Shown: positions 1 to 64,000 of the stretch, piece after piece
Numbering within the stretch: the stretch's first letter is position 1
Layout of the letters: each line of letters opens with the position of its first letter
Assembly: GCA_028716365.1 (NCBI GenBank)
Contig: JAQUPZ010000001.1
Location: forward strand, 124,001 to 188,000
Source: Kiritimatiellia bacterium
GTDB taxonomy: Bacteria > Verrucomicrobiota > Kiritimatiellia > UBA8416 > YA12-FULL-48-11
Length of the DNA: 64,000 nt
Direction: 5' to 3'
Made by a program: the position numbers and the translations under genes
The notes under the pieces: model-generated
Told to the model about the DNA's origin: nothing
Seen by the model: only the letters and a program-made list of their open reading frames with translations
Databases searched by the model: none

Positions 1-200
1 CGGGTGCGATTTCAGTCTGTTATCGCGGGAGGTTGAGCAGTGGAATGGATGGCGAACAATTAGAAAAGTTTTTATCGGATCTCATGTTGAAACAGCCGGA
101 TACTGTCTGGCGCCGGGCACAGGAAGAATTGGACCTTACTCCGGAAGGTATTGCCAAATCTGAAAAGATGGAACAGGAAATAAAAACGGACCATGAATAA
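1..200 (+). CDS. cdaA: Diadenylate cyclase (CdaA/DisA_N-type), C-terminal fragment truncated by window edge
   Basis: Open frame from the window edge reads GAISVCYRGRLSSGMDGEQLEKFLSDLMLKQ..., like the CdaA C-terminal TG-x-IS-hydrophobic-x-G-x-L segment; directly followed by a YbbR/CdaR gene, the usual partner. Confidence 0.7.
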   Translation, partial: GAISVCYRGRLSSGMDGEQLEKFLSDLMLKQPDTVWRRAQEELDLTPEGIAKSEKMEQEIKTDHE

Positions 201-1131
201 CGTGGAAAAACTTAAAACCATTATTCTGAATAATTGGAAATTAAAACTGCTGGCATCAGGTCTGGCAATTCTGGTTATTTATGAAATCAGAGAGGCAACA
301 AGTTTCGAAGTTCCATATGATATTCCCATCAAGGTGGAAGTTGGTGAAGGTATTGCCATTTTGGATCAACCCAAGACAGTACGGGTGGTTTTTAAAGGTT
401 CCCAGGAAGATCTAAGGCGGCTCAGCCAGAATGAAATAGCGGCAATTATACGGCCCAAAGCAACAGACCCGGCAGGTTCGGAAAAAATAACCATCAAGCA
501 AAGTGATGTTCAGGGGGTTTCCGGTGTTAGAGTAATGCAGATAGAACCACGAGTTATAAAAATAGTTTTTGACCGGGAAATCGAAAAAGATGTTGCAGTT
601 GCAAAACCTTCGATTATCGGAACACCTCTTATCGGAAAAGTAGAGCTTGATTATCAGCCGCGGGTAGTCAAAATCCGTGGTTCAAATCTGCGTTTACGGA
701 ATAAGGAAGAAGTCAGTACTGAGCCGATAGATGTGGACGGGCGTGTGGAGTCTTTTTCCAAGACGGTCAGAATACTGCCGTCGCGTGATACATGGGTGTC
801 CAAGATTCAACCGGCTGAGGTTACAGTTGATGTCAACATAGTGACTGAATCGGTGACAAAAGAATGGAATCATGTTGTGGTGCGTGGAATTGTGGATCCG
901 GGCACTGCCGAAGACATGCATTTTGAGCCGAATTATGTAAAAGTTACGCTTAAGGGACGGATGGAAGAAATTGAAAATGTTATCAGTAATTCCATGATGG
1001 CATTTGTTGATTGTACAATGTTGAGTTCCGGCATGGTCATCGACCTGCCGGTCAAAATACATTTGCCGCCAAATGTGGATGTAGAGACAATAATTGAACC
1101 TGCAGCTGTGAAGGCATTCGGCAACAGGTGA
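193..1131 (+). CDS. YbbR-like domain protein (CdaR-like)
   Basis: N-terminal TM segment (NWKLKLLASGLAILVIYEI) then repeated YbbR-type modules; overlaps end of the cyclase gene. Confidence 0.8.
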   Translation: MNNVEKLKTIILNNWKLKLLASGLAILVIYEIREATSFEVPYDIPIKVEVGEGIAILDQPKTVRVVFKGSQEDLRRLSQNEIAAIIRPKATDPAGSEKITIKQSDVQGVSGVRVMQIEPRVIKIVFDREIEKDVAVAKPSIIGTPLIGKVELDYQPRVVKIRGSNLRLRNKEEVSTEPIDVDGRVESFSKTVRILPSRDTWVSKIQPAEVTVDVNIVTESVTKEWNHVVVRGIVDPGTAEDMHFEPNYVKVTLKGRMEEIENVISNSMMAFVDCTMLSSGMVIDLPVKIHLPPNVDVETIIEPAAVKAFGNR

Positions 1132-1184
1132 GAGTTGATAAATAAACAGATTTCCGGGAAAATCCGGGATAATGGAGTATAAAA

Positions 1185-3584
1185 ATGGCAGGAGTAAGTA
1201 AAGAATCTGAACGCAGTGTCCGTTTTGCATGGGGACTGCTTTTGCTGGCACTGAGCGTACTGCTTGGGCTCAGTATTTTTTCTTATGACTGGAAAGACGT
1301 CAGTTCCCTGGTGGTGTTTCCAAATGACCCGCCGACCAATCTTATCGGTCTTGTAGGAGCATGGCTGTCGTTTGTCCTGTTCTTTCTCATGGGTGCAGGA
1401 GCTTATCTGATTCCTTTCTGGTTCCTTCTGATCGGATTCATAATGATATTCAGGCGCGAAGAACGGATATGGCCAAAGATTGTATGGGCGCTGTTTGCCA
1501 TTATATCTCTGGGTTCAATACTGGAACTTCATGAAGCATCATTTAGTGCAATGTGCAAACGGCTTAACATGCCGGATGCGGGCGGTATTTTCAGCCATGT
1601 AATTACCCGGGATTTTCTTGTTACGTGGCTCAACCCGGTTGGCACGGCTACTCTCGCATGGTCGGCGCTTATAGTTTCTCTTGTGATGTTCATTAAGGTG
1701 GAGACGGTGGCGGCTTGGTTTCATTTGGCATTGGCATGTTGCCGGGGTGGGTACGAAAGATATCAGACCTTTATGCTTGAACGTAAAGACATGCGTGAAC
1801 GCATTGAAAGTGAGAAGGAGGCAATAGAAAAGCAACGCAAGCGTCTTGAAAGAGTTATCCAGAAAGAGGAACGCGTTGCAAGGGTGAGAGACGAACAACC
1901 AGAAGTTAAACCATCAGAGAAAGAAGAAACTGCGCCGATTCGAAGTGTGATCGAGCCGAAGATCCCTGTCAAAACAGAGGAAAAAGAACCCGTAGTTGTG
2001 GAGAAAAAAGCAAAAGAGCCAAAATCACGGGAGGAAAAAAAGACGTCTTCCGGTATTTCTCTCCAGCCGCTTGCGAGTGGTTCCGGCAATTATCAGTTGC
2101 CTCCGTTAAGTCTTCTTGAAACTACGCCAACCAGTCAGAATGGTGATTCAAAAGCTGACATCGAAATTACCGGGAAAATCATTGTGGAGACTCTTGCTGA
2201 ATTTGCCATTGAGGCACAAATCACAAATGTTGAAGAAGGCCCGGCTGTAACGCGTTATGAACTGCTTCCGGCGCCAGGTGTAAAAGTAGAAAAAATCGGG
2301 TCTTTGAGCAATAATCTGGCCCTTTCACTGAAAGCCACAAGCGTGCGTGTTCAGGCACCGATACCGGGAAAGGGTGTTGTGGGAATTGAAGTGCCCAATA
2401 CATCTAAGTCAACAGTTTACCTGCGGGAAATGCTGGAAAGTGAAGTCTTCCAAAGCAGAAAGGCAAAGCTTCCTCTTGTTATAGGAAAAGATGTCGGGGG
2501 TAATGTGATTGTTGCCGACCTTGCCGATATGCCGCATCTTCTGGTTGCAGGTGCAACCGGGACGGGCAAGACTGTTTGCATGAACTCGGTTCTTGCCGGA
2601 CTATTGATGTCTATGACGCCTGACCAATTGCGATTGATGCTGATTGATCCAAAGATTGTTGAATTTTCCCATTACAATCATCTGCCTCACCTGGTGGTTC
2701 CTGTGATTACAGATCCCAAAAAAGTCGTGTTGGGTCTTCGGTGGGCAATCAATGAGATGGAAAAGAGGTATAAACTGTTTGCAAAAGTTGGTGTGAGAAA
2801 TATCGAGGGGTATAACACGCGTATTATTGCAAAGCAGGAGAATCTTTTTGCAGAACTGAATACGCCGGAAACGGAGGAAAAAAGACCGCCGGACAAAGTG
2901 CCTTATATCGTGATTGTCGTGGATGAACTGGCAGATCTGATGATAACTGCACAGGCTGATATAGAGAATTGTGTGGCGAGGCTGGCCCAGCTTTCGCGGG
3001 CAGTCGGTATACACATGATTCTTTCCACACAACGTCCGTCGGTAGATGTAATTACAGGCACGATTAAGGCGAATTTTCCGTCACGTATGGCATTCCAGGT
3101 GGCTCAGAAGGTTGACAGCAGAACCATCCTGGACACTGTCGGCGCTGAAAAACTTCTGGGGCGCGGTGACATGCTGTTTCAGCCGCCCGGTACAAGCAAG
3201 GTAATACGTGCACAGGGTGCCCTGACAACGGACGTTGAAATCAAAAGAATCGTGGATTTTATTAATAAACAGGCTGAACCTGAATATGAAAATGAGATCA
3301 AGGAGAAAATTGACAGGCCGGTTGATTCAATGGATGACGGCGGCGAAGATGAAGAGCTGTTAAACCAGTCAATTGCCATTATAAAGGAAACACAGCGTGC
3401 TTCCACGTCATCCCTGCAGAGAAGACTGAGAATTGGTTATACCCGGGCGGCTCGAATAATGGATATTCTTGAGGAAAGAGGGGTTGTGGGACCTCCTCGC
3501 GGTTCTGATCCGCGTGAAATCCTTATTGATCTTGACGGCCAAATTCCCAACAATGCCGGAGAACAGACAACAGAGGAGTTGTAA
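1185..3584 (+). CDS. ftsK: DNA translocase FtsK/SpoIIIE
   Basis: N-terminal TM helices, Walker A AGATGTGKT, Walker B IVIVVDELADLM, C-terminal winged-helix gamma domain. Confidence 0.95.
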   Translation: MAGVSKESERSVRFAWGLLLLALSVLLGLSIFSYDWKDVSSLVVFPNDPPTNLIGLVGAWLSFVLFFLMGAGAYLIPFWFLLIGFIMIFRREERIWPKIVWALFAIISLGSILELHEASFSAMCKRLNMPDAGGIFSHVITRDFLVTWLNPVGTATLAWSALIVSLVMFIKVETVAAWFHLALACCRGGYERYQTFMLERKDMRERIESEKEAIEKQRKRLERVIQKEERVARVRDEQPEVKPSEKEETAPIRSVIEPKIPVKTEEKEPVVVEKKAKEPKSREEKKTSSGISLQPLASGSGNYQLPPLSLLETTPTSQNGDSKADIEITGKIIVETLAEFAIEAQITNVEEGPAVTRYELLPAPGVKVEKIGSLSNNLALSLKATSVRVQAPIPGKGVVGIEVPNTSKSTVYLREMLESEVFQSRKAKLPLVIGKDVGGNVIVADLADMPHLLVAGATGTGKTVCMNSVLAGLLMSMTPDQLRLMLIDPKIVEFSHYNHLPHLVVPVITDPKKVVLGLRWAINEMEKRYKLFAKVGVRNIEGYNTRIIAKQENLFAELNTPETEEKRPPDKVPYIVIVVDELADLMITAQADIENCVARLAQLSRAVGIHMILSTQRPSVDVITGTIKANFPSRMAFQVAQKVDSRTILDTVGAEKLLGRGDMLFQPPGTSKVIRAQGALTTDVEIKRIVDFINKQAEPEYENEIKEKIDRPVDSMDDGGEDEELLNQSIAIIKETQRASTSSLQRRLRIGYTRAARIMDILEERGVVGPPRGSDPREILIDLDGQIPNNAGEQTTEEL

Positions 3585-3586
3585 AA

Positions 3587-4342
3587 ATGGCGCTCGGTGA
3601 AAAATTGCGAAATGCCCGTCTCAATGCAAAACTGACAACTACACAGGTTGCTACAGCGACCCGCATAAAAATTCAAATAATTGAGGACATTGAACGGGAA
3701 GATTTCAGGAGAGTGGCTGCTCCAATTTATGGCAAGGGCTTTATTAGGCTTTTTGCAGAGAAAGTAGGGCTGGATCCTGTACCATTGGTTGAAGAGTATG
3801 TCGGGCGATTTGTGAATCCGGTGCAAGTACAGCTTATTACCGATAAGGGACATGTTTTACAGGGGTCTAAAAAACTGGAACCACTTGCTCCTCACCAGCT
3901 GGATGCAAATATTTTGCCGGATCTTCCCAAGGAACAGGATCTTTTTTCCGCGACAAAAAGGACGGAGATTGTGCCACCCTCGGCAGAACAGCCCGTGAAG
4001 ACGGAAAAAGAATTCCCTGAAGACCATTCTAAAACCACCGGTTCTCTGAATAAAATAATCAGCAAATGCAGAGAACGCATAAATAATCTCAGTGAGCAGG
4101 TTAAATCCATTAATGATCCCTGGCGGCGGCGGGATTTCAGTCTTCCTGTAATCCGTTTCGTCGAATCGCCCATCAAGTGGCTTTCCGTTTTACTCGGTAC
4201 GATTGTTATTGTCATACTTTTACTTTCCACCATCAGCCGCGTGTTTCACCGGAACCAGAAAGAAAATGCTGTTCCACGCGTTGAGGAAACACGGGCGCAA
4301 CTGCGTCTTGGCGCTGAACCGCCGGCCCCTTATGTCAACTAA
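3587..4342 (+). CDS. RodZ-like helix-turn-helix membrane protein
   Basis: LGEKLRNARLNAKLTTTQVATATRIKIQIIEDIEREDF HTH_25-like N-terminus and one C-terminal TM helix. Confidence 0.75.
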   Translation: MALGEKLRNARLNAKLTTTQVATATRIKIQIIEDIEREDFRRVAAPIYGKGFIRLFAEKVGLDPVPLVEEYVGRFVNPVQVQLITDKGHVLQGSKKLEPLAPHQLDANILPDLPKEQDLFSATKRTEIVPPSAEQPVKTEKEFPEDHSKTTGSLNKIISKCRERINNLSEQVKSINDPWRRRDFSLPVIRFVESPIKWLSVLLGTIVIVILLLSTISRVFHRNQKENAVPRVEETRAQLRLGAEPPAPYVN

Positions 4343-4362
4343 CCGTTTTCCCCAGGTCATGT

Positions 4363-5733
4363 ATGCTTTCCAATTGTGAAATAAAGTCAGACAACAGGCC
4401 TGTGTCGGTGGGCTTTATCAGTCTCGGTTGCGCAAAGAACCTGGTGGATTCCCAGCTCATGGCTGGAGTACTGGTCTCGGAAAATATCAAGCTGGCCCGT
4501 TCCCCCGAAGAAGCCGATATAATTATTGTCAACACATGTGCTTTTATAGAAGAGGCAAGAACAGAATCGCTGGAAATGATAGAGTCGGCCTGTAATCTCA
4601 AGAATAACGGCCCGTGCCGTGCCGTTCTGGTGGCCGGCTGTCTGCCTCAACGTTACAAGGAGGACCTTAAAGCGAAGTTACCGGCTGTCGATGCGTTTAT
4701 AGGTCTGGATGAACTGGAAAAAACAGGAACCGTCATTCGACAACTGGCTGAAGGGAAGCGTGGTATATTCAATGTGTCCAGGAAATCCACAAGGATTTAC
4801 GAACCAAAGGTACCCGGGATAATTTTCACCGGTGGCCCATTCGCCTATTTGAAAGTTGCGGAAGGATGCAATCATCGCTGTTCATTTTGCGCGATACCGG
4901 ACATAAGGGGTGCATACCGGTCAAGAACTGTGTCACAGATAGTCAGTGAGGCGGAAAAACTTTTGGCAAATGGCGTGAAAGAACTGAACCTGATTTCGCA
5001 GGATGTAACATCATATGGCCGTGACCTGAAATATGATACCGATTTGGCCAAGCTTATTGAGGCACTGAGGCAGTTGAAAGGGGATTTCTGGGTACGCCTG
5101 CTATATGGTCATCCCGCGATGGTAAGTGACCGCCTGCTGAAGGTCATGGCTGAAACCCCGCAAATGTGTCATTACTTTGACCTTCCCGTTCAACATAGTC
5201 ATCCGGACATACTTCATGCCATGCGGCGGGGTGACACGATTTTACATGTGGAAAGAATGGCAGACCGGATCAGGCATGTTATGCCGGACGTTACGTTACG
5301 AACGACGTGTCTTGTTGGTTTTCCCGGTGAGACGGACGAACATTTTGAACACCTGCTTGATTTTGTTCAGAAGATAGAATTTGATCATCTTGGCGTATTC
5401 ACTTTTTCACCGGAAGAGCATACCGCGGCTTTTGAACTGTCTGCCTGCCCCGATCCGGAGCTTGCCGCGGCACGAAGAGATGATCTTCTTGTTGTTCAGA
5501 TGGGTATTGTGGAAATGAAAGCAACAAAATTGATCGGGCTTGATACACAAGTTTTGCTGGAAAGAAAAGCGCCTGATAATAATATGTGGATTGGGCGTGC
5601 AAGACGCAATGCTCCGGAGGTTGACGGCGTTGTGTTTGTGGAAAACGTGCCGCATGATAAGCAGGCTGGTGATTTTGTGAATGTGCGCTATACTGCACAG
5701 CAGGAATATGACATGGTAGCAGTCAGTATTTAA
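4363..5733 (+). CDS. rimO: Ribosomal protein S12 methylthiotransferase RimO (radical SAM)
   Basis: VGFISLGCAKNLVDSQ, CxxxCxxC as CNHRCSFCAIP, DLPVQHSHPDILHAMRRGD. Confidence 0.93.
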   Translation: MLSNCEIKSDNRPVSVGFISLGCAKNLVDSQLMAGVLVSENIKLARSPEEADIIIVNTCAFIEEARTESLEMIESACNLKNNGPCRAVLVAGCLPQRYKEDLKAKLPAVDAFIGLDELEKTGTVIRQLAEGKRGIFNVSRKSTRIYEPKVPGIIFTGGPFAYLKVAEGCNHRCSFCAIPDIRGAYRSRTVSQIVSEAEKLLANGVKELNLISQDVTSYGRDLKYDTDLAKLIEALRQLKGDFWVRLLYGHPAMVSDRLLKVMAETPQMCHYFDLPVQHSHPDILHAMRRGDTILHVERMADRIRHVMPDVTLRTTCLVGFPGETDEHFEHLLDFVQKIEFDHLGVFTFSPEEHTAAFELSACPDPELAAARRDDLLVVQMGIVEMKATKLIGLDTQVLLERKAPDNNMWIGRARRNAPEVDGVVFVENVPHDKQAGDFVNVRYTAQQEYDMVAVSI

Positions 5734-5797
5734 GATTGATGATTCCCGATTTATGATTTATTCGGGAAGCTCGATCGGCATTCTAAAATCGTAAATG
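5734..5797. repeat. AT-rich intergenic repeat, copy 1
   Basis: GATTGATGATTCCCGATTTATGATT...TTCTAAAATCGTAAAT; resembles 10501-10571. Confidence 0.55.
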
Positions 5798-5807
5798 GGG
5801 TATTTTA

Positions 5808-6401
5808 ATGGCTCAAGATTGGGACATAAAAGCGCGCAGTGAGTCCTGTCATGAATGCAAAATGGCTTTTCAGGACAAGCAACAGTATTTTTCAGCGCTT
5901 GTGTTTGGGAATGAAGGTTACGTCAGGGAAGATTACTGCGGACGTTGCTGGATGGGTGGCAAGAAGGATGTAACATCACCTTACAGTCAATGGCAGGGTG
6001 TTTTCCGTCCACCGCCTCCGCCGCCGGAAGAAGCGTTGAAAAAAGAAACGGCTGAAACACTTTTACGTCGATTGATACAGGATGGGGATGCTTCGAAAAA
6101 AAATGTAATGTATATTCTTGCTGTCATGCTTGAGAGAAAACGAATCCTGGCTGAAAGAGATATACAGAAGCATGATGACGGCGCAAAAGTCATTGTTTAC
6201 GAGCATAAGAAGACAGGCGAAACATTTCTTGTCCCTGACCCGGGACTTCATCTTGACCAGCTTGAACACGTTCAGAAGGAAGTAGTTGAAATGCTTGGAG
6301 GACCAAAATCGCCACAAGCTGTTAGTGCTGAGGGGACAGTTCCTGTTCCTGATGGATCTTCCGGACAGAAGACCGGAGAGACATCCGGCGTTTCAAACTG
6401 A
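5808..6401 (+). CDS. Hypothetical protein with two CxxC motifs (possible zinc ribbon)
   Basis: CHECKMAF ... YCGRCWMGGKKD; no family recognised. Confidence 0.6.
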   Translation: MAQDWDIKARSESCHECKMAFQDKQQYFSALVFGNEGYVREDYCGRCWMGGKKDVTSPYSQWQGVFRPPPPPPEEALKKETAETLLRRLIQDGDASKKNVMYILAVMLERKRILAERDIQKHDDGAKVIVYEHKKTGETFLVPDPGLHLDQLEHVQKEVVEMLGGPKSPQAVSAEGTVPVPDGSSGQKTGETSGVSN

Positions 6402-6418
6402 CGACGATTTTTCTGCAC

Positions 6419-7990
6419 ATGGGAATCTGCATGTTTGATATCAAAATAACAGATGGACAGGTTCTTGATGGAACGGGTTGTCCTGCAGCTGTTCTTGATA
6501 TAGGTATTACCGGTGACCAGATTAAGGACATGGGAGACCTTTCGAAGGCCGAAGCAAAACTTATAATTTCAGCTGCTGGAAAATGTGTTTGTCCGGGTTT
6601 TATAGATGCACATTCCCATTCGGATACATACTTGCTGATCGAACCTTCTGCCCCTAGCAAAATTTTCCAGGGAATAACCACGGAAATCGTAGGAAACTGT
6701 GGCGCCTCTGCGGCGCCGCTGGTAGGAAAATACCACATGCCCGCGGACTGGCTGGACAAGGAATACCCCGGTAAATGGAATACCGTGACCGAATACCGTC
6801 AGTTGCTGGGAAAAATGAAACCTGCCCCGAATGTTGTTTTATTAATAGGCCATAATACTTTGCGCGCTGGTGTTGCCGGTTATGAGAACAGGCCATTGTC
6901 AGATTCAGAACTGCGCGAGGCAAAAAAACTGCTGGAACAGAGTATGGAAGAAGGTGGTCATGGTTTCAGTACAGGTTTGATTTATGCACCGGCGATGTTT
7001 GCTTCGCGTGAAGAACTGGTTGAACTTGCGAAAGTTGCAGCGAAACATGACGGCATTTATACCAGTCATATGCGTAGTGAAGGAACGTATCTGCTTAAGG
7101 CAATTGAAGAGGCTGTTTCGATAGGAAGAGACGCCGGTCTGCGGGTACAGATTTCTCATCTTAAAACATCGGGACGGAAAAACTGGCCGTTGGTGGACAA
7201 GGCTATTCGACTGATCCGAAAGGCACGGGAAGAAGGATTGGAAGTGGCCGCCGACAGATATCCCTACACCTCAGGATGTACGGATCTTGATGTCATTTTT
7301 CCGGAATGGGCGGCAGAAGGCGGACGTGAAGTTATTTTGTCACGGCTTCGAAACTCTTCTGAACGTAAACGTCTGAGGGAAGATTTGTTAAAAGAGCAAT
7401 CTGAAAATGACTGGTCCGGTATTACGATCGGTTCAACAAATCATCGTGACAACAAGAAGTTCCGGGGAATGCCTTTGTTTGATATTGCGAAAAGGCTTGG
7501 TATGGAGCCTGTTGATACCGTGTTGTATTTTGCAGCGAGCGATGAATTGAAAACATCAGCGTTCTTTGCCGGGATGAGTGAGGAAAACATGATGAAAATT
7601 CTTGCCGAGCCATACGTAATGCTCGGTACGGACGCTTCGCTCCGTGCCCTTGAAGGACCATTGAGTAAAGATTATCCGCATCCAAGGGCATACGGCAGTT
7701 TTCCCCGTTTCCTCCGTATGTCGCTGGACGGGAAAACAGTTTCATTGCCGGAAGCGGTGCGGAAAATGACATCTCTGCCCGCAAAACATTTTCAAATCAA
7801 AGATCGCGGAATAATTGCGAAAGGGAAAAAAGCTGATATTGTGGTTTTTGATGCCGTTAAACTGAGAGATGTTTCCGACTACTCTGTTCCGCATCAACTG
7901 TCGAAAGGGATAGAATATCTTATAGTTAATGGAGTTTTGACAATAACGAAAGGCGCGATAACGGGCAGTCGGGCCGGAAAAATGTTATAG
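6419..7990 (+). CDS. N-acyl-D-amino-acid deacylase (amidohydrolase)
   Basis: PGFIDAHSHSDTYLL, GITTEIVGNCGASAAP, HMRSEG, ISHLKTSG, MLGTDAS motifs. Alternative start at 6431. Confidence 0.88.
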   Translation: MGICMFDIKITDGQVLDGTGCPAAVLDIGITGDQIKDMGDLSKAEAKLIISAAGKCVCPGFIDAHSHSDTYLLIEPSAPSKIFQGITTEIVGNCGASAAPLVGKYHMPADWLDKEYPGKWNTVTEYRQLLGKMKPAPNVVLLIGHNTLRAGVAGYENRPLSDSELREAKKLLEQSMEEGGHGFSTGLIYAPAMFASREELVELAKVAAKHDGIYTSHMRSEGTYLLKAIEEAVSIGRDAGLRVQISHLKTSGRKNWPLVDKAIRLIRKAREEGLEVAADRYPYTSGCTDLDVIFPEWAAEGGREVILSRLRNSSERKRLREDLLKEQSENDWSGITIGSTNHRDNKKFRGMPLFDIAKRLGMEPVDTVLYFAASDELKTSAFFAGMSEENMMKILAEPYVMLGTDASLRALEGPLSKDYPHPRAYGSFPRFLRMSLDGKTVSLPEAVRKMTSLPAKHFQIKDRGIIAKGKKADIVVFDAVKLRDVSDYSVPHQLSKGIEYLIVNGVLTITKGAITGSRAGKML

Positions 7991-8022
7991 ACTATTCCAG
8001 CGTTGATTGTGAGGAAGTGTTT

Positions 8023-9330
8023 ATGGCCGAAATTACTTCAAAACCGCGGATACGGCAATGGGTGATTGTTTTCGCAATTACACTTGCGGTTATCACGTAT
8101 ATTGACCGTGTATGTATTTCGCAGGCGGCGGTTGACATCCAGCGCGATTTGGGTTTGTCCAAGGAACAGATGAGTTGGGTGTTTGCTGTATTTACGCTGG
8201 CTTATGGATTGTTTGAAGTACCATTCGGCTGGCTTGGCGACAAGCTGGGTCCGCGACGGATGTTGATGCGTGTAGTGATGATGTGGTCGGTTTTCACGGC
8301 AGCAACCGGCTGGGCATGGAGCTGGATTTCCATGATGACCTGCAGGTTTTTATTTGGAGCCGGTGAAGCAGGTTGTTTTCCCAATATCACAAAGGTGTTC
8401 ACAATCTGGCTGCCTTCACGGGAGCGGGTAAGGGCACAGGGACTGATGTGGCTGAGCGCACGTTGGGGTGGGGCATTTACACCATTGCTGGTGGTATGGG
8501 TTCTGGGACTGGTGGGCTGGCGGTGGGCTTTCACCATTTTTGGCGCAATTGGCATAGTATGGGCCGTCTGTTTTTATATTTGGTTTCGGGATGACCCGCG
8601 CAGTCATCCTGCAATGAGCAAGGAAGAACTGGCGCTTCTGGATGGTGCCGATATGAATGCAGCCGGTCACTGCAATGTTCCGTGGAAACAACTGCTTACC
8701 AGTTCCCGTGTCTGGCTATTGTATATTCCCTACTTTTGCATGAACTACGGATGGTATTTTTACATTACATGGCTGCCGACATATTTGCGTGAGGCACGCG
8801 GAGTCAGTCTAGAGAAGGGCGCGTTGTTAGCTGGCTTGCCGCTTTTCTTTGGCGGGTTGGGCAGTTTGTTCAGCGGATTAATTGCTGCACGGGCCGCTGA
8901 AAAATTTGGAACCGCCCGGTCACGTCGCTTGCTGGCATGTACTGGTCTGGCGTGTGCCGCAGCAATGCTTGTTTTGTCGCCTTACATTCAAAGTCCTACA
9001 ATGGCGATGCTTGTGTTGGGCCTGGCAAGTTTTTCCAATGATCTGGCAATGCCCGGTGCGTGGGGAGCCTGTATGGATATTGGTGGCCGTTTTTCCGGCT
9101 CATTGTCCGGTACTATGAATATGCTGGGCCAGGCTGGTGGCACTATATGCCCAATTGCTGTTGCTTATATTCTTAAGTATACTGGTGGTAACTGGAATGT
9201 GGCGTTTTGGGCAGCAGCAACGGCATATGCGATCGGTGCAATCTGCTGGGTGTTTATTGATCCTGTAACACCATTGGAAAAAACGCCGTCTGAATCACAG
9301 GATCAATCTGTAAAAAAAGAAAACGCATAA
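8023..9330 (+). CDS. MFS transporter (ACS family, hexuronate/phthalate-like)
   Basis: Multiple TM helices; TYIDRVCISQAAVDIQRDLGLSKEQMSWVFAVFTLAYGLFEVPFGWLGDKLGPRR. Confidence 0.88.
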   Translation: MAEITSKPRIRQWVIVFAITLAVITYIDRVCISQAAVDIQRDLGLSKEQMSWVFAVFTLAYGLFEVPFGWLGDKLGPRRMLMRVVMMWSVFTAATGWAWSWISMMTCRFLFGAGEAGCFPNITKVFTIWLPSRERVRAQGLMWLSARWGGAFTPLLVVWVLGLVGWRWAFTIFGAIGIVWAVCFYIWFRDDPRSHPAMSKEELALLDGADMNAAGHCNVPWKQLLTSSRVWLLYIPYFCMNYGWYFYITWLPTYLREARGVSLEKGALLAGLPLFFGGLGSLFSGLIAARAAEKFGTARSRRLLACTGLACAAAMLVLSPYIQSPTMAMLVLGLASFSNDLAMPGAWGACMDIGGRFSGSLSGTMNMLGQAGGTICPIAVAYILKYTGGNWNVAFWAAATAYAIGAICWVFIDPVTPLEKTPSESQDQSVKKENA

Positions 9331-9360
9331 TAACGTAATTTATAGTGAATAGACTGGATA

Positions 9361-10500
9361 TCAGACAATTCGTGGTGAATTGGGTGTGCGGATACTGGTA
9401 AGGATTTCATAAGGAATGGTTCCACACCACCGGGCAATCTCATCGGCCCAGACAGCTTCATCTCCCTGTGCGCCAATAAGAATAACTTCGTCACCTTCCT
9501 GGGCTTTTGTATCAATTCCCAGATCAATCATCGAAAAATTCATTGTAATACGCCCGATCACAGGGCATCTCCGGCCACTGGTAATAACATGTCCGGTATT
9601 ACTGAGGTTTCTTGAGTAACCATCAGCATAACCGACATCAATTGCTGCAATACATGTTTCACGGGGAGTTATATACGTACTGTCGTAACTTACATGAAAA
9701 CCGGCAGGTACTTTTCTTATTTGAACTATGCGTGTCTTCCACTGCAGAAAGGGTCTCGTTTTGACTTCAACACAGCCACCGAGTTCCGGATTTTGATTTC
9801 CGGGTTCCGAATACTTGTACCCATAACCATAAAGTAATATACCCGGCCTTATACCGTCCATGTTCCACGCGCGATTGCAGATTGTAGCACCACTGTTGGA
9901 GATATGTTTGAACGGAACAGAAAGCCCCTTTTCGTCACAGAGACGAATGACGGTGTTGAAACGTTCAACCTGTGTAATGGCAAAACTTTTGTCTGGACTC
10001 GTCACGGAAGCAAAATGAGTACAAAAACCGCATATGTCCAGTCCGGGCAGACGTGCCAGCCGCGGTAGAATTTCCGGGGCTTCTTCCCAAAGAAATCCAA
10101 CTCGACCCATACCGGTATCGATTTTTGCATGACAACGCAGGACAGCCTTTAAAGACGCGGCCGTTGATGCAAGGGAAACGGCATGTTTTTCACTGATAAC
10201 AATGGGAATGATATTGTTTCCGATTGCCTGTGCAACGGCAGCGGCATCCATGACACCAATGATCATGATTCCGGCATCCGGTAAAATTTCTCTCAATACC
10301 AGTGCTTCATTGATGCTGGTTACAGCAAACCATTTAACCCCGCATTCCCATGCACACTGTGCTACTGGAACCAGGCCGTGACCATAAGCATTAGATTTGA
10401 CAACAAAGATAATTTCAGTGGTACTTTTGAGGACAGACTGAAGATTCCGCAGATTGGTACGGAGAATTCTTAGATCAAGTTCCACCCAGGTATTGCTCAT
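9361..10500 (-). CDS. alr: Alanine racemase
   Basis: VVKSNAYGHG PLP-lysine motif, KIDTGMGRVGF. Confidence 0.93.
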   Translation of the reverse strand: MSNTWVELDLRILRTNLRNLQSVLKSTTEIIFVVKSNAYGHGLVPVAQCAWECGVKWFAVTSINEALVLREILPDAGIMIIGVMDAAAVAQAIGNNIIPIVISEKHAVSLASTAASLKAVLRCHAKIDTGMGRVGFLWEEAPEILPRLARLPGLDICGFCTHFASVTSPDKSFAITQVERFNTVIRLCDEKGLSVPFKHISNSGATICNRAWNMDGIRPGILLYGYGYKYSEPGNQNPELGGCVEVKTRPFLQWKTRIVQIRKVPAGFHVSYDSTYITPRETCIAAIDVGYADGYSRNLSNTGHVITSGRRCPVIGRITMNFSMIDLGIDTKAQEGDEVILIGAQGDEAVWADEIARWCGTIPYEILTSIRTPNSPRIV

Positions 10501-10571
10501 GATTAATTGCCGATTTATGATTCAGGATTTCCAACTGGATTTTCTCTCAAAATCGTCAATCAAAAATCTCA
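10501..10571. repeat. AT-rich intergenic repeat, copy 2
   Basis: GATTAATTGCCGATTTATGATT...TTCTCTCAAAATCGTCAATCAAAAATC; resembles 5734-5797. Confidence 0.55.
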
Positions 10572-10587
10572 AATCAGAAATATTTTA

Positions 10588-11004
10588 TTATATCATTCCG
10601 TCCATATTTGTCGGGCCGGACATTTGCACTATTTTTGTCTTCAAAGGATATCGTAGCTTGATATCGCCATCGAGAAGGATTTCGACCCAGTAAGTGCCTT
10701 CTTTGTCAAATTTCACGTTAATGAAAAATTCTATGCTTGTTGCAGTGGCTTCACTGTCGGGTAAATTAACGGCCACATCTTTTCCCTCTGTAAGGACCGT
10801 ATTGCCATCCGGCAGAAGAATTCGACTGCGCTGCTTGAATTCGCCTTCACCGCAGCACCAGCGATTTACAACGCAAAGTCGCTGAAATACAAGAGGAAGT
10901 CCGGGAACAGCAAGAGCATCGAAAAGACCGATGAGCATGAATTTCCCGTTCCGTTCCTGGCGGACATCATCGCAGAGAAGGCTTGATTGCAAATCAGGTA
11001 TCAT
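10588..11004 (-). CDS. Hypothetical protein, DUF6941-like
   Basis: LLCDDVRQERNGKFMLIGLFDALAVPGLPLVFQRLCVVNRW; overlaps plsC by 4 nt. Confidence 0.55.
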   Translation of the reverse strand: MIPDLQSSLLCDDVRQERNGKFMLIGLFDALAVPGLPLVFQRLCVVNRWCCGEGEFKQRSRILLPDGNTVLTEGKDVAVNLPDSEATATSIEFFINVKFDKEGTYWVEILLDGDIKLRYPLKTKIVQMSGPTNMDGMI

Positions 11005-11879
11005 GTCGATTCATCCTTTCCCGGCTGTGTATCTTCTTTTTCCACTATTGCACCCCATGTCCGGAGATTTGTTTCTATGAACTCAACTGTTTTCTCATGT
11101 TCCACCCTGCCATTACCAGTAATTTCCATTACCGGACCGAACTTGAAATAAACCGGCTTGGTTCTGTCAAGATCACCGATGTCCTTGAAACGGATACCAT
11201 TGGAGTGGAAATCTGTTTTTAGTGCAATAGGTACAACGGGAACACCGGCTTTTTTGGCGAGCTTTACACCGAGAGAGTTAAATTCACCGGAATTGAATTC
11301 CACGCGGCGGGTTGACTGTGGAAAGATAAGTACAGATCGGCCGGCACGAAGAGTAGATTCTCCTTTGGTAAGTACTTCCTTCAGATCGTCTCTCGGATTT
11401 TTTCGTGAGACACTGATGGGATCCACGGCACACATTATATGACCGAATACGGGGTAGGTGAGGAGACTTTCTTTCACCACTGTGGAAAGACCACCGAATG
11501 CAAGCAGAATGCCGGGATAAAGCATTGTTTCCAGCATGCTCATGTGGTTGGACACAAACACGACTGGCTTGTTGAATTTTGCCACGCTTTCACAACCGGA
11601 TATCGTAATCTTTGCGCCACAGACTTCTGCTGCCTGGAGGATTTCGTATGACTGATGTCCCCAACATGATGTATCATATTTGCCACAGCGGGCAATGATT
11701 GCCCCGGAAGCAATGACACGGAAGATTTTCAGGTAATACCAAGTATCGGTTCTACCCAGCAAACGGTCAAGTGGAGAATACACACTTTTCTCCGATGTTG
11801 TGTAAATTCCCTTTTCCCTCAATGTTTTATGAAATTCCAGAACATTCATGGTTATTATGTAAACGGCTTTTTCTATCAT
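11001..11879 (-). CDS. 1-acyl-sn-glycerol-3-phosphate acyltransferase-like (PlsC)
   Basis: FVSNHMSMLETM (HxxxxE/D variant) and FPQSTRR plus conserved spacing of PlsC domain. Confidence 0.8.
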   Translation of the reverse strand: MIEKAVYIITMNVLEFHKTLREKGIYTTSEKSVYSPLDRLLGRTDTWYYLKIFRVIASGAIIARCGKYDTSCWGHQSYEILQAAEVCGAKITISGCESVAKFNKPVVFVSNHMSMLETMLYPGILLAFGGLSTVVKESLLTYPVFGHIMCAVDPISVSRKNPRDDLKEVLTKGESTLRAGRSVLIFPQSTRRVEFNSGEFNSLGVKLAKKAGVPVVPIALKTDFHSNGIRFKDIGDLDRTKPVYFKFGPVMEITGNGRVEHEKTVEFIETNLRTWGAIVEKEDTQPGKDEST

Positions 11880-12139
11880 TCACGCTTGGTCAACGCAAGT
11901 GCAGAGAATAGGAACAATATTTTGGATGGGGTGGTGATACTGGAATGCGGAAACAAAGACAACGTCTGGCACTGGTACTGCTCGACATTTTATTCTGCTG
12001 TGCAAAGCAGTCGACAAAATGCCATTTTCTCACGGAAGAGGCTGTTTAAAGTTTTTGACAACCGCCATGTATCTGATGCATAACTCTCAACAGGATCAGA
12101 AACTGAGATTCATTGGAATCAGCAACGAAGGGTATTTTT

Positions 12140-12529
12140 ATGCCACTAAAGATCAGTTTGCACGAACGACGGCCGACGGTATACGAGGTTGCCCTGAACG
12201 GCAGCATCGACGGGGAAACAAACAGGCAGCTGGACAAGTTTGTCGATGACATCTTCAAATTCCCGGTACGGGGGTTGACGTTCAACATGCACGGGGTAGA
12301 TTACGTGAGCAGCGCCGGAATACGCAGCGTACTGCTGGCCATGCGAAAGACCAAAGCGGGAGGCGGTGTATTTGCAATGATCGACATGCAGACACCGGTG
12401 AAGACGGTGTTCGAAATTGCCCAGATCCTGCCTCAAGCGAAGCTGTTTGCCAGTGTCGAGGAGGCCGACAAATACTTTGACATCATCCAGAAGCAGGAAC
12501 GAGAGAAGGATCAGCAAAAACCGGCATGA
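12140..12529 (+). CDS. STAS-domain protein (anti-sigma factor antagonist-like)
   Basis: VALNGSIDGETNRQLDKFVDD...LTFNMHGVDYVSSAGIRSVLLAMRKTK; internal ATG at 12140 is the likelier start. Confidence 0.85.
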   Translation: MPLKISLHERRPTVYEVALNGSIDGETNRQLDKFVDDIFKFPVRGLTFNMHGVDYVSSAGIRSVLLAMRKTKAGGGVFAMIDMQTPVKTVFEIAQILPQAKLFASVEEADKYFDIIQKQEREKDQQKPA

Positions 12530-12783
12530 ACGCGGCTGGCTGGATCGCGAAACCCATCGGCCCCGGATTCAATGGCTCAAGCAGTGCTTGTCCTGGCTGT
12601 TCCAGACGCAAACTGTTCGCAGTGGAAAATGATCTCAAATCATGTTAGTCCGATGGCATAACTTTTAACACGAGTTTACGGAGGATATGTTAGCAGGTTG
12701 ATACCTGCTGAGTGTCTGATACAGGATTTTCTAACGGAGGAGCAGGTTAACACCTCTTAAGCGATAACGTGGAGGAGCTTAAA

Positions 12784-15273
12784 ATGCGAATACTATGCGT
12801 TACCGTCGTGTGTATGCTGATTACACTGAGTCTCGGATGCGTACCTAAGAAGGTGGTTATTGTGCAGGACGGCCAATCGATGGCCAGGATTGTGATTGCA
12901 CAGAAAGCATCTGACGAAATCAAAGCTGCGGCACAGGTCATGTCCCGATACATCGAGCAGGCCTCGGGTGCCCACCTCGAGGTATTGAGCGACGAGGCCG
13001 AACAGGCCGGTGACGGACTCGTCATTCAGGTAGGGCGAACCAAACTCTCCGCCAACGAGCTGCAATTTCCGAAGGACTTGGATGAGGATGGGTTTGTCAT
13101 TCAGGTACGACCCAAAAGCATTATCATCGTCGGCCCGACTGACTGGGGCACGGAGTTCGGGGTGTATGGCTTCCTTGAGAAGATTGTCGGTGTACGCTGG
13201 CTAATGCCCGGGCCCGATGGTGATGATGTTCCCGTGATGAAAACCATCACCGTCCCTGAAGGATGCATCAGCGATCAACCAGTGTTCTTCTCCCGGCTGT
13301 TCAGTGGGCTGCGCGGCACGTGTCAGACGCAGTGGGCGCGGTTCAATCGCATGCATGGGCGCGTCTCTTTTCATCACAATCTGCTGCATCTTCTACCGCC
13401 TGCTAAGTATACAAAAACCCATCCCGAGTTCTTTCCTATAAAAGACGGTAAGACGAGGCACCTGCCCACTCCAGATGAGCACGGTTGGCAACCCTGTTTC
13501 AGCGCGCCCGGCTTGGCGGACGAGGCGATCCGCAACATTATTGCCTACTTCAAGGAGCATCCGGAAAGCTCCTCGTACTCCCTGGGTGCCAACGACAGCA
13601 GTGGCTACTGCCGGTGCACTAACTGCCTGGCCCGCATCTCCGGCGAGAAGAATTTCATTGGTCGGACAGATTTTTCCGATCTGTACTATGACTGGTGTAA
13701 TCAGGTGATCGAGGGAGTTCTGAAGGTGTACCCGGATAAGTGGTTCGGCTGCCTGGCTTACAGCGAGGTGGCCGGCCAGCCGAAAAAAACAAAAGTTCAC
13801 CCGAGGCTGATCCCCTACATGACCTATGACCGCATGAAATGGATCCAGCCCAAGATCGAAGCCGATGGTCACAATGCCACCGAAGTCTGGCACGCCGCAA
13901 GCCCGACCCTTGGTTGGTATGACTACATTTACGGCACACCCTATTGCCTGCCACGGGTATTCTTTCACAAGAGCGAGCAGTACCTGCGTTATGCACAGAC
14001 GCAAGGCGTAAAGGCGCATTATGCCGAGATCTATCCGAACTTCGGAGAAGGACCCAAACCTTATGTCTTCCTGAAACTTTGGTGGAACCCAAACCAGGAC
14101 GTGGACGCTCTGCTCAAGGAGTGGTACGAGCGGTGTGTTGGTCCTGATGCTGCTCCTGCATTGGCGGGTTACTACGCGATTTGGGAACGTTTCTGGACAC
14201 AGGACATCCTCCAGTCCAAGTGGTTCACGCCGGGCGGTCAATACCTGAGCTTCTACTCTCCCGGTTACCTGGCCGACGTAAAGAAGGAGGACATTCAACA
14301 GAGCCGCAAACTCCTTGATGAATGTATTGCCAAGTGCCGGACCGACAAGCAGCAGGCACGCGCGAAACTGTTAGAGCTTGCTTTCCAGTATTACGAGGCA
14401 TCGGCACTCGCGTATCTTGCCGATAAGGAATTGCGCTCCGTACAGGTGACTACAGAGGATCAAGCCCTGGCTGTACTCGATCAGAGCGTGACCGCCCTGG
14501 AAATGGCGCAGAAGCGACGAAAGCTCGCCCTCGAGGTTTTTCCCAAGGACCCGGTGTTGGTGAATCCGCTGGGACTGGAAAGGTTCCCGATACTCGCCGG
14601 AGAGACATGGGGCGGTAACGGGATATGGACGATAGCGGACTGGGTTGTGAGAGAAGATAACCGTGTACGAAAACGTGTCGAGGAATTGGCGGCGAAATCA
14701 TCGTCTCCATTAGTGCGTGAGCAGGCAACGATCATGCTGTCTATCCTCAGGGGCAAGGCGGCCATGGAGAGTGTTAATGGTTCATTCGAAGAAGGCCAGG
14801 GGCCAGCGTCAGCAAACTGGAGTTACTGGCGGAAGCCAGATGTGCCACCTGAGAAACCGATCGGGCGCATGTTACGGACCGAGGAGATCGCTCATACCGG
14901 TAAGGCAAGTTTACTCTGCGACGGCATGCAGCGCGGAGGACCAGTGCAGAAAATGGAGTTCAAGAAGCCGGGAAGATTCTGCGCACTGGCATGGGTTTAT
15001 GCACCGCAGGGAATGGAGTCCAAGGGTACCGTCGAGATGTCAGTCACTCCCTTGGACGAAAAGGGCGGCAATCTGCCAGGTTATAGTACAACGGCCACAC
15101 CGATCCCCGGCAAATGGATGCTCCTCGTGGTCGGCTTCGACGTACCGGCACAGATCAAGGGGAAAAAGGTGTGCGGTATCCGAATCGTCCCCATTGTGAA
15201 CGGCTTCGAGAGTGGAGGCAAAGTCTATCTGGACGATGTTGGACTATATCGGGTTGACGCCGAAAACAGGTAA
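12784..15273 (+). CDS. DUF4838-domain lipoprotein (GH-like TIM barrel) with C-terminal carbohydrate-binding-like region
   Basis: Lipobox LSLGC; AAQVMSRYIEQASGAHLEVL, FGVYGFLEKIVGVRWLMPGPDGDDVP, CRCTNCLARI typical of DUF4838. Confidence 0.85.
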   Translation: MRILCVTVVCMLITLSLGCVPKKVVIVQDGQSMARIVIAQKASDEIKAAAQVMSRYIEQASGAHLEVLSDEAEQAGDGLVIQVGRTKLSANELQFPKDLDEDGFVIQVRPKSIIIVGPTDWGTEFGVYGFLEKIVGVRWLMPGPDGDDVPVMKTITVPEGCISDQPVFFSRLFSGLRGTCQTQWARFNRMHGRVSFHHNLLHLLPPAKYTKTHPEFFPIKDGKTRHLPTPDEHGWQPCFSAPGLADEAIRNIIAYFKEHPESSSYSLGANDSSGYCRCTNCLARISGEKNFIGRTDFSDLYYDWCNQVIEGVLKVYPDKWFGCLAYSEVAGQPKKTKVHPRLIPYMTYDRMKWIQPKIEADGHNATEVWHAASPTLGWYDYIYGTPYCLPRVFFHKSEQYLRYAQTQGVKAHYAEIYPNFGEGPKPYVFLKLWWNPNQDVDALLKEWYERCVGPDAAPALAGYYAIWERFWTQDILQSKWFTPGGQYLSFYSPGYLADVKKEDIQQSRKLLDECIAKCRTDKQQARAKLLELAFQYYEASALAYLADKELRSVQVTTEDQALAVLDQSVTALEMAQKRRKLALEVFPKDPVLVNPLGLERFPILAGETWGGNGIWTIADWVVREDNRVRKRVEELAAKSSSPLVREQATIMLSILRGKAAMESVNGSFEEGQGPASANWSYWRKPDVPPEKPIGRMLRTEEIAHTGKASLLCDGMQRGGPVQKMEFKKPGRFCALAWVYAPQGMESKGTVEMSVTPLDEKGGNLPGYSTTATPIPGKWMLLVVGFDVPAQIKGKKVCGIRIVPIVNGFESGGKVYLDDVGLYRVDAENR

Positions 15274-15337
15274 TATTCATATCGTTCATGGTCGCTGTTT
15301 TACGATAGACCACAGACTCGATAGCAACGGAGGAAAC

Positions 15338-18088
15338 ATGATAACGAAAAAGTTATTTATCGGGTTCGTGTTACTGGCATCGGCGTTGACTACATCAGCC
15401 GACTGGTCGCTGTACGAACAATTTGATCGAGTCCTTGTTTATGATGGCCAATTCCTGCGCGAATATACTTACAAGCCGCGTGACATCCGTGGACCACACA
15501 GTGGCCTGCTTATCTGGGCGGCGTTACCGCAAAAGGACGGCAAGCTGAAACCGTATGGGAAGGGAATGGAGGTCAAGGGTGAGTTACGATCGAACCAGTT
15601 GTTGTTGTCGGGCGAGTCGACGATTAATCCAACAGTGGTTGAATTCGTCGTGATTGGTGGCAGCAAACTCGATCTGGAATTTGGTTTGTGTGACCTTGCG
15701 CTCGAGAAAGGTAGCAAAGGCACGTTGCTGAAGATTGAGATGCTTGTCGGCGGCAAGTCGTCCACAGAGACGGTGACGATCGGCGAGAACCGTTGGGAGA
15801 AAAAGACGGTGGTATTGCCAAAAGCGGAGCGCGTATTGGTAAGGCTGATGGCTTCGCGTCGCGGTGGTGGCACAAACTGGACGGGACTGGTCGTACGCGG
15901 TGACGGCGAGATCGGTTCACGCGATCAGGCGCGTGCATTGTCGCCGAACTGTGATCGAATCGGCAAACTCGACGTGACATTGAAACCGTCGCCGAATCGC
16001 GTTACGATAAAATCCGGCTATGATATCCTTTTTTACCGCGACAAACCGTTTCTGAGCTTCGCCACCAAGGGTAATCCCGCTGGCTCCGAGGAAATGCAAG
16101 GGAAACTCGGCTTCAACACGTTCTATGTCGAAGGCATGGGCTTCATGCCGTATTGGCCGGAAGGAACGCCGGGCGTGGTCATACCGCCGAACTCCAGCAT
16201 TCATCATGATCTGCGGCTCAGTCAGCAGTTCGACATGCCGTTCAAAGCCACCATCAGTATGGCACATTGCTCGCCGTTCCTGCCGAAGTGGCTGGTAAAA
16301 AAGGAGAACCTTGGTCTCGAAGGTCACAAGTTGCGCCGTGGCGGTGACACGCATACGTCATTCATCAAGCCTGCCACGCTACGATGGCACAAGACCGGGC
16401 TCGAGGGCTGGGTGAAACCGTTCCTTGACCAGCCGACGCTCTTCGTGTTCGGCCAGGAGGATGACGCGAGTTTGTGGGATGATTATTCTGCCGACGCAGT
16501 GGCAAACTGGCGCGCGTGGCTGAAGAAACGTTTCGGCGGCGATTTCCGCACGTTCGGTAATTACGTCGGTGGTGTGCGCGGTGTCGACGGTTTCGATGGT
16601 ATACCGCAGCCGAAACGGTTCGAGCCGGACGAACGCTTTGGTTTTCCGATGCGGCTGGCGTACCTGAAACTTCAGTGGATTACCGAAAGCTACGGCGATT
16701 ATCTGGCGGAATTATTTGTGCACATGCGTAAGCTTGTGCCGGGCGTACCGCTGACACAGCGATTTGTTAACTGGGCTGGCGCACCAACCATCTGCAAACG
16801 TGTCGGGTTCGACTACAATTACACATTTGGTCATCTGACTTCTGAGGGTGTGCCGAACAGTTACGGTATCGGTAAAAAAATCTGGACTGGTATCTACGCG
16901 CACATGGGTACACTGCCGTTGCCCCGAGGCGGCTCCATTGGCAAGACATACAGCCCGAAAATCCGTCGCGGCGCGATGACCCGGGCTGAGTGGGAACTTA
17001 ATGCATTTACCATCATTGCAAACGGCGGTTGTGGATTTGAGTATTCAACACTGGTGCCGACATGGGGACCGGAATGGGAACAGTCGGCGCTTTACGACGC
17101 CGATGGCAAACTCACGCCTACCGGCGAAGCCGGCGCGCCGGTAATCAAGGAAGCGCTGGAGAACGCGCGATACATGATGCACTATGAGCAATATCCCGAT
17201 GTGGCGGTATTCCACGACGCAAGCTTTAACTCCGGACCCTTTGGCGGACGTTGGGGCCATTCGAAAGTTGGTATTTATACGCTTATTCGCGAAACCGGTT
17301 TCCACTTTGATCCGCTTTCCGAGGGCGACATGACTGCGGAGAAACTGCGCGGTCGCAAGGTACTCGTGCTGGCGGGCAGTCTTTCACTCGCGCCGGAGGT
17401 TCAAGCCGCGATCCGCGACTACGTGCGCGGTGGTGGTACGCTGGTGACGGCATTCTGCTCCGACGGTCAGGGTTTTCCCGGCTGTAACAGCTACGACTAT
17501 GCCTGCAAAGTACGCGAGAGCGCCGCGCAAAAGTCGTTCGACGAGCCGAAAGCCGCGGCCCATCTTGGAGACGTACTCGGTATCCGCGCTGGCAGTGGTG
17601 TGACGGTGCACGAGCAGGTGAAGTACGACCGTCACGGTACTATCTCGCTGAAAGATTTCAATACGCTTGCCAAGGAAGGTAGATGGGTCAAACAGGATGC
17701 GTGCTGCGCGAATCTGTCACCACGGCCGGAAGCGAAAGTGCTCGCGACGTTCGAGGATAATTCGCCCGCTGCCATCGAGCATCGTTTCGGCAACGGTCGT
17801 GCCATTACATTCGCGTTTGATATCGGTCTTATTGCCAACAACCTGACCATACCGCCGCTCTACGCGTGGTGGTCAGACACACTTGTCCCGCTCGGCTGCC
17901 GCAAAGTAGTGGACACGGGTAACTGGTTTGTCGAAGCCGGCGCGTGGCACGATGACGCCGGCAACCGTCTCATCATCCTTGTCAATCACGACGCTGTTAA
18001 CGCACAGGACGCGAAGTTGCCCGACGGCAAAACGGTGCGGCTTGATCCGGGACGGGCGAAGACAGTTGTTTGCTCAAAAAATCAATAA
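15338..18088 (+). CDS. Beta-galactosidase-like glycoside hydrolase (GH42-like)
   Basis: Signal peptide MITKKLFIGFVLLASALTTSADW; TIM-barrel region and C-terminal trimerisation-like domain (RGRKVLVLAGSLSLAPEVQAAIRDYVRGGGTLVTAF). Confidence 0.72.
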   Translation: MITKKLFIGFVLLASALTTSADWSLYEQFDRVLVYDGQFLREYTYKPRDIRGPHSGLLIWAALPQKDGKLKPYGKGMEVKGELRSNQLLLSGESTINPTVVEFVVIGGSKLDLEFGLCDLALEKGSKGTLLKIEMLVGGKSSTETVTIGENRWEKKTVVLPKAERVLVRLMASRRGGGTNWTGLVVRGDGEIGSRDQARALSPNCDRIGKLDVTLKPSPNRVTIKSGYDILFYRDKPFLSFATKGNPAGSEEMQGKLGFNTFYVEGMGFMPYWPEGTPGVVIPPNSSIHHDLRLSQQFDMPFKATISMAHCSPFLPKWLVKKENLGLEGHKLRRGGDTHTSFIKPATLRWHKTGLEGWVKPFLDQPTLFVFGQEDDASLWDDYSADAVANWRAWLKKRFGGDFRTFGNYVGGVRGVDGFDGIPQPKRFEPDERFGFPMRLAYLKLQWITESYGDYLAELFVHMRKLVPGVPLTQRFVNWAGAPTICKRVGFDYNYTFGHLTSEGVPNSYGIGKKIWTGIYAHMGTLPLPRGGSIGKTYSPKIRRGAMTRAEWELNAFTIIANGGCGFEYSTLVPTWGPEWEQSALYDADGKLTPTGEAGAPVIKEALENARYMMHYEQYPDVAVFHDASFNSGPFGGRWGHSKVGIYTLIRETGFHFDPLSEGDMTAEKLRGRKVLVLAGSLSLAPEVQAAIRDYVRGGGTLVTAFCSDGQGFPGCNSYDYACKVRESAAQKSFDEPKAAAHLGDVLGIRAGSGVTVHEQVKYDRHGTISLKDFNTLAKEGRWVKQDACCANLSPRPEAKVLATFEDNSPAAIEHRFGNGRAITFAFDIGLIANNLTIPPLYAWWSDTLVPLGCRKVVDTGNWFVEAGAWHDDAGNRLIILVNHDAVNAQDAKLPDGKTVRLDPGRAKTVVCSKNQ

Positions 18089-18208
18089 CGGCAAAACAAG
18101 ACAGAAATGGTTATAGTTTCTACCAATGTCAAAAAAGCAAGTTCTTATACAAAAATCTTTATGGTTCAAAATTAGATTAATTGTTTTTTACTGAAAGAAT
18201 CATAGAAA

Positions 18209-19240
18209 ATGCATAGAAGAAATTTCATTAATCTACTTGGACTGGCCTGCTACGGGGCAGTAATGCCTCACAGCTTATTAAGAACTATTCAAAGTAATAA
18301 GAAAATCAAGCCCGTTGAAGGAGCATGGTTTGAATTTCAGCATCATAACGTAGTTGAAGGTAAATACTGGGACCATGTTCTGAAGAGTTTTACTGCTGAC
18401 CAGTGGGACAGAAAGGTTAAGGAGATATCAGAAACTGGAATAAAATATCTTGTGTTGCTGCATGTGGCCATTGACGGAAAAACATTCTATCCGTCAAAAC
18501 TAGTGCCTAAATATCAGCTGGGTTGCGAGGATCCTCTGGAAACAGTACTCACTGCTGCAGACAAATATGGAATCAGATTTTTCGTTAGTAATGATTTCTT
18601 CGGGAATTGGCTCAATGTTGAAGCAATGATGAAAGATAAAGCAATTCATTCACTAAGGGTAAAAGCTATGAGCGAAATAGCCCGAAAATACTCGCACCAT
18701 AAGAGCTTCTATGGCTGGTATTTCCCGAATGAGACTGCAATAAACGGGCATTATAGGGACTTCTTTATTGATTATGTCAATTCATGCTCTGGTGAAGCAA
18801 GAAGGCTGACCCCGGGAGCAAAAACTCTTATCGCTCCATATGGTACACGAAAGGTCACTCCGGATGACCAGTTTATAAAACAGCTTGAAACGTTAGATAT
18901 CAGTTTTATTGCATATCAGGATGAGATTGGTGTGAATAAAACAAAGGTTGAAGAGAGTGCAGGGTTCTTTGAAAAGTTGTATAAAATCCATTCAAAAGCA
19001 GGAAGGTCAGAACTCTGGGCTGATGTGGAGTTATTCAGGTTTGAAGGAGAGACCTATAAAAGTGCTCTTCTGCCGGCTAATCCTGAGAGGGTGATACAGC
19101 AGATTCAGGCTGTCTCACCTTTTGTTGAGAAGATACTTATCTATCAGTATATTGGACTTGTAAACAAGTCGGGAACAGATATTTTTGCGGGCCATCCCGA
19201 TTCAGCTTTGCTTTATGAAAAGATATTTGCCCGAAAATAG
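18209..19240 (+). CDS. DUF4434-like TIM-barrel protein, twin-arginine-like signal
   Basis: MHRRNFINLLG N-terminus; GAWFEFQHHNV ... YGWYFPNET. Confidence 0.65.
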   Translation: MHRRNFINLLGLACYGAVMPHSLLRTIQSNKKIKPVEGAWFEFQHHNVVEGKYWDHVLKSFTADQWDRKVKEISETGIKYLVLLHVAIDGKTFYPSKLVPKYQLGCEDPLETVLTAADKYGIRFFVSNDFFGNWLNVEAMMKDKAIHSLRVKAMSEIARKYSHHKSFYGWYFPNETAINGHYRDFFIDYVNSCSGEARRLTPGAKTLIAPYGTRKVTPDDQFIKQLETLDISFIAYQDEIGVNKTKVEESAGFFEKLYKIHSKAGRSELWADVELFRFEGETYKSALLPANPERVIQQIQAVSPFVEKILIYQYIGLVNKSGTDIFAGHPDSALLYEKIFARK

Positions 19241-19346
19241 GATCGGCGCTCTAAACCTACATTTTATACTGTTTTTTATTCATTTTGACATTCCCATGGG
19301 GCTGTGTTTTTGTACGGGTCGAATGGTTTAAAAGGGAGGAAGAAGT

Positions 19347-20918
19347 ATGATTCCTGGTCTGAAATTTGCTAAGAATCCTCAAAAGCAATTCACTGTTACA
19401 CGTCGTACTTTTTTGCAAAGTTCAGCCGCAGCAACTGGTTTTACTTTTCTTGGCAGTCCGGAACTCAAACACGTTATATCTGCAGAGGAAAAGAGCGGGA
19501 AAATGTATGCGTTGATCTATTTCGATACCGAGGATTATATTTCGCCACCGGATTCGCCGACTCATACGTTGCCAGCTCAACTTGCAGATATCATGAATAA
19601 ACACGGCCTGCAGGGATGCTTTCATATATTTGGCGAGAGAGCGCGGTTTTGGGAACGGCATGGGATGAAAAGTGTCATTGAATCCATTAAGAAACATGAT
19701 GTCAGCCTGCATTATGATCGTGGTTCTATTCATCCAACTACAGCAGAAGAAGTTTCAGAACTGGATTGGTTTCGTGGCGTGGAACGGGTACTGTTTCGAG
19801 AATTACCCGGTTTCCAGTCCCACGAACGTATTTTCGGCAAATGCAGTGCCCTCACTCAGCACGGTGGTACTTTTGCAGCGCAGATCGTTTATGCGGCAGG
19901 TAAATTAGGGAAACCTTTCTTTTATTCTCCTTTTCGATTACCGGCTAGAAACGTTGTTTGGTATTGCAATAATCTTCTGATTGGCGGTTACCAGGCACCG
20001 TTCTATTTCGATCGATATTACCGGGACACTCAGAAATTTGACACCTCTCTTGCAAAGGTAAATCCGTATCTCGATGAACGTGCAAAAACTTTTGACTTTA
20101 CTGCCATGTTTGGGTGTCATCCGGTCATCACGATCGTGGAAGAATTTCCTGATGCAGTTAATTTCAAAAACGGTGCTTCACCTTCTCCTAAAGATTGGGT
20201 TGCACCACCACTGGTCAAAGATGTATCCATCCCGCTGATCCTGAAAAATTTTGAACGTCTTATTGTAACACTTGTAAAACATCCAAAAGTGGAGTGGACA
20301 ACAGTTGCGGGTATTCACAAACTCTACGGGCAGAGGCCGGTGCAGGTAAGGGACAGTGACGTTCTGGCTGGAGCGGAGGAAGTTGTGAAAAACGGTGGGC
20401 CTACATACACAAATCTTTTGACAGCTGGCGAATTGTTGTACCTTCTGGCCAGGCGCGCCATTGCTTCAGCAGAAGTTTATGAAGTTCCTCAAGTCATGGG
20501 GCCGACTGAAGAATCGAAGATAACAAACCAAAATCCTGATGCGGCGAATGTGGTTACAATGGCCCATGAAATTGTCAAAGCGGTCATGTCGTCGGGTTAC
20601 CTGCCATCGCAATTGGATTGTTGTTCCCTTGAATTTGCGCTTCTTCGATTAGCCTGTCACGCAACGGGTTGCAGTCTGCCACCGGAGAAAGATCGTAAGC
20701 TGTCACTGGAGGCTATCCCGGGAGTATGTGAAGCCATGGAGAACGTGAAACGTTATAAAAACTGGAGAATTCACGGTGAACGTTATCATCAGGCCGAGAT
20801 TCTGAAACACTTTCGACTACAATGCTGGACAATTAAACCAGCTTTCACGGAACACGAATATGCTTCTGATATCAAATTAAGCCGAAATCTTAATTCCATG
20901 TTAGATCGAAAAATCTAG
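19347..20918 (+). CDS. Polysaccharide deacetylase-like (NodB-fold) protein, Tat-like signal
   Basis: TRRTFLQSSAAATGFTFLG; LIYFDTEDY and downstream HD/HY pattern. Confidence 0.55.
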   Translation: MIPGLKFAKNPQKQFTVTRRTFLQSSAAATGFTFLGSPELKHVISAEEKSGKMYALIYFDTEDYISPPDSPTHTLPAQLADIMNKHGLQGCFHIFGERARFWERHGMKSVIESIKKHDVSLHYDRGSIHPTTAEEVSELDWFRGVERVLFRELPGFQSHERIFGKCSALTQHGGTFAAQIVYAAGKLGKPFFYSPFRLPARNVVWYCNNLLIGGYQAPFYFDRYYRDTQKFDTSLAKVNPYLDERAKTFDFTAMFGCHPVITIVEEFPDAVNFKNGASPSPKDWVAPPLVKDVSIPLILKNFERLIVTLVKHPKVEWTTVAGIHKLYGQRPVQVRDSDVLAGAEEVVKNGGPTYTNLLTAGELLYLLARRAIASAEVYEVPQVMGPTEESKITNQNPDAANVVTMAHEIVKAVMSSGYLPSQLDCCSLEFALLRLACHATGCSLPPEKDRKLSLEAIPGVCEAMENVKRYKNWRIHGERYHQAEILKHFRLQCWTIKPAFTEHEYASDIKLSRNLNSMLDRKI

Positions 20919-20937
20919 GTGAATAACCGGGGAGATC

Positions 20938-21852
20938 ATGAAATATGTTATTGCAGTAATGACGATGATTCTGGTTTTCCGTGCTGAAGCCGGGCTTTCC
21001 TCTACGAATGGCGTGTGGTTCGATGCAAAACATACCGATGGGAAATCGCTCTTTGTGAGATCGGGAGACTATACCATGCGGTTTGCGGAGAAATCGAGTT
21101 GGACATTCCGGGAGGCATCGTACAGGGGAAAACAATTTCTCACAACTTCGGGCTGGCAGCAGCCTGTTCTCAATGAGGCTAAAGTCCCCAAGGGTAAAGA
21201 TACGTTTCTCGGTACTGGTCATCGCAGGGAAGCAGTCGAATCTATTGCCGTGACGGTATCGAACGCGAGTGAATCGGTCCTCACTTATCCCGTGGTGGAA
21301 GGATTATCAATTACGAACGGCGATATGTTTATAATTGAAAAGAAAAGCAAATTTATCTCTGAATTCAGCGGGCTTTTATATGAACATCGATCATGGGTGA
21401 CCGTATCGCCGGATGGTATTCATGAACGCTATTGGTTTCGTGCTGCAGGGGAGGGTACGACAAATGTGAATTACATGTACGTATTCATGCATATATTCCG
21501 GAACTCGACGAAACAGTGGATTGTCGGCGACGATAAAGGTGAAATAACGAAAGGTGAATTTATTGATGACATGTCGTTTTCGTTGAAAAAGGACATAAGA
21601 TGGGCATTTATCTATGATCCCATGGAAATCGTGGGTGTGGTATATGTGTACCCGAAAATATATGAGGGTAAACGGGGATTTAAGAATTCATTCTGGAACC
21701 GTTCGTACGATAATAAGCTTTATTTACAAATTGATCCAAAGCGGAAGATGGGCGAAGAATTCGAATACGAGGTAACATTAAAAGTGTTCATTGCCCCGGC
21801 GGAAATCTGGGAGACTGAGGCAAAGAAAACACTTACCCTGTTTCTTCGGTAA
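20938..21852 (+). CDS. Hypothetical secreted protein
   Basis: Signal peptide MKYVIAVMTMILVFRAEAGLSS; no family recognised. Confidence 0.6.
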   Translation: MKYVIAVMTMILVFRAEAGLSSTNGVWFDAKHTDGKSLFVRSGDYTMRFAEKSSWTFREASYRGKQFLTTSGWQQPVLNEAKVPKGKDTFLGTGHRREAVESIAVTVSNASESVLTYPVVEGLSITNGDMFIIEKKSKFISEFSGLLYEHRSWVTVSPDGIHERYWFRAAGEGTTNVNYMYVFMHIFRNSTKQWIVGDDKGEITKGEFIDDMSFSLKKDIRWAFIYDPMEIVGVVYVYPKIYEGKRGFKNSFWNRSYDNKLYLQIDPKRKMGEEFEYEVTLKVFIAPAEIWETEAKKTLTLFLR

Positions 21853-21885
21853 AAACTGATTATCTCGTAAGAAACCGGCAATTTC

Positions 21886-22590
21886 TTATTTTTTACCTGC
21901 ATAAGACTTGAGCATCTTCATGAACTCACACATGCAGGGTGCATAGTCATGCCATGTCCGACAGGAGACCATGTTACCATCGAGAACCATCGGCTGATCA
22001 ACGTACTTGGCCCCGCCTTGTTCGGCATCCATCGCGCATTTGGCAACTGTGGTGACTGTTCGTCCGCGAATCACTCCTGCAGCACTGACGATTTCAATTC
22101 CATGGCACACCACGGCCACCGGTTTATTGGCTTCGAAAAAATGTTTGGTGATACGCATCAGGTCTTTGTCGTAGCGAAGATATTCCGGCGCCCGGCCGCC
22201 CGACACAAACATTCCGATGTATTGGGTAGGATCCACATCACGGAAAGCGACTTCAGCCTTGATGTGATATCCCGGCCGTTCCTCGGTAATGTCCCAGGGT
22301 ACGACGCTGTTCGGTGGGACTTCGTGAAGCACCATGTGGTATAGCCGCGCCTGGGGACCCGACACAACCACCTGGAAACCATCTTCGGCAATCCGGAAAA
22401 ATGGATAAAGGGTGTCCACAACCTCGGTAGCGTCACCGATGGGCATTAGAACTTTACCCCCTTTCGCTTTTTCTTCAGCGGCAATCAGGGAAGATGACAT
22501 CATGGCAACCGCAGAAGTTCCACTTGCCAGCATGGTACACATTTTCCGTCGGCTTATAGGCTTTTGTTTCATCGTGATTTTCCTTTCCAT
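21886..22590 (-). CDS. DJ-1/PfpI family protein, Tat-like signal
   Basis: SRRKMCTMLASGTSAVAMMSSS; FVSGGRAPEYLRYDKDLMRITKHFFEANKPVAVVCHGIEIV nucleophile elbow AVVCHG. Confidence 0.85.
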   Translation of the reverse strand: MERKITMKQKPISRRKMCTMLASGTSAVAMMSSSLIAAEEKAKGGKVLMPIGDATEVVDTLYPFFRIAEDGFQVVVSGPQARLYHMVLHEVPPNSVVPWDITEERPGYHIKAEVAFRDVDPTQYIGMFVSGGRAPEYLRYDKDLMRITKHFFEANKPVAVVCHGIEIVSAAGVIRGRTVTTVAKCAMDAEQGGAKYVDQPMVLDGNMVSCRTWHDYAPCMCEFMKMLKSYAGKK

Positions 22591-22729
22591 TTGTATTTCT
22601 GCCTCTGAGATCGTGAGTCTTTTCCAGTTAGAAATCCAGAAAAAACCAGTCGTAGATTCTGTAAAATTTCGCCTGCCTCATATAGTTCCCGGCCGCCGTT
22701 TCGGATACCTTTTGGAAAAAGAGAAAAAG

Positions 22730-22760
22730 TTCTGTCCGTCGGCTGTGACTGTGCTAAAGT
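22730..22760 (+). promoter_or_regulatory. Candidate promoter, motif copy 1
   Basis: TTCTGTCCGTCGGCTGTGACTGTGCTAAAGT, aligns ungapped with 25453-25483. Confidence 0.45.
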
Positions 22761-22856
22761 CTTTTCAGTAACCGGGACAAGAGCACTGGAGTGGGTGCTT
22801 CAGATTTGCTCCCCAAAAAAGTAATTTGTTGTCAACTGGCGTTGGAGCCAACCTAT

Positions 22857-24140
22857 ATGCGAACATCCTTTAAATCCGTCTTCATCCATAATGTAACCTT
22901 TGTCCTTTTTGCACTGGTGATTTTATGTTCGACCGTTTTTGCCGCGGAAAACTGGCCGCGTTGGCGTGGACCGCGTGATAACAGTACCGGTGTGCCCGGC
23001 AAATATCCAGTGATGTGGAGTGAAACGTCGAACATGCTGTGGAAAATCGAGTTACCCGGTAAAGGTTGTTCAACGCCCGTTGTGTGGGACCACAATATTT
23101 ATTTGACCGCGCCGGTTGAAGGTTGCGACGCAATCCTCGCTTACGACTGGAATGGAAAAAGGCAGTGGGAAACGGCTTTTGGACCTGAACGTCCCGGAAA
23201 ACATCGTGCGGGTTCCGGTAGTAATCCATCGGTTGTTACTGATGGCAGCGGATTATTTGTCTACTACAAAAGCGGTACACTGGCCGCATTGGACATGAAC
23301 GGTAAAGTACGTTGGAAAACCAACCTGCAGGAACGATACGGACCGGACAACATGGTCTGGGATATCGGTTCTTCACCCGTGTTGACCGAGAAAGACGTTG
23401 TGGCAACGATGATGCGTTCCGGTGACTCGTACCTGGCGGCATTTGACAAGGTTACGGGCGAACTCCACTGGAAGGTGGCGCGCGACTACGATGTGGCCTA
23501 TGAAGCTGATCAGGCCTACACTACGCCCATTGTGATAAACTTCAAGGGGTGTGAGTCGTTACTTGTGTGGGGCGCCGAACATCTCACTGTACATGCCGCC
23601 GCAGACGGCAAAGTTCTGTGGTCGTGCGGTGATTTCAATCCCGAGAAAAAAAGTAACTGGCCGCCTGTTGCTTCGCCGGTAATCGAGAACGGTATTGTTG
23701 TGGTACCCTATGGCCGTGGTATGCGTTGCCACGGAATCCGGCTTGATGGTGAGGGTGATGTAACCGCCAGTAATCGGCTATGGTTACGTGAGGATACTGG
23801 TTCCTATACACCAAGTCCCACAGTTTACAAGGGATGTGTCTGCATTGTTACGGAAAAATCGCGTGTTGACGGGCTCGAAATTACAACCGGTAAAACCCTC
23901 TGGAGTGTGAATATTCCGCGGGCTGTTGGCGGCTTTTTCGCATCGCCAATGGTGGCGGGTGACAGGCTTTACATTACACGCGAGAAGGGAAGCATCTTCG
24001 TTATTCAACTTGGCGGCAACACACCGGAGATTATTGCTCACAATAATCTTGGTGAACAACTCTGTGCCACGCCAGTACCCGTCGAAGGTCGTCTCCTGAT
24101 TCGCAGTGATAAACACCTCTTCTGTGTAGGTGAACGATGA
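22857..24140 (+). CDS. PQQ-binding-like beta-propeller (BamB-like) secreted protein
   Basis: WPRWRGPRDNSTGVPGKYPVMWSETSNMLWKIELPGKGCSTPVVW and repeated propeller motifs. Confidence 0.85.
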   Translation: MRTSFKSVFIHNVTFVLFALVILCSTVFAAENWPRWRGPRDNSTGVPGKYPVMWSETSNMLWKIELPGKGCSTPVVWDHNIYLTAPVEGCDAILAYDWNGKRQWETAFGPERPGKHRAGSGSNPSVVTDGSGLFVYYKSGTLAALDMNGKVRWKTNLQERYGPDNMVWDIGSSPVLTEKDVVATMMRSGDSYLAAFDKVTGELHWKVARDYDVAYEADQAYTTPIVINFKGCESLLVWGAEHLTVHAAADGKVLWSCGDFNPEKKSNWPPVASPVIENGIVVVPYGRGMRCHGIRLDGEGDVTASNRLWLREDTGSYTPSPTVYKGCVCIVTEKSRVDGLEITTGKTLWSVNIPRAVGGFFASPMVAGDRLYITREKGSIFVIQLGGNTPEIIAHNNLGEQLCATPVPVEGRLLIRSDKHLFCVGER

Positions 24141-24150
24141 TGAATCAAAA

Positions 24151-25392
24151 ATGTCAGGTTTCAAAAATATGAAATTGATTAAAAATACTACCGAAATACT
24201 GGCGCTGTTTTTATGGGTAATAACGCTTGTTGCCGGGGAAACAAGAAATTCCAGGCCGGCCACTGCTTTTCTTGAAATGGCTCTTGAACCACCAGTTGTC
24301 AATACAGTCCCAGGCCCGGAGTATTCCGACGAACAACGTGATTATGGGATGACTATAGGCATTGAACGTACACGTGGCGGGCGATTTTGGGCTGTCTGGG
24401 TTGCGGGTGGTGATAGCGACAAAGGTTACTTCGTCACCGCCACAAGTGATGATGAGGGGAAAACGTGGTCAAAGCCGCGTTTTGTAATTGATCCACCTGA
24501 AGCGCCAAATGGTCTGCGTCGCCGTATCCTTGTCGGTAATTTCTGGTGCGACCCGACAGGACGGTTGTGGCTGTTCTTTGATCAGTCCATGGGTTACTTT
24601 GACGGCCGTGCAGGTGATTGGGCCATCACCTGCGATGATCCCGATGCCGCACAGCCCGTGTGGTCTGCGCCACGTCGAATTTATCACGGCATGACGCTCA
24701 ACAAACCTACAGTTTTACGTAACGGGGACTGGTTGTTGCCAATCTCGCTTTGGACGCGTGATCGCATCGGACCGGCAGAATTACGAAATTCTTTTCATGA
24801 ACTCGATGATCAACGCATGGCACACACTTTTGTCTCGGTTGATCAGGGAAAAACATGGACACGGCGCGGAGGAGTAATAGTTCCACAAAGTGACTTTGAT
24901 GAACATATGTTTGTTGAACTCAAAGACGGCCGACTCTGGATGCTGGCGCGTACGAAGTATGGTATTGCAGATACATTTTCGCCGGATGGCGGACGTACAT
25001 GGAGTGAACCGAAACCGTCGCCCATCCAGAATCCAAATGCACGATTTTTTATACGTCGTCTCATATCGGACCGTTTGCTGATGGTAAAGAACGGTCCGCT
25101 TGGTAAGCGTACAGGCCGTTCAGAAATGACGGCATTCCTCTCGGATGATGACGGCAAGACCTGGCTCGGTGGACTTGTACTGGATGAACGAAACGGTGTC
25201 TCTTACCCCGACGGTTTCCAGGCGCCGGATGGTAGAATATTCATCTCTTATGACCATAATCGTGCGGCAGATCGCGAAATTCTTCTCGCCGTTTTTACGG
25301 AAGAAGACATACTTGCCTGTAGAGCAACATCCGGAAAGGCGTGTCTTAAAGGCATTATTAACAAAGCGATTGGGCCGACAAAAGTGCGATGA
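24151..25392 (+). CDS. Sialidase/BNR-repeat exo-glycosidase-like protein
   Basis: Asp-box-like repeats SDDEGKTWSKPRF, SVDQGKTWTRRG, SPDGGRTWSEPKP, SDDDGKTWLGGL. Confidence 0.82.
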   Translation: MSGFKNMKLIKNTTEILALFLWVITLVAGETRNSRPATAFLEMALEPPVVNTVPGPEYSDEQRDYGMTIGIERTRGGRFWAVWVAGGDSDKGYFVTATSDDEGKTWSKPRFVIDPPEAPNGLRRRILVGNFWCDPTGRLWLFFDQSMGYFDGRAGDWAITCDDPDAAQPVWSAPRRIYHGMTLNKPTVLRNGDWLLPISLWTRDRIGPAELRNSFHELDDQRMAHTFVSVDQGKTWTRRGGVIVPQSDFDEHMFVELKDGRLWMLARTKYGIADTFSPDGGRTWSEPKPSPIQNPNARFFIRRLISDRLLMVKNGPLGKRTGRSEMTAFLSDDDGKTWLGGLVLDERNGVSYPDGFQAPDGRIFISYDHNRAADREILLAVFTEEDILACRATSGKACLKGIINKAIGPTKVR

Positions 25393-25452
25393 TTCCGAAT
25401 ATAATTTGAACCCACCGTATTTTTTACAGGATCCTTTTTTGAAAATACAAAC

Positions 25453-25483
25453 TTCTTGCCGTGGAACATGACTGTGTTAGAGT
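25453..25483 (+). promoter_or_regulatory. Candidate promoter, motif copy 2
   Basis: TTCTTGCCGTGGAACATGACTGTGTTAGAGT, 52 nt upstream of the 25536 start. Confidence 0.45.
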
Positions 25484-25535
25484 TTCTTGAACAGCGCGAA
25501 ATCTGGTTGCTATATATAGAGGAAAGGAACAAACA

Positions 25536-26444
25536 ATGAATATATCAATGAACCGTCGGGAATTTCTTCGGAACAGCAGCGGGATAGTGGCGGGTGTTGC
25601 TGCGGCCAGTTTATGGAATGGCTCGTCTGTGTCCGCAGAGCAGGTCAAGGTAAGTACACCCAACGCGGAAAAACTGGGATGGAAGATGAGCGTTGCGACA
25701 TACACCTACCGGCGTTTTCCATTATACGAGGCACTGGACAAAATTGCCGCACTCGGAGTCAGGCACATCGAGCCGGCTTTCTTCCTGAAACTTGACAAGG
25801 CACGTCCGACACTCCAGATAAACGAGAATCTTTCTGCGGAGGTCCGCAAGGAATTCAAAAGCAAGCTAGCAGACATGGGCATATCCATGTCGAGTTTCTA
25901 TTCCTCACTGAACGCCGACGAGGACAAAGCGAAAAAGATTTTCGAGTTCTGCAAGGAAATGGGCGCAGGGACAATCGTGGCGGAACCACCGGATAACGCG
26001 TTTGATATGATTGAAAAACTTTGCGAGGAGTACAAAATCAACGTGGCCATCCATAATCATCCTGAAAAGCAGAATTACAAAAACTGGAAACCGGAAAATG
26101 TACTGGAATTGTGCAAAAACCGGAGTAAGAGGATAGGTGGCTGCTGTGATACCGGGCATTGGGTACGTTCCGGCCTCGATGCGGTTGAATGCCTGAAGAA
26201 AATGGAAGGACGGATTGTCAGCTTCCATCTCAAGGACGCGGCCGAGATGGGTAACAGGAAGTCCCCTGACTCTATTCTAGGCGAAGGCAAGGCCAACTAC
26301 AAAGAAGTCCTCAAGGAACTCAAGCGTCAAGGGTACAAGGGACTCACGGCCATTGAGTATGAAAATGACACATCTGCGCTCCAGGAAGAAATGGTCAAGA
26401 ATGTTGCTTTCGTCGAATCCGTAGCCAAAGAACTGGTTGGATGA
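25536..26444 (+). CDS. Sugar phosphate isomerase/epimerase-like TIM barrel (AP_endonuc_2), Tat-like signal
   Basis: MNRREFLRNSSGIVAGVAAASL; CDTGHWVRSGLDAVECLKKMEGRIVSFHLKD, LTAIEYEND. Confidence 0.85.
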   Translation: MNISMNRREFLRNSSGIVAGVAAASLWNGSSVSAEQVKVSTPNAEKLGWKMSVATYTYRRFPLYEALDKIAALGVRHIEPAFFLKLDKARPTLQINENLSAEVRKEFKSKLADMGISMSSFYSSLNADEDKAKKIFEFCKEMGAGTIVAEPPDNAFDMIEKLCEEYKINVAIHNHPEKQNYKNWKPENVLELCKNRSKRIGGCCDTGHWVRSGLDAVECLKKMEGRIVSFHLKDAAEMGNRKSPDSILGEGKANYKEVLKELKRQGYKGLTAIEYENDTSALQEEMVKNVAFVESVAKELVG

Positions 26445-29400
26445 TGAAATGTTACATGTTACAGCGACGGACAGTTGTTGTGGCATTTAGACTTTTTGTT
26501 TTCGCGGGTGTGATGTTTTCAGCTACGGCTGGTGATTGGCCCACTTTCAGGGCAGATGCTTCACGCAGTGGTTACACTCCGGAAGTACTGTCGACCAATC
26601 TAAATCTGACTTGGACATATCAATCGGTTCACCCGCCGATGCCTGCCTGGCCGACGCGGAATCGCCTGCGTTATGACACCGTATATCAGCCGGTAATTTC
26701 CGGTGGAGCTCTTTTTTTCGGCAGCTCGGCTGATGGCAAGGTGTATGCATTGGATGCCGTCACCGGTCGATTGAAATGGGAATTCTTCACTGATGGACCG
26801 GTACGGTTTGCACCAGCAGCCTGGAAAGACCGCGTGTTTGCGGTAAGTGACGATGGCCATTTGTACTGTCTGTCGGCGAAGGACGGACGACTACTCTGGA
26901 AGCGACATGGTGGTTCGCGACCGGACATGATCCTGGGTAATGACCGTATGATCTCACGCTGGCCAGCACGCGGTGGTCCGGTGGTGGCCGATAATATTGT
27001 CTATTTTGCTGCAGGTATCTGGCCCAGTGAAGGCATCTTTATCTGTGCTCTCAATCCACTTAATGGAAAAGTATTATGGTGTAACAATTCTTCCGGTTCC
27101 CTGGAAATGGATCAACCCCATCCCACGGCCCGTTCAAAAAGCGGCGTGGCCGCCCAGGGTTATCTGGCCATAGACGGCGATCGACTGGTGGTACCCACGG
27201 GTCGGGCAGTACCTGCGTTCTTTGATCGAAGTGATGGAAAATTCCTGTACTGCTGGCTCCAGCCAAATGTACACGTCGGCGGTTGTGATGTCATGACTTT
27301 TGACAGATGGTTTTTTAATGGTGGGGCAGTTTTCACTCTCATTGATGAAACAATGATTGGAAAAATGGGAACTGTCGCGGCCCTTCATCCAGATTATCTT
27401 CTGGTTTCAGGCAAAACACCTTCTCTTAATGTCATCGATAGAAAAGCTCTCGTGGTTGAAAAGCAAATCACCGGCCCAAAGGGACAGAAGAAAACAGGTA
27501 AAGGTCTGGCTGCTCCTCTGTGGACAATTAAATTGCCGGAAGAAGTCATGCTCAAACAGGTTCGACTGAAAGGATCCGAGACACCAGGGTACAAAACGAT
27601 GGGTTCAACTGCCTGGTATGATTTGTCCATCGAGGGGCAACCCGCGGCGTTGATTACAGCCGGTGATTACGTAATTGTGGGTGGCCGGGATCGTGTCCTG
27701 ATGTTTGATTTACGATCACGTAATCAGGTTTGGAGCGCTGATGTTGAAGGTGAGGCCGGCGGGTTGGCGATGGCCGATGGCCGGTTGTTTGTAAGTACCG
27801 ATAAAGGGATGATTTATTGTTTTTGTGGAACGGTAACAGGAAAACCGGCCACCATCAAAGCTGCAATAGAGACAGAACCGGAAGACCCGTTATACCAGGC
27901 CGCTGCGGACGAAATAATTCGACGCACGGGTATCAAGGAAGGTTACTGTGTTGATTTTGGCTGCGGTGATGGGCGGTTGGCTTTGGCGCTGGCCCGGCGT
28001 ACCAGTTTACAGATTTACGGTGTTGAGCAAGATGCAACCAAAGTTGAAGCGGCCAGACGCATGCTTGATAGGGCAGGATTCTACGGGAAAAGAGTAATGA
28101 TCCATCAAACCAATTTGGCGAAAGTACCTTATCCTAATTCTTTTGCTGATTTAATTGTATCTCAACAATCGGTTGAAAAGGGGACAAAAGATTTTATTAA
28201 CAATGATGTTCGGCGAATGCAACGGCCTTACGGGGGTGTAGTCTGTGTGGGACGTTCTGGTGCCATGGAGTTATACACCCGCGGTCCGGTGGAAGGAGCT
28301 GGTAACTGGACGCACCAGCATACGGATTCCGCAAATACACTTTGTTCTGAAGACCTTGTCATTCGTGCACCTGTGTCTATGCTCTGGTTCCGCGATACGG
28401 ATTTTGTCCTGCCTTTACGTCACGGCCGCGGTCCCGCTCCACTGGTTGATTCCGGGAGGATGTTTATCGGAGGATTACACGGAATGCGAGCAATGAATAT
28501 CTACAACGGCCGGACCCTGTGGGAATACCCTCTGGAAAATCTGCTCCTTTCTTACCATAGTGAGCATAGCATTGGCGCCGCATGGACCGATGGACATTAC
28601 TGTCTTGGTGGGAACCGTCTTTACGTAAATACCGGTGACCGATGTGTATGTCTTGACGTGGAAAGCGGTAAAAAGATTCGTGAGTTAAATCCGCCAGCTT
28701 ATCCTAACGGCAAACCGGGAACCTGGGGATACATCGCCTATGAGGGTGGTTTGTTATTTGGTACACTTGCCGAAACAAACTATCTCGTGCGGTGCTGGTC
28801 ACCGTTATGGAATACCGGTGGCCAGTTTATCCAGTCGGTCATGTTCTTTGCAATGGATCCGGATACCGGTAAAATCAAATGGACCTACAAACCTGAACGA
28901 TCCATACGAAACAATGCCATTGCCATCAGTAAAGGACGGGTTTATCTCATAGATCGCGATATTGCGCGCGTTGACGACATTCAATATCCGGTACAGGACC
29001 TTCAAGCCGAGGCCAAGCGGTTGGCCAAGGCCAATGATACCCACGAAGATGATGAAATACGGGCACTTGCCCCGCAACCTCCCAATGGCCGGTTACTGGC
29101 ACTGGCCGCTTCGACGGGGCAGGTCTTATGGAAGACCGACGAGAATGTGTTCGGCAGTCAGCTGGCGGTGAGCGAAAAATACGGTTTGCTTCTGATGTGT
29201 TATCAACCGGTCCATCAGGCATCGCTGGCTGTGGAGCGGGGTGACCGTATGGCTGTTTTCAAAACCGTTGACGGTTCGCGAGTGTGGGATGTTTCGGCAA
29301 ATTATGAGGCCCGGCCAATACTCAATGACCGGACGATCTACGCAGAACCGGGCGCGTGGGACCTGCTCACCGGCCAGAAAACGCCGTTTATGCTAAAGCG

Positions 29401-29662
29401 ATCTTATGGATGTGGTATTCCGGCGGGTTCACGGAACCTGCTTGTCTTTCGTTCGGGGACGCTGGGATATGTTGATCTGACAAAGGGCGATCAGGTTGAA
29501 AACTATGGAGGAATCCGGCCCGGTTGCTGGGTGAATGTGATTCCAGCCGGAGGTTTGTTGGTGATGGCCGATGCGGCCAGTTGGTGTACATGCAGTTATC
29601 TTAACCAGGCAACAATCGCCCTCGAACCGGCATCAGCTTCTTTATTGCCTCCAATCCTGTGA
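26441..29662 (+). CDS. PQQ-like beta-propeller protein with embedded class I SAM methyltransferase domain
   Basis: WPTFRADASRSGYTPE..., PVISGGALFFGSSADGKVYALDAVTGRLKWEF; central VDFGCGDGRLALALARRTSLQIYGVEQDATKVEAARRML; second propeller half follows. Confidence 0.83.
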   Translation: MMKCYMLQRRTVVVAFRLFVFAGVMFSATAGDWPTFRADASRSGYTPEVLSTNLNLTWTYQSVHPPMPAWPTRNRLRYDTVYQPVISGGALFFGSSADGKVYALDAVTGRLKWEFFTDGPVRFAPAAWKDRVFAVSDDGHLYCLSAKDGRLLWKRHGGSRPDMILGNDRMISRWPARGGPVVADNIVYFAAGIWPSEGIFICALNPLNGKVLWCNNSSGSLEMDQPHPTARSKSGVAAQGYLAIDGDRLVVPTGRAVPAFFDRSDGKFLYCWLQPNVHVGGCDVMTFDRWFFNGGAVFTLIDETMIGKMGTVAALHPDYLLVSGKTPSLNVIDRKALVVEKQITGPKGQKKTGKGLAAPLWTIKLPEEVMLKQVRLKGSETPGYKTMGSTAWYDLSIEGQPAALITAGDYVIVGGRDRVLMFDLRSRNQVWSADVEGEAGGLAMADGRLFVSTDKGMIYCFCGTVTGKPATIKAAIETEPEDPLYQAAADEIIRRTGIKEGYCVDFGCGDGRLALALARRTSLQIYGVEQDATKVEAARRMLDRAGFYGKRVMIHQTNLAKVPYPNSFADLIVSQQSVEKGTKDFINNDVRRMQRPYGGVVCVGRSGAMELYTRGPVEGAGNWTHQHTDSANTLCSEDLVIRAPVSMLWFRDTDFVLPLRHGRGPAPLVDSGRMFIGGLHGMRAMNIYNGRTLWEYPLENLLLSYHSEHSIGAAWTDGHYCLGGNRLYVNTGDRCVCLDVESGKKIRELNPPAYPNGKPGTWGYIAYEGGLLFGTLAETNYLVRCWSPLWNTGGQFIQSVMFFAMDPDTGKIKWTYKPERSIRNNAIAISKGRVYLIDRDIARVDDIQYPVQDLQAEAKRLAKANDTHEDDEIRALAPQPPNGRLLALAASTGQVLWKTDENVFGSQLAVSEKYGLLLMCYQPVHQASLAVERGDRMAVFKTVDGSRVWDVSANYEARPILNDRTIYAEPGAWDLLTGQKTPFMLKRSYGCGIPAGSRNLLVFRSGTLGYVDLTKGDQVENYGGIRPGCWVNVIPAGGLLVMADAASWCTCSYLNQATIALEPASASLLPPIL

Positions 29663-29785
29663 TGTGCATGGAACGGGTACAGTCCTTAGAACAATCGGTG
29701 CGCATTTTGGGAGAAAATCTTTCGCGTGATCCAGCCTTCGTCGAGAAACTACGGTGGACAAGTGCATCCATGCTGGCAGTGTTGT

Positions 29786-29822
29786 CGGAGAGCCCGCGTA
29801 TATTTATACAGCGGGCTCTCCG
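29786..29822. repeat. Perfect 12 bp stem hairpin, second member of the same hairpin family
   Basis: CGGAGAGCCCGC-GTATATTTATACA-GCGGGCTCTCCG; loop and right flank resemble the 44426-44466 element. Confidence 0.75.
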
Positions 29823-30087
29823 AACGCCTTGTCGGACATGGCGCCTGACGCTAAATCTTTCCTCCAGGAATGCAAAATGCGCACCGAAGATTGCCATCCC
29901 TCGGACAGAAGCCTCGGGAAATCGAGAAAGAAACGATTTGAGCGAATGTATGGGCATTCTGGTTTTCGCCATTTTCAATCGGTAAAAGATGTTACGAGAA
30001 TCAACAATCAGTGCGAACAGTCCTTTGACATTGACAGTTCCATGTTGCAGTACCAGAATTCATTTAAAGAAAAATGCGAGGTGCTAA

Positions 30088-31332
30088 TTGAAAAAACTTA
30101 TAAAACAATCTTCTATAATTTCATCTGTCTGTATTTCAGTAATTCTTTTTTTTACCATTGATATCGGGTTGGTCCCGGCCGCGGAATTTGATGCGGAAAA
30201 ACTCGCTGCGATCCGCACAAAGATGCAGAAATTCGTCGATGAACAGGGATCGAATCAGGTGGCCGGATTAGTAATGGTGGTTGGAAGTTCAAAGGGAATC
30301 GCCGCTCTCGAAGCAATTGGACAACAGAACATCGAAGAGAAAAAGCCCATGCTGAAAAACGGGCTCTTTCGCATTGCTTCGATGACCAAGCCTGTCACTT
30401 CAATTGGAATCATGATTTTACAGGATGATGGAAAACTCTCAGTGGAAGACCCGGTCGAAAAGTACCTTCCGGAATTCAAGGGGCAGATGCTTTTGGAAAG
30501 TCGGGAAGGGAGCAAAGTTATTTTGAAGAAGCCGGAACGTCCTATCACGATTCGCGACCTGCTTACACACACTTCAGGGCTTCCGGGAGGTTTTCCACCG
30601 GGACTGGCCGATCTGTATTTCAAGCGGAATTACAGTCTGGCGGAAGCAACAATGATCCAATCCCAGCGGCCGCTGGATTTTCCACCCGGGAGCAAGTGGT
30701 CGTATTGCAATGCAGGAATGGATACACTCGGTCGGATCATTGAAGTGGTCAGCGGTATGTCATACGAGGATTTTCTTAAAAAGCGCATTTTCAAGCCGCT
30801 TGGTATGAAGCAGACTTCTCCCTATCCAACGGATAAACAGCTCAAGCGGCTCGCCGGACTTTATAATTTCAAGGATGGAAAGCTGAATTATCTCGGCTTT
30901 CAGCTTCTCGGTCCGACAAAAGGCGCGCGGCATCCAATTCCAGCCGGCGGACTTTATTCCACCGGAAGTGACTTGGCAAAAATATACCAGATGATGCTCA
31001 ACCAGGGAAAAGCAGGTGACAAACAGATTCTTTCCCGGGCTGCAGTGAAGCAAATGACCACCCTCCAAACAGGAGATATTCAATGCGGCTTTACCAATGG
31101 TATGGGATTTGGTTTCGGTTGGGGCGTTGTGAAACAGCCACAGGGTGTACACGAGATGATGTCCGCCGGAACCTATGGTCATGGCGGCGCATTCGGTACA
31201 CAGGCATGGATTGACCCTCAGAAAGATCTCTTCATTATTCTTCTTATCCAGCGTGTCGGCATTCCCAACGCCGACGCCAGTGATTTGCGGCGTACTCTTC
31301 AAATCGGCGCTGTCGAAGCCTTGAAGAAATAA
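30088..31332 (+). CDS. Serine hydrolase, beta-lactamase (class C)/EstB-like family
   Basis: SMTKPVTS (SxxK), YCNAGMDTLGRIIEVVSG (YxN), HGGAFGTQAW (HGG); TTG start. Confidence 0.88.
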   Translation: MKKLIKQSSIISSVCISVILFFTIDIGLVPAAEFDAEKLAAIRTKMQKFVDEQGSNQVAGLVMVVGSSKGIAALEAIGQQNIEEKKPMLKNGLFRIASMTKPVTSIGIMILQDDGKLSVEDPVEKYLPEFKGQMLLESREGSKVILKKPERPITIRDLLTHTSGLPGGFPPGLADLYFKRNYSLAEATMIQSQRPLDFPPGSKWSYCNAGMDTLGRIIEVVSGMSYEDFLKKRIFKPLGMKQTSPYPTDKQLKRLAGLYNFKDGKLNYLGFQLLGPTKGARHPIPAGGLYSTGSDLAKIYQMMLNQGKAGDKQILSRAAVKQMTTLQTGDIQCGFTNGMGFGFGWGVVKQPQGVHEMMSAGTYGHGGAFGTQAWIDPQKDLFIILLIQRVGIPNADASDLRRTLQIGAVEALKK

Positions 31333-31403
31333 TAGAAAACAAGGATGAAATGGATTACCGTTCAAAGGTGATAGTATCCCTTCCCGGATAATGACGACAA
31401 AAG

Positions 31404-32576
31404 ATGGTTATGAAAAGGGGTAGAAGAGTTTCGTACGTGGCGGTGGTGGTGGATACCACGGATGAATGGGGACGCTCGATTGTCCGTGGTATTGGTAAAT
31501 ATGCCCGGACATGCGGTTCATGGCGTATCTGGCTTTGGTCTTGGGGGCGTCGTGCGCCAATGCCTCTGCCGGTAACATGGGGCGGCCATGGAATCATTGC
31601 AGGTGTATATAATCATGACCTCGCAAAAACTTTGACGGCAATTAAAAAACCGATCGTCAATATTTCGGCCGCCAGAATTCAAGACATGGACCTGCCACGA
31701 GTCACTACTGACATCCGTGCAGCTGCCCGCCTTGCAGCGGAATATATGCTTGATTGCGGACTTCGCCACTTTGCCTACTACGGTCTGCATCGTGATATCT
31801 ACATACAGAACTATTGCCGGGAATTTGTGAACGCATTAGGCAAGGCTGGCTACGAATGCCGGGTCTTCGACTCCGGTGACGAAACGGGCACCTCGGTCGA
31901 TTCAGATGTGCGTCAGCGTGCCCTGACGTGCTGGCTCAAGGCCCTGCCCAAGCCAGTCGGTGTTCTGGCGTGGCCGACCCAATATGCGCGGCAGGTGGTC
32001 CATGCGTGCAACGAGGCGGAGTTGGTTGTACCGGAACAGGTTGCCGTCTTGGCGGGGGATGAGGACAACGTGCTTTGTGACGTATGTTATCCCTCGTTGT
32101 CCGGTGTGGCTCTCAACTCCGAACGAATCGGTTACGAAGCGGCCGCCTTGCTTGAGAAGTTGATGCAGGGTAGACGACAGCCCAAAAAGCCGATCCTTAT
32201 TGAACCCGTTGGAGTGGTGGCGCGTCAGTCGACCGACACTCTGGCCGTTGACGACGCCGACGTGGCCCGTGCAGTGGCTTTCATCCGCGACAACGTCACC
32301 AGGCCTATTGGGGTCGAAGACGTGCTTCGTTCGGTTTCACTATCGCGCCGCCGGCTGGAATTGCGTTTTCGTGACGTTCTTGGAAGAACTCCCGCAGACG
32401 AGATTCGGCGCGTGCACCTTGAACGCGCCAAACAGCTCCTGGTGGAAACGAACATGTCTGTTCCAGCCGTTGCCGCTGGTTCAGGATTCGGCTCGTCGGA
32501 ATACCTTGCGCGTATTTTCAAGCGCAATATCGGTCTGACACCGTATAAATACCGGTGTAAAGTTCACGGTAGATAA
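31404..32576 (+). CDS. XylR-like regulator: LacI/GalR-type periplasmic-binding fold plus AraC C-terminal HTH
   Basis: VAVVVDTTDEWGRSIVRGIGKYAR ... VPEQVAVLAGDEDN ... SLSRRRLELRFRDVLGRTPADEIRRVHLERAKQLL ... YLARIFKRNIGLTPYKYR. Confidence 0.88.
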   Translation: MVMKRGRRVSYVAVVVDTTDEWGRSIVRGIGKYARTCGSWRIWLWSWGRRAPMPLPVTWGGHGIIAGVYNHDLAKTLTAIKKPIVNISAARIQDMDLPRVTTDIRAAARLAAEYMLDCGLRHFAYYGLHRDIYIQNYCREFVNALGKAGYECRVFDSGDETGTSVDSDVRQRALTCWLKALPKPVGVLAWPTQYARQVVHACNEAELVVPEQVAVLAGDEDNVLCDVCYPSLSGVALNSERIGYEAAALLEKLMQGRRQPKKPILIEPVGVVARQSTDTLAVDDADVARAVAFIRDNVTRPIGVEDVLRSVSLSRRRLELRFRDVLGRTPADEIRRVHLERAKQLLVETNMSVPAVAAGSGFGSSEYLARIFKRNIGLTPYKYRCKVHGR

Positions 32577-32643
32577 AGCCGGGTCGGCATCCTATGATCA
32601 TTCACAACCTTTGGTGCTTTTACTGGAAGGCTGTTGTCGGTGG

Positions 32644-32672
32644 TTGCGCAATTATCCAGTTTTTTTGCGCAA
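32644..32672. promoter_or_regulatory. Paired TTGCGCAA palindromes, candidate regulator operator
   Basis: TTGCGCAA at 32644-32651 and 32665-32672, 21 bp centre to centre, between the XylR-like gene and a DUF4838 gene. Confidence 0.55.
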
Positions 32673-32766
32673 AATTACATTTGGTGTTTGGAATGAACTA
32701 GGATGACTATAGGCTCTATGAATATTATCAACCAATTTGCGTGCATGCCATAGGGGAGGAAAGAAC

Positions 32767-34659
32767 GTGAAATATAAAAATACGGCAGGATTGCGATTAC
32801 AGGAATGGAGAATCATGGCAGCGGTTATCATGGTTTACGCCGGTTCAGTGGCTTCGCGAGGAGCTGTGCCCATTACGGAACAAGGAGAGGCGAAGGCGAT
32901 GATCGTCAAGCCGGCCGGGGCGTCTGAGGTGGTGAATTTCGCCGCAACCGAGCTGCAGAAGTATGTGGAGAAGATATCCGGCGCTGAGTTGCCGATACGC
33001 GACGACAAGGCGAATGTATCCGGCCCGGCCATCGTCCTGGAGCGAGCCAACCTTGACCCGTTGCGTCAGGGGTTGGAGGTCGATAGCTTCACCGTCAAGA
33101 GCGAAGGTGATCGGCTGCGGCTGAGGGGCAACACGGACCGCGCGGTGCTTTATGCGGTTTACGCCTTTCTGGAGTCGCTTGGTGCCGCGTGGCTGGAGCC
33201 GGGCGAGGCGGGCGAGATCGTGCCGCACATGTCGACGATTACCGTCTCGGACCTCGATCTAGCCTTCAAGCCCTCGTTCGATCTCCGCGGTGTGGTTCTT
33301 TACGACCAAGGGGAAGGCAGAGCGGCCGTCGATTGGATGGCGAAAATGCGCAAGAACCTCATCATGCACCCCAGCAAAATCACGGTCAAGGATTGCGAGC
33401 AGCGCGGGATACTCGTGATGGAAGGCACAATGCACGGCTTTGACACAAGAATGGGCGTCAGCCCCGATTGGCACAAGGACCCGGCCAATTACAAGTACGT
33501 CGCAATGCTTGGTGGCAAGCGCAAGCCGTTTCGATATACAGATCAGACGGAGCCGTGCCTCGCGAACGAAGAGTCCGTGAAGATGCTTATCGCGACGTCG
33601 CTTAAATTTATTGAAAGCTATCGTCCAAGCGTTTTTATTTTCGACGCCCGCGCGGATGACATTATGAACAATTGGTGCGAGTGCGAGGAGTGCAGCAAAC
33701 GTATGTCCACGGACGATCACATTAGATACGTCAACCGGCTGGCAAAGATTATTCACGATAAATGGCCGGAGAAGAAGGTTTCGCTGATTGCCTATTTTGA
33801 CACGATGTCGCCACCCAAGGAGATCTTACCCGATCTTTCGATGGGCAACATGATCCTGTGGTTTGCGCCTATCACTCGAACCTATCAAAATCCGATTCAA
33901 TCGGCGACTAACGAAAAGGTGAAGCTGCAATTCCCCCGCAACAAGGCGGTTTGGCCGAGAACGGACGGCGCCTGGCTGCCCTTTCTCCGCGAGTGGCGCA
34001 GCGCATTCAGCGGGCCGATTCTAATGTTGGATTATTACCTCTGGTCAGGGCAGAGCAACGTGCGGCCGGGTTACTTTTACGTCCGGCCCGACGTGATTGC
34101 CGCCGATCTGAAATTCTACAAGGAATTGGGGCTAAGTGGCTCGATCGGAGTCGATCCCTACCCGCTAAAAATCCCCAACGGCTGGAACCAGTATTTGAAG
34201 GCCAGGTTGCTGTGGGATCCGTCGCAAGACGTGGAGAAGCTGGAGCGTCAATATTACGAACAGCTCTACGGGAATTACGCAGCGGCGGTACGGAAGCATC
34301 TCACGGTAATGACCGAGATAGTCAATCTGGAACGGAACGATGCCGAGAGCGTGCTGAAGCTGCGCAACGCGGCTGCGGCGTTCGCCGCCGACACGGCGGA
34401 CTGCGAGAAGTCCCCGGCCGTGGAAGAAAGATTGAACCGCATATCGCTTTGGGCATCGTATGTTACGCTAAGGAAAGACTATTATTACCGCTTGCGGGAG
34501 AAAAAGGCGGATGCGGCGGAAATGGAAAAAGCCGCGATGAAGTTGGTGGATTTCATCGAGGCCAATCACGACAAGTTCAAAGGCCGCTACAACCTGGTGG
34601 ATGACATGATACCCGCTGGGATCAAGAACATGTTGAAACGCAAAGCCGCAAAGAAGTAA
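32767..34659 (+). CDS. DUF4838-domain secreted protein
   Basis: NFAATELQKYVEKISGAELPI, YAVYAFLESLGAAWLEPGEAGEIVP, NNWCECEECSKRM. Confidence 0.83.
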   Translation: MKYKNTAGLRLQEWRIMAAVIMVYAGSVASRGAVPITEQGEAKAMIVKPAGASEVVNFAATELQKYVEKISGAELPIRDDKANVSGPAIVLERANLDPLRQGLEVDSFTVKSEGDRLRLRGNTDRAVLYAVYAFLESLGAAWLEPGEAGEIVPHMSTITVSDLDLAFKPSFDLRGVVLYDQGEGRAAVDWMAKMRKNLIMHPSKITVKDCEQRGILVMEGTMHGFDTRMGVSPDWHKDPANYKYVAMLGGKRKPFRYTDQTEPCLANEESVKMLIATSLKFIESYRPSVFIFDARADDIMNNWCECEECSKRMSTDDHIRYVNRLAKIIHDKWPEKKVSLIAYFDTMSPPKEILPDLSMGNMILWFAPITRTYQNPIQSATNEKVKLQFPRNKAVWPRTDGAWLPFLREWRSAFSGPILMLDYYLWSGQSNVRPGYFYVRPDVIAADLKFYKELGLSGSIGVDPYPLKIPNGWNQYLKARLLWDPSQDVEKLERQYYEQLYGNYAAAVRKHLTVMTEIVNLERNDAESVLKLRNAAAAFAADTADCEKSPAVEERLNRISLWASYVTLRKDYYYRLREKKADAAEMEKAAMKLVDFIEANHDKFKGRYNLVDDMIPAGIKNMLKRKAAKK

Positions 34660-34682
34660 GTGAAAAATATTGAACCGGAAAG

Positions 34683-35780
34683 ATGTATTTTATGACAATC
34701 TCAAGAAAACAATCTGTCATGAATTTAACCCGTCGCGACTTTATTGGTACTACTGCAGGGGCGGTTGGTACTGTTGCTTACTGTCTCGGAGCCGCCTCGG
34801 TTGCCGGTAGTCGCGCGGCGGAGCAAGACAGTCGCCGCGGCAGCCAGCGTTTGTCGCTGGAACGGCTAAAGCAGTTTGAGGCGCTGGGTTACGGGATGTT
34901 CATCTCTTTTGACGTTGAAGCCTTTTGCGGCGTTCCCCTGCTGTCCAAGAACAACAAGGATAAGGGCGGCCCGCCGGCCAAGGCCTATGCACCGGACAAA
35001 CTTGACGTCGGGCAATGGATTTCAGTGGCGCGGGATGCGGGCATGAAGTACGCGGTGTTGACCGCCAAACGATATAGCGGATTTTGCCTGTGGCCGAGCA
35101 AGCACACCGACTACACAGTTGCCAACAGCGGCAACAAGACTGACGTTGTTGAAGAATTCGTCAAGGCTTGTACAGAGCGCGGGGTTCAGCCGGGCCTATA
35201 CTACGACTCGCTTGACCTGCATCACTGCTTCGGGCGCCGGCAAGAAGATGTCTGGCGCCATACCACATCCCTCTATCAGGCGTTTATGACGAACCAGATT
35301 ACCGAGCTGTTGACCAATTACGGTTCGATTGCCGAGGTATGGATCGACATTCCTTCTGTTCTAGGACGCGGATATCGTACTTTCTTATACGAGCACATTG
35401 CACGACTCCAACCGAATGCCGTAGTCTTGATGAACGGCGGATTTCACGACGGCACGAAGATTCCGGTTGATAGAATCTGGCCAACCGATCTGATTTCACT
35501 CGAACGAACATTGCCGTCCCAAAAAACTTACTCTCAGTGGAAAATCGTTGAAGGGAAGGAATACTACATACCCGGTGAGTTTTGTGACTCCATTATGCCG
35601 TCGTGGTACTGGCGACAAGACGAAAAGCCGAGGGACGATCAGAAGGTGTTGGCCCAGTTTCAGGCCTGTCGCGAGGCCGGAGTCAATTTTCTGCTCGATG
35701 CGCCGCCGGACAACCATGGCCTGATTCCTGAAACAACGGTTAAGGCATTAATGAGACTCCGTCACAGTACCGGGATATAA
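34683..35780 (+). CDS. Alpha-L-fucosidase family (GH29), Tat-like signal
   Basis: LTRRDFIGTTAGAVG; LDVGQWISVARDAGMKYAVLTAKRYSGFCLWPSKHTDYTV, VEEFVKACTERGVQPGLYYDSLD. Confidence 0.85.
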   Translation: MYFMTISRKQSVMNLTRRDFIGTTAGAVGTVAYCLGAASVAGSRAAEQDSRRGSQRLSLERLKQFEALGYGMFISFDVEAFCGVPLLSKNNKDKGGPPAKAYAPDKLDVGQWISVARDAGMKYAVLTAKRYSGFCLWPSKHTDYTVANSGNKTDVVEEFVKACTERGVQPGLYYDSLDLHHCFGRRQEDVWRHTTSLYQAFMTNQITELLTNYGSIAEVWIDIPSVLGRGYRTFLYEHIARLQPNAVVLMNGGFHDGTKIPVDRIWPTDLISLERTLPSQKTYSQWKIVEGKEYYIPGEFCDSIMPSWYWRQDEKPRDDQKVLAQFQACREAGVNFLLDAPPDNHGLIPETTVKALMRLRHSTGI

Positions 35781-36067
35781 ATAACAAGACGACCAGTAAG
35801 TTATTAAAAATGTGTATTCAGTCGACCGATCCGGCAATCGTACTCAGAAAAGAAGCTTGCGCAGTACTACATGGGTATTAAATACCTGATTCCTCAGGTT
35901 GTCCTGCAGGAAAGAAAAGCCAGAGACAATGGCCAACGCAAGTAAGGTGTAACTTAAAGTTCTCGATGAAAAAAACTTTAGATCGAAAACCTGTCAAAAA
36001 TATATTAACTTCACGTCACAATGCCTGACAATAGCCATCCAAGCTTGACACCCAAAAAGCGTTGCCC

Positions 36068-36148
36068 CATGATTCGTAATATACGGTCAATGTATAATGC
36101 CTGCAATTCAGTAACATGTCTGTGAATAAACAAGACAGTTGCACCCTC
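36068..36148 (-). pseudogene. Remnant of the C-terminus of a DUF4838-type protein
   Basis: Minus frame reads EGATVLFIHRHVTELQALYIDRILRIM, matching GAGIWFAHGHIPEVQALYVDRVVLIM at the C-terminus of the 38695..40908 DUF4838 protein; no upstream coding region remains in place. Confidence 0.7.
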
Positions 36149-36170
36149 GAAGAAAGGAAAGGAGCCGAAG

Positions 36171-37460
36171 ATGATACCCATGAAACGACGCGAGTTTATG
36201 TACCTTGCGGGGACGGCCGCCGCGCTGGGGGCGATCTCCAGACAGACGGCGTCCGTCGCTGGAGAATCCACAACGTCCAGCCTGGCGGTCGCGGGTAACA
36301 CCTTTGTCAGCGGCCGGGAAGACAACCGTTTCATCCAGACGGCCGGCTTCCTCCACAAGTATCTCCAGACACTCCAACCCCGGCTTGCGTTTCGTCCGGA
36401 TATGAGCCGTCAGCAGTTCATCGACTGGCAGTCGACTGTCCGGAAAAAGCTGATGGAATTGATGTGTTTTCCCGAGGTACCGGTCCAGCCTGAGCCCAAG
36501 CGGATCTGGGCACAGCCGCGTGATGGTTATCAACTCCAGCGATGGGAACTCTACCCGGAACCGTACAGCGTGGTACCGTTCTACCTGCTGGTACCCGACG
36601 GTGTGAGCCAGCAATCGCCCGCTCCGGCAGTGCTCTGTTTCCCCGGTTCGACCGGCAGCAAGGAGATGCTGGCCGGTGAGCCGGAACAGGAGGGGAATCC
36701 GGCCCCAGTCAAGGAAAAGTGGAACGATAATCGTATGGCCTACCATTATGCCCGTCGCGGCATCGTGGCTGCAGTGGCCGAGAATCCTGCCACCAACGAA
36801 TTGGCAAACACCCGAGGAGAGAAGACCCCGCTCCCGTCCTCAGACGCCTGGCGCTCGCGGAGTGTGCTGTCGCTGGTGGCAATCTGGATGGGCCGTTGCT
36901 ATGAGGCCGTTTCCGTGTTTCAGAAGGCATGCCTTCTCCAGTGGCTCGTGAAGCAGCCATATGTGGATGCGAAGCGCGTGGCCACCAGCGGTCATTCGCT
37001 GGGGGCCAAGCCGGCCGATATTCTGGGCGTACTCTATCCTGAGCTGATCCGCGCGGTGGTGCACAATGATTTCGTCTGCAACTGGCAGGAACGGAGTGTA
37101 GCCATGAACTTGAACGATCCGGGTTCGCAACAGGTCGTGCCCGGCATCTTCCAGTGGTTCGACTACACGGACCTCGAGGCCTGCCTGGCACCCCGGCCGT
37201 TGCTGTTTACCGAGGGAGGGCGGCCTAACCAGATCGCCAAGATACACCGGGCTTACGAACTGATGGGCGCGGCTGACGCCATGCAATTGTTCCACTACGA
37301 CAAGTACAGCGACCCGAAATCGCGAACGCTCGATAGCGCAGAGCTGCCCGTGGGTATTAGCGGCGAGCAGTATTTCCGCTATGCTTACGTGGATGCGGCT
37401 GAGCACCGTTTCCGTCCCAACCGGGCGGTTCCGTGGCTGGCCAAGGTCTTTGGAATCTGA
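36171..37460 (+). CDS. Alpha/beta hydrolase (acetyl-xylan-esterase-like), Tat-like signal
   Basis: MKRREFMYLAGTAAALGAIS; AVLCFPGSTGSKE, VATSGHSLGAKPADIL. Confidence 0.8.
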   Translation: MIPMKRREFMYLAGTAAALGAISRQTASVAGESTTSSLAVAGNTFVSGREDNRFIQTAGFLHKYLQTLQPRLAFRPDMSRQQFIDWQSTVRKKLMELMCFPEVPVQPEPKRIWAQPRDGYQLQRWELYPEPYSVVPFYLLVPDGVSQQSPAPAVLCFPGSTGSKEMLAGEPEQEGNPAPVKEKWNDNRMAYHYARRGIVAAVAENPATNELANTRGEKTPLPSSDAWRSRSVLSLVAIWMGRCYEAVSVFQKACLLQWLVKQPYVDAKRVATSGHSLGAKPADILGVLYPELIRAVVHNDFVCNWQERSVAMNLNDPGSQQVVPGIFQWFDYTDLEACLAPRPLLFTEGGRPNQIAKIHRAYELMGAADAMQLFHYDKYSDPKSRTLDSAELPVGISGEQYFRYAYVDAAEHRFRPNRAVPWLAKVFGI

Positions 37461-37528
37461 GAAAACAATAACATTGCAGAATAAGAATCAATTGTGATTT
37501 GTTACTGCCGGGAACGGGAGGTTTGAAA

Positions 37529-38653
37529 ATGAATAAACAGTACCGCAACAGTGTTGTCAGATTTGTTGTATGTACGTTAAGTTTGGCAGGTATAATGGCG
37601 TTGAGTTGGGCAAGTGAAGCATCATCTGCAGATGCGGGAAATTTGCCGCCTTTTTACCAAGATAAAATGAACTTGCTTGTCTGGCTGGATGCCCAGGGAC
37701 AATCGCATCCGATAAAAGATGTTGAAGCATGGCAACAGCGACGCCGGCATATCCTTGCCAATATGCAACTCGTGATGGGGCCATTGCCTGGAAACGAGCG
37801 AAAGGTACCGCTTGATGTTCAGGTTGTTGAAACTGAAAAATTATCGAAAGTAACCAGGAAGAAAATTACATATGCCCCTGAAGAAGGCGACCGGATTCCT
37901 GCCTACCTGCTGATGCCGAACGAACTCAAGGGGCGCGCGCCTGCCATGTTATGTTTACACGGTACCGGCGGCAGTAAGGGACGGACAGCCGGGCTGGGCG
38001 CCGATTACCCGCGTTATACTCTGGAGCTGGCCGAGCGCGGTTATGTCACCATTGCTCCTGATTATCCGCTACTTGGTGAAAATCAGAAGGATCCAAAAGT
38101 TTTGGGTTACGACAGCGGAACGATGAAGGGTATATGGGACCACATGCGTGCCGTGGATTTGCTCCAGTCATTACCCGAAGTTGACGGGGAACGAATCGGA
38201 TGTGTGGGAGTTTCGTTGGGCGGACACAATTCTTTGTTCGTCGGTGTTTTTGATCCGCGGCTCAAGGTTATAGTTACCAGTTCCGGGTTTGATTCTTTTA
38301 CCGATTATATGAAGGGTAATTTGAAGGGCTGGTGCCAGACTCGTTATATGCCTCGTATCGAATCGGTATATGAAAAAGTTCCTGCGAAAATGCCTTTTGA
38401 TTTTCCAGAAGTACTTGCCGCGATTGCGCCACGACACCTTTACATCCAGGCTCCGCAGAGTGACAGCAATTTCCGCCTGGAGAGCGTGAAGCGATGCGTA
38501 CAGGCGGCAACAACCGTTTACGATCTATGCGGCGCTGCCGACCGCATCAAAGCAGTCTATCCACCCGGCGGGCATGGTTTTCCTAAAGATGATCGTGAAG
38601 AGGCCTATAAGTTCATTGACAAAGTACTGGGGATGAATCGTCCGCAACCTTGA
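37529..38653 (+). CDS. Alpha/beta hydrolase (dienelactone hydrolase/esterase-like), secreted
   Basis: AMLCLHGTGGSKGR, IGCVGVSLGGHNSLF, GGHGFPKD. Confidence 0.85.
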   Translation: MNKQYRNSVVRFVVCTLSLAGIMALSWASEASSADAGNLPPFYQDKMNLLVWLDAQGQSHPIKDVEAWQQRRRHILANMQLVMGPLPGNERKVPLDVQVVETEKLSKVTRKKITYAPEEGDRIPAYLLMPNELKGRAPAMLCLHGTGGSKGRTAGLGADYPRYTLELAERGYVTIAPDYPLLGENQKDPKVLGYDSGTMKGIWDHMRAVDLLQSLPEVDGERIGCVGVSLGGHNSLFVGVFDPRLKVIVTSSGFDSFTDYMKGNLKGWCQTRYMPRIESVYEKVPAKMPFDFPEVLAAIAPRHLYIQAPQSDSNFRLESVKRCVQAATTVYDLCGAADRIKAVYPPGGHGFPKDDREEAYKFIDKVLGMNRPQP

Positions 38654-38694
38654 TTTTTTAACTTACGCGTGATTCGTGGTATTGTCGTCGAACA

Positions 38695-40908
38695 CTACTC
38701 CATGATCAATACCACACGGTCAACGTACAGTGCCTGAACTTCAGGAATGTGTCCGTGTGCGAACCAGATGCCTGCGCCAGCTGAGAAATCGACAACACCG
38801 AGATCAATCCAGCGATATTTTTCTCCTTTAAGTTCCTCGATCTTAAGCTGTTTGCTGACAAGTCCGCGCTTTTCCTGGAAATTGTACACGCCGAGCGAGC
38901 CGGCCTTACCCTTGTCGATTGTCGCGTCGCATCGCATGCTGGCATAAACCTGGAATTTACCCTTTACGGCTGGTTTGTATCCTGTGTTCCAATCGACTTT
39001 TGTCGGCATTCGTGTTGTCCATCCATCCGAGGCGTTGGCGTCTTTAACGCGTGTTGCGGTATCGTGGTAGTTTTCAAATAACGCATCGTCGAAAACAATC
39101 CATGTGTCCTCGGGAATATCCTTGCACATTTCCGGCGGGAATTTTCGTGAAGTAAACGTGCTCGAAAGGTTGTTTAAATACGTTTCAAATTGTTTCGCAT
39201 CCTTGTCGGTGATGCGATGCGCTTTTGTTTTATTTTCGTGGCATAATTCAACGAATTCAGTCACTGCTTTCAGCGGGTCTTTCGGGCCGAGAAAAGAAAG
39301 GTTCTTCTCGCGTGATTCGCATCGCAGCGGGTAATAACGCGAAATCCAAACGTGATCGACAGCCATTTTTACCTTGCGAAGACGCTTCAATTCGGCAGAA
39401 CCATCACCGTAAACCTCGGTAGATTCCCTGACGGCATTGTCCATGATTTCTGTTGCGCGATTAAGCGTTTCGAGATCAATCCATTGTGCGGATGTCATTC
39501 CAAAGCATCCGAGATAGATTTTAGATTTCTCCGCCTGATTAATTAAAACGTCCCAGTAATCGTGAATGAACGGAGCGATTTCCTTTCCATAATATCCCTC
39601 GCTGAAATCACGAAATAGAACTTTATCATCAAGTGACGGGTCCCACATCAACCGCATCAATACCCAGTTTCGCATGTCGGCAAAGTCGTCGCCTTCGCCT
39701 TCTGCAAAAAGTCCGACGGCGCCGTTTTCGACAAAATAACGCACGTTCGGTGCAAGTACGCGGAGGTTGGGATGGGGGCCAATGTAATCCGTGTAATTCG
39801 TGACATAATCCCAGATGAATAAATGCTTTGCGATTTTGCTCCATCCCTCCATGTCCTCGGCGAATTTTTTGTTTTGCTCGCCCGTGAGAGGCTGAATATA
39901 GGAACATTCAATCGTACAGAGACGAATCAGCACGTTGTCCCGTGGTTTCACGAATTTCGGCGGCTTTCGTGTGTACTGATAAGCAAGTGATTCGACAAGT
40001 ACATCCGGGAATTCCTTCTCCACCTCCGCAGCAACTTTGTTCAGAAAATGTACGAGCGAGCCGGCGGGAGAGCCTTCATTTTCGTCCAGCGCCTTGCATT
40101 TTTCGCATGTACAGTTTTTGTGCCAGTCGTTCTGGCTGATGTCGATGAAACGTGCGTCGGGATTCTTGCGCAGAGTTTCGAGTATGTTTTTCGTAACTTC
40201 CTTGCACAGTTCGTCGTTTGTCAAACAGAGCTGGGCATTATCGCATGTCCGTTTTCCTTTGATTTCGCTGAACCACTCAGGATGTTTGTCGAAGTATTTC
40301 TCCGGCGGGATGATTTTGTAAAATGAATGCACGAAATGAATGATGCTCACTTTTCCGCCATATTCCGGGGGAATATTTCCGTTTCCCTTCATCCGCGCGG
40401 AGAAAATGCCGGATTGTACCCAGCGATGGTACATTTCGCGGGAAATCATTTTCGGTGCGTATGAAATATTCAGATCCCCGGGGATCTCAAGAGATTCTTT
40501 TTTCGGAATGAACGTTTCATCCGGTGTCCACCATCGCACACCCACAATATCCTGAAGGAATGAATACACGGCATAAAGTGTACCGCGGCGGGAATGGCCG
40601 GTGAGAATCAGATTTCCATCTTTTGATTGGATAAGGATCTCATCAAACGCAAAGTTTTTTTGCGGCGATTTTGAAGTTTTACCGACGAAAATTAATGATT
40701 TCACATCTTTCGGAACGTCCTTTTCCGCGACGATGGGAAAATCACCTTTAGTAACTTTCTGCAAATGTAACTGAAGTTCATTTGCGGCGGTTTTTTCCAC
40801 TGGAGTTGGAGAATCGGGGAGAACGATTTTCCAGTTCGTCGCGGCACTTGAAATAGAGAGAGTGAAAGTCAGAAAAGTACAAAGTAGATAAAAGATTTTT
40901 TGTTTCAT
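38695..40908 (-). CDS. DUF4838-domain secreted protein with C-terminal beta-sandwich-like domain
   Basis: KTAANELQLHLQKVTKGDFPIV, LYAVYSFLQDIVGVRWWTPDETFIPK, NCTCEKCKALDENEGSPAG. Confidence 0.87.
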   Translation of the reverse strand: MKQKIFYLLCTFLTFTLSISSAATNWKIVLPDSPTPVEKTAANELQLHLQKVTKGDFPIVAEKDVPKDVKSLIFVGKTSKSPQKNFAFDEILIQSKDGNLILTGHSRRGTLYAVYSFLQDIVGVRWWTPDETFIPKKESLEIPGDLNISYAPKMISREMYHRWVQSGIFSARMKGNGNIPPEYGGKVSIIHFVHSFYKIIPPEKYFDKHPEWFSEIKGKRTCDNAQLCLTNDELCKEVTKNILETLRKNPDARFIDISQNDWHKNCTCEKCKALDENEGSPAGSLVHFLNKVAAEVEKEFPDVLVESLAYQYTRKPPKFVKPRDNVLIRLCTIECSYIQPLTGEQNKKFAEDMEGWSKIAKHLFIWDYVTNYTDYIGPHPNLRVLAPNVRYFVENGAVGLFAEGEGDDFADMRNWVLMRLMWDPSLDDKVLFRDFSEGYYGKEIAPFIHDYWDVLINQAEKSKIYLGCFGMTSAQWIDLETLNRATEIMDNAVRESTEVYGDGSAELKRLRKVKMAVDHVWISRYYPLRCESREKNLSFLGPKDPLKAVTEFVELCHENKTKAHRITDKDAKQFETYLNNLSSTFTSRKFPPEMCKDIPEDTWIVFDDALFENYHDTATRVKDANASDGWTTRMPTKVDWNTGYKPAVKGKFQVYASMRCDATIDKGKAGSLGVYNFQEKRGLVSKQLKIEELKGEKYRWIDLGVVDFSAGAGIWFAHGHIPEVQALYVDRVVLIME

Positions 40909-40961
40909 ATTAATTTCTCCAATGGCAAATAATCGTTCGAGGTCATATGTCTCTAATAACG

Positions 40962-41068
40962 AGATTCCTCACTACGTTCGGAATGACAAGCCCCTATAAT
41001 GATAATGACGCTAACAAAACGTTGTCATTCTGAGTCCCAATTCCTGAATAGCGGGACGAAGAATCTTT
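40962..41068. repeat. Inverted pair of GTCATTC...GAATCT-type intergenic elements
   Basis: AGATTCCTCACTACGTTCGGAATGACAA followed by the opposite-orientation TTGTCATTCTGAGTCCCAATTCCTGAATAGCGGGACGAAGAATCT. Confidence 0.75.
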
Positions 41069-41078
41069 CTTTCCAAAA

Positions 41079-42050
41079 TCATGCCGGACTCAGGAGTTTG
41101 CGTACTTCGTCGAATTCGTGCTTTGCCACGGCGGCGGGATCATCTCCACCACTGGCTTCGCATGAGATGTAACCTTTATAACCGATTTTTTTCAGCGCAT
41201 TAAACAATGGCCGATGGTTCACGTTTCCTTCGTTCAGTAATGCCCGCTTATAACGGCCAGCCGGGTAATCGTGGGCGGTTTTGTCATCGGCTGCAGCCTT
41301 GACCATGTCTTTAACGTGTACATGGAATATCCGGTCACCCAGGCACTTGACAGAGTCCTCGCCGTAAATGTCCCCGGTGATAGCAAGATTGCCCGCATCA
41401 TGAATGACACCAAAATTTGGCCGGGCCACGAGGTCAATGATTTTGCGGGCCATTGCAACGGTCTCGCAATACTGGCCGAAATGAATTTCCGCCACGACCC
41501 TGGTATTGTGTTTCGCGGCCCTGTCACATGCTTCGCCGAGCCATGTTGCAACGATCTGCACCTCATCATCCTTGTACGCGCTTTTCTTCAATTGGCCAGC
41601 CGTGACCTTGAGCATTTTAGAAGACAGCCGGTCGCAGATATCAAGTGACTTTTCCACGTCTTCGAGTCCTTTTTTCCTTTGTTGTTCACTGGCGAGAATA
41701 TTTCCGCCCAGAGATGTGTAGATCAAACAGATGTCGATCTTGTTATCATTGGCAGTTTTTTTTATTTCAGCTGTCTGTTCTGCAGTAGAGTTCAAATCAA
41801 GATGCTTCAATGCCGGGTTGGTATAGATTTCAATACCGTCGTATCCAATTTTACCGGCACATTCTATTGCCGCCTGCAGGGGAAGACCTTTGAACATTCC
41901 GGCGAACATTGCGATTTTCAAAGGGTGGTTTGCATCGGCCCCTTTAATGGAGGTTGTACCCAGCACCAGTCCCGATGTTACCGCCATGGCGGATAAGCGT
42001 GTCAGAAATTCTCTTCGGTCCATTGATTGTCTTGCATCATTTTGAATCAT
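41079..42050 (-). CDS. Hydroxypyruvate isomerase-like sugar isomerase/epimerase, Tat-like signal
   Basis: MDRREFLTRLSAMAVTSGLVLG; VIHDAGNLAITGDIYGEDSVKCLGDRIFHVHVKD. Confidence 0.85.
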   Translation of the reverse strand: MIQNDARQSMDRREFLTRLSAMAVTSGLVLGTTSIKGADANHPLKIAMFAGMFKGLPLQAAIECAGKIGYDGIEIYTNPALKHLDLNSTAEQTAEIKKTANDNKIDICLIYTSLGGNILASEQQRKKGLEDVEKSLDICDRLSSKMLKVTAGQLKKSAYKDDEVQIVATWLGEACDRAAKHNTRVVAEIHFGQYCETVAMARKIIDLVARPNFGVIHDAGNLAITGDIYGEDSVKCLGDRIFHVHVKDMVKAAADDKTAHDYPAGRYKRALLNEGNVNHRPLFNALKKIGYKGYISCEASGGDDPAAVAKHEFDEVRKLLSPA

Positions 42051-42074
42051 GAATATGTTCCTCCCGTTTCAACG

Positions 42075-42211
42075 GTTGTTGTAGTCCGGTGACTATTAAT
42101 CAATAAGAAATTATTTCTTTGAACATGTCAAGTAATAGACCTGATTTTTATGTGCGCATTTCTGTATTCGATATTTTCCTTTGGCATTGACAGTTGTTGT
42201 ACTGCGGTGAC
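42075..42211. promoter_or_regulatory. Two 19 bp direct repeats in a divergent intergenic region
   Basis: GTTGTTGTAGTCCGGTGAC (42075-42093) and GTTGTTGTACTGCGGTGAC (42193-42211), 17/19 identical. Confidence 0.5.
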
Positions 42212-42261
42212 AGACTGCCGGTATAGTATTTTCCTGTAATCTCATCATAGGAGGAACAATC

Positions 42262-44316
42262 ATGGACCGCGTACATTTCATTAAACTCACCGCTTGTATC
42301 GTCGTAGGTCTGATGATGACAGCAAGAGACGGACTGACAATAGAACCAAGAACGCAACTCGTGGAGGACCAATGGTCATTGAAACTCATTCCGCCGTGGA
42401 CGCCAGTAACGGCTGAAGCCGGGAAATCCGGGGTTGAAGTTGGTATGTGGGGGCGGACATATCATTTTGCCAATGCACCACTGCCTACTTCCATTATCAC
42501 TGCGGGCGAGGAAATTCTTGCCGCACCCATCCGGCTTGTCGGTCAGGTGAGCGGCAAACCCATCGAATGGAAACGCGGTGGAACCTATATCTACAGTAAA
42601 AACGATGCGAATGTCATAGTGTCGGGCTGGCAGGCGGGTGACGATCTGATTGTAAATTCAACAACGCGGGTTGAGTTTGACGGCATGATGCGTGTGGATT
42701 TTGTCGTGATGCCGCAGAACCGTACTTCGCCGAAACTGGAGAAACTCTGGCTGGAAGTACCGTTAAAAAGAGCAAAGGCGGGTCTTTATCATTTCTGGCC
42801 GGGTGCCTGGGGTGCGGCAAAGAACAGCGGAGCGGTACCTGAAGCCGGCATGAATATACCATTTAAACCTTTTGTCTGGCTGGGATGGGAAGAGGGTGGC
42901 TTGGGGTGGTTCACGGAATCTGACAAAGGCTGGCAACCGAAGGATGTAAAACAACCCATTGACGTGGTTGTGAACGGGAACCAGACTATTCTGCGACTGC
43001 ATCTGCTGGATTCACTACCACCGCGATTGCCTGTCACTTATACCGTTGGTTTCCAGGCGACACCTGTAAAACCGTGGAAGCAGGATTTCCATGAACTGCG
43101 TGTGTGCCATGGTGCATCATACGGTATGGAAACCAGGCCGTTTAAACCGGATACAAAAGAAACCGTACTTGATCATGCGGCGAAACTGGGCGTGAAGACG
43201 TTCGTCTTTCACGAACATTGGACGCCAATCCAGAATTATCCGTTGACAACACAGGAAGAGGAGCTGAAAAATCTTGTCAAGGCATGTCATCAGCGTGACA
43301 TCAAGCTGCTGCTGTACTTTGGTTACGAATTTTCGTCAATCGCACCGGAGTGGGGGACAATGTCGGATGAAGTACTCGTAAAAGGAACAACGGGTGGTTA
43401 CACGGGTGGTTATTATCGCCAGCCTGAACAGCGTGATTACATTGTGTGTTACAACAGCCGATGGCGCGAGATCCTGCTGAACGGTATTACGAGTTCACTT
43501 GATCGTTATGGTTATGATGGAGTTTATCTTGATGGTACCATTGAGCCATGGGCATGTACCAACGAGAAGCATGGCTGTGGTTATCGCACGGCTGATGGAA
43601 TCCTGCATTCAACTTACCCGATTTTCGCCGTACGTAAACTCATGCACGGACTTGCCGCTGTGATACATCCGCGCGGTGGACTGGTGAATCCGCACCAGAG
43701 TACATGCTGCGTAACACCAACGCTGGCGTTCGCGGATTCCTACTGGGACGGTGAGCAATTCGGGGGTGGGGAACTGTCGAGTAACTTGATACAGAAACTT
43801 CCGCTCGCGACATTCCGTGCGGAGTTCATGGGCCGTAATTATGGCGTACCTGCCGAGTTCCTGGTTTATGAAAAACCGCCACAATGGACTTTCGATCATG
43901 CGCTGGCTTTTACGATGTTACATGATGTTCGCGTACGGCCCGGTGGTGTGAGTACTGCGCTGGAAAGGATGGCGCCAATCTGGGAAGTAATGACCCGCTT
44001 TGATGTCAGTAAAGCTGAATGGCATCCGTACTGGGAAACAAAACCATTGGCCACAGTACAGTCTGATACAGTCAAAGTAAGTTTGTATCTCGGCGGCGGT
44101 AAAAAAGCAGGAGATGGGCGCGTATTACTGATTGTTTCAAATCTTGGCATGGAAGATACAACTGCGCAAGTGGTCCTTGATTCGAAGCAGTTACGCCTGC
44201 GCAAATCCGGAACAACTACCAAAGACGCGCTTACAGGCGAAACGCTCAAACTGGAGGGTGATCGCTTAACGGTTCCATTATCATCGATGCGAATGCGAAT
44301 GGTATGGGTGGAATAA
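42262..44316 (+). CDS. Secreted glycoside-hydrolase-like protein (DUF6067/GH123-like N-terminus plus TIM barrel)
   Basis: WLGWEEGGLGWFTESDKGW; barrel YGYDGVYLDGTIEPWACTN. Confidence 0.65.
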   Translation: MDRVHFIKLTACIVVGLMMTARDGLTIEPRTQLVEDQWSLKLIPPWTPVTAEAGKSGVEVGMWGRTYHFANAPLPTSIITAGEEILAAPIRLVGQVSGKPIEWKRGGTYIYSKNDANVIVSGWQAGDDLIVNSTTRVEFDGMMRVDFVVMPQNRTSPKLEKLWLEVPLKRAKAGLYHFWPGAWGAAKNSGAVPEAGMNIPFKPFVWLGWEEGGLGWFTESDKGWQPKDVKQPIDVVVNGNQTILRLHLLDSLPPRLPVTYTVGFQATPVKPWKQDFHELRVCHGASYGMETRPFKPDTKETVLDHAAKLGVKTFVFHEHWTPIQNYPLTTQEEELKNLVKACHQRDIKLLLYFGYEFSSIAPEWGTMSDEVLVKGTTGGYTGGYYRQPEQRDYIVCYNSRWREILLNGITSSLDRYGYDGVYLDGTIEPWACTNEKHGCGYRTADGILHSTYPIFAVRKLMHGLAAVIHPRGGLVNPHQSTCCVTPTLAFADSYWDGEQFGGGELSSNLIQKLPLATFRAEFMGRNYGVPAEFLVYEKPPQWTFDHALAFTMLHDVRVRPGGVSTALERMAPIWEVMTRFDVSKAEWHPYWETKPLATVQSDTVKVSLYLGGGKKAGDGRVLLIVSNLGMEDTTAQVVLDSKQLRLRKSGTTTKDALTGETLKLEGDRLTVPLSSMRMRMVWVE

Positions 44317-44356
44317 GGTATACGATAAAATTGTTGGTGTCGTGGTTTAAACATCT

Positions 44357-44526
44357 GTTCCGCGGCTTGGGCCGTCTGAGTCACGCGTGATTTCGCCCCG
44401 TCCACTTTGTTCTCGAACGCGGCGCGGATATTTATCCAGCACCGCATTCGACGCCTTGTGGTCGGAGCGAACTGACGCGTTCTCATACGGGGGCGAAACA
44501 ATCTCGCCCGACCCAAGCCGCGGAAC
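44357..44526. repeat. ~170 bp imperfect palindromic element with ~18 bp terminal inverted repeats
   Basis: GTTCCGCGGCTTGGGCCG ... CGACCCAAGCCGCGGAAC (one mismatch) and an internal hairpin CGAACGCGGCGCGGATATTTATCCAGCACCGCATTCG (44414-44450). Confidence 0.75.
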
Positions 44527-44591
44527 GGTTACCATTGCCCGTCAGCCGACGGGCAAATTTTCTTATCCTGCACGTAATGGAATAAACAAAG

Positions 44592-45452
44592 TCAATGTGT
44601 CAATTGATTGCGAAAACCCCGAGGAGTGGTTTTCTTCAGACGAAAGAACTGCCGGTTGAAATTGGAGAGATTGGTAAATCCGCTGGTCAATGCAATTTCA
44701 GTGATATTCATTTCACTTTCCGCCAGCAGACGACAGGCGCGTCCGATCCGTAACTCATTAACAAATGCCGGAAAAGTGCGGGCGGTATGCTGGTGGAAAA
44801 AACGGCTGAATGCACCGGTACTTAAATGGACCAACCTGGCAGCATCTTCAAGGCAGATGGATTGATCCATGTGTTCGTTAATGTACTGGATCACCTTGTT
44901 CATGCGTTCCTGGCTGAAGGGATTCAGCTCCGAAGAATAACCGGGGCTGGCAATGGAATGATATTCACGGGAAGAGGCCAAAAGGTCGAAAATTGATAGA
45001 AATATGACCATGCGGTGAAGACCAGTTGTGCCTTTCATTTGCATCATTAATTCAACCGCCTGTTCGCGTGTTTTACCGGTAAAGTAAAGTCCTACCGAGG
45101 CGCGCTGGAATAATTGTTTTAACGGCAGGAAACTGGGCATTTGCAGCCAGTATTCGCCCAGGAAGGATTTTTCAAACTGTATTAAATGAATTTCCACTGA
45201 GGGATTATGTTCACTGGCGGTACTTTCGTACTGCCAGAGGTGCGGTAGGTTGGCACCCACAAAAACCAAGTCGCCGGTCTTTAGCGGGGAGATGTTGTCA
45301 CCAACAAGGCGATATCCCGGACAGCGCATGGTCAAGATGAGTTCATATTCAGGGTGAAAATGCCAGTAATTGTCAAATTTTCGTGTCCGGATGGTTTTAA
45401 AGGTGAAGCCTTCATCTGATCCCACCGCTAGTTTCTGGTAAATCAATTTCAT
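44592..45452 (-). CDS. AraC family transcriptional regulator (cupin + HTH)
   Basis: HFHPEYELILTMRCPGYRLVGDNISPLKTGDLVFVGANLPHLW; HTH LRIGRACRLLAESEMNITEIALTSGFTNLSNFNRQFFRLKKTTPRGFR. Confidence 0.93.
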   Translation of the reverse strand: MKLIYQKLAVGSDEGFTFKTIRTRKFDNYWHFHPEYELILTMRCPGYRLVGDNISPLKTGDLVFVGANLPHLWQYESTASEHNPSVEIHLIQFEKSFLGEYWLQMPSFLPLKQLFQRASVGLYFTGKTREQAVELMMQMKGTTGLHRMVIFLSIFDLLASSREYHSIASPGYSSELNPFSQERMNKVIQYINEHMDQSICLEDAARLVHLSTGAFSRFFHQHTARTFPAFVNELRIGRACRLLAESEMNITEIALTSGFTNLSNFNRQFFRLKKTTPRGFRNQLTH

Positions 45453-45620
45453 AAGGTCAGAAAAGTATCAAAACTGGTGACAAAACGTGTAGTATAATAT
45501 TTAAGTTTATGATTTATTCTTGAGATATAAGCGCAGGTTATATAAAGTATTTTGTGCTTGGAGGGCTGCGCTGCATTACAGCGCTTAGTATTTAATATTT
45601 TAATCAAACTCAGGTGACCT

Positions 45621-46661
45621 ATGAAAAAATATAATGTCGGAATTGCAGGGTATGGTTGGGCAGCGGGTGCGCATATTGCCGCGATTAACGCCGGAGAACT
45701 GGGACAAGTAACGGCAATCTGTTCTTCTCGAAAGCTGGATGCAGCCCAGGTTTCTGCAAAACATGGTTCTCCCATGAAAGTGTATCAGGATTACAATGCC
45801 ATGCTTAAGGATCCCGATTTACATGCGGTTTCCATCTGCAGTTACCATCATCAACACCCGGAACAAGTCATTCTCGCCGCCCGTGCGGGCAAGCATATCA
45901 TTGTCGAAAAACCGCTTGCGCTGAACTTGAAAGATGTCCATAAAATTGAGAAAGAGGTAAAAGCTGCAGGCGTTAAATTTTGTATTTGTTTTGAAGTACG
46001 TTTCGCAAGTCAGTTTCGCGTAATCAAGTCGGTAATTGATCGCGGTCTGCTTGGAAAACTTCATTACGGTGAAATTGACTACTATCATGGAATGGGTCCG
46101 TGGTATCGCGAATACGAGTGGGTTGTGACCAATAAAAACTGTGGAAGCAGCCTGCTGGCCGCAGGATGCCATGCGATGGACGCACTGCTGCTCTGCATGG
46201 GCGACGATGTAGAGGAAGTGTTCACAATTGGATGTAATTCCCAGAGTTCTACATTTGATAAATACGAATATCCTACAACATCGGTAACTGTATTGAAATT
46301 CAAGAGCGGCAAAACCGCGAAATGCGCTTCCGTCATCGATTGTCTTCAGCCGTACTATTTCCATACTCATTTAGTTGGCAGTGAAGGCAGTCTGCTTGAC
46401 AACAAATTCCATTCCAACGTGGTGCAGGGCCTGGACAAAAATCGGTGGAGTCAGCTTTCCTTCAGTCCGGTCGATTCCGGGGATGTTGCGGATCATCCTT
46501 ACAAAACACAATTCGATGCCTTCTTTAACGCCATCAATAAAAACGAGGAAATGCCCCTCACGGGACTCAAAGAAGCGGTATTGACACACGAAGTGATCTT
46601 TGCCGCCGAGAAGTCATTGAATTTAAAGCGGCCGGTTAAAATGGAAGAAGTGCGTTCCTGA
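45621..46661 (+). CDS. Gfo/Idh/MocA family oxidoreductase (no export signal)
   Basis: KYNVGIAGYGWAAGAHIAAI, GKHIIVEKPLALNLKDV. Confidence 0.92.
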   Translation: MKKYNVGIAGYGWAAGAHIAAINAGELGQVTAICSSRKLDAAQVSAKHGSPMKVYQDYNAMLKDPDLHAVSICSYHHQHPEQVILAARAGKHIIVEKPLALNLKDVHKIEKEVKAAGVKFCICFEVRFASQFRVIKSVIDRGLLGKLHYGEIDYYHGMGPWYREYEWVVTNKNCGSSLLAAGCHAMDALLLCMGDDVEEVFTIGCNSQSSTFDKYEYPTTSVTVLKFKSGKTAKCASVIDCLQPYYFHTHLVGSEGSLLDNKFHSNVVQGLDKNRWSQLSFSPVDSGDVADHPYKTQFDAFFNAINKNEEMPLTGLKEAVLTHEVIFAAEKSLNLKRPVKMEEVRS

Positions 46662-46816
46662 TAAGCCGTTATGGGCCGAACTTGCCGTGTTTGTAATAGC
46701 AATATATCTTCTCTTTCGTCTCATAGCGTAGATGCAGAAAAGAACGGAAAAAGCTCAAGGAATAAAACTGCAGAGGAATTGTTCACTCAATTCAATCAGC
46801 AAAGGAGTTCCAAACT

Positions 46817-48070
46817 ATGAACATAACCTGTAATCGCAGAGATTTTCTCAAAACAGCCACAATCGGCGTGACGGCGATGTCGTTTTCCGCGCGTAGTTAT
46901 GCCCGTATTATGGGCGCCAATGAACGGATTCGTATTGGTCAAATTGGTTGTGGTGGACGTGGCCGGCTGGCGCACATGGTTGGAATACACAAACACGACA
47001 AGATAGAGAATGCTGAGTATGTTGCGGTAAGTGATCCATGGCGTATTGTGCGCGAGCAGGCCGCAGAGCAGTGTAAGGAATGGTATGGTACCAACGTGAA
47101 ACAGTTCGTCAGTTATCGTGATGTTCTGGCCTGCAAGGATGTGGATGCAGTCATGATCGCTTCGCCTGATCATCATCATTCCATACAACTTGAAGCGGCG
47201 GCAAAGGCAGGGAAACACATTTACGTTGAAAAACCAATGGCGCGAAACATGAAGGAACTTCTTCGCGCAGTGGATGCCGTCAAGGAAGCGGGTGTGGTGG
47301 TACAGGTTGGCACGCAGGTCCGCAGTCTGCCGACCAGTACAGGTTGCAATGAACTCTGGAAATCCGGTCTGCTGGGTAAGGCTTCACGGATCGAACAGTG
47401 TCGTAATTCCGAGAAGCCCTACTGGTATCGTTACGTTAAGCAGGAAGTGAAGAAAGAAGATCTCGATTGGGATGAATTCACAATGGGTATCACAAAGCGG
47501 CCATTTGACCCTGTTTTGTACTCAGGCTGGTATGGTTATCTCGAGTTCAATGATGGTCCAGTCAGCCAATTTGGCAGTCATTATATTGATCTGGTTCACT
47601 ATATCACAGGTGCGGAGCATCCGACGAGTTGCGTGTGTAATGGCGGTATCTTTACATGGATAGATGAAAATAAATTTAGCGTTCCTGATCACGTGGAAGC
47701 ACTCTGGGTTTATCCTCAAGGTTTCATGGTGACCTTCTCGTGCAATACGGGACAGAGTGGCGGCAGTCGTCACAGATATTTTTGCGAGAAAGGTCAGCTG
47801 AACCTCGATAACTGGAGTGCGCCAAACTATACTGCAGAAGGTGGTCCGAAACGTGACGGCAGTATCCGTGGTGTCAACGAGGTAAAGGCCATAGAGACGC
47901 CCGATCATTTCCAGGACTGGTTACAGTGCATGCGTTCCGGTAAAACCACCCGTGCGCCTATCGAGGCTGGTTACCGGCACGCTGTCGCCTGCCTCATGGG
48001 GGTTGAATCATTTAAGACCGGCCACCGGATGCTTTTTAATGCGGAAAAACGCAAGATTTACGCCGGTTAA
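46817..48070 (+). CDS. Gfo/Idh/MocA family oxidoreductase, Tat-like signal
   Basis: CNRRDFLKTATIGVTAMSFSARSYA; IRIGQIGCGGRGRL, GKHIYVEKPMARNMKEL. Confidence 0.92.
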   Translation: MNITCNRRDFLKTATIGVTAMSFSARSYARIMGANERIRIGQIGCGGRGRLAHMVGIHKHDKIENAEYVAVSDPWRIVREQAAEQCKEWYGTNVKQFVSYRDVLACKDVDAVMIASPDHHHSIQLEAAAKAGKHIYVEKPMARNMKELLRAVDAVKEAGVVVQVGTQVRSLPTSTGCNELWKSGLLGKASRIEQCRNSEKPYWYRYVKQEVKKEDLDWDEFTMGITKRPFDPVLYSGWYGYLEFNDGPVSQFGSHYIDLVHYITGAEHPTSCVCNGGIFTWIDENKFSVPDHVEALWVYPQGFMVTFSCNTGQSGGSRHRYFCEKGQLNLDNWSAPNYTAEGGPKRDGSIRGVNEVKAIETPDHFQDWLQCMRSGKTTRAPIEAGYRHAVACLMGVESFKTGHRMLFNAEKRKIYAG

Positions 48071-48266
48071 TCTTATCTTCATTCGTCGTCCCGATTTCTG
48101 GGAGAATCAGGACAACGATGGATTTCGCCGGGAAATAATGGACTTCATTTCATAGAGTTTCATGCCGCCGGCATAATCCGGATATCAATTCTACTGTTGA
48201 ATTTTTTTACGGCTTGCGTAAAAAAATCAGAAGAGATAAATCTGCACGTATCAAAGGGAGGTACCT

Positions 48267-49169
48267 ATGAGCTCTTTTAACCAATTGACTCGCCGAAGTT
48301 TTCTGGAGGAAGCTATTAAATTCGGGGCGGCTGGACTAGCGGTTTCCTGTACTGGAATATCGTCTGCAGCCGGGACTTCATGGCAGATTGGCTGTTACAC
48401 GCGGCCCTGGGACAAGTATGATTATCGCGTGGCACTTGATGCCATTGCTGAGGCTGGTTTTAAATATGCAGGATTGATGACAACCAAATCAGAGTCGCAT
48501 TTAATAATCTCGGTTTCAACTACACCCGAAGAAGCAAAGCAAGTAGGCGAAGAAATTAAAAAGCGCGGTTTAACTGTACCATCATTATATGGCGGCGGAA
48601 TTCCTGTAAATAAATCTCTTGAAGCCGGCATTGAGGGGCTTAGAAAACTCATCGACAATTGTGCTGCCTGTGGTGCGAAAAACCTCATGATGGGTGGAGT
48701 CGGTGATGCGAAACTTTACCAGTCTTATTACAAAGCCATCTCCGAATGCTGCGGTTATGCGGCTGAAAAGGGTGTCGGTATCAGTGTAAAACCGCACGGC
48801 GGTCTCAATGCAACCGGACCACAGTGCCGTAAGACTGTTGAGATGGTTGGGTACCAAAACTTCCGTGTCTGGTATGATCCGGGTAATATCCTGTACTACT
48901 CAAACGGCGAACTTGATCCGGTTACTGATGCTGCCACTGTTGATGGCCTTGTAGTGGGGATGTGTATCAAAGATTACAAACATCCCAAAAATGTTGCTGT
49001 GACACCCGGAACGGGCAAGGTGGACTTTACAGCGGTTTTATCACGACTTAAAAAAGGTGGATTTGCCGGTGGTTCCTTGATTGTAGAATGTCTTGAACCG
49101 GGAGATTCTGATAAACTTCTAGCGGAGGCAAAAAAGGCTCGGCAGTTTATAGAATCTTTACAGATTTAA
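48267..49169 (+). CDS. Sugar phosphate isomerase/epimerase-like TIM barrel, Tat-like signal
   Basis: TRRSFLEEAIKFGAAGLAVS; FRVWYDPGNILYYSNGELDPV, GTGKVDFTAVLSRLKKGGFAGGSLIVECLE. Confidence 0.87.
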   Translation: MSSFNQLTRRSFLEEAIKFGAAGLAVSCTGISSAAGTSWQIGCYTRPWDKYDYRVALDAIAEAGFKYAGLMTTKSESHLIISVSTTPEEAKQVGEEIKKRGLTVPSLYGGGIPVNKSLEAGIEGLRKLIDNCAACGAKNLMMGGVGDAKLYQSYYKAISECCGYAAEKGVGISVKPHGGLNATGPQCRKTVEMVGYQNFRVWYDPGNILYYSNGELDPVTDAATVDGLVVGMCIKDYKHPKNVAVTPGTGKVDFTAVLSRLKKGGFAGGSLIVECLEPGDSDKLLAEAKKARQFIESLQI

Positions 49170-49280
49170 ATTGAGAGCCATGATAAAGCCCTGGTCATTG
49201 TTATTGATGGGAGTGACACTGCTGGCGTCCGAATAAGGGTACGATGGCAGGGAGGTGTCACGTTATTTTCAGCCTGAATA

Positions 49281-50774
49281 CTAATTCAAGTCAGCACCGA
49301 ATGCGCCACTGGCAGATGCGGCAGAGCCATGCTGAAAACTGAAACTTCCGGCAACACCGCTTATGGGCGGGGTTCCCATTCCCGGCTTTATCAAAGTACC
49401 GTTCATGCTTTGAGCAGTTAAAGACCCTTGATTAAGGGTCGTTCCATTTACAAGTAATGTGTAGGTTGCAAAAGGTATAGCAGGATCAAGGGACAGATTA
49501 CCGCCCGCATCTATCTTTCCCTTACCGCTTGCACGGGTAACTTCGAAAGAAAGAGAATCCCCACCGCCTGTAAGGTTGAATATTGCTCCCCAAGCTGGGT
49601 TAGCAGGTCCTGTCATGACTTCAAAAGTTATGGGTGTGGTTGGTGAAGACGCCAGGCTGGTATTCTTGTAGCTTCCCGCTGTTACAACAGCAGCTGCAGA
49701 ACCGCTTCCGGTCAAAAGTATATTTGGGGTGGATGAGATTATTGACTGATATTCCGCGGCTGACAGAAATGCCGCTCCGTTTTCCGTACTGGCTCTTATT
49801 TCGACAGAACCATCGGCCCACAGCCCCCAGGCCCAATCACCCATTGGAGTTCCTCCATTAGTGATAAATGGCGGTTTGTCAGGCGGCGGCACATACGGGG
49901 CTGATGTAGGTTCAGTAAATGACTGCGATTTGGATTTCTGTGTATGTTGCTTGGAGGCATTCAATAGAGCAAGCATTTCTTCGCTATGGATAGACTCATC
50001 CATCTTTTCTCGAGCTTCATCAACAGTACTCCTCATGGATTTATTCTGGGAACCGACGTCATTGTTTACAACATCCCCGCCGCCGCCTGCCGATTTTGAA
50101 GGTGTTGAATCATTGATCAGTTGCCTGCCTTCTGAAGCCGGGATTGGCCGTTCGACAAGACTTGCAGATGCAGAAATGGTGACTGCCACTCCTTCATTGA
50201 TAATGTTCAGGATACGGTCTGCCGCTCCCAGTACGCCGCCTTTTCCTGTCTCATCTGCCACAATCTTCTCGATGACAATACTATCGCCGGGCGGCAGGCT
50301 TATTACATAAATATCCTCCCGGTTCGCCTGAAGCCTGAACCCCAGTTCACAACCCCTGATGCCGATTGTTGCCAGATTGGTTTTAACCTTGAAGCGTTCC
50401 GGATTTATTTCTGTGATCTTGCCGGTAATTGTTCTGAAAACTCCTTTCATCATTCTGAAAGAACAACTGTCATCTTTTCTTGCTTTTGGATTATAGACAT
50501 ACTGATCAATCGTCATTTCGCTTTTTTCACCCTGCGAAATCATGGTGTCATCATTGAACTGTATCTGCAATTTGGCGCCGGCAGCGGTAACAATCCTGTC
50601 GTTCGTGAAAACGTCGGATTTCAGATCAAGTCGTCTTTCCCTGCCATCTGTACCTGTGGCTTTTACCTGTCCTTCCACGGCAATTATCTGGCCAATGGAA
50701 TTATCAGCCGCCATGCATCTTGGGAGAGTAAGAAAACAGGAAAAGAAAATGGCAACTATCATCCATTTTTTCAT
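49281..50774 (-). CDS. FecR-domain secreted protein
   Basis: Signal peptide; IIAVEGQVKATGTDGRERRLDLKSDVFTNDRIVTAAGAKLQIQFNDDTMISQGEKSEMTIDQYVYNP. Confidence 0.85.
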   Translation of the reverse strand: MKKWMIVAIFFSCFLTLPRCMAADNSIGQIIAVEGQVKATGTDGRERRLDLKSDVFTNDRIVTAAGAKLQIQFNDDTMISQGEKSEMTIDQYVYNPKARKDDSCSFRMMKGVFRTITGKITEINPERFKVKTNLATIGIRGCELGFRLQANREDIYVISLPPGDSIVIEKIVADETGKGGVLGAADRILNIINEGVAVTISASASLVERPIPASEGRQLINDSTPSKSAGGGGDVVNNDVGSQNKSMRSTVDEAREKMDESIHSEEMLALLNASKQHTQKSKSQSFTEPTSAPYVPPPDKPPFITNGGTPMGDWAWGLWADGSVEIRASTENGAAFLSAAEYQSIISSTPNILLTGSGSAAAVVTAGSYKNTSLASSPTTPITFEVMTGPANPAWGAIFNLTGGGDSLSFEVTRASGKGKIDAGGNLSLDPAIPFATYTLLVNGTTLNQGSLTAQSMNGTLIKPGMGTPPISGVAGSFSFQHGSAASASGAFGADLN

Positions 50775-50953
50775 AAAAATGACAACCCTTGTAATGCCAT
50801 AGTATACAATATCCGACTGTTTTTTGTAAAGCCGGCAACTAGTTTGGACAATTCCGTGGTTCGCTCCAGTATGATTTTGACTTTAATCCATCAGAATAGT
50901 AACATAATGTCGTTTTTAACGAAGAGGTGTATTCTTTTGAAGGGGAGGAAACT

Positions 50954-52030
50954 GTGAAAAAGTGTGTATTTTTCAGAATAATTGGGATTTCTCTTATTTT
51001 TTCGACAATAACATGGCTGCTCTTTGCCGCTGATGACTATTGGACACCCAAGGGTGATCCGTTGACAGAAGGGGGCAAAATCAAAACCCTGGAACAGCTC
51101 GAACCGCGGACAATAGTGACAAACCTGCCTTTCCATATCACAAACTCAGGATCATATTACCTGACATGTTCACTTACAGGTAAAGACGGTTTGGACGGCA
51201 TTACAATCTCGACCAACGAAGTCAAGCTTGACCTTAATGGTTATGCTCTTAATGGATCAACAGGATCATATGATGCAATCACAGTGGATATAATGTGCCA
51301 GAATATAGCTATCCGGAACGGTGTGATCAGGGGCTGGAAGCATATGGCGCTTGATGCAACCAATGCTGCTGATGTTGTTTTGGAGTCTTTGAAAGCTTTC
51401 GGAAACGGGTGGGGTGGTTTATACGTGGGGCCTAATTCCCTTATTGAAAGATGTTCGGCATATGGTAACGGATGGTCAACAGACGATATGCCGCTTGTGG
51501 ATCCTCCACTGAACGATGCAATTTTTGTCGGTTCGTTCAGCACAATCAAAGAGTGCAAGGTTAGAGGAAATAGAGGCGCCGGCATTCATACGTTTTACCA
51601 TAGCCGGATTATTGAATGTACTTCCTGCGGGAGTATCAATGCCAACGGTTTTTATGTGCAGGATTATTGTACCATTAAGGATTGTACCGCATCACAGAAT
51701 TTCAGCCACGGGATCAGGGTTGCCAACAGATGCCGGGTTGTGGGTAATACTTGCGGGGAAAACGGTTTCGGTAATGCGACCAACGATATTTGCGGAATTC
51801 TTATTGATGGGAACAATAATGTAATAGACAACAACAGTATTATGGGCAATCAACTTGGTATTCGGATATTTGATGGGAAAATGGGTAACTGGGTGGTTCG
51901 TAATCTTGCCAGTAAAAATACTGAGAATAACTGGCCTTTCCCCCCGTCTGAAAACTTTGTTGCTCCAGTAGATTTACTAGGAGGTTCTTTTACAAACAAT
52001 AATCCCTGGTCAAATTTTGCAATGCCATAA
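50954..52030 (+). CDS. Right-handed parallel beta-helix repeat protein (secreted)
   Basis: GTG start after GGGGAGG; VKLDLNGYALNGSTGSYDAITV ... IAIRNGVIRGW ... NNVIDNNSIMGNQLGIRIF. Confidence 0.8.
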   Translation: MKKCVFFRIIGISLIFSTITWLLFAADDYWTPKGDPLTEGGKIKTLEQLEPRTIVTNLPFHITNSGSYYLTCSLTGKDGLDGITISTNEVKLDLNGYALNGSTGSYDAITVDIMCQNIAIRNGVIRGWKHMALDATNAADVVLESLKAFGNGWGGLYVGPNSLIERCSAYGNGWSTDDMPLVDPPLNDAIFVGSFSTIKECKVRGNRGAGIHTFYHSRIIECTSCGSINANGFYVQDYCTIKDCTASQNFSHGIRVANRCRVVGNTCGENGFGNATNDICGILIDGNNNVIDNNSIMGNQLGIRIFDGKMGNWVVRNLASKNTENNWPFPPSENFVAPVDLLGGSFTNNNPWSNFAMP

Positions 52031-52045
52031 TGAAGAATCAGACCT

Positions 52046-52936
52046 ATGCGTATTTTAAAAACATGGATAGTGGTTGGATTCGCAGGTGTGTTTGCTGTGT
52101 CGTCTTTTGCCGCCACAAATTCAACGATCAATTCCACCCAAAAATGGACATGGTCATCGAGTGTAGGCTGGTTGAATTGTAAATCGGATTCAACTAGTGG
52201 TGTAGTAGTCGGTCAGTACTTTTGTTCAGGATTCATGTACAATTCATCTGTCGGCTGGATTTGTCTTGGCGACGGTTCTCCGTCGAACGGTTTTCAGTAT
52301 GCAACTAATTCAGCCACGGATTATGGTGTTAACCACGACGGACAAGGGCACCTTTCGGGTTATGCCTGGAGTCCCAGTGCCGGCTGGATCAGCTTCTGCT
52401 GGACGAATGCCACCGACCCGCAGGCCCCGAAGGTCGATCTGCAAACCGGGCATTTAAGCGGTTATGTGTGGGGAACCGGTGTCGGCTGGATAAGTCTCAG
52501 TAATTCAACCTGGGGACTCAAGACCGATATATTGTATCAGGGTGAAACGACATCTAATACCAACGGAATTCCCGATGCATGGGTATGGGAAAACTTTACT
52601 ACTACAAACGGTTTTTTGGCCTACGATGACGCTGATACCGATGGTGTTTATAATGTGGATGAATATATTGCAGACACAGATCCAAGAAATAGTAACGATT
52701 ATCTTAGTATTTCCGGCGTAGAAGTGTCGACTAATGGCCTGCAATTAACATGGTCCAGCAAAGAATCAAGATTCTACAGCATAGACATGAAAACCAGTCT
52801 TTTTGATACTGTTTGGATTGACAGTGGACTGGGTACAAATGCGCCTGACGTTGGTTCAAATACTGTCGTTCTTTTGCCTGTCAATACCCAGGGATATTTC
52901 AGAATTAAAGCTGCCATTCCTCCACTGGTCCAGTGA
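52046..52936 (+). CDS. Secreted protein with tandem W-S-x-x-x-G-W-[IL] repeats and an Asp-rich Ca-binding-like segment
   Basis: TWSSSVGWLNC, YNSSVGWICL, GYAWSPSAGWISF, GYVWGTGVGWISL; DDADTDGVYNVDEYIADTDP. Confidence 0.75.
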   Translation: MRILKTWIVVGFAGVFAVSSFAATNSTINSTQKWTWSSSVGWLNCKSDSTSGVVVGQYFCSGFMYNSSVGWICLGDGSPSNGFQYATNSATDYGVNHDGQGHLSGYAWSPSAGWISFCWTNATDPQAPKVDLQTGHLSGYVWGTGVGWISLSNSTWGLKTDILYQGETTSNTNGIPDAWVWENFTTTNGFLAYDDADTDGVYNVDEYIADTDPRNSNDYLSISGVEVSTNGLQLTWSSKESRFYSIDMKTSLFDTVWIDSGLGTNAPDVGSNTVVLLPVNTQGYFRIKAAIPPLVQ

Positions 52937-52940
52937 AGCT

Positions 52941-52993
52941 CTGCGGGCTGACCTGTCCGCCATAGCTCCCCGAGCGACGGCGGAAGCCCGCAG
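52941..52993. repeat. Nested palindromic intergenic element
   Basis: CTGCGGGCT/AGCCCGCAG outer 9 bp stem; TCCGCC/GGCGGA inner stem; GCTC/GAGC terminal stem. Confidence 0.75.
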
Positions 52994-53156
52994 TTTCTTA
53001 GCGGAATCCGCCGTAGCAAAACCGTCATTCATCCCTCGGACTCCAAGTCCGGGGTCTTCTGCGAAGGAGGATAGAGTAAAACTTCTCATAATCCTCTTGT
53101 CGATTGGCAGGTTTCTGGCAACATGTTTTCCGACACAGCAAAAAACGGGGTAAAGG

Positions 53157-54173
53157 ATGGCTTTTGCAAAGAAAAGTACATTAGGATCAAAGCTCCTTTC
53201 GGGTTACAAACTTTTGAAAGGCCGTGATCTTGAGCGCGTAAATGACGAATTGCTGACACTCGGGAAAAATATCCGTTCTGTTCAGAAAGGTCGCGGACTT
53301 GGCGGACGCCTTTCATTTACCGAGAAAGGCCGTGTACTCGGCTGTTTCCCCCAGGTCCGTCGTCCTTCGGCAAAAACGGTATGGAGTGCGCACTATCACA
53401 ACTTCTTTGAGCTTTCTTTTATTCTCGAAGGCGAAGCGAAACACAGGATCGGAGATAATGTTTACCCGGTAAAGCCGGGGGATATAGTTTTTCTCAACAA
53501 CGAACTTCCGCATAATTACGTCATAGGTCCAAAAGAAAGACTCACTGTGCTTAATATTGCCTTTCTTCCGGAGTTTCTCGAATCCGCGATCACCCTCGAT
53601 AAGCTGGTTACCGGTGTACAGTTTTTCATGGTGGAACCGTTCTTCCGTTCGCTTGACGATGTCGGCGGCAAACTTACCGTTACCGGTGATGTCTTCTTCC
53701 GGCTGGCTACGCTCGCGCTTTCAATAGTTGATGCATTTAACCGGAGTTATCCTGCCAAAAGCGATCTAGTGCCGCTCCTGTTCAAGGCATTCATCATCAG
53801 CGTTAATGCTGCGTATGAGGAACGTGTTGCCGAGAGGCCAAGATTCTACGAGAAGAGAGAAGCGCTGTTTCGCGAGATCGTTTCCTTCATTGATGGGCGT
53901 CTTTCCGGGAAGATAACTCTTGCGAATATTGGAACGGCGGTCCGGCTCGGACGGACACAATTAGCTGAGATTTTCAAAGAGAAACAGGGAATGACCATTG
54001 TGGCATACGTCAACCGGCGTCGAGTTGAGCAGGCTCAGCATTTACTGCGTACTACCGACATGCCCATCCTTGATATTGCTTTTGAAACAGGCTTTGGCGA
54101 TGTCTCTCACTTCAACCACACTTTCAAGCGTATTGCAGGGGTCTCGCCCCGGCAATATCGCGGCGGTAAATAA
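53157..54173 (+). CDS. AraC family transcriptional regulator (cupin + HTH)
   Basis: HYHNFFELSFILEGEAKHRIGDNVYPVKPGDIVFLNNELPHNYV; VEQAQHLLRTTDMPILDIAFETGFGDVSHFNHTFKRIAGVSPRQYR. Confidence 0.93.
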   Translation: MAFAKKSTLGSKLLSGYKLLKGRDLERVNDELLTLGKNIRSVQKGRGLGGRLSFTEKGRVLGCFPQVRRPSAKTVWSAHYHNFFELSFILEGEAKHRIGDNVYPVKPGDIVFLNNELPHNYVIGPKERLTVLNIAFLPEFLESAITLDKLVTGVQFFMVEPFFRSLDDVGGKLTVTGDVFFRLATLALSIVDAFNRSYPAKSDLVPLLFKAFIISVNAAYEERVAERPRFYEKREALFREIVSFIDGRLSGKITLANIGTAVRLGRTQLAEIFKEKQGMTIVAYVNRRRVEQAQHLLRTTDMPILDIAFETGFGDVSHFNHTFKRIAGVSPRQYRGGK

Positions 54174-54223
54174 GCCAACTTTTTGGGGACAATCCTCCAA
54201 GATCATCACATCATGTCAGGCTT

Positions 54224-57200
54224 ATGATGCATGACATGAAAACTAAAACTATCCTGTCGTTTAATTTCACCATCAAATTGATCCTGCCAATATTGTTGTC
54301 GTTATCAGGAATTACTGCAGACGCGGCTGTCAAGGTAAAGGAGAAAAAGGTTGTCGTTCCGACCTATCCGCCAGGCCCGTGCGACAAGAACCCGGTATTT
54401 TACACGGGACGCGTTTACCAGGGCGCGCAGGGCCGTGTTTATCCATACCCGCTCCAGGATGTTCTTCATGACGAGAAGGTGGACAGGGAATACACTGCGC
54501 TCTGGCTCGAGAATGATTACCTGAGCATGTCGGTTCTGCCGGAGATTGGCGGACGGCTTTTCAGTTTTACCGATAAGGACAGCGGGTATGAGACTTTCTA
54601 CCGGCAGTCGGTAGTCAAGCCTGCCTTGATCGGGATGTTGGGCGCATGGACGTCGGGCGGCGTGGAATGGAATTTTCCCCATCATCACCGGGCAACAACG
54701 TTCATGCCGGTTGACTACACGACCACCAAGAATGATGACGGAAGCAAGACCGTGTGGATTGGCGAAACCGAACTTCGTCACAGGATGAAGTGGTCGATAG
54801 GGCTAACAATGAAACCAGGCCGTTCGTATCTTGAAGCCACCTGCAAGTTTATGAACCGCCAGTCGTACATTGAGTCCATGCTTTACTGGGCCAATGTTTC
54901 CGTGCACTGCGGAACGAATTACCAGGTGATTTTCCCGCCCTCCTGCCGGGTCGGGATGGACCATCACAAGGATTACTTTACCCGTTTCCCCATGGGGCGT
55001 CCCTGTGTGGCGATAGATGAGATCGCGGACCTGAGCTGGTGGAAGAATTTTACCACGGATCACCGTTCGATTTTCGCTGTTGATCCGGATAACGATTTCC
55101 TGGCCGGTTACGACTATGGCCGGCAAATTGGTACGGCACATGTTGCCAACCGCCATATTGTCTGTGGCAAGAAGTTCTTTCTTTGGGGAAATAATCCCGG
55201 CGGTTTCGTGTGGGACAAGGTGTTGACCGATACCGATGGTCCATATCTTGAACTGATGGTTGGTGCTTATTCCGACAACCAGCCGGATTACAGCTGGATA
55301 TCGCCCTACGAAACACGCGAGTGCAAGCAGTACTGGTATCCCATCAAGAAAATCGGCGGGGTCAAGTGCGCCAATCTTGACGCTGCCATCAATCTTGAGC
55401 GTTGCGCGCTGGACAAGGTCTTCCTCGGTCTCAATGCGACGGCTAAAATCAAGAATGCCCGCGTCTGTCTGAAATACGGGGCAAAAGAATTCAACGAGTT
55501 GATTAATATCGATCCCAACACACCTTATATAAAAGAAATTACGGTGGATGTAAATGTCAGTGACCAGCAGATCACCGGTATCCTGTGCGATTCTAACGGA
55601 CGTGAGCTTGTTCGATATACGCCGGTAAAAGTTGAAGAAAAGCCGCTTCCTGAAATCGTTGAGAATCCGAAGTCTCCTTCCGAATACAAGACGGTGGAGG
55701 AACTGTACCTGGTCGGCCTGCGGCTGGAACAGTTTCACAATGGTATCGTTGATCCCGTACCGTACTATGAGGAAGCGCTCAAGCGTGACCCGAACGATCT
55801 GCGTGTTAATACTGTGCTTGGTATCAGGCGGGCTCGGGAAGCCAGGTTTGAAGAGGCCGAAAAACATCTGCGCCGTGCAGTTGAGCGTACAACCCGCAAT
55901 TATACGCGCGCAAAAGACGCCGAGCCGCACTACTACCTCGGGGTTGTGCTGAAGGAGCAGGGCAAATTGAAGGAGGCGCAGGATGAACTCTGGAAAGCGG
56001 TCTGGCGTGACAGCTTCCAGCGCGCAGCTTATATCGAACTGGCCAAGATTGACTGCGTGAAAGGTGATTATAGTCACGCCCTTGAGATGATTAATAATGC
56101 CCTGGCCGTGGCCATACGGTCCAGTAAGGCACATACGCTGCGTGCATATATTCTGCGTAAACTCGGGCAGAAAAAAGATGCGGAACTCGAACTGGACCTG
56201 GCTGTTAAGAACGACCCCCTCGATTACTGGTCTGTGGCAGAGTGTTGTTTCCTTAAAGGTAAGGGAGAAAAGGCGCTGGCGGCGGCTGAGAAGAATCGCG
56301 GGAACAAACTGCAGCAGATGCTTGAGACAGTTACCGACTACGGTGATATCGGTGCCATCGATGAGGCGCTCTCGCTGCTGACACAGGCTGAAAATGCCGG
56401 GACCGCGTATGCCAGCCCGCTCGTTAAATATTATGCCGCTTATTACAATCTTCAGAGCGGCAAAACCGGTGTGGCACGTGATCTTTTTGCCAAAGCGGCG
56501 GCGATGCCCACAGATTACTGTTTCCCGTTCCGGCACGAAGAACTGCGAATGCTTTCCGCCGCCCTTGAGTTGTGTCCATCAGATGCGAACACCTGGTACT
56601 ATCTCGGTAACCTCTGCTACTACTTTGAGCAGCGTGAACGCGGAGTTGCCGCATGGGAGAAAGCCGTTTCGCTCAACCCGTCGCACGGTCTGGCCCTGCG
56701 TAATCTCGGCTTTGCCTACGGAAGGATACTGGAGAAACGCGATCTGGCGGTTGCCCGTTATGAGGCTGCGATCAAGGCTGATCCGCAGAACGTTGCGCCT
56801 GTCCTTGAGCTGGACAAGCTGTGGGAGAAGATGGGCCGTGACTCCGCAGCCAGGTTGGCGTTTCTCGAGGGCCGTATGGAGACGGTACAGAAGAGTGATC
56901 CAACCATCCTGCGACTGGCTTACCTATATAATGAAACAGAACAGTATGATAAATCGCTGGCGATCCTGACAACCCGGCGTTTCCATGTATGGGAAGGTGC
57001 TGCTGCGCTGCACCAGCCGTTTGTAGACGCGTGCCTGCTGCGCGGCCTGGCAAAACTCAAAGCCGGGCAGAGTGCTGCTGCACTGAAGGACCTCGAGGCG
57101 GCGAATACCTATCCCGAGAACCTGCAGGCTGGACGTCCCGGCGATGCGGGACAGGCTCCCAAGATTCATTATTACACTGCCCTGGCTTACAAAGCGGTTG

Positions 57201-57571
57201 GCGATTCAGGGAAGGCAAAAGCTGAACTGCGAAAGGCGCTCGATGGCCGCGTGGCAGATGGTGAGATGAATTACTATCGCATCCTGTCTCTTCGCGAACT
57301 GGGTGAGGCAGCGGGCGAGGCTGAACAGATACAACGTCTTCGTTCTGCAATTGCGGAATTGGATAAACCCGCGACTGTTTATGCATACGCGAAGTTTGGC
57401 GGTGAGAATACACCGTTGGAACGCGTGATGCACCGCTCGGCACAGAAGTCATATCTCCAGGGGTTGATGTCGCTGGCAGAAGGCAAGTCTGTGGAAGCGA
57501 AAGCGAGTTTTGCTGCAGCGGTCAAGGAACGTCCGGCCATGATCTGGGCAAAGTCATTCCTGGCAAAATAG
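54224..57571 (+). CDS. DUF5107-domain protein with C-terminal TPR repeats, secreted
   Basis: ALWLENDYLSMSVLPEIGGRLFSFTDKDSGYETFYRQSV; GGVEWNFPHHH; many TPR units. Probable start 54236. Confidence 0.85.
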   Translation: MMHDMKTKTILSFNFTIKLILPILLSLSGITADAAVKVKEKKVVVPTYPPGPCDKNPVFYTGRVYQGAQGRVYPYPLQDVLHDEKVDREYTALWLENDYLSMSVLPEIGGRLFSFTDKDSGYETFYRQSVVKPALIGMLGAWTSGGVEWNFPHHHRATTFMPVDYTTTKNDDGSKTVWIGETELRHRMKWSIGLTMKPGRSYLEATCKFMNRQSYIESMLYWANVSVHCGTNYQVIFPPSCRVGMDHHKDYFTRFPMGRPCVAIDEIADLSWWKNFTTDHRSIFAVDPDNDFLAGYDYGRQIGTAHVANRHIVCGKKFFLWGNNPGGFVWDKVLTDTDGPYLELMVGAYSDNQPDYSWISPYETRECKQYWYPIKKIGGVKCANLDAAINLERCALDKVFLGLNATAKIKNARVCLKYGAKEFNELINIDPNTPYIKEITVDVNVSDQQITGILCDSNGRELVRYTPVKVEEKPLPEIVENPKSPSEYKTVEELYLVGLRLEQFHNGIVDPVPYYEEALKRDPNDLRVNTVLGIRRAREARFEEAEKHLRRAVERTTRNYTRAKDAEPHYYLGVVLKEQGKLKEAQDELWKAVWRDSFQRAAYIELAKIDCVKGDYSHALEMINNALAVAIRSSKAHTLRAYILRKLGQKKDAELELDLAVKNDPLDYWSVAECCFLKGKGEKALAAAEKNRGNKLQQMLETVTDYGDIGAIDEALSLLTQAENAGTAYASPLVKYYAAYYNLQSGKTGVARDLFAKAAAMPTDYCFPFRHEELRMLSAALELCPSDANTWYYLGNLCYYFEQRERGVAAWEKAVSLNPSHGLALRNLGFAYGRILEKRDLAVARYEAAIKADPQNVAPVLELDKLWEKMGRDSAARLAFLEGRMETVQKSDPTILRLAYLYNETEQYDKSLAILTTRRFHVWEGAAALHQPFVDACLLRGLAKLKAGQSAAALKDLEAANTYPENLQAGRPGDAGQAPKIHYYTALAYKAVGDSGKAKAELRKALDGRVADGEMNYYRILSLRELGEAAGEAEQIQRLRSAIAELDKPATVYAYAKFGGENTPLERVMHRSAQKSYLQGLMSLAEGKSVEAKASFAAAVKERPAMIWAKSFLAK

Positions 57572-57580
57572 GAGGCTGAA

Positions 57581-58453
57581 ATGAAAATTACTATTGGCAC
57601 AGTTTTGGTTGTACTTGCATTTATTGGAGTCGGACAGTCGGAGCCCGTCTGCCCCATGGGCGAGGGCTGGGAGTTCGATCAGCAGTTCAGTGATGAATTC
57701 AATGGACAGGAGTTGGATGGGCAGAAGTGGTGGGATTTCAATCCCGAATGGTACGGACGCAAGCCCGGTTATTTCTCGCGTGAGAATGTAACGGTCAAGG
57801 ATGGAAAACTGTGTCTGACAGCAAAAGTTCAGAAACCGGAAGAAGTGACGGTGGAAAATAAAGTGCGTGGCTATGATAAGTTCACCACATCTACTGTTAA
57901 AAGTAAGAAAAGAATCCTGTACGGTTATTTTGAAGCCCGTTGCAAGTCGATGAAAGCAAGCGTTTGCAATGCGTTCTGGCTATATGACCCGCTCAATCCA
58001 CCCGCCAAGTACAAGGAAGGCAGTTTCTCGGAGGAGATTGATATTTTTGAAATCTTTGGCAAGCCGGCCAAGAAGGAGTATGACCGGGTGTATTGCACAA
58101 CGGTACACCGCTTTTACACGCCTTATGTAGAGTCCATCGCAAATGCAAAGCAAACCCCGTTGCCAAAAAAAGGTATGAAACAGAAGGTACCATTTGATTT
58201 TCATGCAGATTTCCACGTTTATGGATTCCTCTGGACGCCGACGGAGATGAAATGGTTTGTCGATGGCAAGGAGGTTTTCGCGCGTGATAACGATTACTAT
58301 CATGCGGCGCTATACATCATGTTTGATTGCGAGATCATGAAAGACTGGGTCGGGTTGCCGGATCCGGCTGATCTGCCCAGCACTTTCGAGATAGATTATC
58401 TGCGCGTATGGAAACACAAGGACCAGCCATTCCCGATGGCCAAGGGGTTCTAA
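57581..58453 (+). CDS. GH16 family glycoside hydrolase (agarase/porphyranase/carrageenase-like)
   Basis: FSDEFNGQELDGQKWW; catalytic motif EEIDIFEIFG (ExDxxE); DFHVYGFLWTPTEMKWFVDGKEV. Confidence 0.9.
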   Translation: MKITIGTVLVVLAFIGVGQSEPVCPMGEGWEFDQQFSDEFNGQELDGQKWWDFNPEWYGRKPGYFSRENVTVKDGKLCLTAKVQKPEEVTVENKVRGYDKFTTSTVKSKKRILYGYFEARCKSMKASVCNAFWLYDPLNPPAKYKEGSFSEEIDIFEIFGKPAKKEYDRVYCTTVHRFYTPYVESIANAKQTPLPKKGMKQKVPFDFHADFHVYGFLWTPTEMKWFVDGKEVFARDNDYYHAALYIMFDCEIMKDWVGLPDPADLPSTFEIDYLRVWKHKDQPFPMAKGF

Positions 58454-58478
58454 TCAAAGCGGATTGAAAGGAATAACA

Positions 58479-60056
58479 ATGATGAGCGAGAAAATATTAC
58501 GAATGTCTGTAATTCTTTGTCTTTTGATGGCTGGTTCAGAACAATGTGTGGAGGCCGAAGAATCCATACCGGACCTTTCGGCTTATATCCTGACGCCGCC
58601 GGCGAAACCCGAGCCGCGGATAAACGGAGCGAAAGTATTCGGCGTGAGGCCGGGGAGCCCGATCCTTTACACGATTGCGGCAACGGGGAACAAGCCGATG
58701 AAATTCTCGGTCAAGGACCTGCCGAGCGGTGCAAAACTCGATCCAGTGAATGGTCGCATCAGCGGCGCGATTGCGAAACGCGGCACATACCGCATGATGC
58801 TGAAAGCCGAAAACTCGCTTGGCAGTGCCGAACGCGAACTGAAGATTGTTGTGGGCGATGATACTTGTCTGACGCCGTTGCTTGGTTGCAACACATGGGG
58901 CGGCTGGGGTTCAAAGGTTGCTGATGCCAACCTGCGTGCAGCCGCAGAGGCGATGGTGCGGCTCGATCTTATCAATCACGGCTGGCAGTACATCAACATT
59001 GATGACGGCTGGCAGGGGAAGCGCGGCGGCAAATATAATGCGATCCAGCCCAACGAGAAATTTCCTGACATGAAAGCGCTGTGTGATTATATCCACAGCC
59101 TCGGTCTGAAGGCCGGGATTTACTCAACACCCTGGGTTACCAGTTATGCGGGATTCGTCGGCGGATCGAGCGATGACCCACAGGGCTCATGGACGAAACC
59201 CGCAAAGCCAAGAGATGGCTGGCATTACGGCAAACATTTCTTCGAAAAGAACGACGCGCAGCAGTGGGCCGAGTGGGGGTTCGATTACGCAAAATATGAT
59301 TCAAGTATCACAAGCGTGGAAATAACCCGCCGGTTTGCCGACGCACTGGCTGCATGTAACCGTGACATTGTTTATGAGCTTTCCAATGAAGTACCGCTGA
59401 AACTGGCCGAATGCATCAGTATTGCGCAGCTTACCCGGACGACAGGTGATCTTGTCGATTTCTGGGACCGTTCCCAGATGGATGAGAATCTCAGGAAATG
59501 GGCTGAAGGTGTTCGAGAGGTATGGATTAAGCAGGATGCTTTCGCACCCTTCCAGAAACCCGGACATTGGAATCATGCGTGCAATTTGCGTATTGGCCTG
59601 CTTGGCGGCTGGCGCGACAAGCCGCTCACGCCGTCGCATCTTACCGTTAACGAACAATATTCGCATGTCAGTCTCTGGTGTCTGTGGGGTTCGCCGATGA
59701 TCATTGGAACACCAATCGAACGGCTGGACAAATTTACTTTGAGTCTGCTCTCGAACGACGATGTTCTCGATGTGAACCAGGATCCTCTCGGAAAACAGGC
59801 CTGCCGGCAGGTTCTTGCTGATGGCGGCGAGGTGCTTGTGAAGGAATTGGAAGATGGTTCCAGGGCGGCTGGGCTGTTCAACCCGGGTCCGAAAGAGCTG
59901 ACTGTAACTGTGAAATGGACGGACATTGGACTGAAAGAAAAACAGAAAGTGCGCGACCTGTGGCGCCAGAAGGACCTGGGTGAGTTTGCCGAAAGTTTCA
60001 GTACGGCTGTACCGTCGCACGGCGTGGTCATGGTCAGGCTTACCGGTGCAAAATAA
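58479..60056 (+). CDS. GH27 alpha-galactosidase-like with N-terminal putative Ig domain
   Basis: LLGCNTWGGWGS, WQYINIDDGWQGKRGG, GFDYAKYDS; N-terminal SVKDLPSGAKLDPVNGRISGAIAKRGTY He_PIG-like. Confidence 0.9.
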   Translation: MMSEKILRMSVILCLLMAGSEQCVEAEESIPDLSAYILTPPAKPEPRINGAKVFGVRPGSPILYTIAATGNKPMKFSVKDLPSGAKLDPVNGRISGAIAKRGTYRMMLKAENSLGSAERELKIVVGDDTCLTPLLGCNTWGGWGSKVADANLRAAAEAMVRLDLINHGWQYINIDDGWQGKRGGKYNAIQPNEKFPDMKALCDYIHSLGLKAGIYSTPWVTSYAGFVGGSSDDPQGSWTKPAKPRDGWHYGKHFFEKNDAQQWAEWGFDYAKYDSSITSVEITRRFADALAACNRDIVYELSNEVPLKLAECISIAQLTRTTGDLVDFWDRSQMDENLRKWAEGVREVWIKQDAFAPFQKPGHWNHACNLRIGLLGGWRDKPLTPSHLTVNEQYSHVSLWCLWGSPMIIGTPIERLDKFTLSLLSNDDVLDVNQDPLGKQACRQVLADGGEVLVKELEDGSRAAGLFNPGPKELTVTVKWTDIGLKEKQKVRDLWRQKDLGEFAESFSTAVPSHGVVMVRLTGAK

Positions 60057-60109
60057 AATTTGATAATCAAAAGCAAGGTTGAGAAGAGAAAATAATAAGG
60101 AGTCGAGTC

Positions 60110-60883
60110 ATGCGTTTTGAAAAAAAGGTTGTTTTGGTTACGGGTGCCAGTCGCAATACCGGTGTGGAGATTGCCGCTGCTTTCGCAAAAGAAGGCGCAA
60201 CGGTACTGGTTAACGGTACAACAGCGGAAGGGGTACATAAGGCAGTAAAGGAGCTGGAGTCACGCGGATTGCGCGGATTTATTGAGGCACCCGCCGATAT
60301 CGGTAATCCGGCATCGGTTGATACACTATTTGCCATGATCCGGCAGAAAGCAGGTAGACTCGATGTGTTGGTCAACAATGCTGTTCTGCAGGGGATTGGT
60401 CCTTCATTCGAGGATACACCGTTGGACCTGTTTGAGAAAGTCATCAGGGTGAATCTCGTTGGCGCGTTTCATGTGGCGCGCGAAGCAGCAAAGATAATGA
60501 TCGCGCAGGGCGGCGGTACAATTGTCAACGTAGGATCTAATGTTTCGACCCGCGCGATCCGTAAACGAAGCGCTTATGTAGCCAGCAAAGGTGGGATTGA
60601 TGGCCTGACTCTTGCCATGGCTCTTGATCTTGGCCCGAAGAAGATACGGGTGAATACGGTCTCGCCCGGTTATATTCATACTGAGCGCTGGGATTCTCTT
60701 TCCGAGGGTGATACGATCAGACGCAGAAAAAATGTTCCGTTGGGGAAAGAAGCCAGTGGTGCGGAAATTGCCGCGGCGATTCTGTTCATGGCATCCGACG
60801 AGGCATCCAGTGTACACGGAGCAAGGCTTGTAGTGGATGGAGGATGCTCGGCGCAGCATATGCCGTATGATGTAGATGTGTGA
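60110..60883 (+). CDS. Short-chain dehydrogenase/reductase
   Basis: VLVTGASRNTGVEIAAAFAKEGA, NNAVLQG, YVASKGGIDGLTLAMALDLG, GARLVVDGG. Confidence 0.92.
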   Translation: MRFEKKVVLVTGASRNTGVEIAAAFAKEGATVLVNGTTAEGVHKAVKELESRGLRGFIEAPADIGNPASVDTLFAMIRQKAGRLDVLVNNAVLQGIGPSFEDTPLDLFEKVIRVNLVGAFHVAREAAKIMIAQGGGTIVNVGSNVSTRAIRKRSAYVASKGGIDGLTLAMALDLGPKKIRVNTVSPGYIHTERWDSLSEGDTIRRRKNVPLGKEASGAEIAAAILFMASDEASSVHGARLVVDGGCSAQHMPYDVDV

Positions 60884-62190
60884 GTTATTCTATGAATGAC
60901 AAACCCGATCAGGTAATACACGGGAAGGCATTTCATCCTTCGTATAAGTGGGAATTACTGGCATTACTGTTCTTTACTTTCTTTCTGCATCAGGGAGACA
61001 GGGCAATTTTTGGCGTGGTTCTTTCGTCAATCAAGACCGACCTGCATCTTACCGATGCGCAACTCGGGCTTGTGGGCTCTGCTCTCTTTTTCACGCTGGC
61101 GCTGCTGGTACCGGTGGCGGGCTACCTTGGCGATATATGGAGCCGCAAGCGGATTATTACTGTCAGCCTGATGTTCTGGAGCGCGGCTACAATGGTTACC
61201 GGCGCGGCCCGCGGGCTGATCAGTTTGATTCTTTTCCGTAGTATTGCCACGGCTGGAGGAGAATCATTTTATGCGCCTTCCGCGTATTCGCTTATTGCTG
61301 TATTCCACAAGAAGACCCGCGCCTTCGCGCTGGCCATACACCAGTCATCGCTCTATGTCGGAGTGATAACGAGCGGCTTTCTTGGTGGTTACATTGCCGA
61401 GAGGTGGGGATGGAGATCCGCCTTCTATGTTTTCGGCTTTGTCGGAATTTTACTCGGGATAATACTGATGATACGGCTCAAGGATGCACCGCGCGATAAT
61501 TCCGACAGCAGGGGCCGGGTCGGATTGAGGGAAGCTTTTGGTGTGGTGTTTCGTACTAAAACAGCATGGCTGTTGACGACCGGGTTTGTGGCCATTGTCT
61601 TCGTGAACAATGCGTATATCGTATGGGCTCCGAACTTTGTACAGCAGAAATTCAATCTCTCCCTGACGGTGGCCGGCGGATATTCAATGCTCTACCATCA
61701 CATAGCTGCGATGATTGGTGTCCTGATCGGGGGACGTTTGTCGGATGCAATGGTTATTTCACGACGCCAGTTCCGCCTGCAGCTTCAGACTGTATCCATG
61801 TTACTGGGTGCTCCGATGATATTTCTAATGGGATATTCCAGCACGCTTGCGGCCACGTGGGTAACCATGGCGGCAATGGGATTTTTCCGCGGCCTTTACG
61901 AGGCTAATACGCATGCGTCGTTGTTTGACGTGATCGAGCCGCGTTACCGCGCTTCCGCAGTGGGTGTTATGACGACGATCGGGTTTCTTGCCGGGTCAGC
62001 CTCGCCGCTGTTGATGGGATACTGTCGTCGGGCTTTCGGAGAGGCACAGGGATTATCATACGGCTTCTCGGCTCTCTCAATTGCATACCTTATCGGAGGA
62101 ATTGCAGTGCTTGTAGCTTTGAAGTTTACATTCCATCACGATTACTATTCGGAAACGCCTGACAATCAGGCAGGAGTGTCCAAGTCGTGA
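60880..62190 (+). CDS. MFS transporter
   Basis: Multiple TM helices; HQGDRAIFGVVLSSIKTDLHLTDAQLGLVGSALFFTLALLVPVAGYLGDIWSRKR. Confidence 0.9.
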   Translation: MSYSMNDKPDQVIHGKAFHPSYKWELLALLFFTFFLHQGDRAIFGVVLSSIKTDLHLTDAQLGLVGSALFFTLALLVPVAGYLGDIWSRKRIITVSLMFWSAATMVTGAARGLISLILFRSIATAGGESFYAPSAYSLIAVFHKKTRAFALAIHQSSLYVGVITSGFLGGYIAERWGWRSAFYVFGFVGILLGIILMIRLKDAPRDNSDSRGRVGLREAFGVVFRTKTAWLLTTGFVAIVFVNNAYIVWAPNFVQQKFNLSLTVAGGYSMLYHHIAAMIGVLIGGRLSDAMVISRRQFRLQLQTVSMLLGAPMIFLMGYSSTLAATWVTMAAMGFFRGLYEANTHASLFDVIEPRYRASAVGVMTTIGFLAGSASPLLMGYCRRAFGEAQGLSYGFSALSIAYLIGGIAVLVALKFTFHHDYYSETPDNQAGVSKS

Positions 62191-62894
62191 AAATTACCTG
62201 GATCGGACAAGGCGGGTACCTGGTTGAACATGACGGACAGCGGCTTGTGATTGATCCGTATCTGAGTGATTCAGTGACAAAAAAATTTGGTTTGCACAGG
62301 CTTGCTCTGCCGGCAATGGCAATCTCAGAATTAAAGCCTGATGTGATATTCATCACCCACGATCATCTTGATCACTTTGATCCTGATACTCTTCAGCCGC
62401 TGATGTTGCAGTCGACCGCATCGTTGCTCGGGCCGCAGAGTGTTATCAATCATGGCCGGCAGATAGGATTCGATGAGAAACGGCTGGTTCTGGTGAAAGT
62501 AGGAAAATCAACGCGTTTTAGCGGATTTATTTTCACGCCGACACCTGCGATGCACAGCGATGAGTTTTCTGTGGGATTGCTTCTCGAGGCTGATGGCAGG
62601 CGGCTATATTTCAGTGGCGACACGCTGTACGATCCTGATCTTGTTAAGCGGGTTTGTACATTGACCAGTAAACCATTGAATGCCGCTTTTGTCTGCATGA
62701 ACGGCCGACTTAACAACATGAACATAACAGAAGCGGCCGAGTTTGTTGTACAATTAAAGCCGGAAATAGCAGTTCCCATGCATTACGGCATGTTTGCCGA
62801 AAATACTGCTGACCCCAACAGCTTTGCCGATGCTTGTAATGCAAAAGGCGTACCGACATTAATTTTAGAAATAGGAGGATCAACAGAGATATGA
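62187..62894 (+). CDS. Metallo-beta-lactamase-fold hydrolase (UlaG-like)
   Basis: ITWIGQGGYLVEHDGQRLVIDPYL, FITHDHLDHFDPDTL, YFSGDTLYDP, AVPMHYGMFAEN. Confidence 0.87.
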   Translation: MKITWIGQGGYLVEHDGQRLVIDPYLSDSVTKKFGLHRLALPAMAISELKPDVIFITHDHLDHFDPDTLQPLMLQSTASLLGPQSVINHGRQIGFDEKRLVLVKVGKSTRFSGFIFTPTPAMHSDEFSVGLLLEADGRRLYFSGDTLYDPDLVKRVCTLTSKPLNAAFVCMNGRLNNMNITEAAEFVVQLKPEIAVPMHYGMFAENTADPNSFADACNAKGVPTLILEIGGSTEI

Positions 62895-64000
62895 AAATTA
62901 CTGCTATCAAAACGTTCATCTGTCACGTTTATCGTACCAACTGGGTGTTTGTGAAAGTCCTGACCGATGTGCCCGGCCTTTATGGTGTGGGTGAGGCCAC
63001 GCTGGAATACCGCGAGTTGACAGTTGCCCAGGCATGCCGGGAAATTGAACGCGATCTCAAGGGAAAAGATCCGTCTGATATTGAAGCCATCTGGCACGAC
63101 AGTTTCCGTGATGCCTATTTCCGCGGTGGACCGGTGCTGATGAGTGCCATTTCTGCCATTGATATGGCGCTCTGGGATATCCAGGGAAAACATTTTGGTG
63201 TGCCGGTCTACCGCCTTATTGGAGGCAAGGTTCGCGACAAGGTTCTGTGCTACGCAAATGGCTGGTTTGCCGGGGCCAAAACGCCGGAACAATTTGCGGA
63301 AAAAGCGAAGAAAGCGCTGAAGATCGGATTTCAGGCACTCAAGTGGGATCCGTTCGGTTCCTCGTACAGGACGATTGAACCTAAACAGTTTCGCGAAGCG
63401 ATCAAGTGCGTGGAAAAGGTGTATGAGGCCACGCATGGCAAGGGTGACCTGATTATCGAGGGACATGGCAGGCTGGATTTGCCGACCGCTCTCAGGGTTG
63501 CGCATGCCCTTGAGGATTTTGACATTCTTTGGCTGGAAGAACCGCTTATACCTGACAGCCTTGAGGCTCTTGCTGAACTCAAAAAACGCGTCAAGGTTCC
63601 TATAGCCTGTGGCGAACGATTGTACAACCGCTGGCAGTTCCGCAGTCTGCTTGAACTGCGTGCTGCTGATTACATTCAGCCGGACGTTTCACATGCAGGC
63701 GGAATTACCGAACTCAAAAAAATAGCCGCCATGGTTGAAACCCATTACATTCCAATCTGCCCGCATAATCCGAGCGGACCGGTGGCTAATGCCGCCACAT
63801 TGCAACTGGCTGCCAACCTCACGAATTTCTACCTGCTTGAAACCATGAGCAGTGATGTTGCCTGGCGCAAAGATGTGTGTACGGAGAAGGTACAGATCAA
63901 CAACGGTTTTATGCAGATTCCGGATGCGCCCGGTCTCGGGGTTGATATTTGTGAAAAAGCAATTGCCAAACATCCATACCAGCCGACCTCACTGCGCCAT
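62891..64000 (+). CDS. Mandelate racemase/muconate lactonizing enzyme (galactonate dehydratase-like), truncated by window end
   Basis: ATGA overlap with previous gene; open to window end; AISAIDMALWDIQGKHFGVPVYRLIGG, GHGRLDLPTALRVAHALEDFDILWLEEPL. Confidence 0.9.
   Translation, partial: MKITAIKTFICHVYRTNWVFVKVLTDVPGLYGVGEATLEYRELTVAQACREIERDLKGKDPSDIEAIWHDSFRDAYFRGGPVLMSAISAIDMALWDIQGKHFGVPVYRLIGGKVRDKVLCYANGWFAGAKTPEQFAEKAKKALKIGFQALKWDPFGSSYRTIEPKQFREAIKCVEKVYEATHGKGDLIIEGHGRLDLPTALRVAHALEDFDILWLEEPLIPDSLEALAELKKRVKVPIACGERLYNRWQFRSLLELRAADYIQPDVSHAGGITELKKIAAMVETHYIPICPHNPSGPVANAATLQLAANLTNFYLLETMSSDVAWRKDVCTEKVQINNGFMQIPDAPGLGVDICEKAIAKHPYQPTSLRH

Follow-up and report, generated by a model that had tools for sequence, protein, structure and literature searches.

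The window analysed here comprises 64,000 nucleotides of a contig from a Kiritimatiellia bacterium (C1:124001-188000), whose genome amounts to 5.8 Mb in 55 contigs and is estimated to be 92% complete. Its terminal part, from position 53157 to 64000, is filled by a run of eight plus-strand genes coding in this order for an AraC-family regulator, a DUF5107-TPR protein, a GH16 enzyme (GH16a), a GH27 enzyme, an SDR, an MFS permease, a UPF0173-type MBL-fold hydrolase and an MR/MLE enzyme of the enolase superfamily (Table 1). The intergenic gaps from AraC to the SDR measure 50, 9, 10 and 53 bp and are followed by three 4-bp overlaps from the SDR through the MR/MLE gene, whose stop codon lies 72 bases beyond the window end. 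All domain assignments of these genes exceed the Pfam cut-offs and the catalytic motifs of the GH16, GH27, MBL and SDR proteins are intact, confirming the same-strand run described in the first-pass annotation, with no gap larger than 53 bp. The DUF5107-TPR protein has at its N-terminus a hydrophobic signal-like segment, as judged by eye, and a literature search on DUF5107 returned unrelated work only. SusC/D and sulfatases, already described as lacking, did not turn up in those cluster genes that were scanned; about 33 sulfatase genes are present in the genome (34 matches, two within one gene), none of them in the operon. An Rfam search gave no match, and scans for sigma-70 promoters and terminators revealed no enrichment over shuffled sequence.

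Table 1. Genes of the same-strand run, in window numbering up to position 64000 and in locus numbering of the contig extension beyond it
Feature	Coordinates	Strand	Supporting details
AraC-family regulator, first gene of the run	53157..54173	+	Cupin sensor and HTH_18; Pfam HTH_18 83.7 bits, AraC_binding 51.6 bits
DUF5107-TPR protein of 1115 aa	54224..57571	+	DUF5107 at residues 71-374 (174.7 bits), with TPR repeats after it
GH16a, porphyranase/kappa-carrageenase-like predicted endo-galactanase	57581..58453	+	EIDIFE at residues 152-157
GH27, alpha-galactosidase-like	58464..60056	+	He_PIG N-domain, Melibiase_C; NIDDGW, KYD and RTTGDLVDFW intact
SDR, putative sugar 1-dehydrogenase	60110..60883	+	TGxxxNTG cofactor motif; YxxxK (from translation)
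MFS permease	60880..62190	+	Nearest NCBIfam model the D-galactonate transporter family, 111 bits, under cut-off
MBL-fold hydrolase, UPF0173-type, putative aldonolactonase	62187..62894	+	HDHLDH...HSD...GDT...HYG intact
MR/MLE, aldonate dehydratase-like, 393 aa	62891..64000	+	Full gene L006:10891-12072
GH65/GH95-like protein	L006:12094-14352	same as window run	
DUF6259 protein, 1047 aa	L006:14352-17495	same as window run	
Second GH16 (GH16b)	L006:17503-18390	same as window run	
GH50 beta-agarase (N-terminal half) fused to DUF6259 (C-terminal half), 1413 aa ORF	L008:8344-12585	same as window run	

Upon extension of the contig past the window, the same-strand run was found to continue to about position 74585 in window numbering, ending with the GH50-DUF6259 ORF, after which a 227-bp gap precedes a Gfo/Idh protein and then a PL4-domain/HZS_alpha protein. 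Treatment of the whole as one AraC-controlled operon of about 21 kb belongs to the joint explanation given below and shares its roughly even chances. Of the 388 genomes sampled from the phylum, this is the only one in which a single match extends over the two halves of the fusion, GH50 and DUF6259.

The closest PDB relatives of GH16a are 8ep4 (110 bits), porphyranase A (92 bits) and kappa-carrageenases (87 bits), and its ExDxxE motif is present as EIDIFE. 8EP4 corresponds to BpGH16C, an endo-6-O-methyl-beta-porphyranase (PMC12316285). A laminarinase identity of GH16a is rejected on the scores, as laminarinases reach at most 51 bits against 110 for 8ep4, and by sequence the enzyme hence stands apart from the laminarin-type glucanases that the first-pass annotation had named as a danger to its reading. 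Assignment to a GH16 subfamily succeeded in part, since the neighbourhood of porphyranases and kappa-carrageenases is clear, but no single subfamily is indicated (kappa-carrageenase equivalog score of 96.5 vs the cut-off of 350). GH16b lies nearer to general GH16 glucanase/endo-glycosidase structures, and its close homologs recur adjoining the MR/MLE module at other loci (L058, L063, L074, L082, L086 and L088). The GH50 domain aligns along its length with the agarases 4bq2 and 5z6p (3e-83 against 4bq2), with both catalytic glutamates, in DNE and GEFH, aligned, and GH50 genes also occur within about 8 kb of the MR/MLE gene in genomes G101, G215, G010 and G080 and at two loci of G184. In the GH27 enzyme, which matches the clan-D domain Melibiase_2 with 81.9 bits and has 4ogz as its nearest structure, the catalytic Asp motifs KYD and RTTGDLVDFW are found. 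Because the run continues with a GH65/95-like protein, DUF6259, a second GH16 and the GH50 beta-agarase-DUF6259 fusion, a red-algal-type galactan (agar/porphyran/carrageenan-like) is the best-supported predicted target of the operon. The initial proposal of a galactose-containing polysaccharide is thus supported and even strengthened by the relatives of GH16a and the downstream GH50 beta-agarase domain.

Turning to the genes between the hydrolases, the MBL-fold protein had been labelled UlaG-like, a label that had to be abandoned: it attains only 34 bits on the UlaG model (cut-off 306) and E=6e-4 against 2wyl, as compared to 93.9 bits on the UPF0173/PRK00685-like model (cut-off 144). A UlaG identity is rejected on these scores, which place it in the UPF0173 type, and it may act as an aldonolactonase. 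The sugar used by the SDR-MR/MLE route in this operon would most likely be D-galactose. When the MR/MLE enzyme is aligned with DgoD of E. coli MG1655, counterparts of H185, H285, D258, E209, E235 and E310 are seen in it. It passes the cut-off of the PRK14017 galactonate dehydratase model (332.5 vs 311) and obtains 336 bits on the bifunctional gluconate/galactonate dehydratase model, far under the cut-off of 750. In PDB comparisons it matches 2poz (238 bits) and the D-galactonate dehydratase-like 3rr1 (223 bits), with lower scores for DauB 5olc (147 bits) and the anhydro-L-galactonate cycloisomerase 5xd7 (110 bits). Judged from these alignments, it possesses the His/His catalytic apparatus known from aldonate dehydratases but is apparently not a DgoD ortholog. 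Its specificity may differ from that of DgoD, because it forms a separate clade, carries Glu190 in the first metal-ligand column in place of Asp183 (Glu in 50 of the 51 sequences of the set) and has Asp153 where DgoD has Asn146.

The same residue bears on the anhydrosugar variant that had initially been entertained beside the De Ley-Doudoroff-like route. The cycloisomerases DauB and AtGCI have in common a general-base lysine (K166 in AtGCI) and a histidine (PMC5698469). At the lysine column the window enzyme reads LKWDPFG, with Asp153, and has a DgoD-type His at 192, in contrast to the protein of locus L018, which has KMK there. Since Asp153 stands in place of the catalytic lysine located where barrel strand 2 ends, membership in the DauB/ACI cycloisomerases is rejected. 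Nor did the rest of this incomplete genome reveal a DauB-like enzyme, the remaining MR_MLE_C matches being two long proteins without clear NCBIfam assignment and one IspG. Thus the cycloisomerase variant is disfavoured, and a De Ley-Doudoroff-like route is preferred because the His/His machinery is kept and the cycloisomerase lysine is missing. The KxDPFG...E-x-HGR signature is also present in a haloarchaeal protein annotated as dgoD and in Thermomicrobium, and a similar motif occurs in archaeal promiscuous gluconate/galactonate dehydratases, which offers a lead. No experimental test of function was found in the literature for this MR/MLE dehydratase subfamily or for DUF6259.

Orthologs of the MR/MLE enzyme were collected at 49 loci spanning several phyla, by a scan of named genomes together with 40 loci from members of the phylum, and partners were counted when they shared the strand of the MR/MLE gene and lay no more than 4 kb from it. 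An SDR is a partner at 43 loci, an MBL protein at 16, a GH39/GH42-like glycosidase at 16 and an MFS permease at 12, with IclR regulators (8), GH16 (5), GH50 (4), KDPG aldolase (3) and a kinase (1) being rarer; at none of the 49 loci does the nearest SDR lie farther than 4 kb. Hence the SDR and MR/MLE genes constitute a conserved core, whose grouping is not due to chance, and the MBL gene is an optional member. The absence of the MBL gene from most loci and the occurrence in many homologous clusters of GH39/GH42-like enzymes instead of agarases both speak against the explanation favoured below. The MR/MLE enzyme is carried by 80 of the 388 sampled genomes of the phylum, with Kiritimatiellae and Victivallales genomes among its nearest named carriers, and related clusters are present in Clostridia and Bacteroidota; in addition, a relative on a Thermomicrobium plasmid adjoins an MBL protein. 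KDPG aldolase is linked at L009, L014 and L017, with the gene order DUF6259-DUF6259-SDR-MFS-MBL-KDPG aldolase-MR/MLE-GH27 in Emticicia (L009) and MBL-MR/MLE-SDR-KDPG aldolase-PfkB kinase in Ruminococcus (L017). These linkages support a route that starts with oxidation, may include the opening of a lactone, and proceeds through dehydration and phosphorylation to aldol cleavage. The oxidative branch postulated for the window accordingly gains support from the conserved SDR and MR/MLE (and MBL) linkage and from homologous clusters with KDPG aldolase, one of them also with a KDG/KDGal-type kinase. A literature search for an MBL lactonase/MR-MLE cluster, or for GH50 together with galactonate in Verrucomicrobia, found none.

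DUF6259 occurs twice in the operon, once alone and once in the fusion, and near the module at L009, L010, L015, L068 and L075, and no paper on it was found by literature search. Two AlphaFold models, whose input alignment was shallow with five sequences, reached pLDDT 58 and 68 and pTM 0.58 and 0.73; both have as their top PDB match ZgGH129 (5opq), a 3,6-anhydro-D-galactosidase, with TM of about 0.5-0.6, a fold match of modest confidence. Further matches comprise GH129-type galactosaminidases and GH36 alpha-galactosidases, the second model giving TM of about 0.41-0.69 among the matches listed. The acids D224, D461 and E512 (numbering of the L006:14352-17495 protein) are invariant in all eight sequences compared, and in DagB the candidate catalytic acids D202, D486 and E517 are strictly conserved (PMC5698469). 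At the sequence level no link to GH129 was detected, either as a PF11308 match at E<=10 or by hhalign against the genome's own GH129-like protein. On the basis of the modelled folds, DUF6259 is likely a retaining exo-alpha-galactosidase-type enzyme, and release of anhydrogalactose by it is possible. A bolder proposal, tentative and rather improbable, is that the DUF6259 proteins would be retaining exo-alpha-(anhydro)galactosidases of a family not recognised so far. Its fusion to a GH50 exo-agarase would convert agar chains to monosaccharides within one polypeptide and feed the SDR/MBL/MR-MLE module, and the KxDPFG...EGHGR dehydratase would use a galactose-derived acid and replace the Dau/ACI route.

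The explanation put forward for the locus, to which about an even chance is given, is an AraC-controlled operon for a red-algal-type galactan coupled to a semi-phosphorylative De Ley-Doudoroff-like route, most likely for D-galactose, with the lower steps encoded elsewhere. The GH16, GH50-DUF6259, GH27, DUF6259 and GH65-like enzymes, presumably exported, would degrade the polymer outside the cytoplasm to galactose-type monosaccharides, whose import could proceed via the MFS permease. In the cytoplasm, C1 oxidation by the SDR would yield an aldonolactone, which the MBL hydrolase may open in a step optional across the family, and dehydration of the aldonate by the MR/MLE enzyme would give a 2-keto-3-deoxy-aldonate. 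An unlinked kinase and a KDPG/KDPGal-type aldolase could finally produce pyruvate and glyceraldehyde-3-phosphate.

An aldolase or kinase had been anticipated just past position 64000; this expectation failed, as none linked to the operon was found in L006-L008 and the copies in the genome are unlinked. The single KDPG aldolase of the genome is located at C1:872756 (NCBIfam eda, 244.6 bits), and a PfkB protein at C4:28215 has KDG/KDGal kinase as its best models, with scores below their cut-offs; a DGOK-family kinase was not found in the genome. The lack of an aldolase or kinase in the operon and its neighbours counts against the explanation, as does a galactokinase-like gene in the genome, with which the Leloir route could operate for galactose.

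Among other readings, one would keep the same chemistry and direct it to another aldose such as glucose, L-galactose, 6-O-methyl-galactose or a sulfosugar, the galactan link being local to agar-degrading lineages. Consistent with this are the presence of the module without GH50 in gut Clostridia, Ruminococcus, Emticicia and Victivallales, accompanied by GH39/GH42-like, GH16b or DUF6259 genes, the equal score of the MR/MLE enzyme on the bifunctional dehydratase model, and the precedent of sulfofucose degradation (PMC12421959), in which an SDR and a lactonase act along with an MR/MLE dehydratase and an aldolase. However, the hydrolases linked in the operon and in its nearest syntenic relatives are of galactan type, and partner glycosidases elsewhere also match the GH42 beta-galactosidase or GH27 alpha-galactosidase families, leaving this reading unlikely but not negligible. 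Catabolism of anhydrogalactose, in which DUF6259 and/or GH27 free 3,6-anhydrogalactose, the SDR oxidises it and the MR/MLE enzyme serves as cycloisomerase in a rewired version of the Zobellia DauA-DauB-DauC-DauD pathway, is a little more doubtful still. It draws on ZgGH129 as the best fold match of both DUF6259 models, on the resemblance of their invariant acids to those of DagB, on DauB being likewise an MR/MLE enzyme and on the single occurrence of this MR/MLE type in the genome. Against it stand the exchange of the AtGCI/DauB general base for D153 alongside the DgoD-type His at 192, the absence of an aldehyde dehydrogenase from the operon and the greater similarity of the enzyme to 2poz and 3rr1 than to 5olc and 5xd7.

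A division into two separate functions, with the GH genes serving polysaccharide breakdown and the SDR-MFS-MBL-MR/MLE cassette importing and degrading free aldonates, would agree with the MFS being nearest to the D-galactonate transporter family and with the conserved SDR-MR/MLE cassette being found beside varied hydrolases. It is nevertheless considered very improbable, given that the SDR and MBL enzymes would be idle on aldonates, that the MFS gene is present in just 12 of the 49 loci, and that the cassette, with its 4-bp overlaps, is positioned between GH genes of one operon.

Returning to the galactan operon with its De Ley-Doudoroff-like branch, the logic of such a route is already known from the De Ley-Doudoroff, Dau and sulfofucose (PMC12421959) pathways. 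What is new is that an SDR-MR/MLE core recurs whose dehydratase belongs to an uncharacterised subfamily, that a UPF0173 MBL protein is a candidate for the lactonase, that GH50 and DUF6259 are fused, and that modelled structures give a lead on DUF6259. The substrate of this widespread module decides how the bacteria carrying it use galactans. The dehydratase subfamily would offer a step amenable to testing that departs from the textbook Leloir and Dau routes, and DUF6259 would likewise become amenable to testing as a family of glycoside hydrolases.

Compared to known systems, the operon shares with the porphyran utilisation locus of Bacteroides plebeius a GH16 enzyme related to BpGH16C (8EP4), but that locus has sulfatases and GH2, absent here, and an oxidative branch is not noted for it in the available part of PMC12316285. 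The sulfofucose Entner-Doudoroff cluster of Paracoccus (SfcH, SfcD, SfcF, SfcE; PMC12421959) follows the same logic of SDR, lactonase, MR/MLE dehydratase and aldolase, but employs an SMP30-type lactonase, a PF03328 aldolase and an ABC transporter, with no glycoside hydrolases noted. With the De Ley-Doudoroff pathway, as in E. coli dgoRKADT for D-galactonate, are shared a putative sugar dehydrogenase, an optional lactonase, a predicted enolase-superfamily dehydratase with the catalytic His/His/Asp/Glu residues, and kinase and aldolase steps of KDPGal type available in this genome. The differences lie in an MR/MLE enzyme that is apparently not a DgoD ortholog (Glu as first metal ligand, N146 to Asp), a UPF0173 MBL protein as lactonase candidate and an unlinked kinase and aldolase without a DGOK-family kinase. 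The carrageenan regulon of Zobellia galactanivorans (dagA/dagB, dauA-dauD; PMC5698469) resembles the operon in AraC control, a GH16 galactanase, MFS uptake, an MR/MLE step and a predicted alpha-galactoside hydrolase, for which DagB (ZgGH129) is the closest fold match. Unlike that regulon, the operon described here lacks SusC/D and sulfatase and contains a GH50 agarase, an SDR in place of the aldehyde dehydrogenase DauA, and a dehydratase-type MR/MLE enzyme in place of the KxK cycloisomerase type.

In the SDR proteins of the SDR-MR/MLE module, the usual TGxxxGIG cofactor motif was found to be replaced by TGxxxNTG at 20 of the 44 loci read, including the operon copy. Homologs of a glycosidase neighbouring this module are present at 16 of the 49 loci compared, a frequency beside the module equal to that of the MBL protein.

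Shortly downstream of the operon, 8 bp past a Gfo/Idh gene, begins a gene whose 1021-aa product gave weak cytochrome matches. Within the window, a 1073-aa ORF (26441-29662) combines a PQQ-type beta-propeller with a SAM methyltransferase domain. Proximity of two DUF4838 genes to an alpha-L-fucosidase-like gene and esterases suggests a second glycan locus upstream of the operon. A run of about ten sulfatase genes (genome C1:902604-920464) is unlinked to the operon.

Features and their positions (L006-L008, stretches at or after the window end; other L numbers, homologous loci elsewhere; C1, contig JAQUPZ010000001.1)
Feature	Position
SDR with TGxxxNTG, operon copy	window 60110-60883
SDR with TGxxxNTG, examples from related loci	L012, L057, L058, L060-L062, L066, L070, L073
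Glycosidase, weakly GH39/GH42-like	L016:7857-9302
Polysaccharide-lyase-4 CBM-like domain plus hydrazine synthase alpha middle domain, 1021 aa	L007:4288-7353
DUF4838 proteins, one per strand	window 32737-34659 and 38695-40908
GH50 agarase-DUF6259 fusion, single 1413-aa ORF	L008:8344-12585 (genome C1:194344-198585)

Among 388 sampled genomes of the phylum, the GH50 and DUF6259 halves are spanned by one match in this genome only. No paper on DUF6259 was found in the literature searched; such proteins are encoded in L009 (Emticicia), L010, L015 and the operon itself (L006:14352-17495), and structural models of the family resemble GH129/GH36-type exo-alpha-galactosidases.
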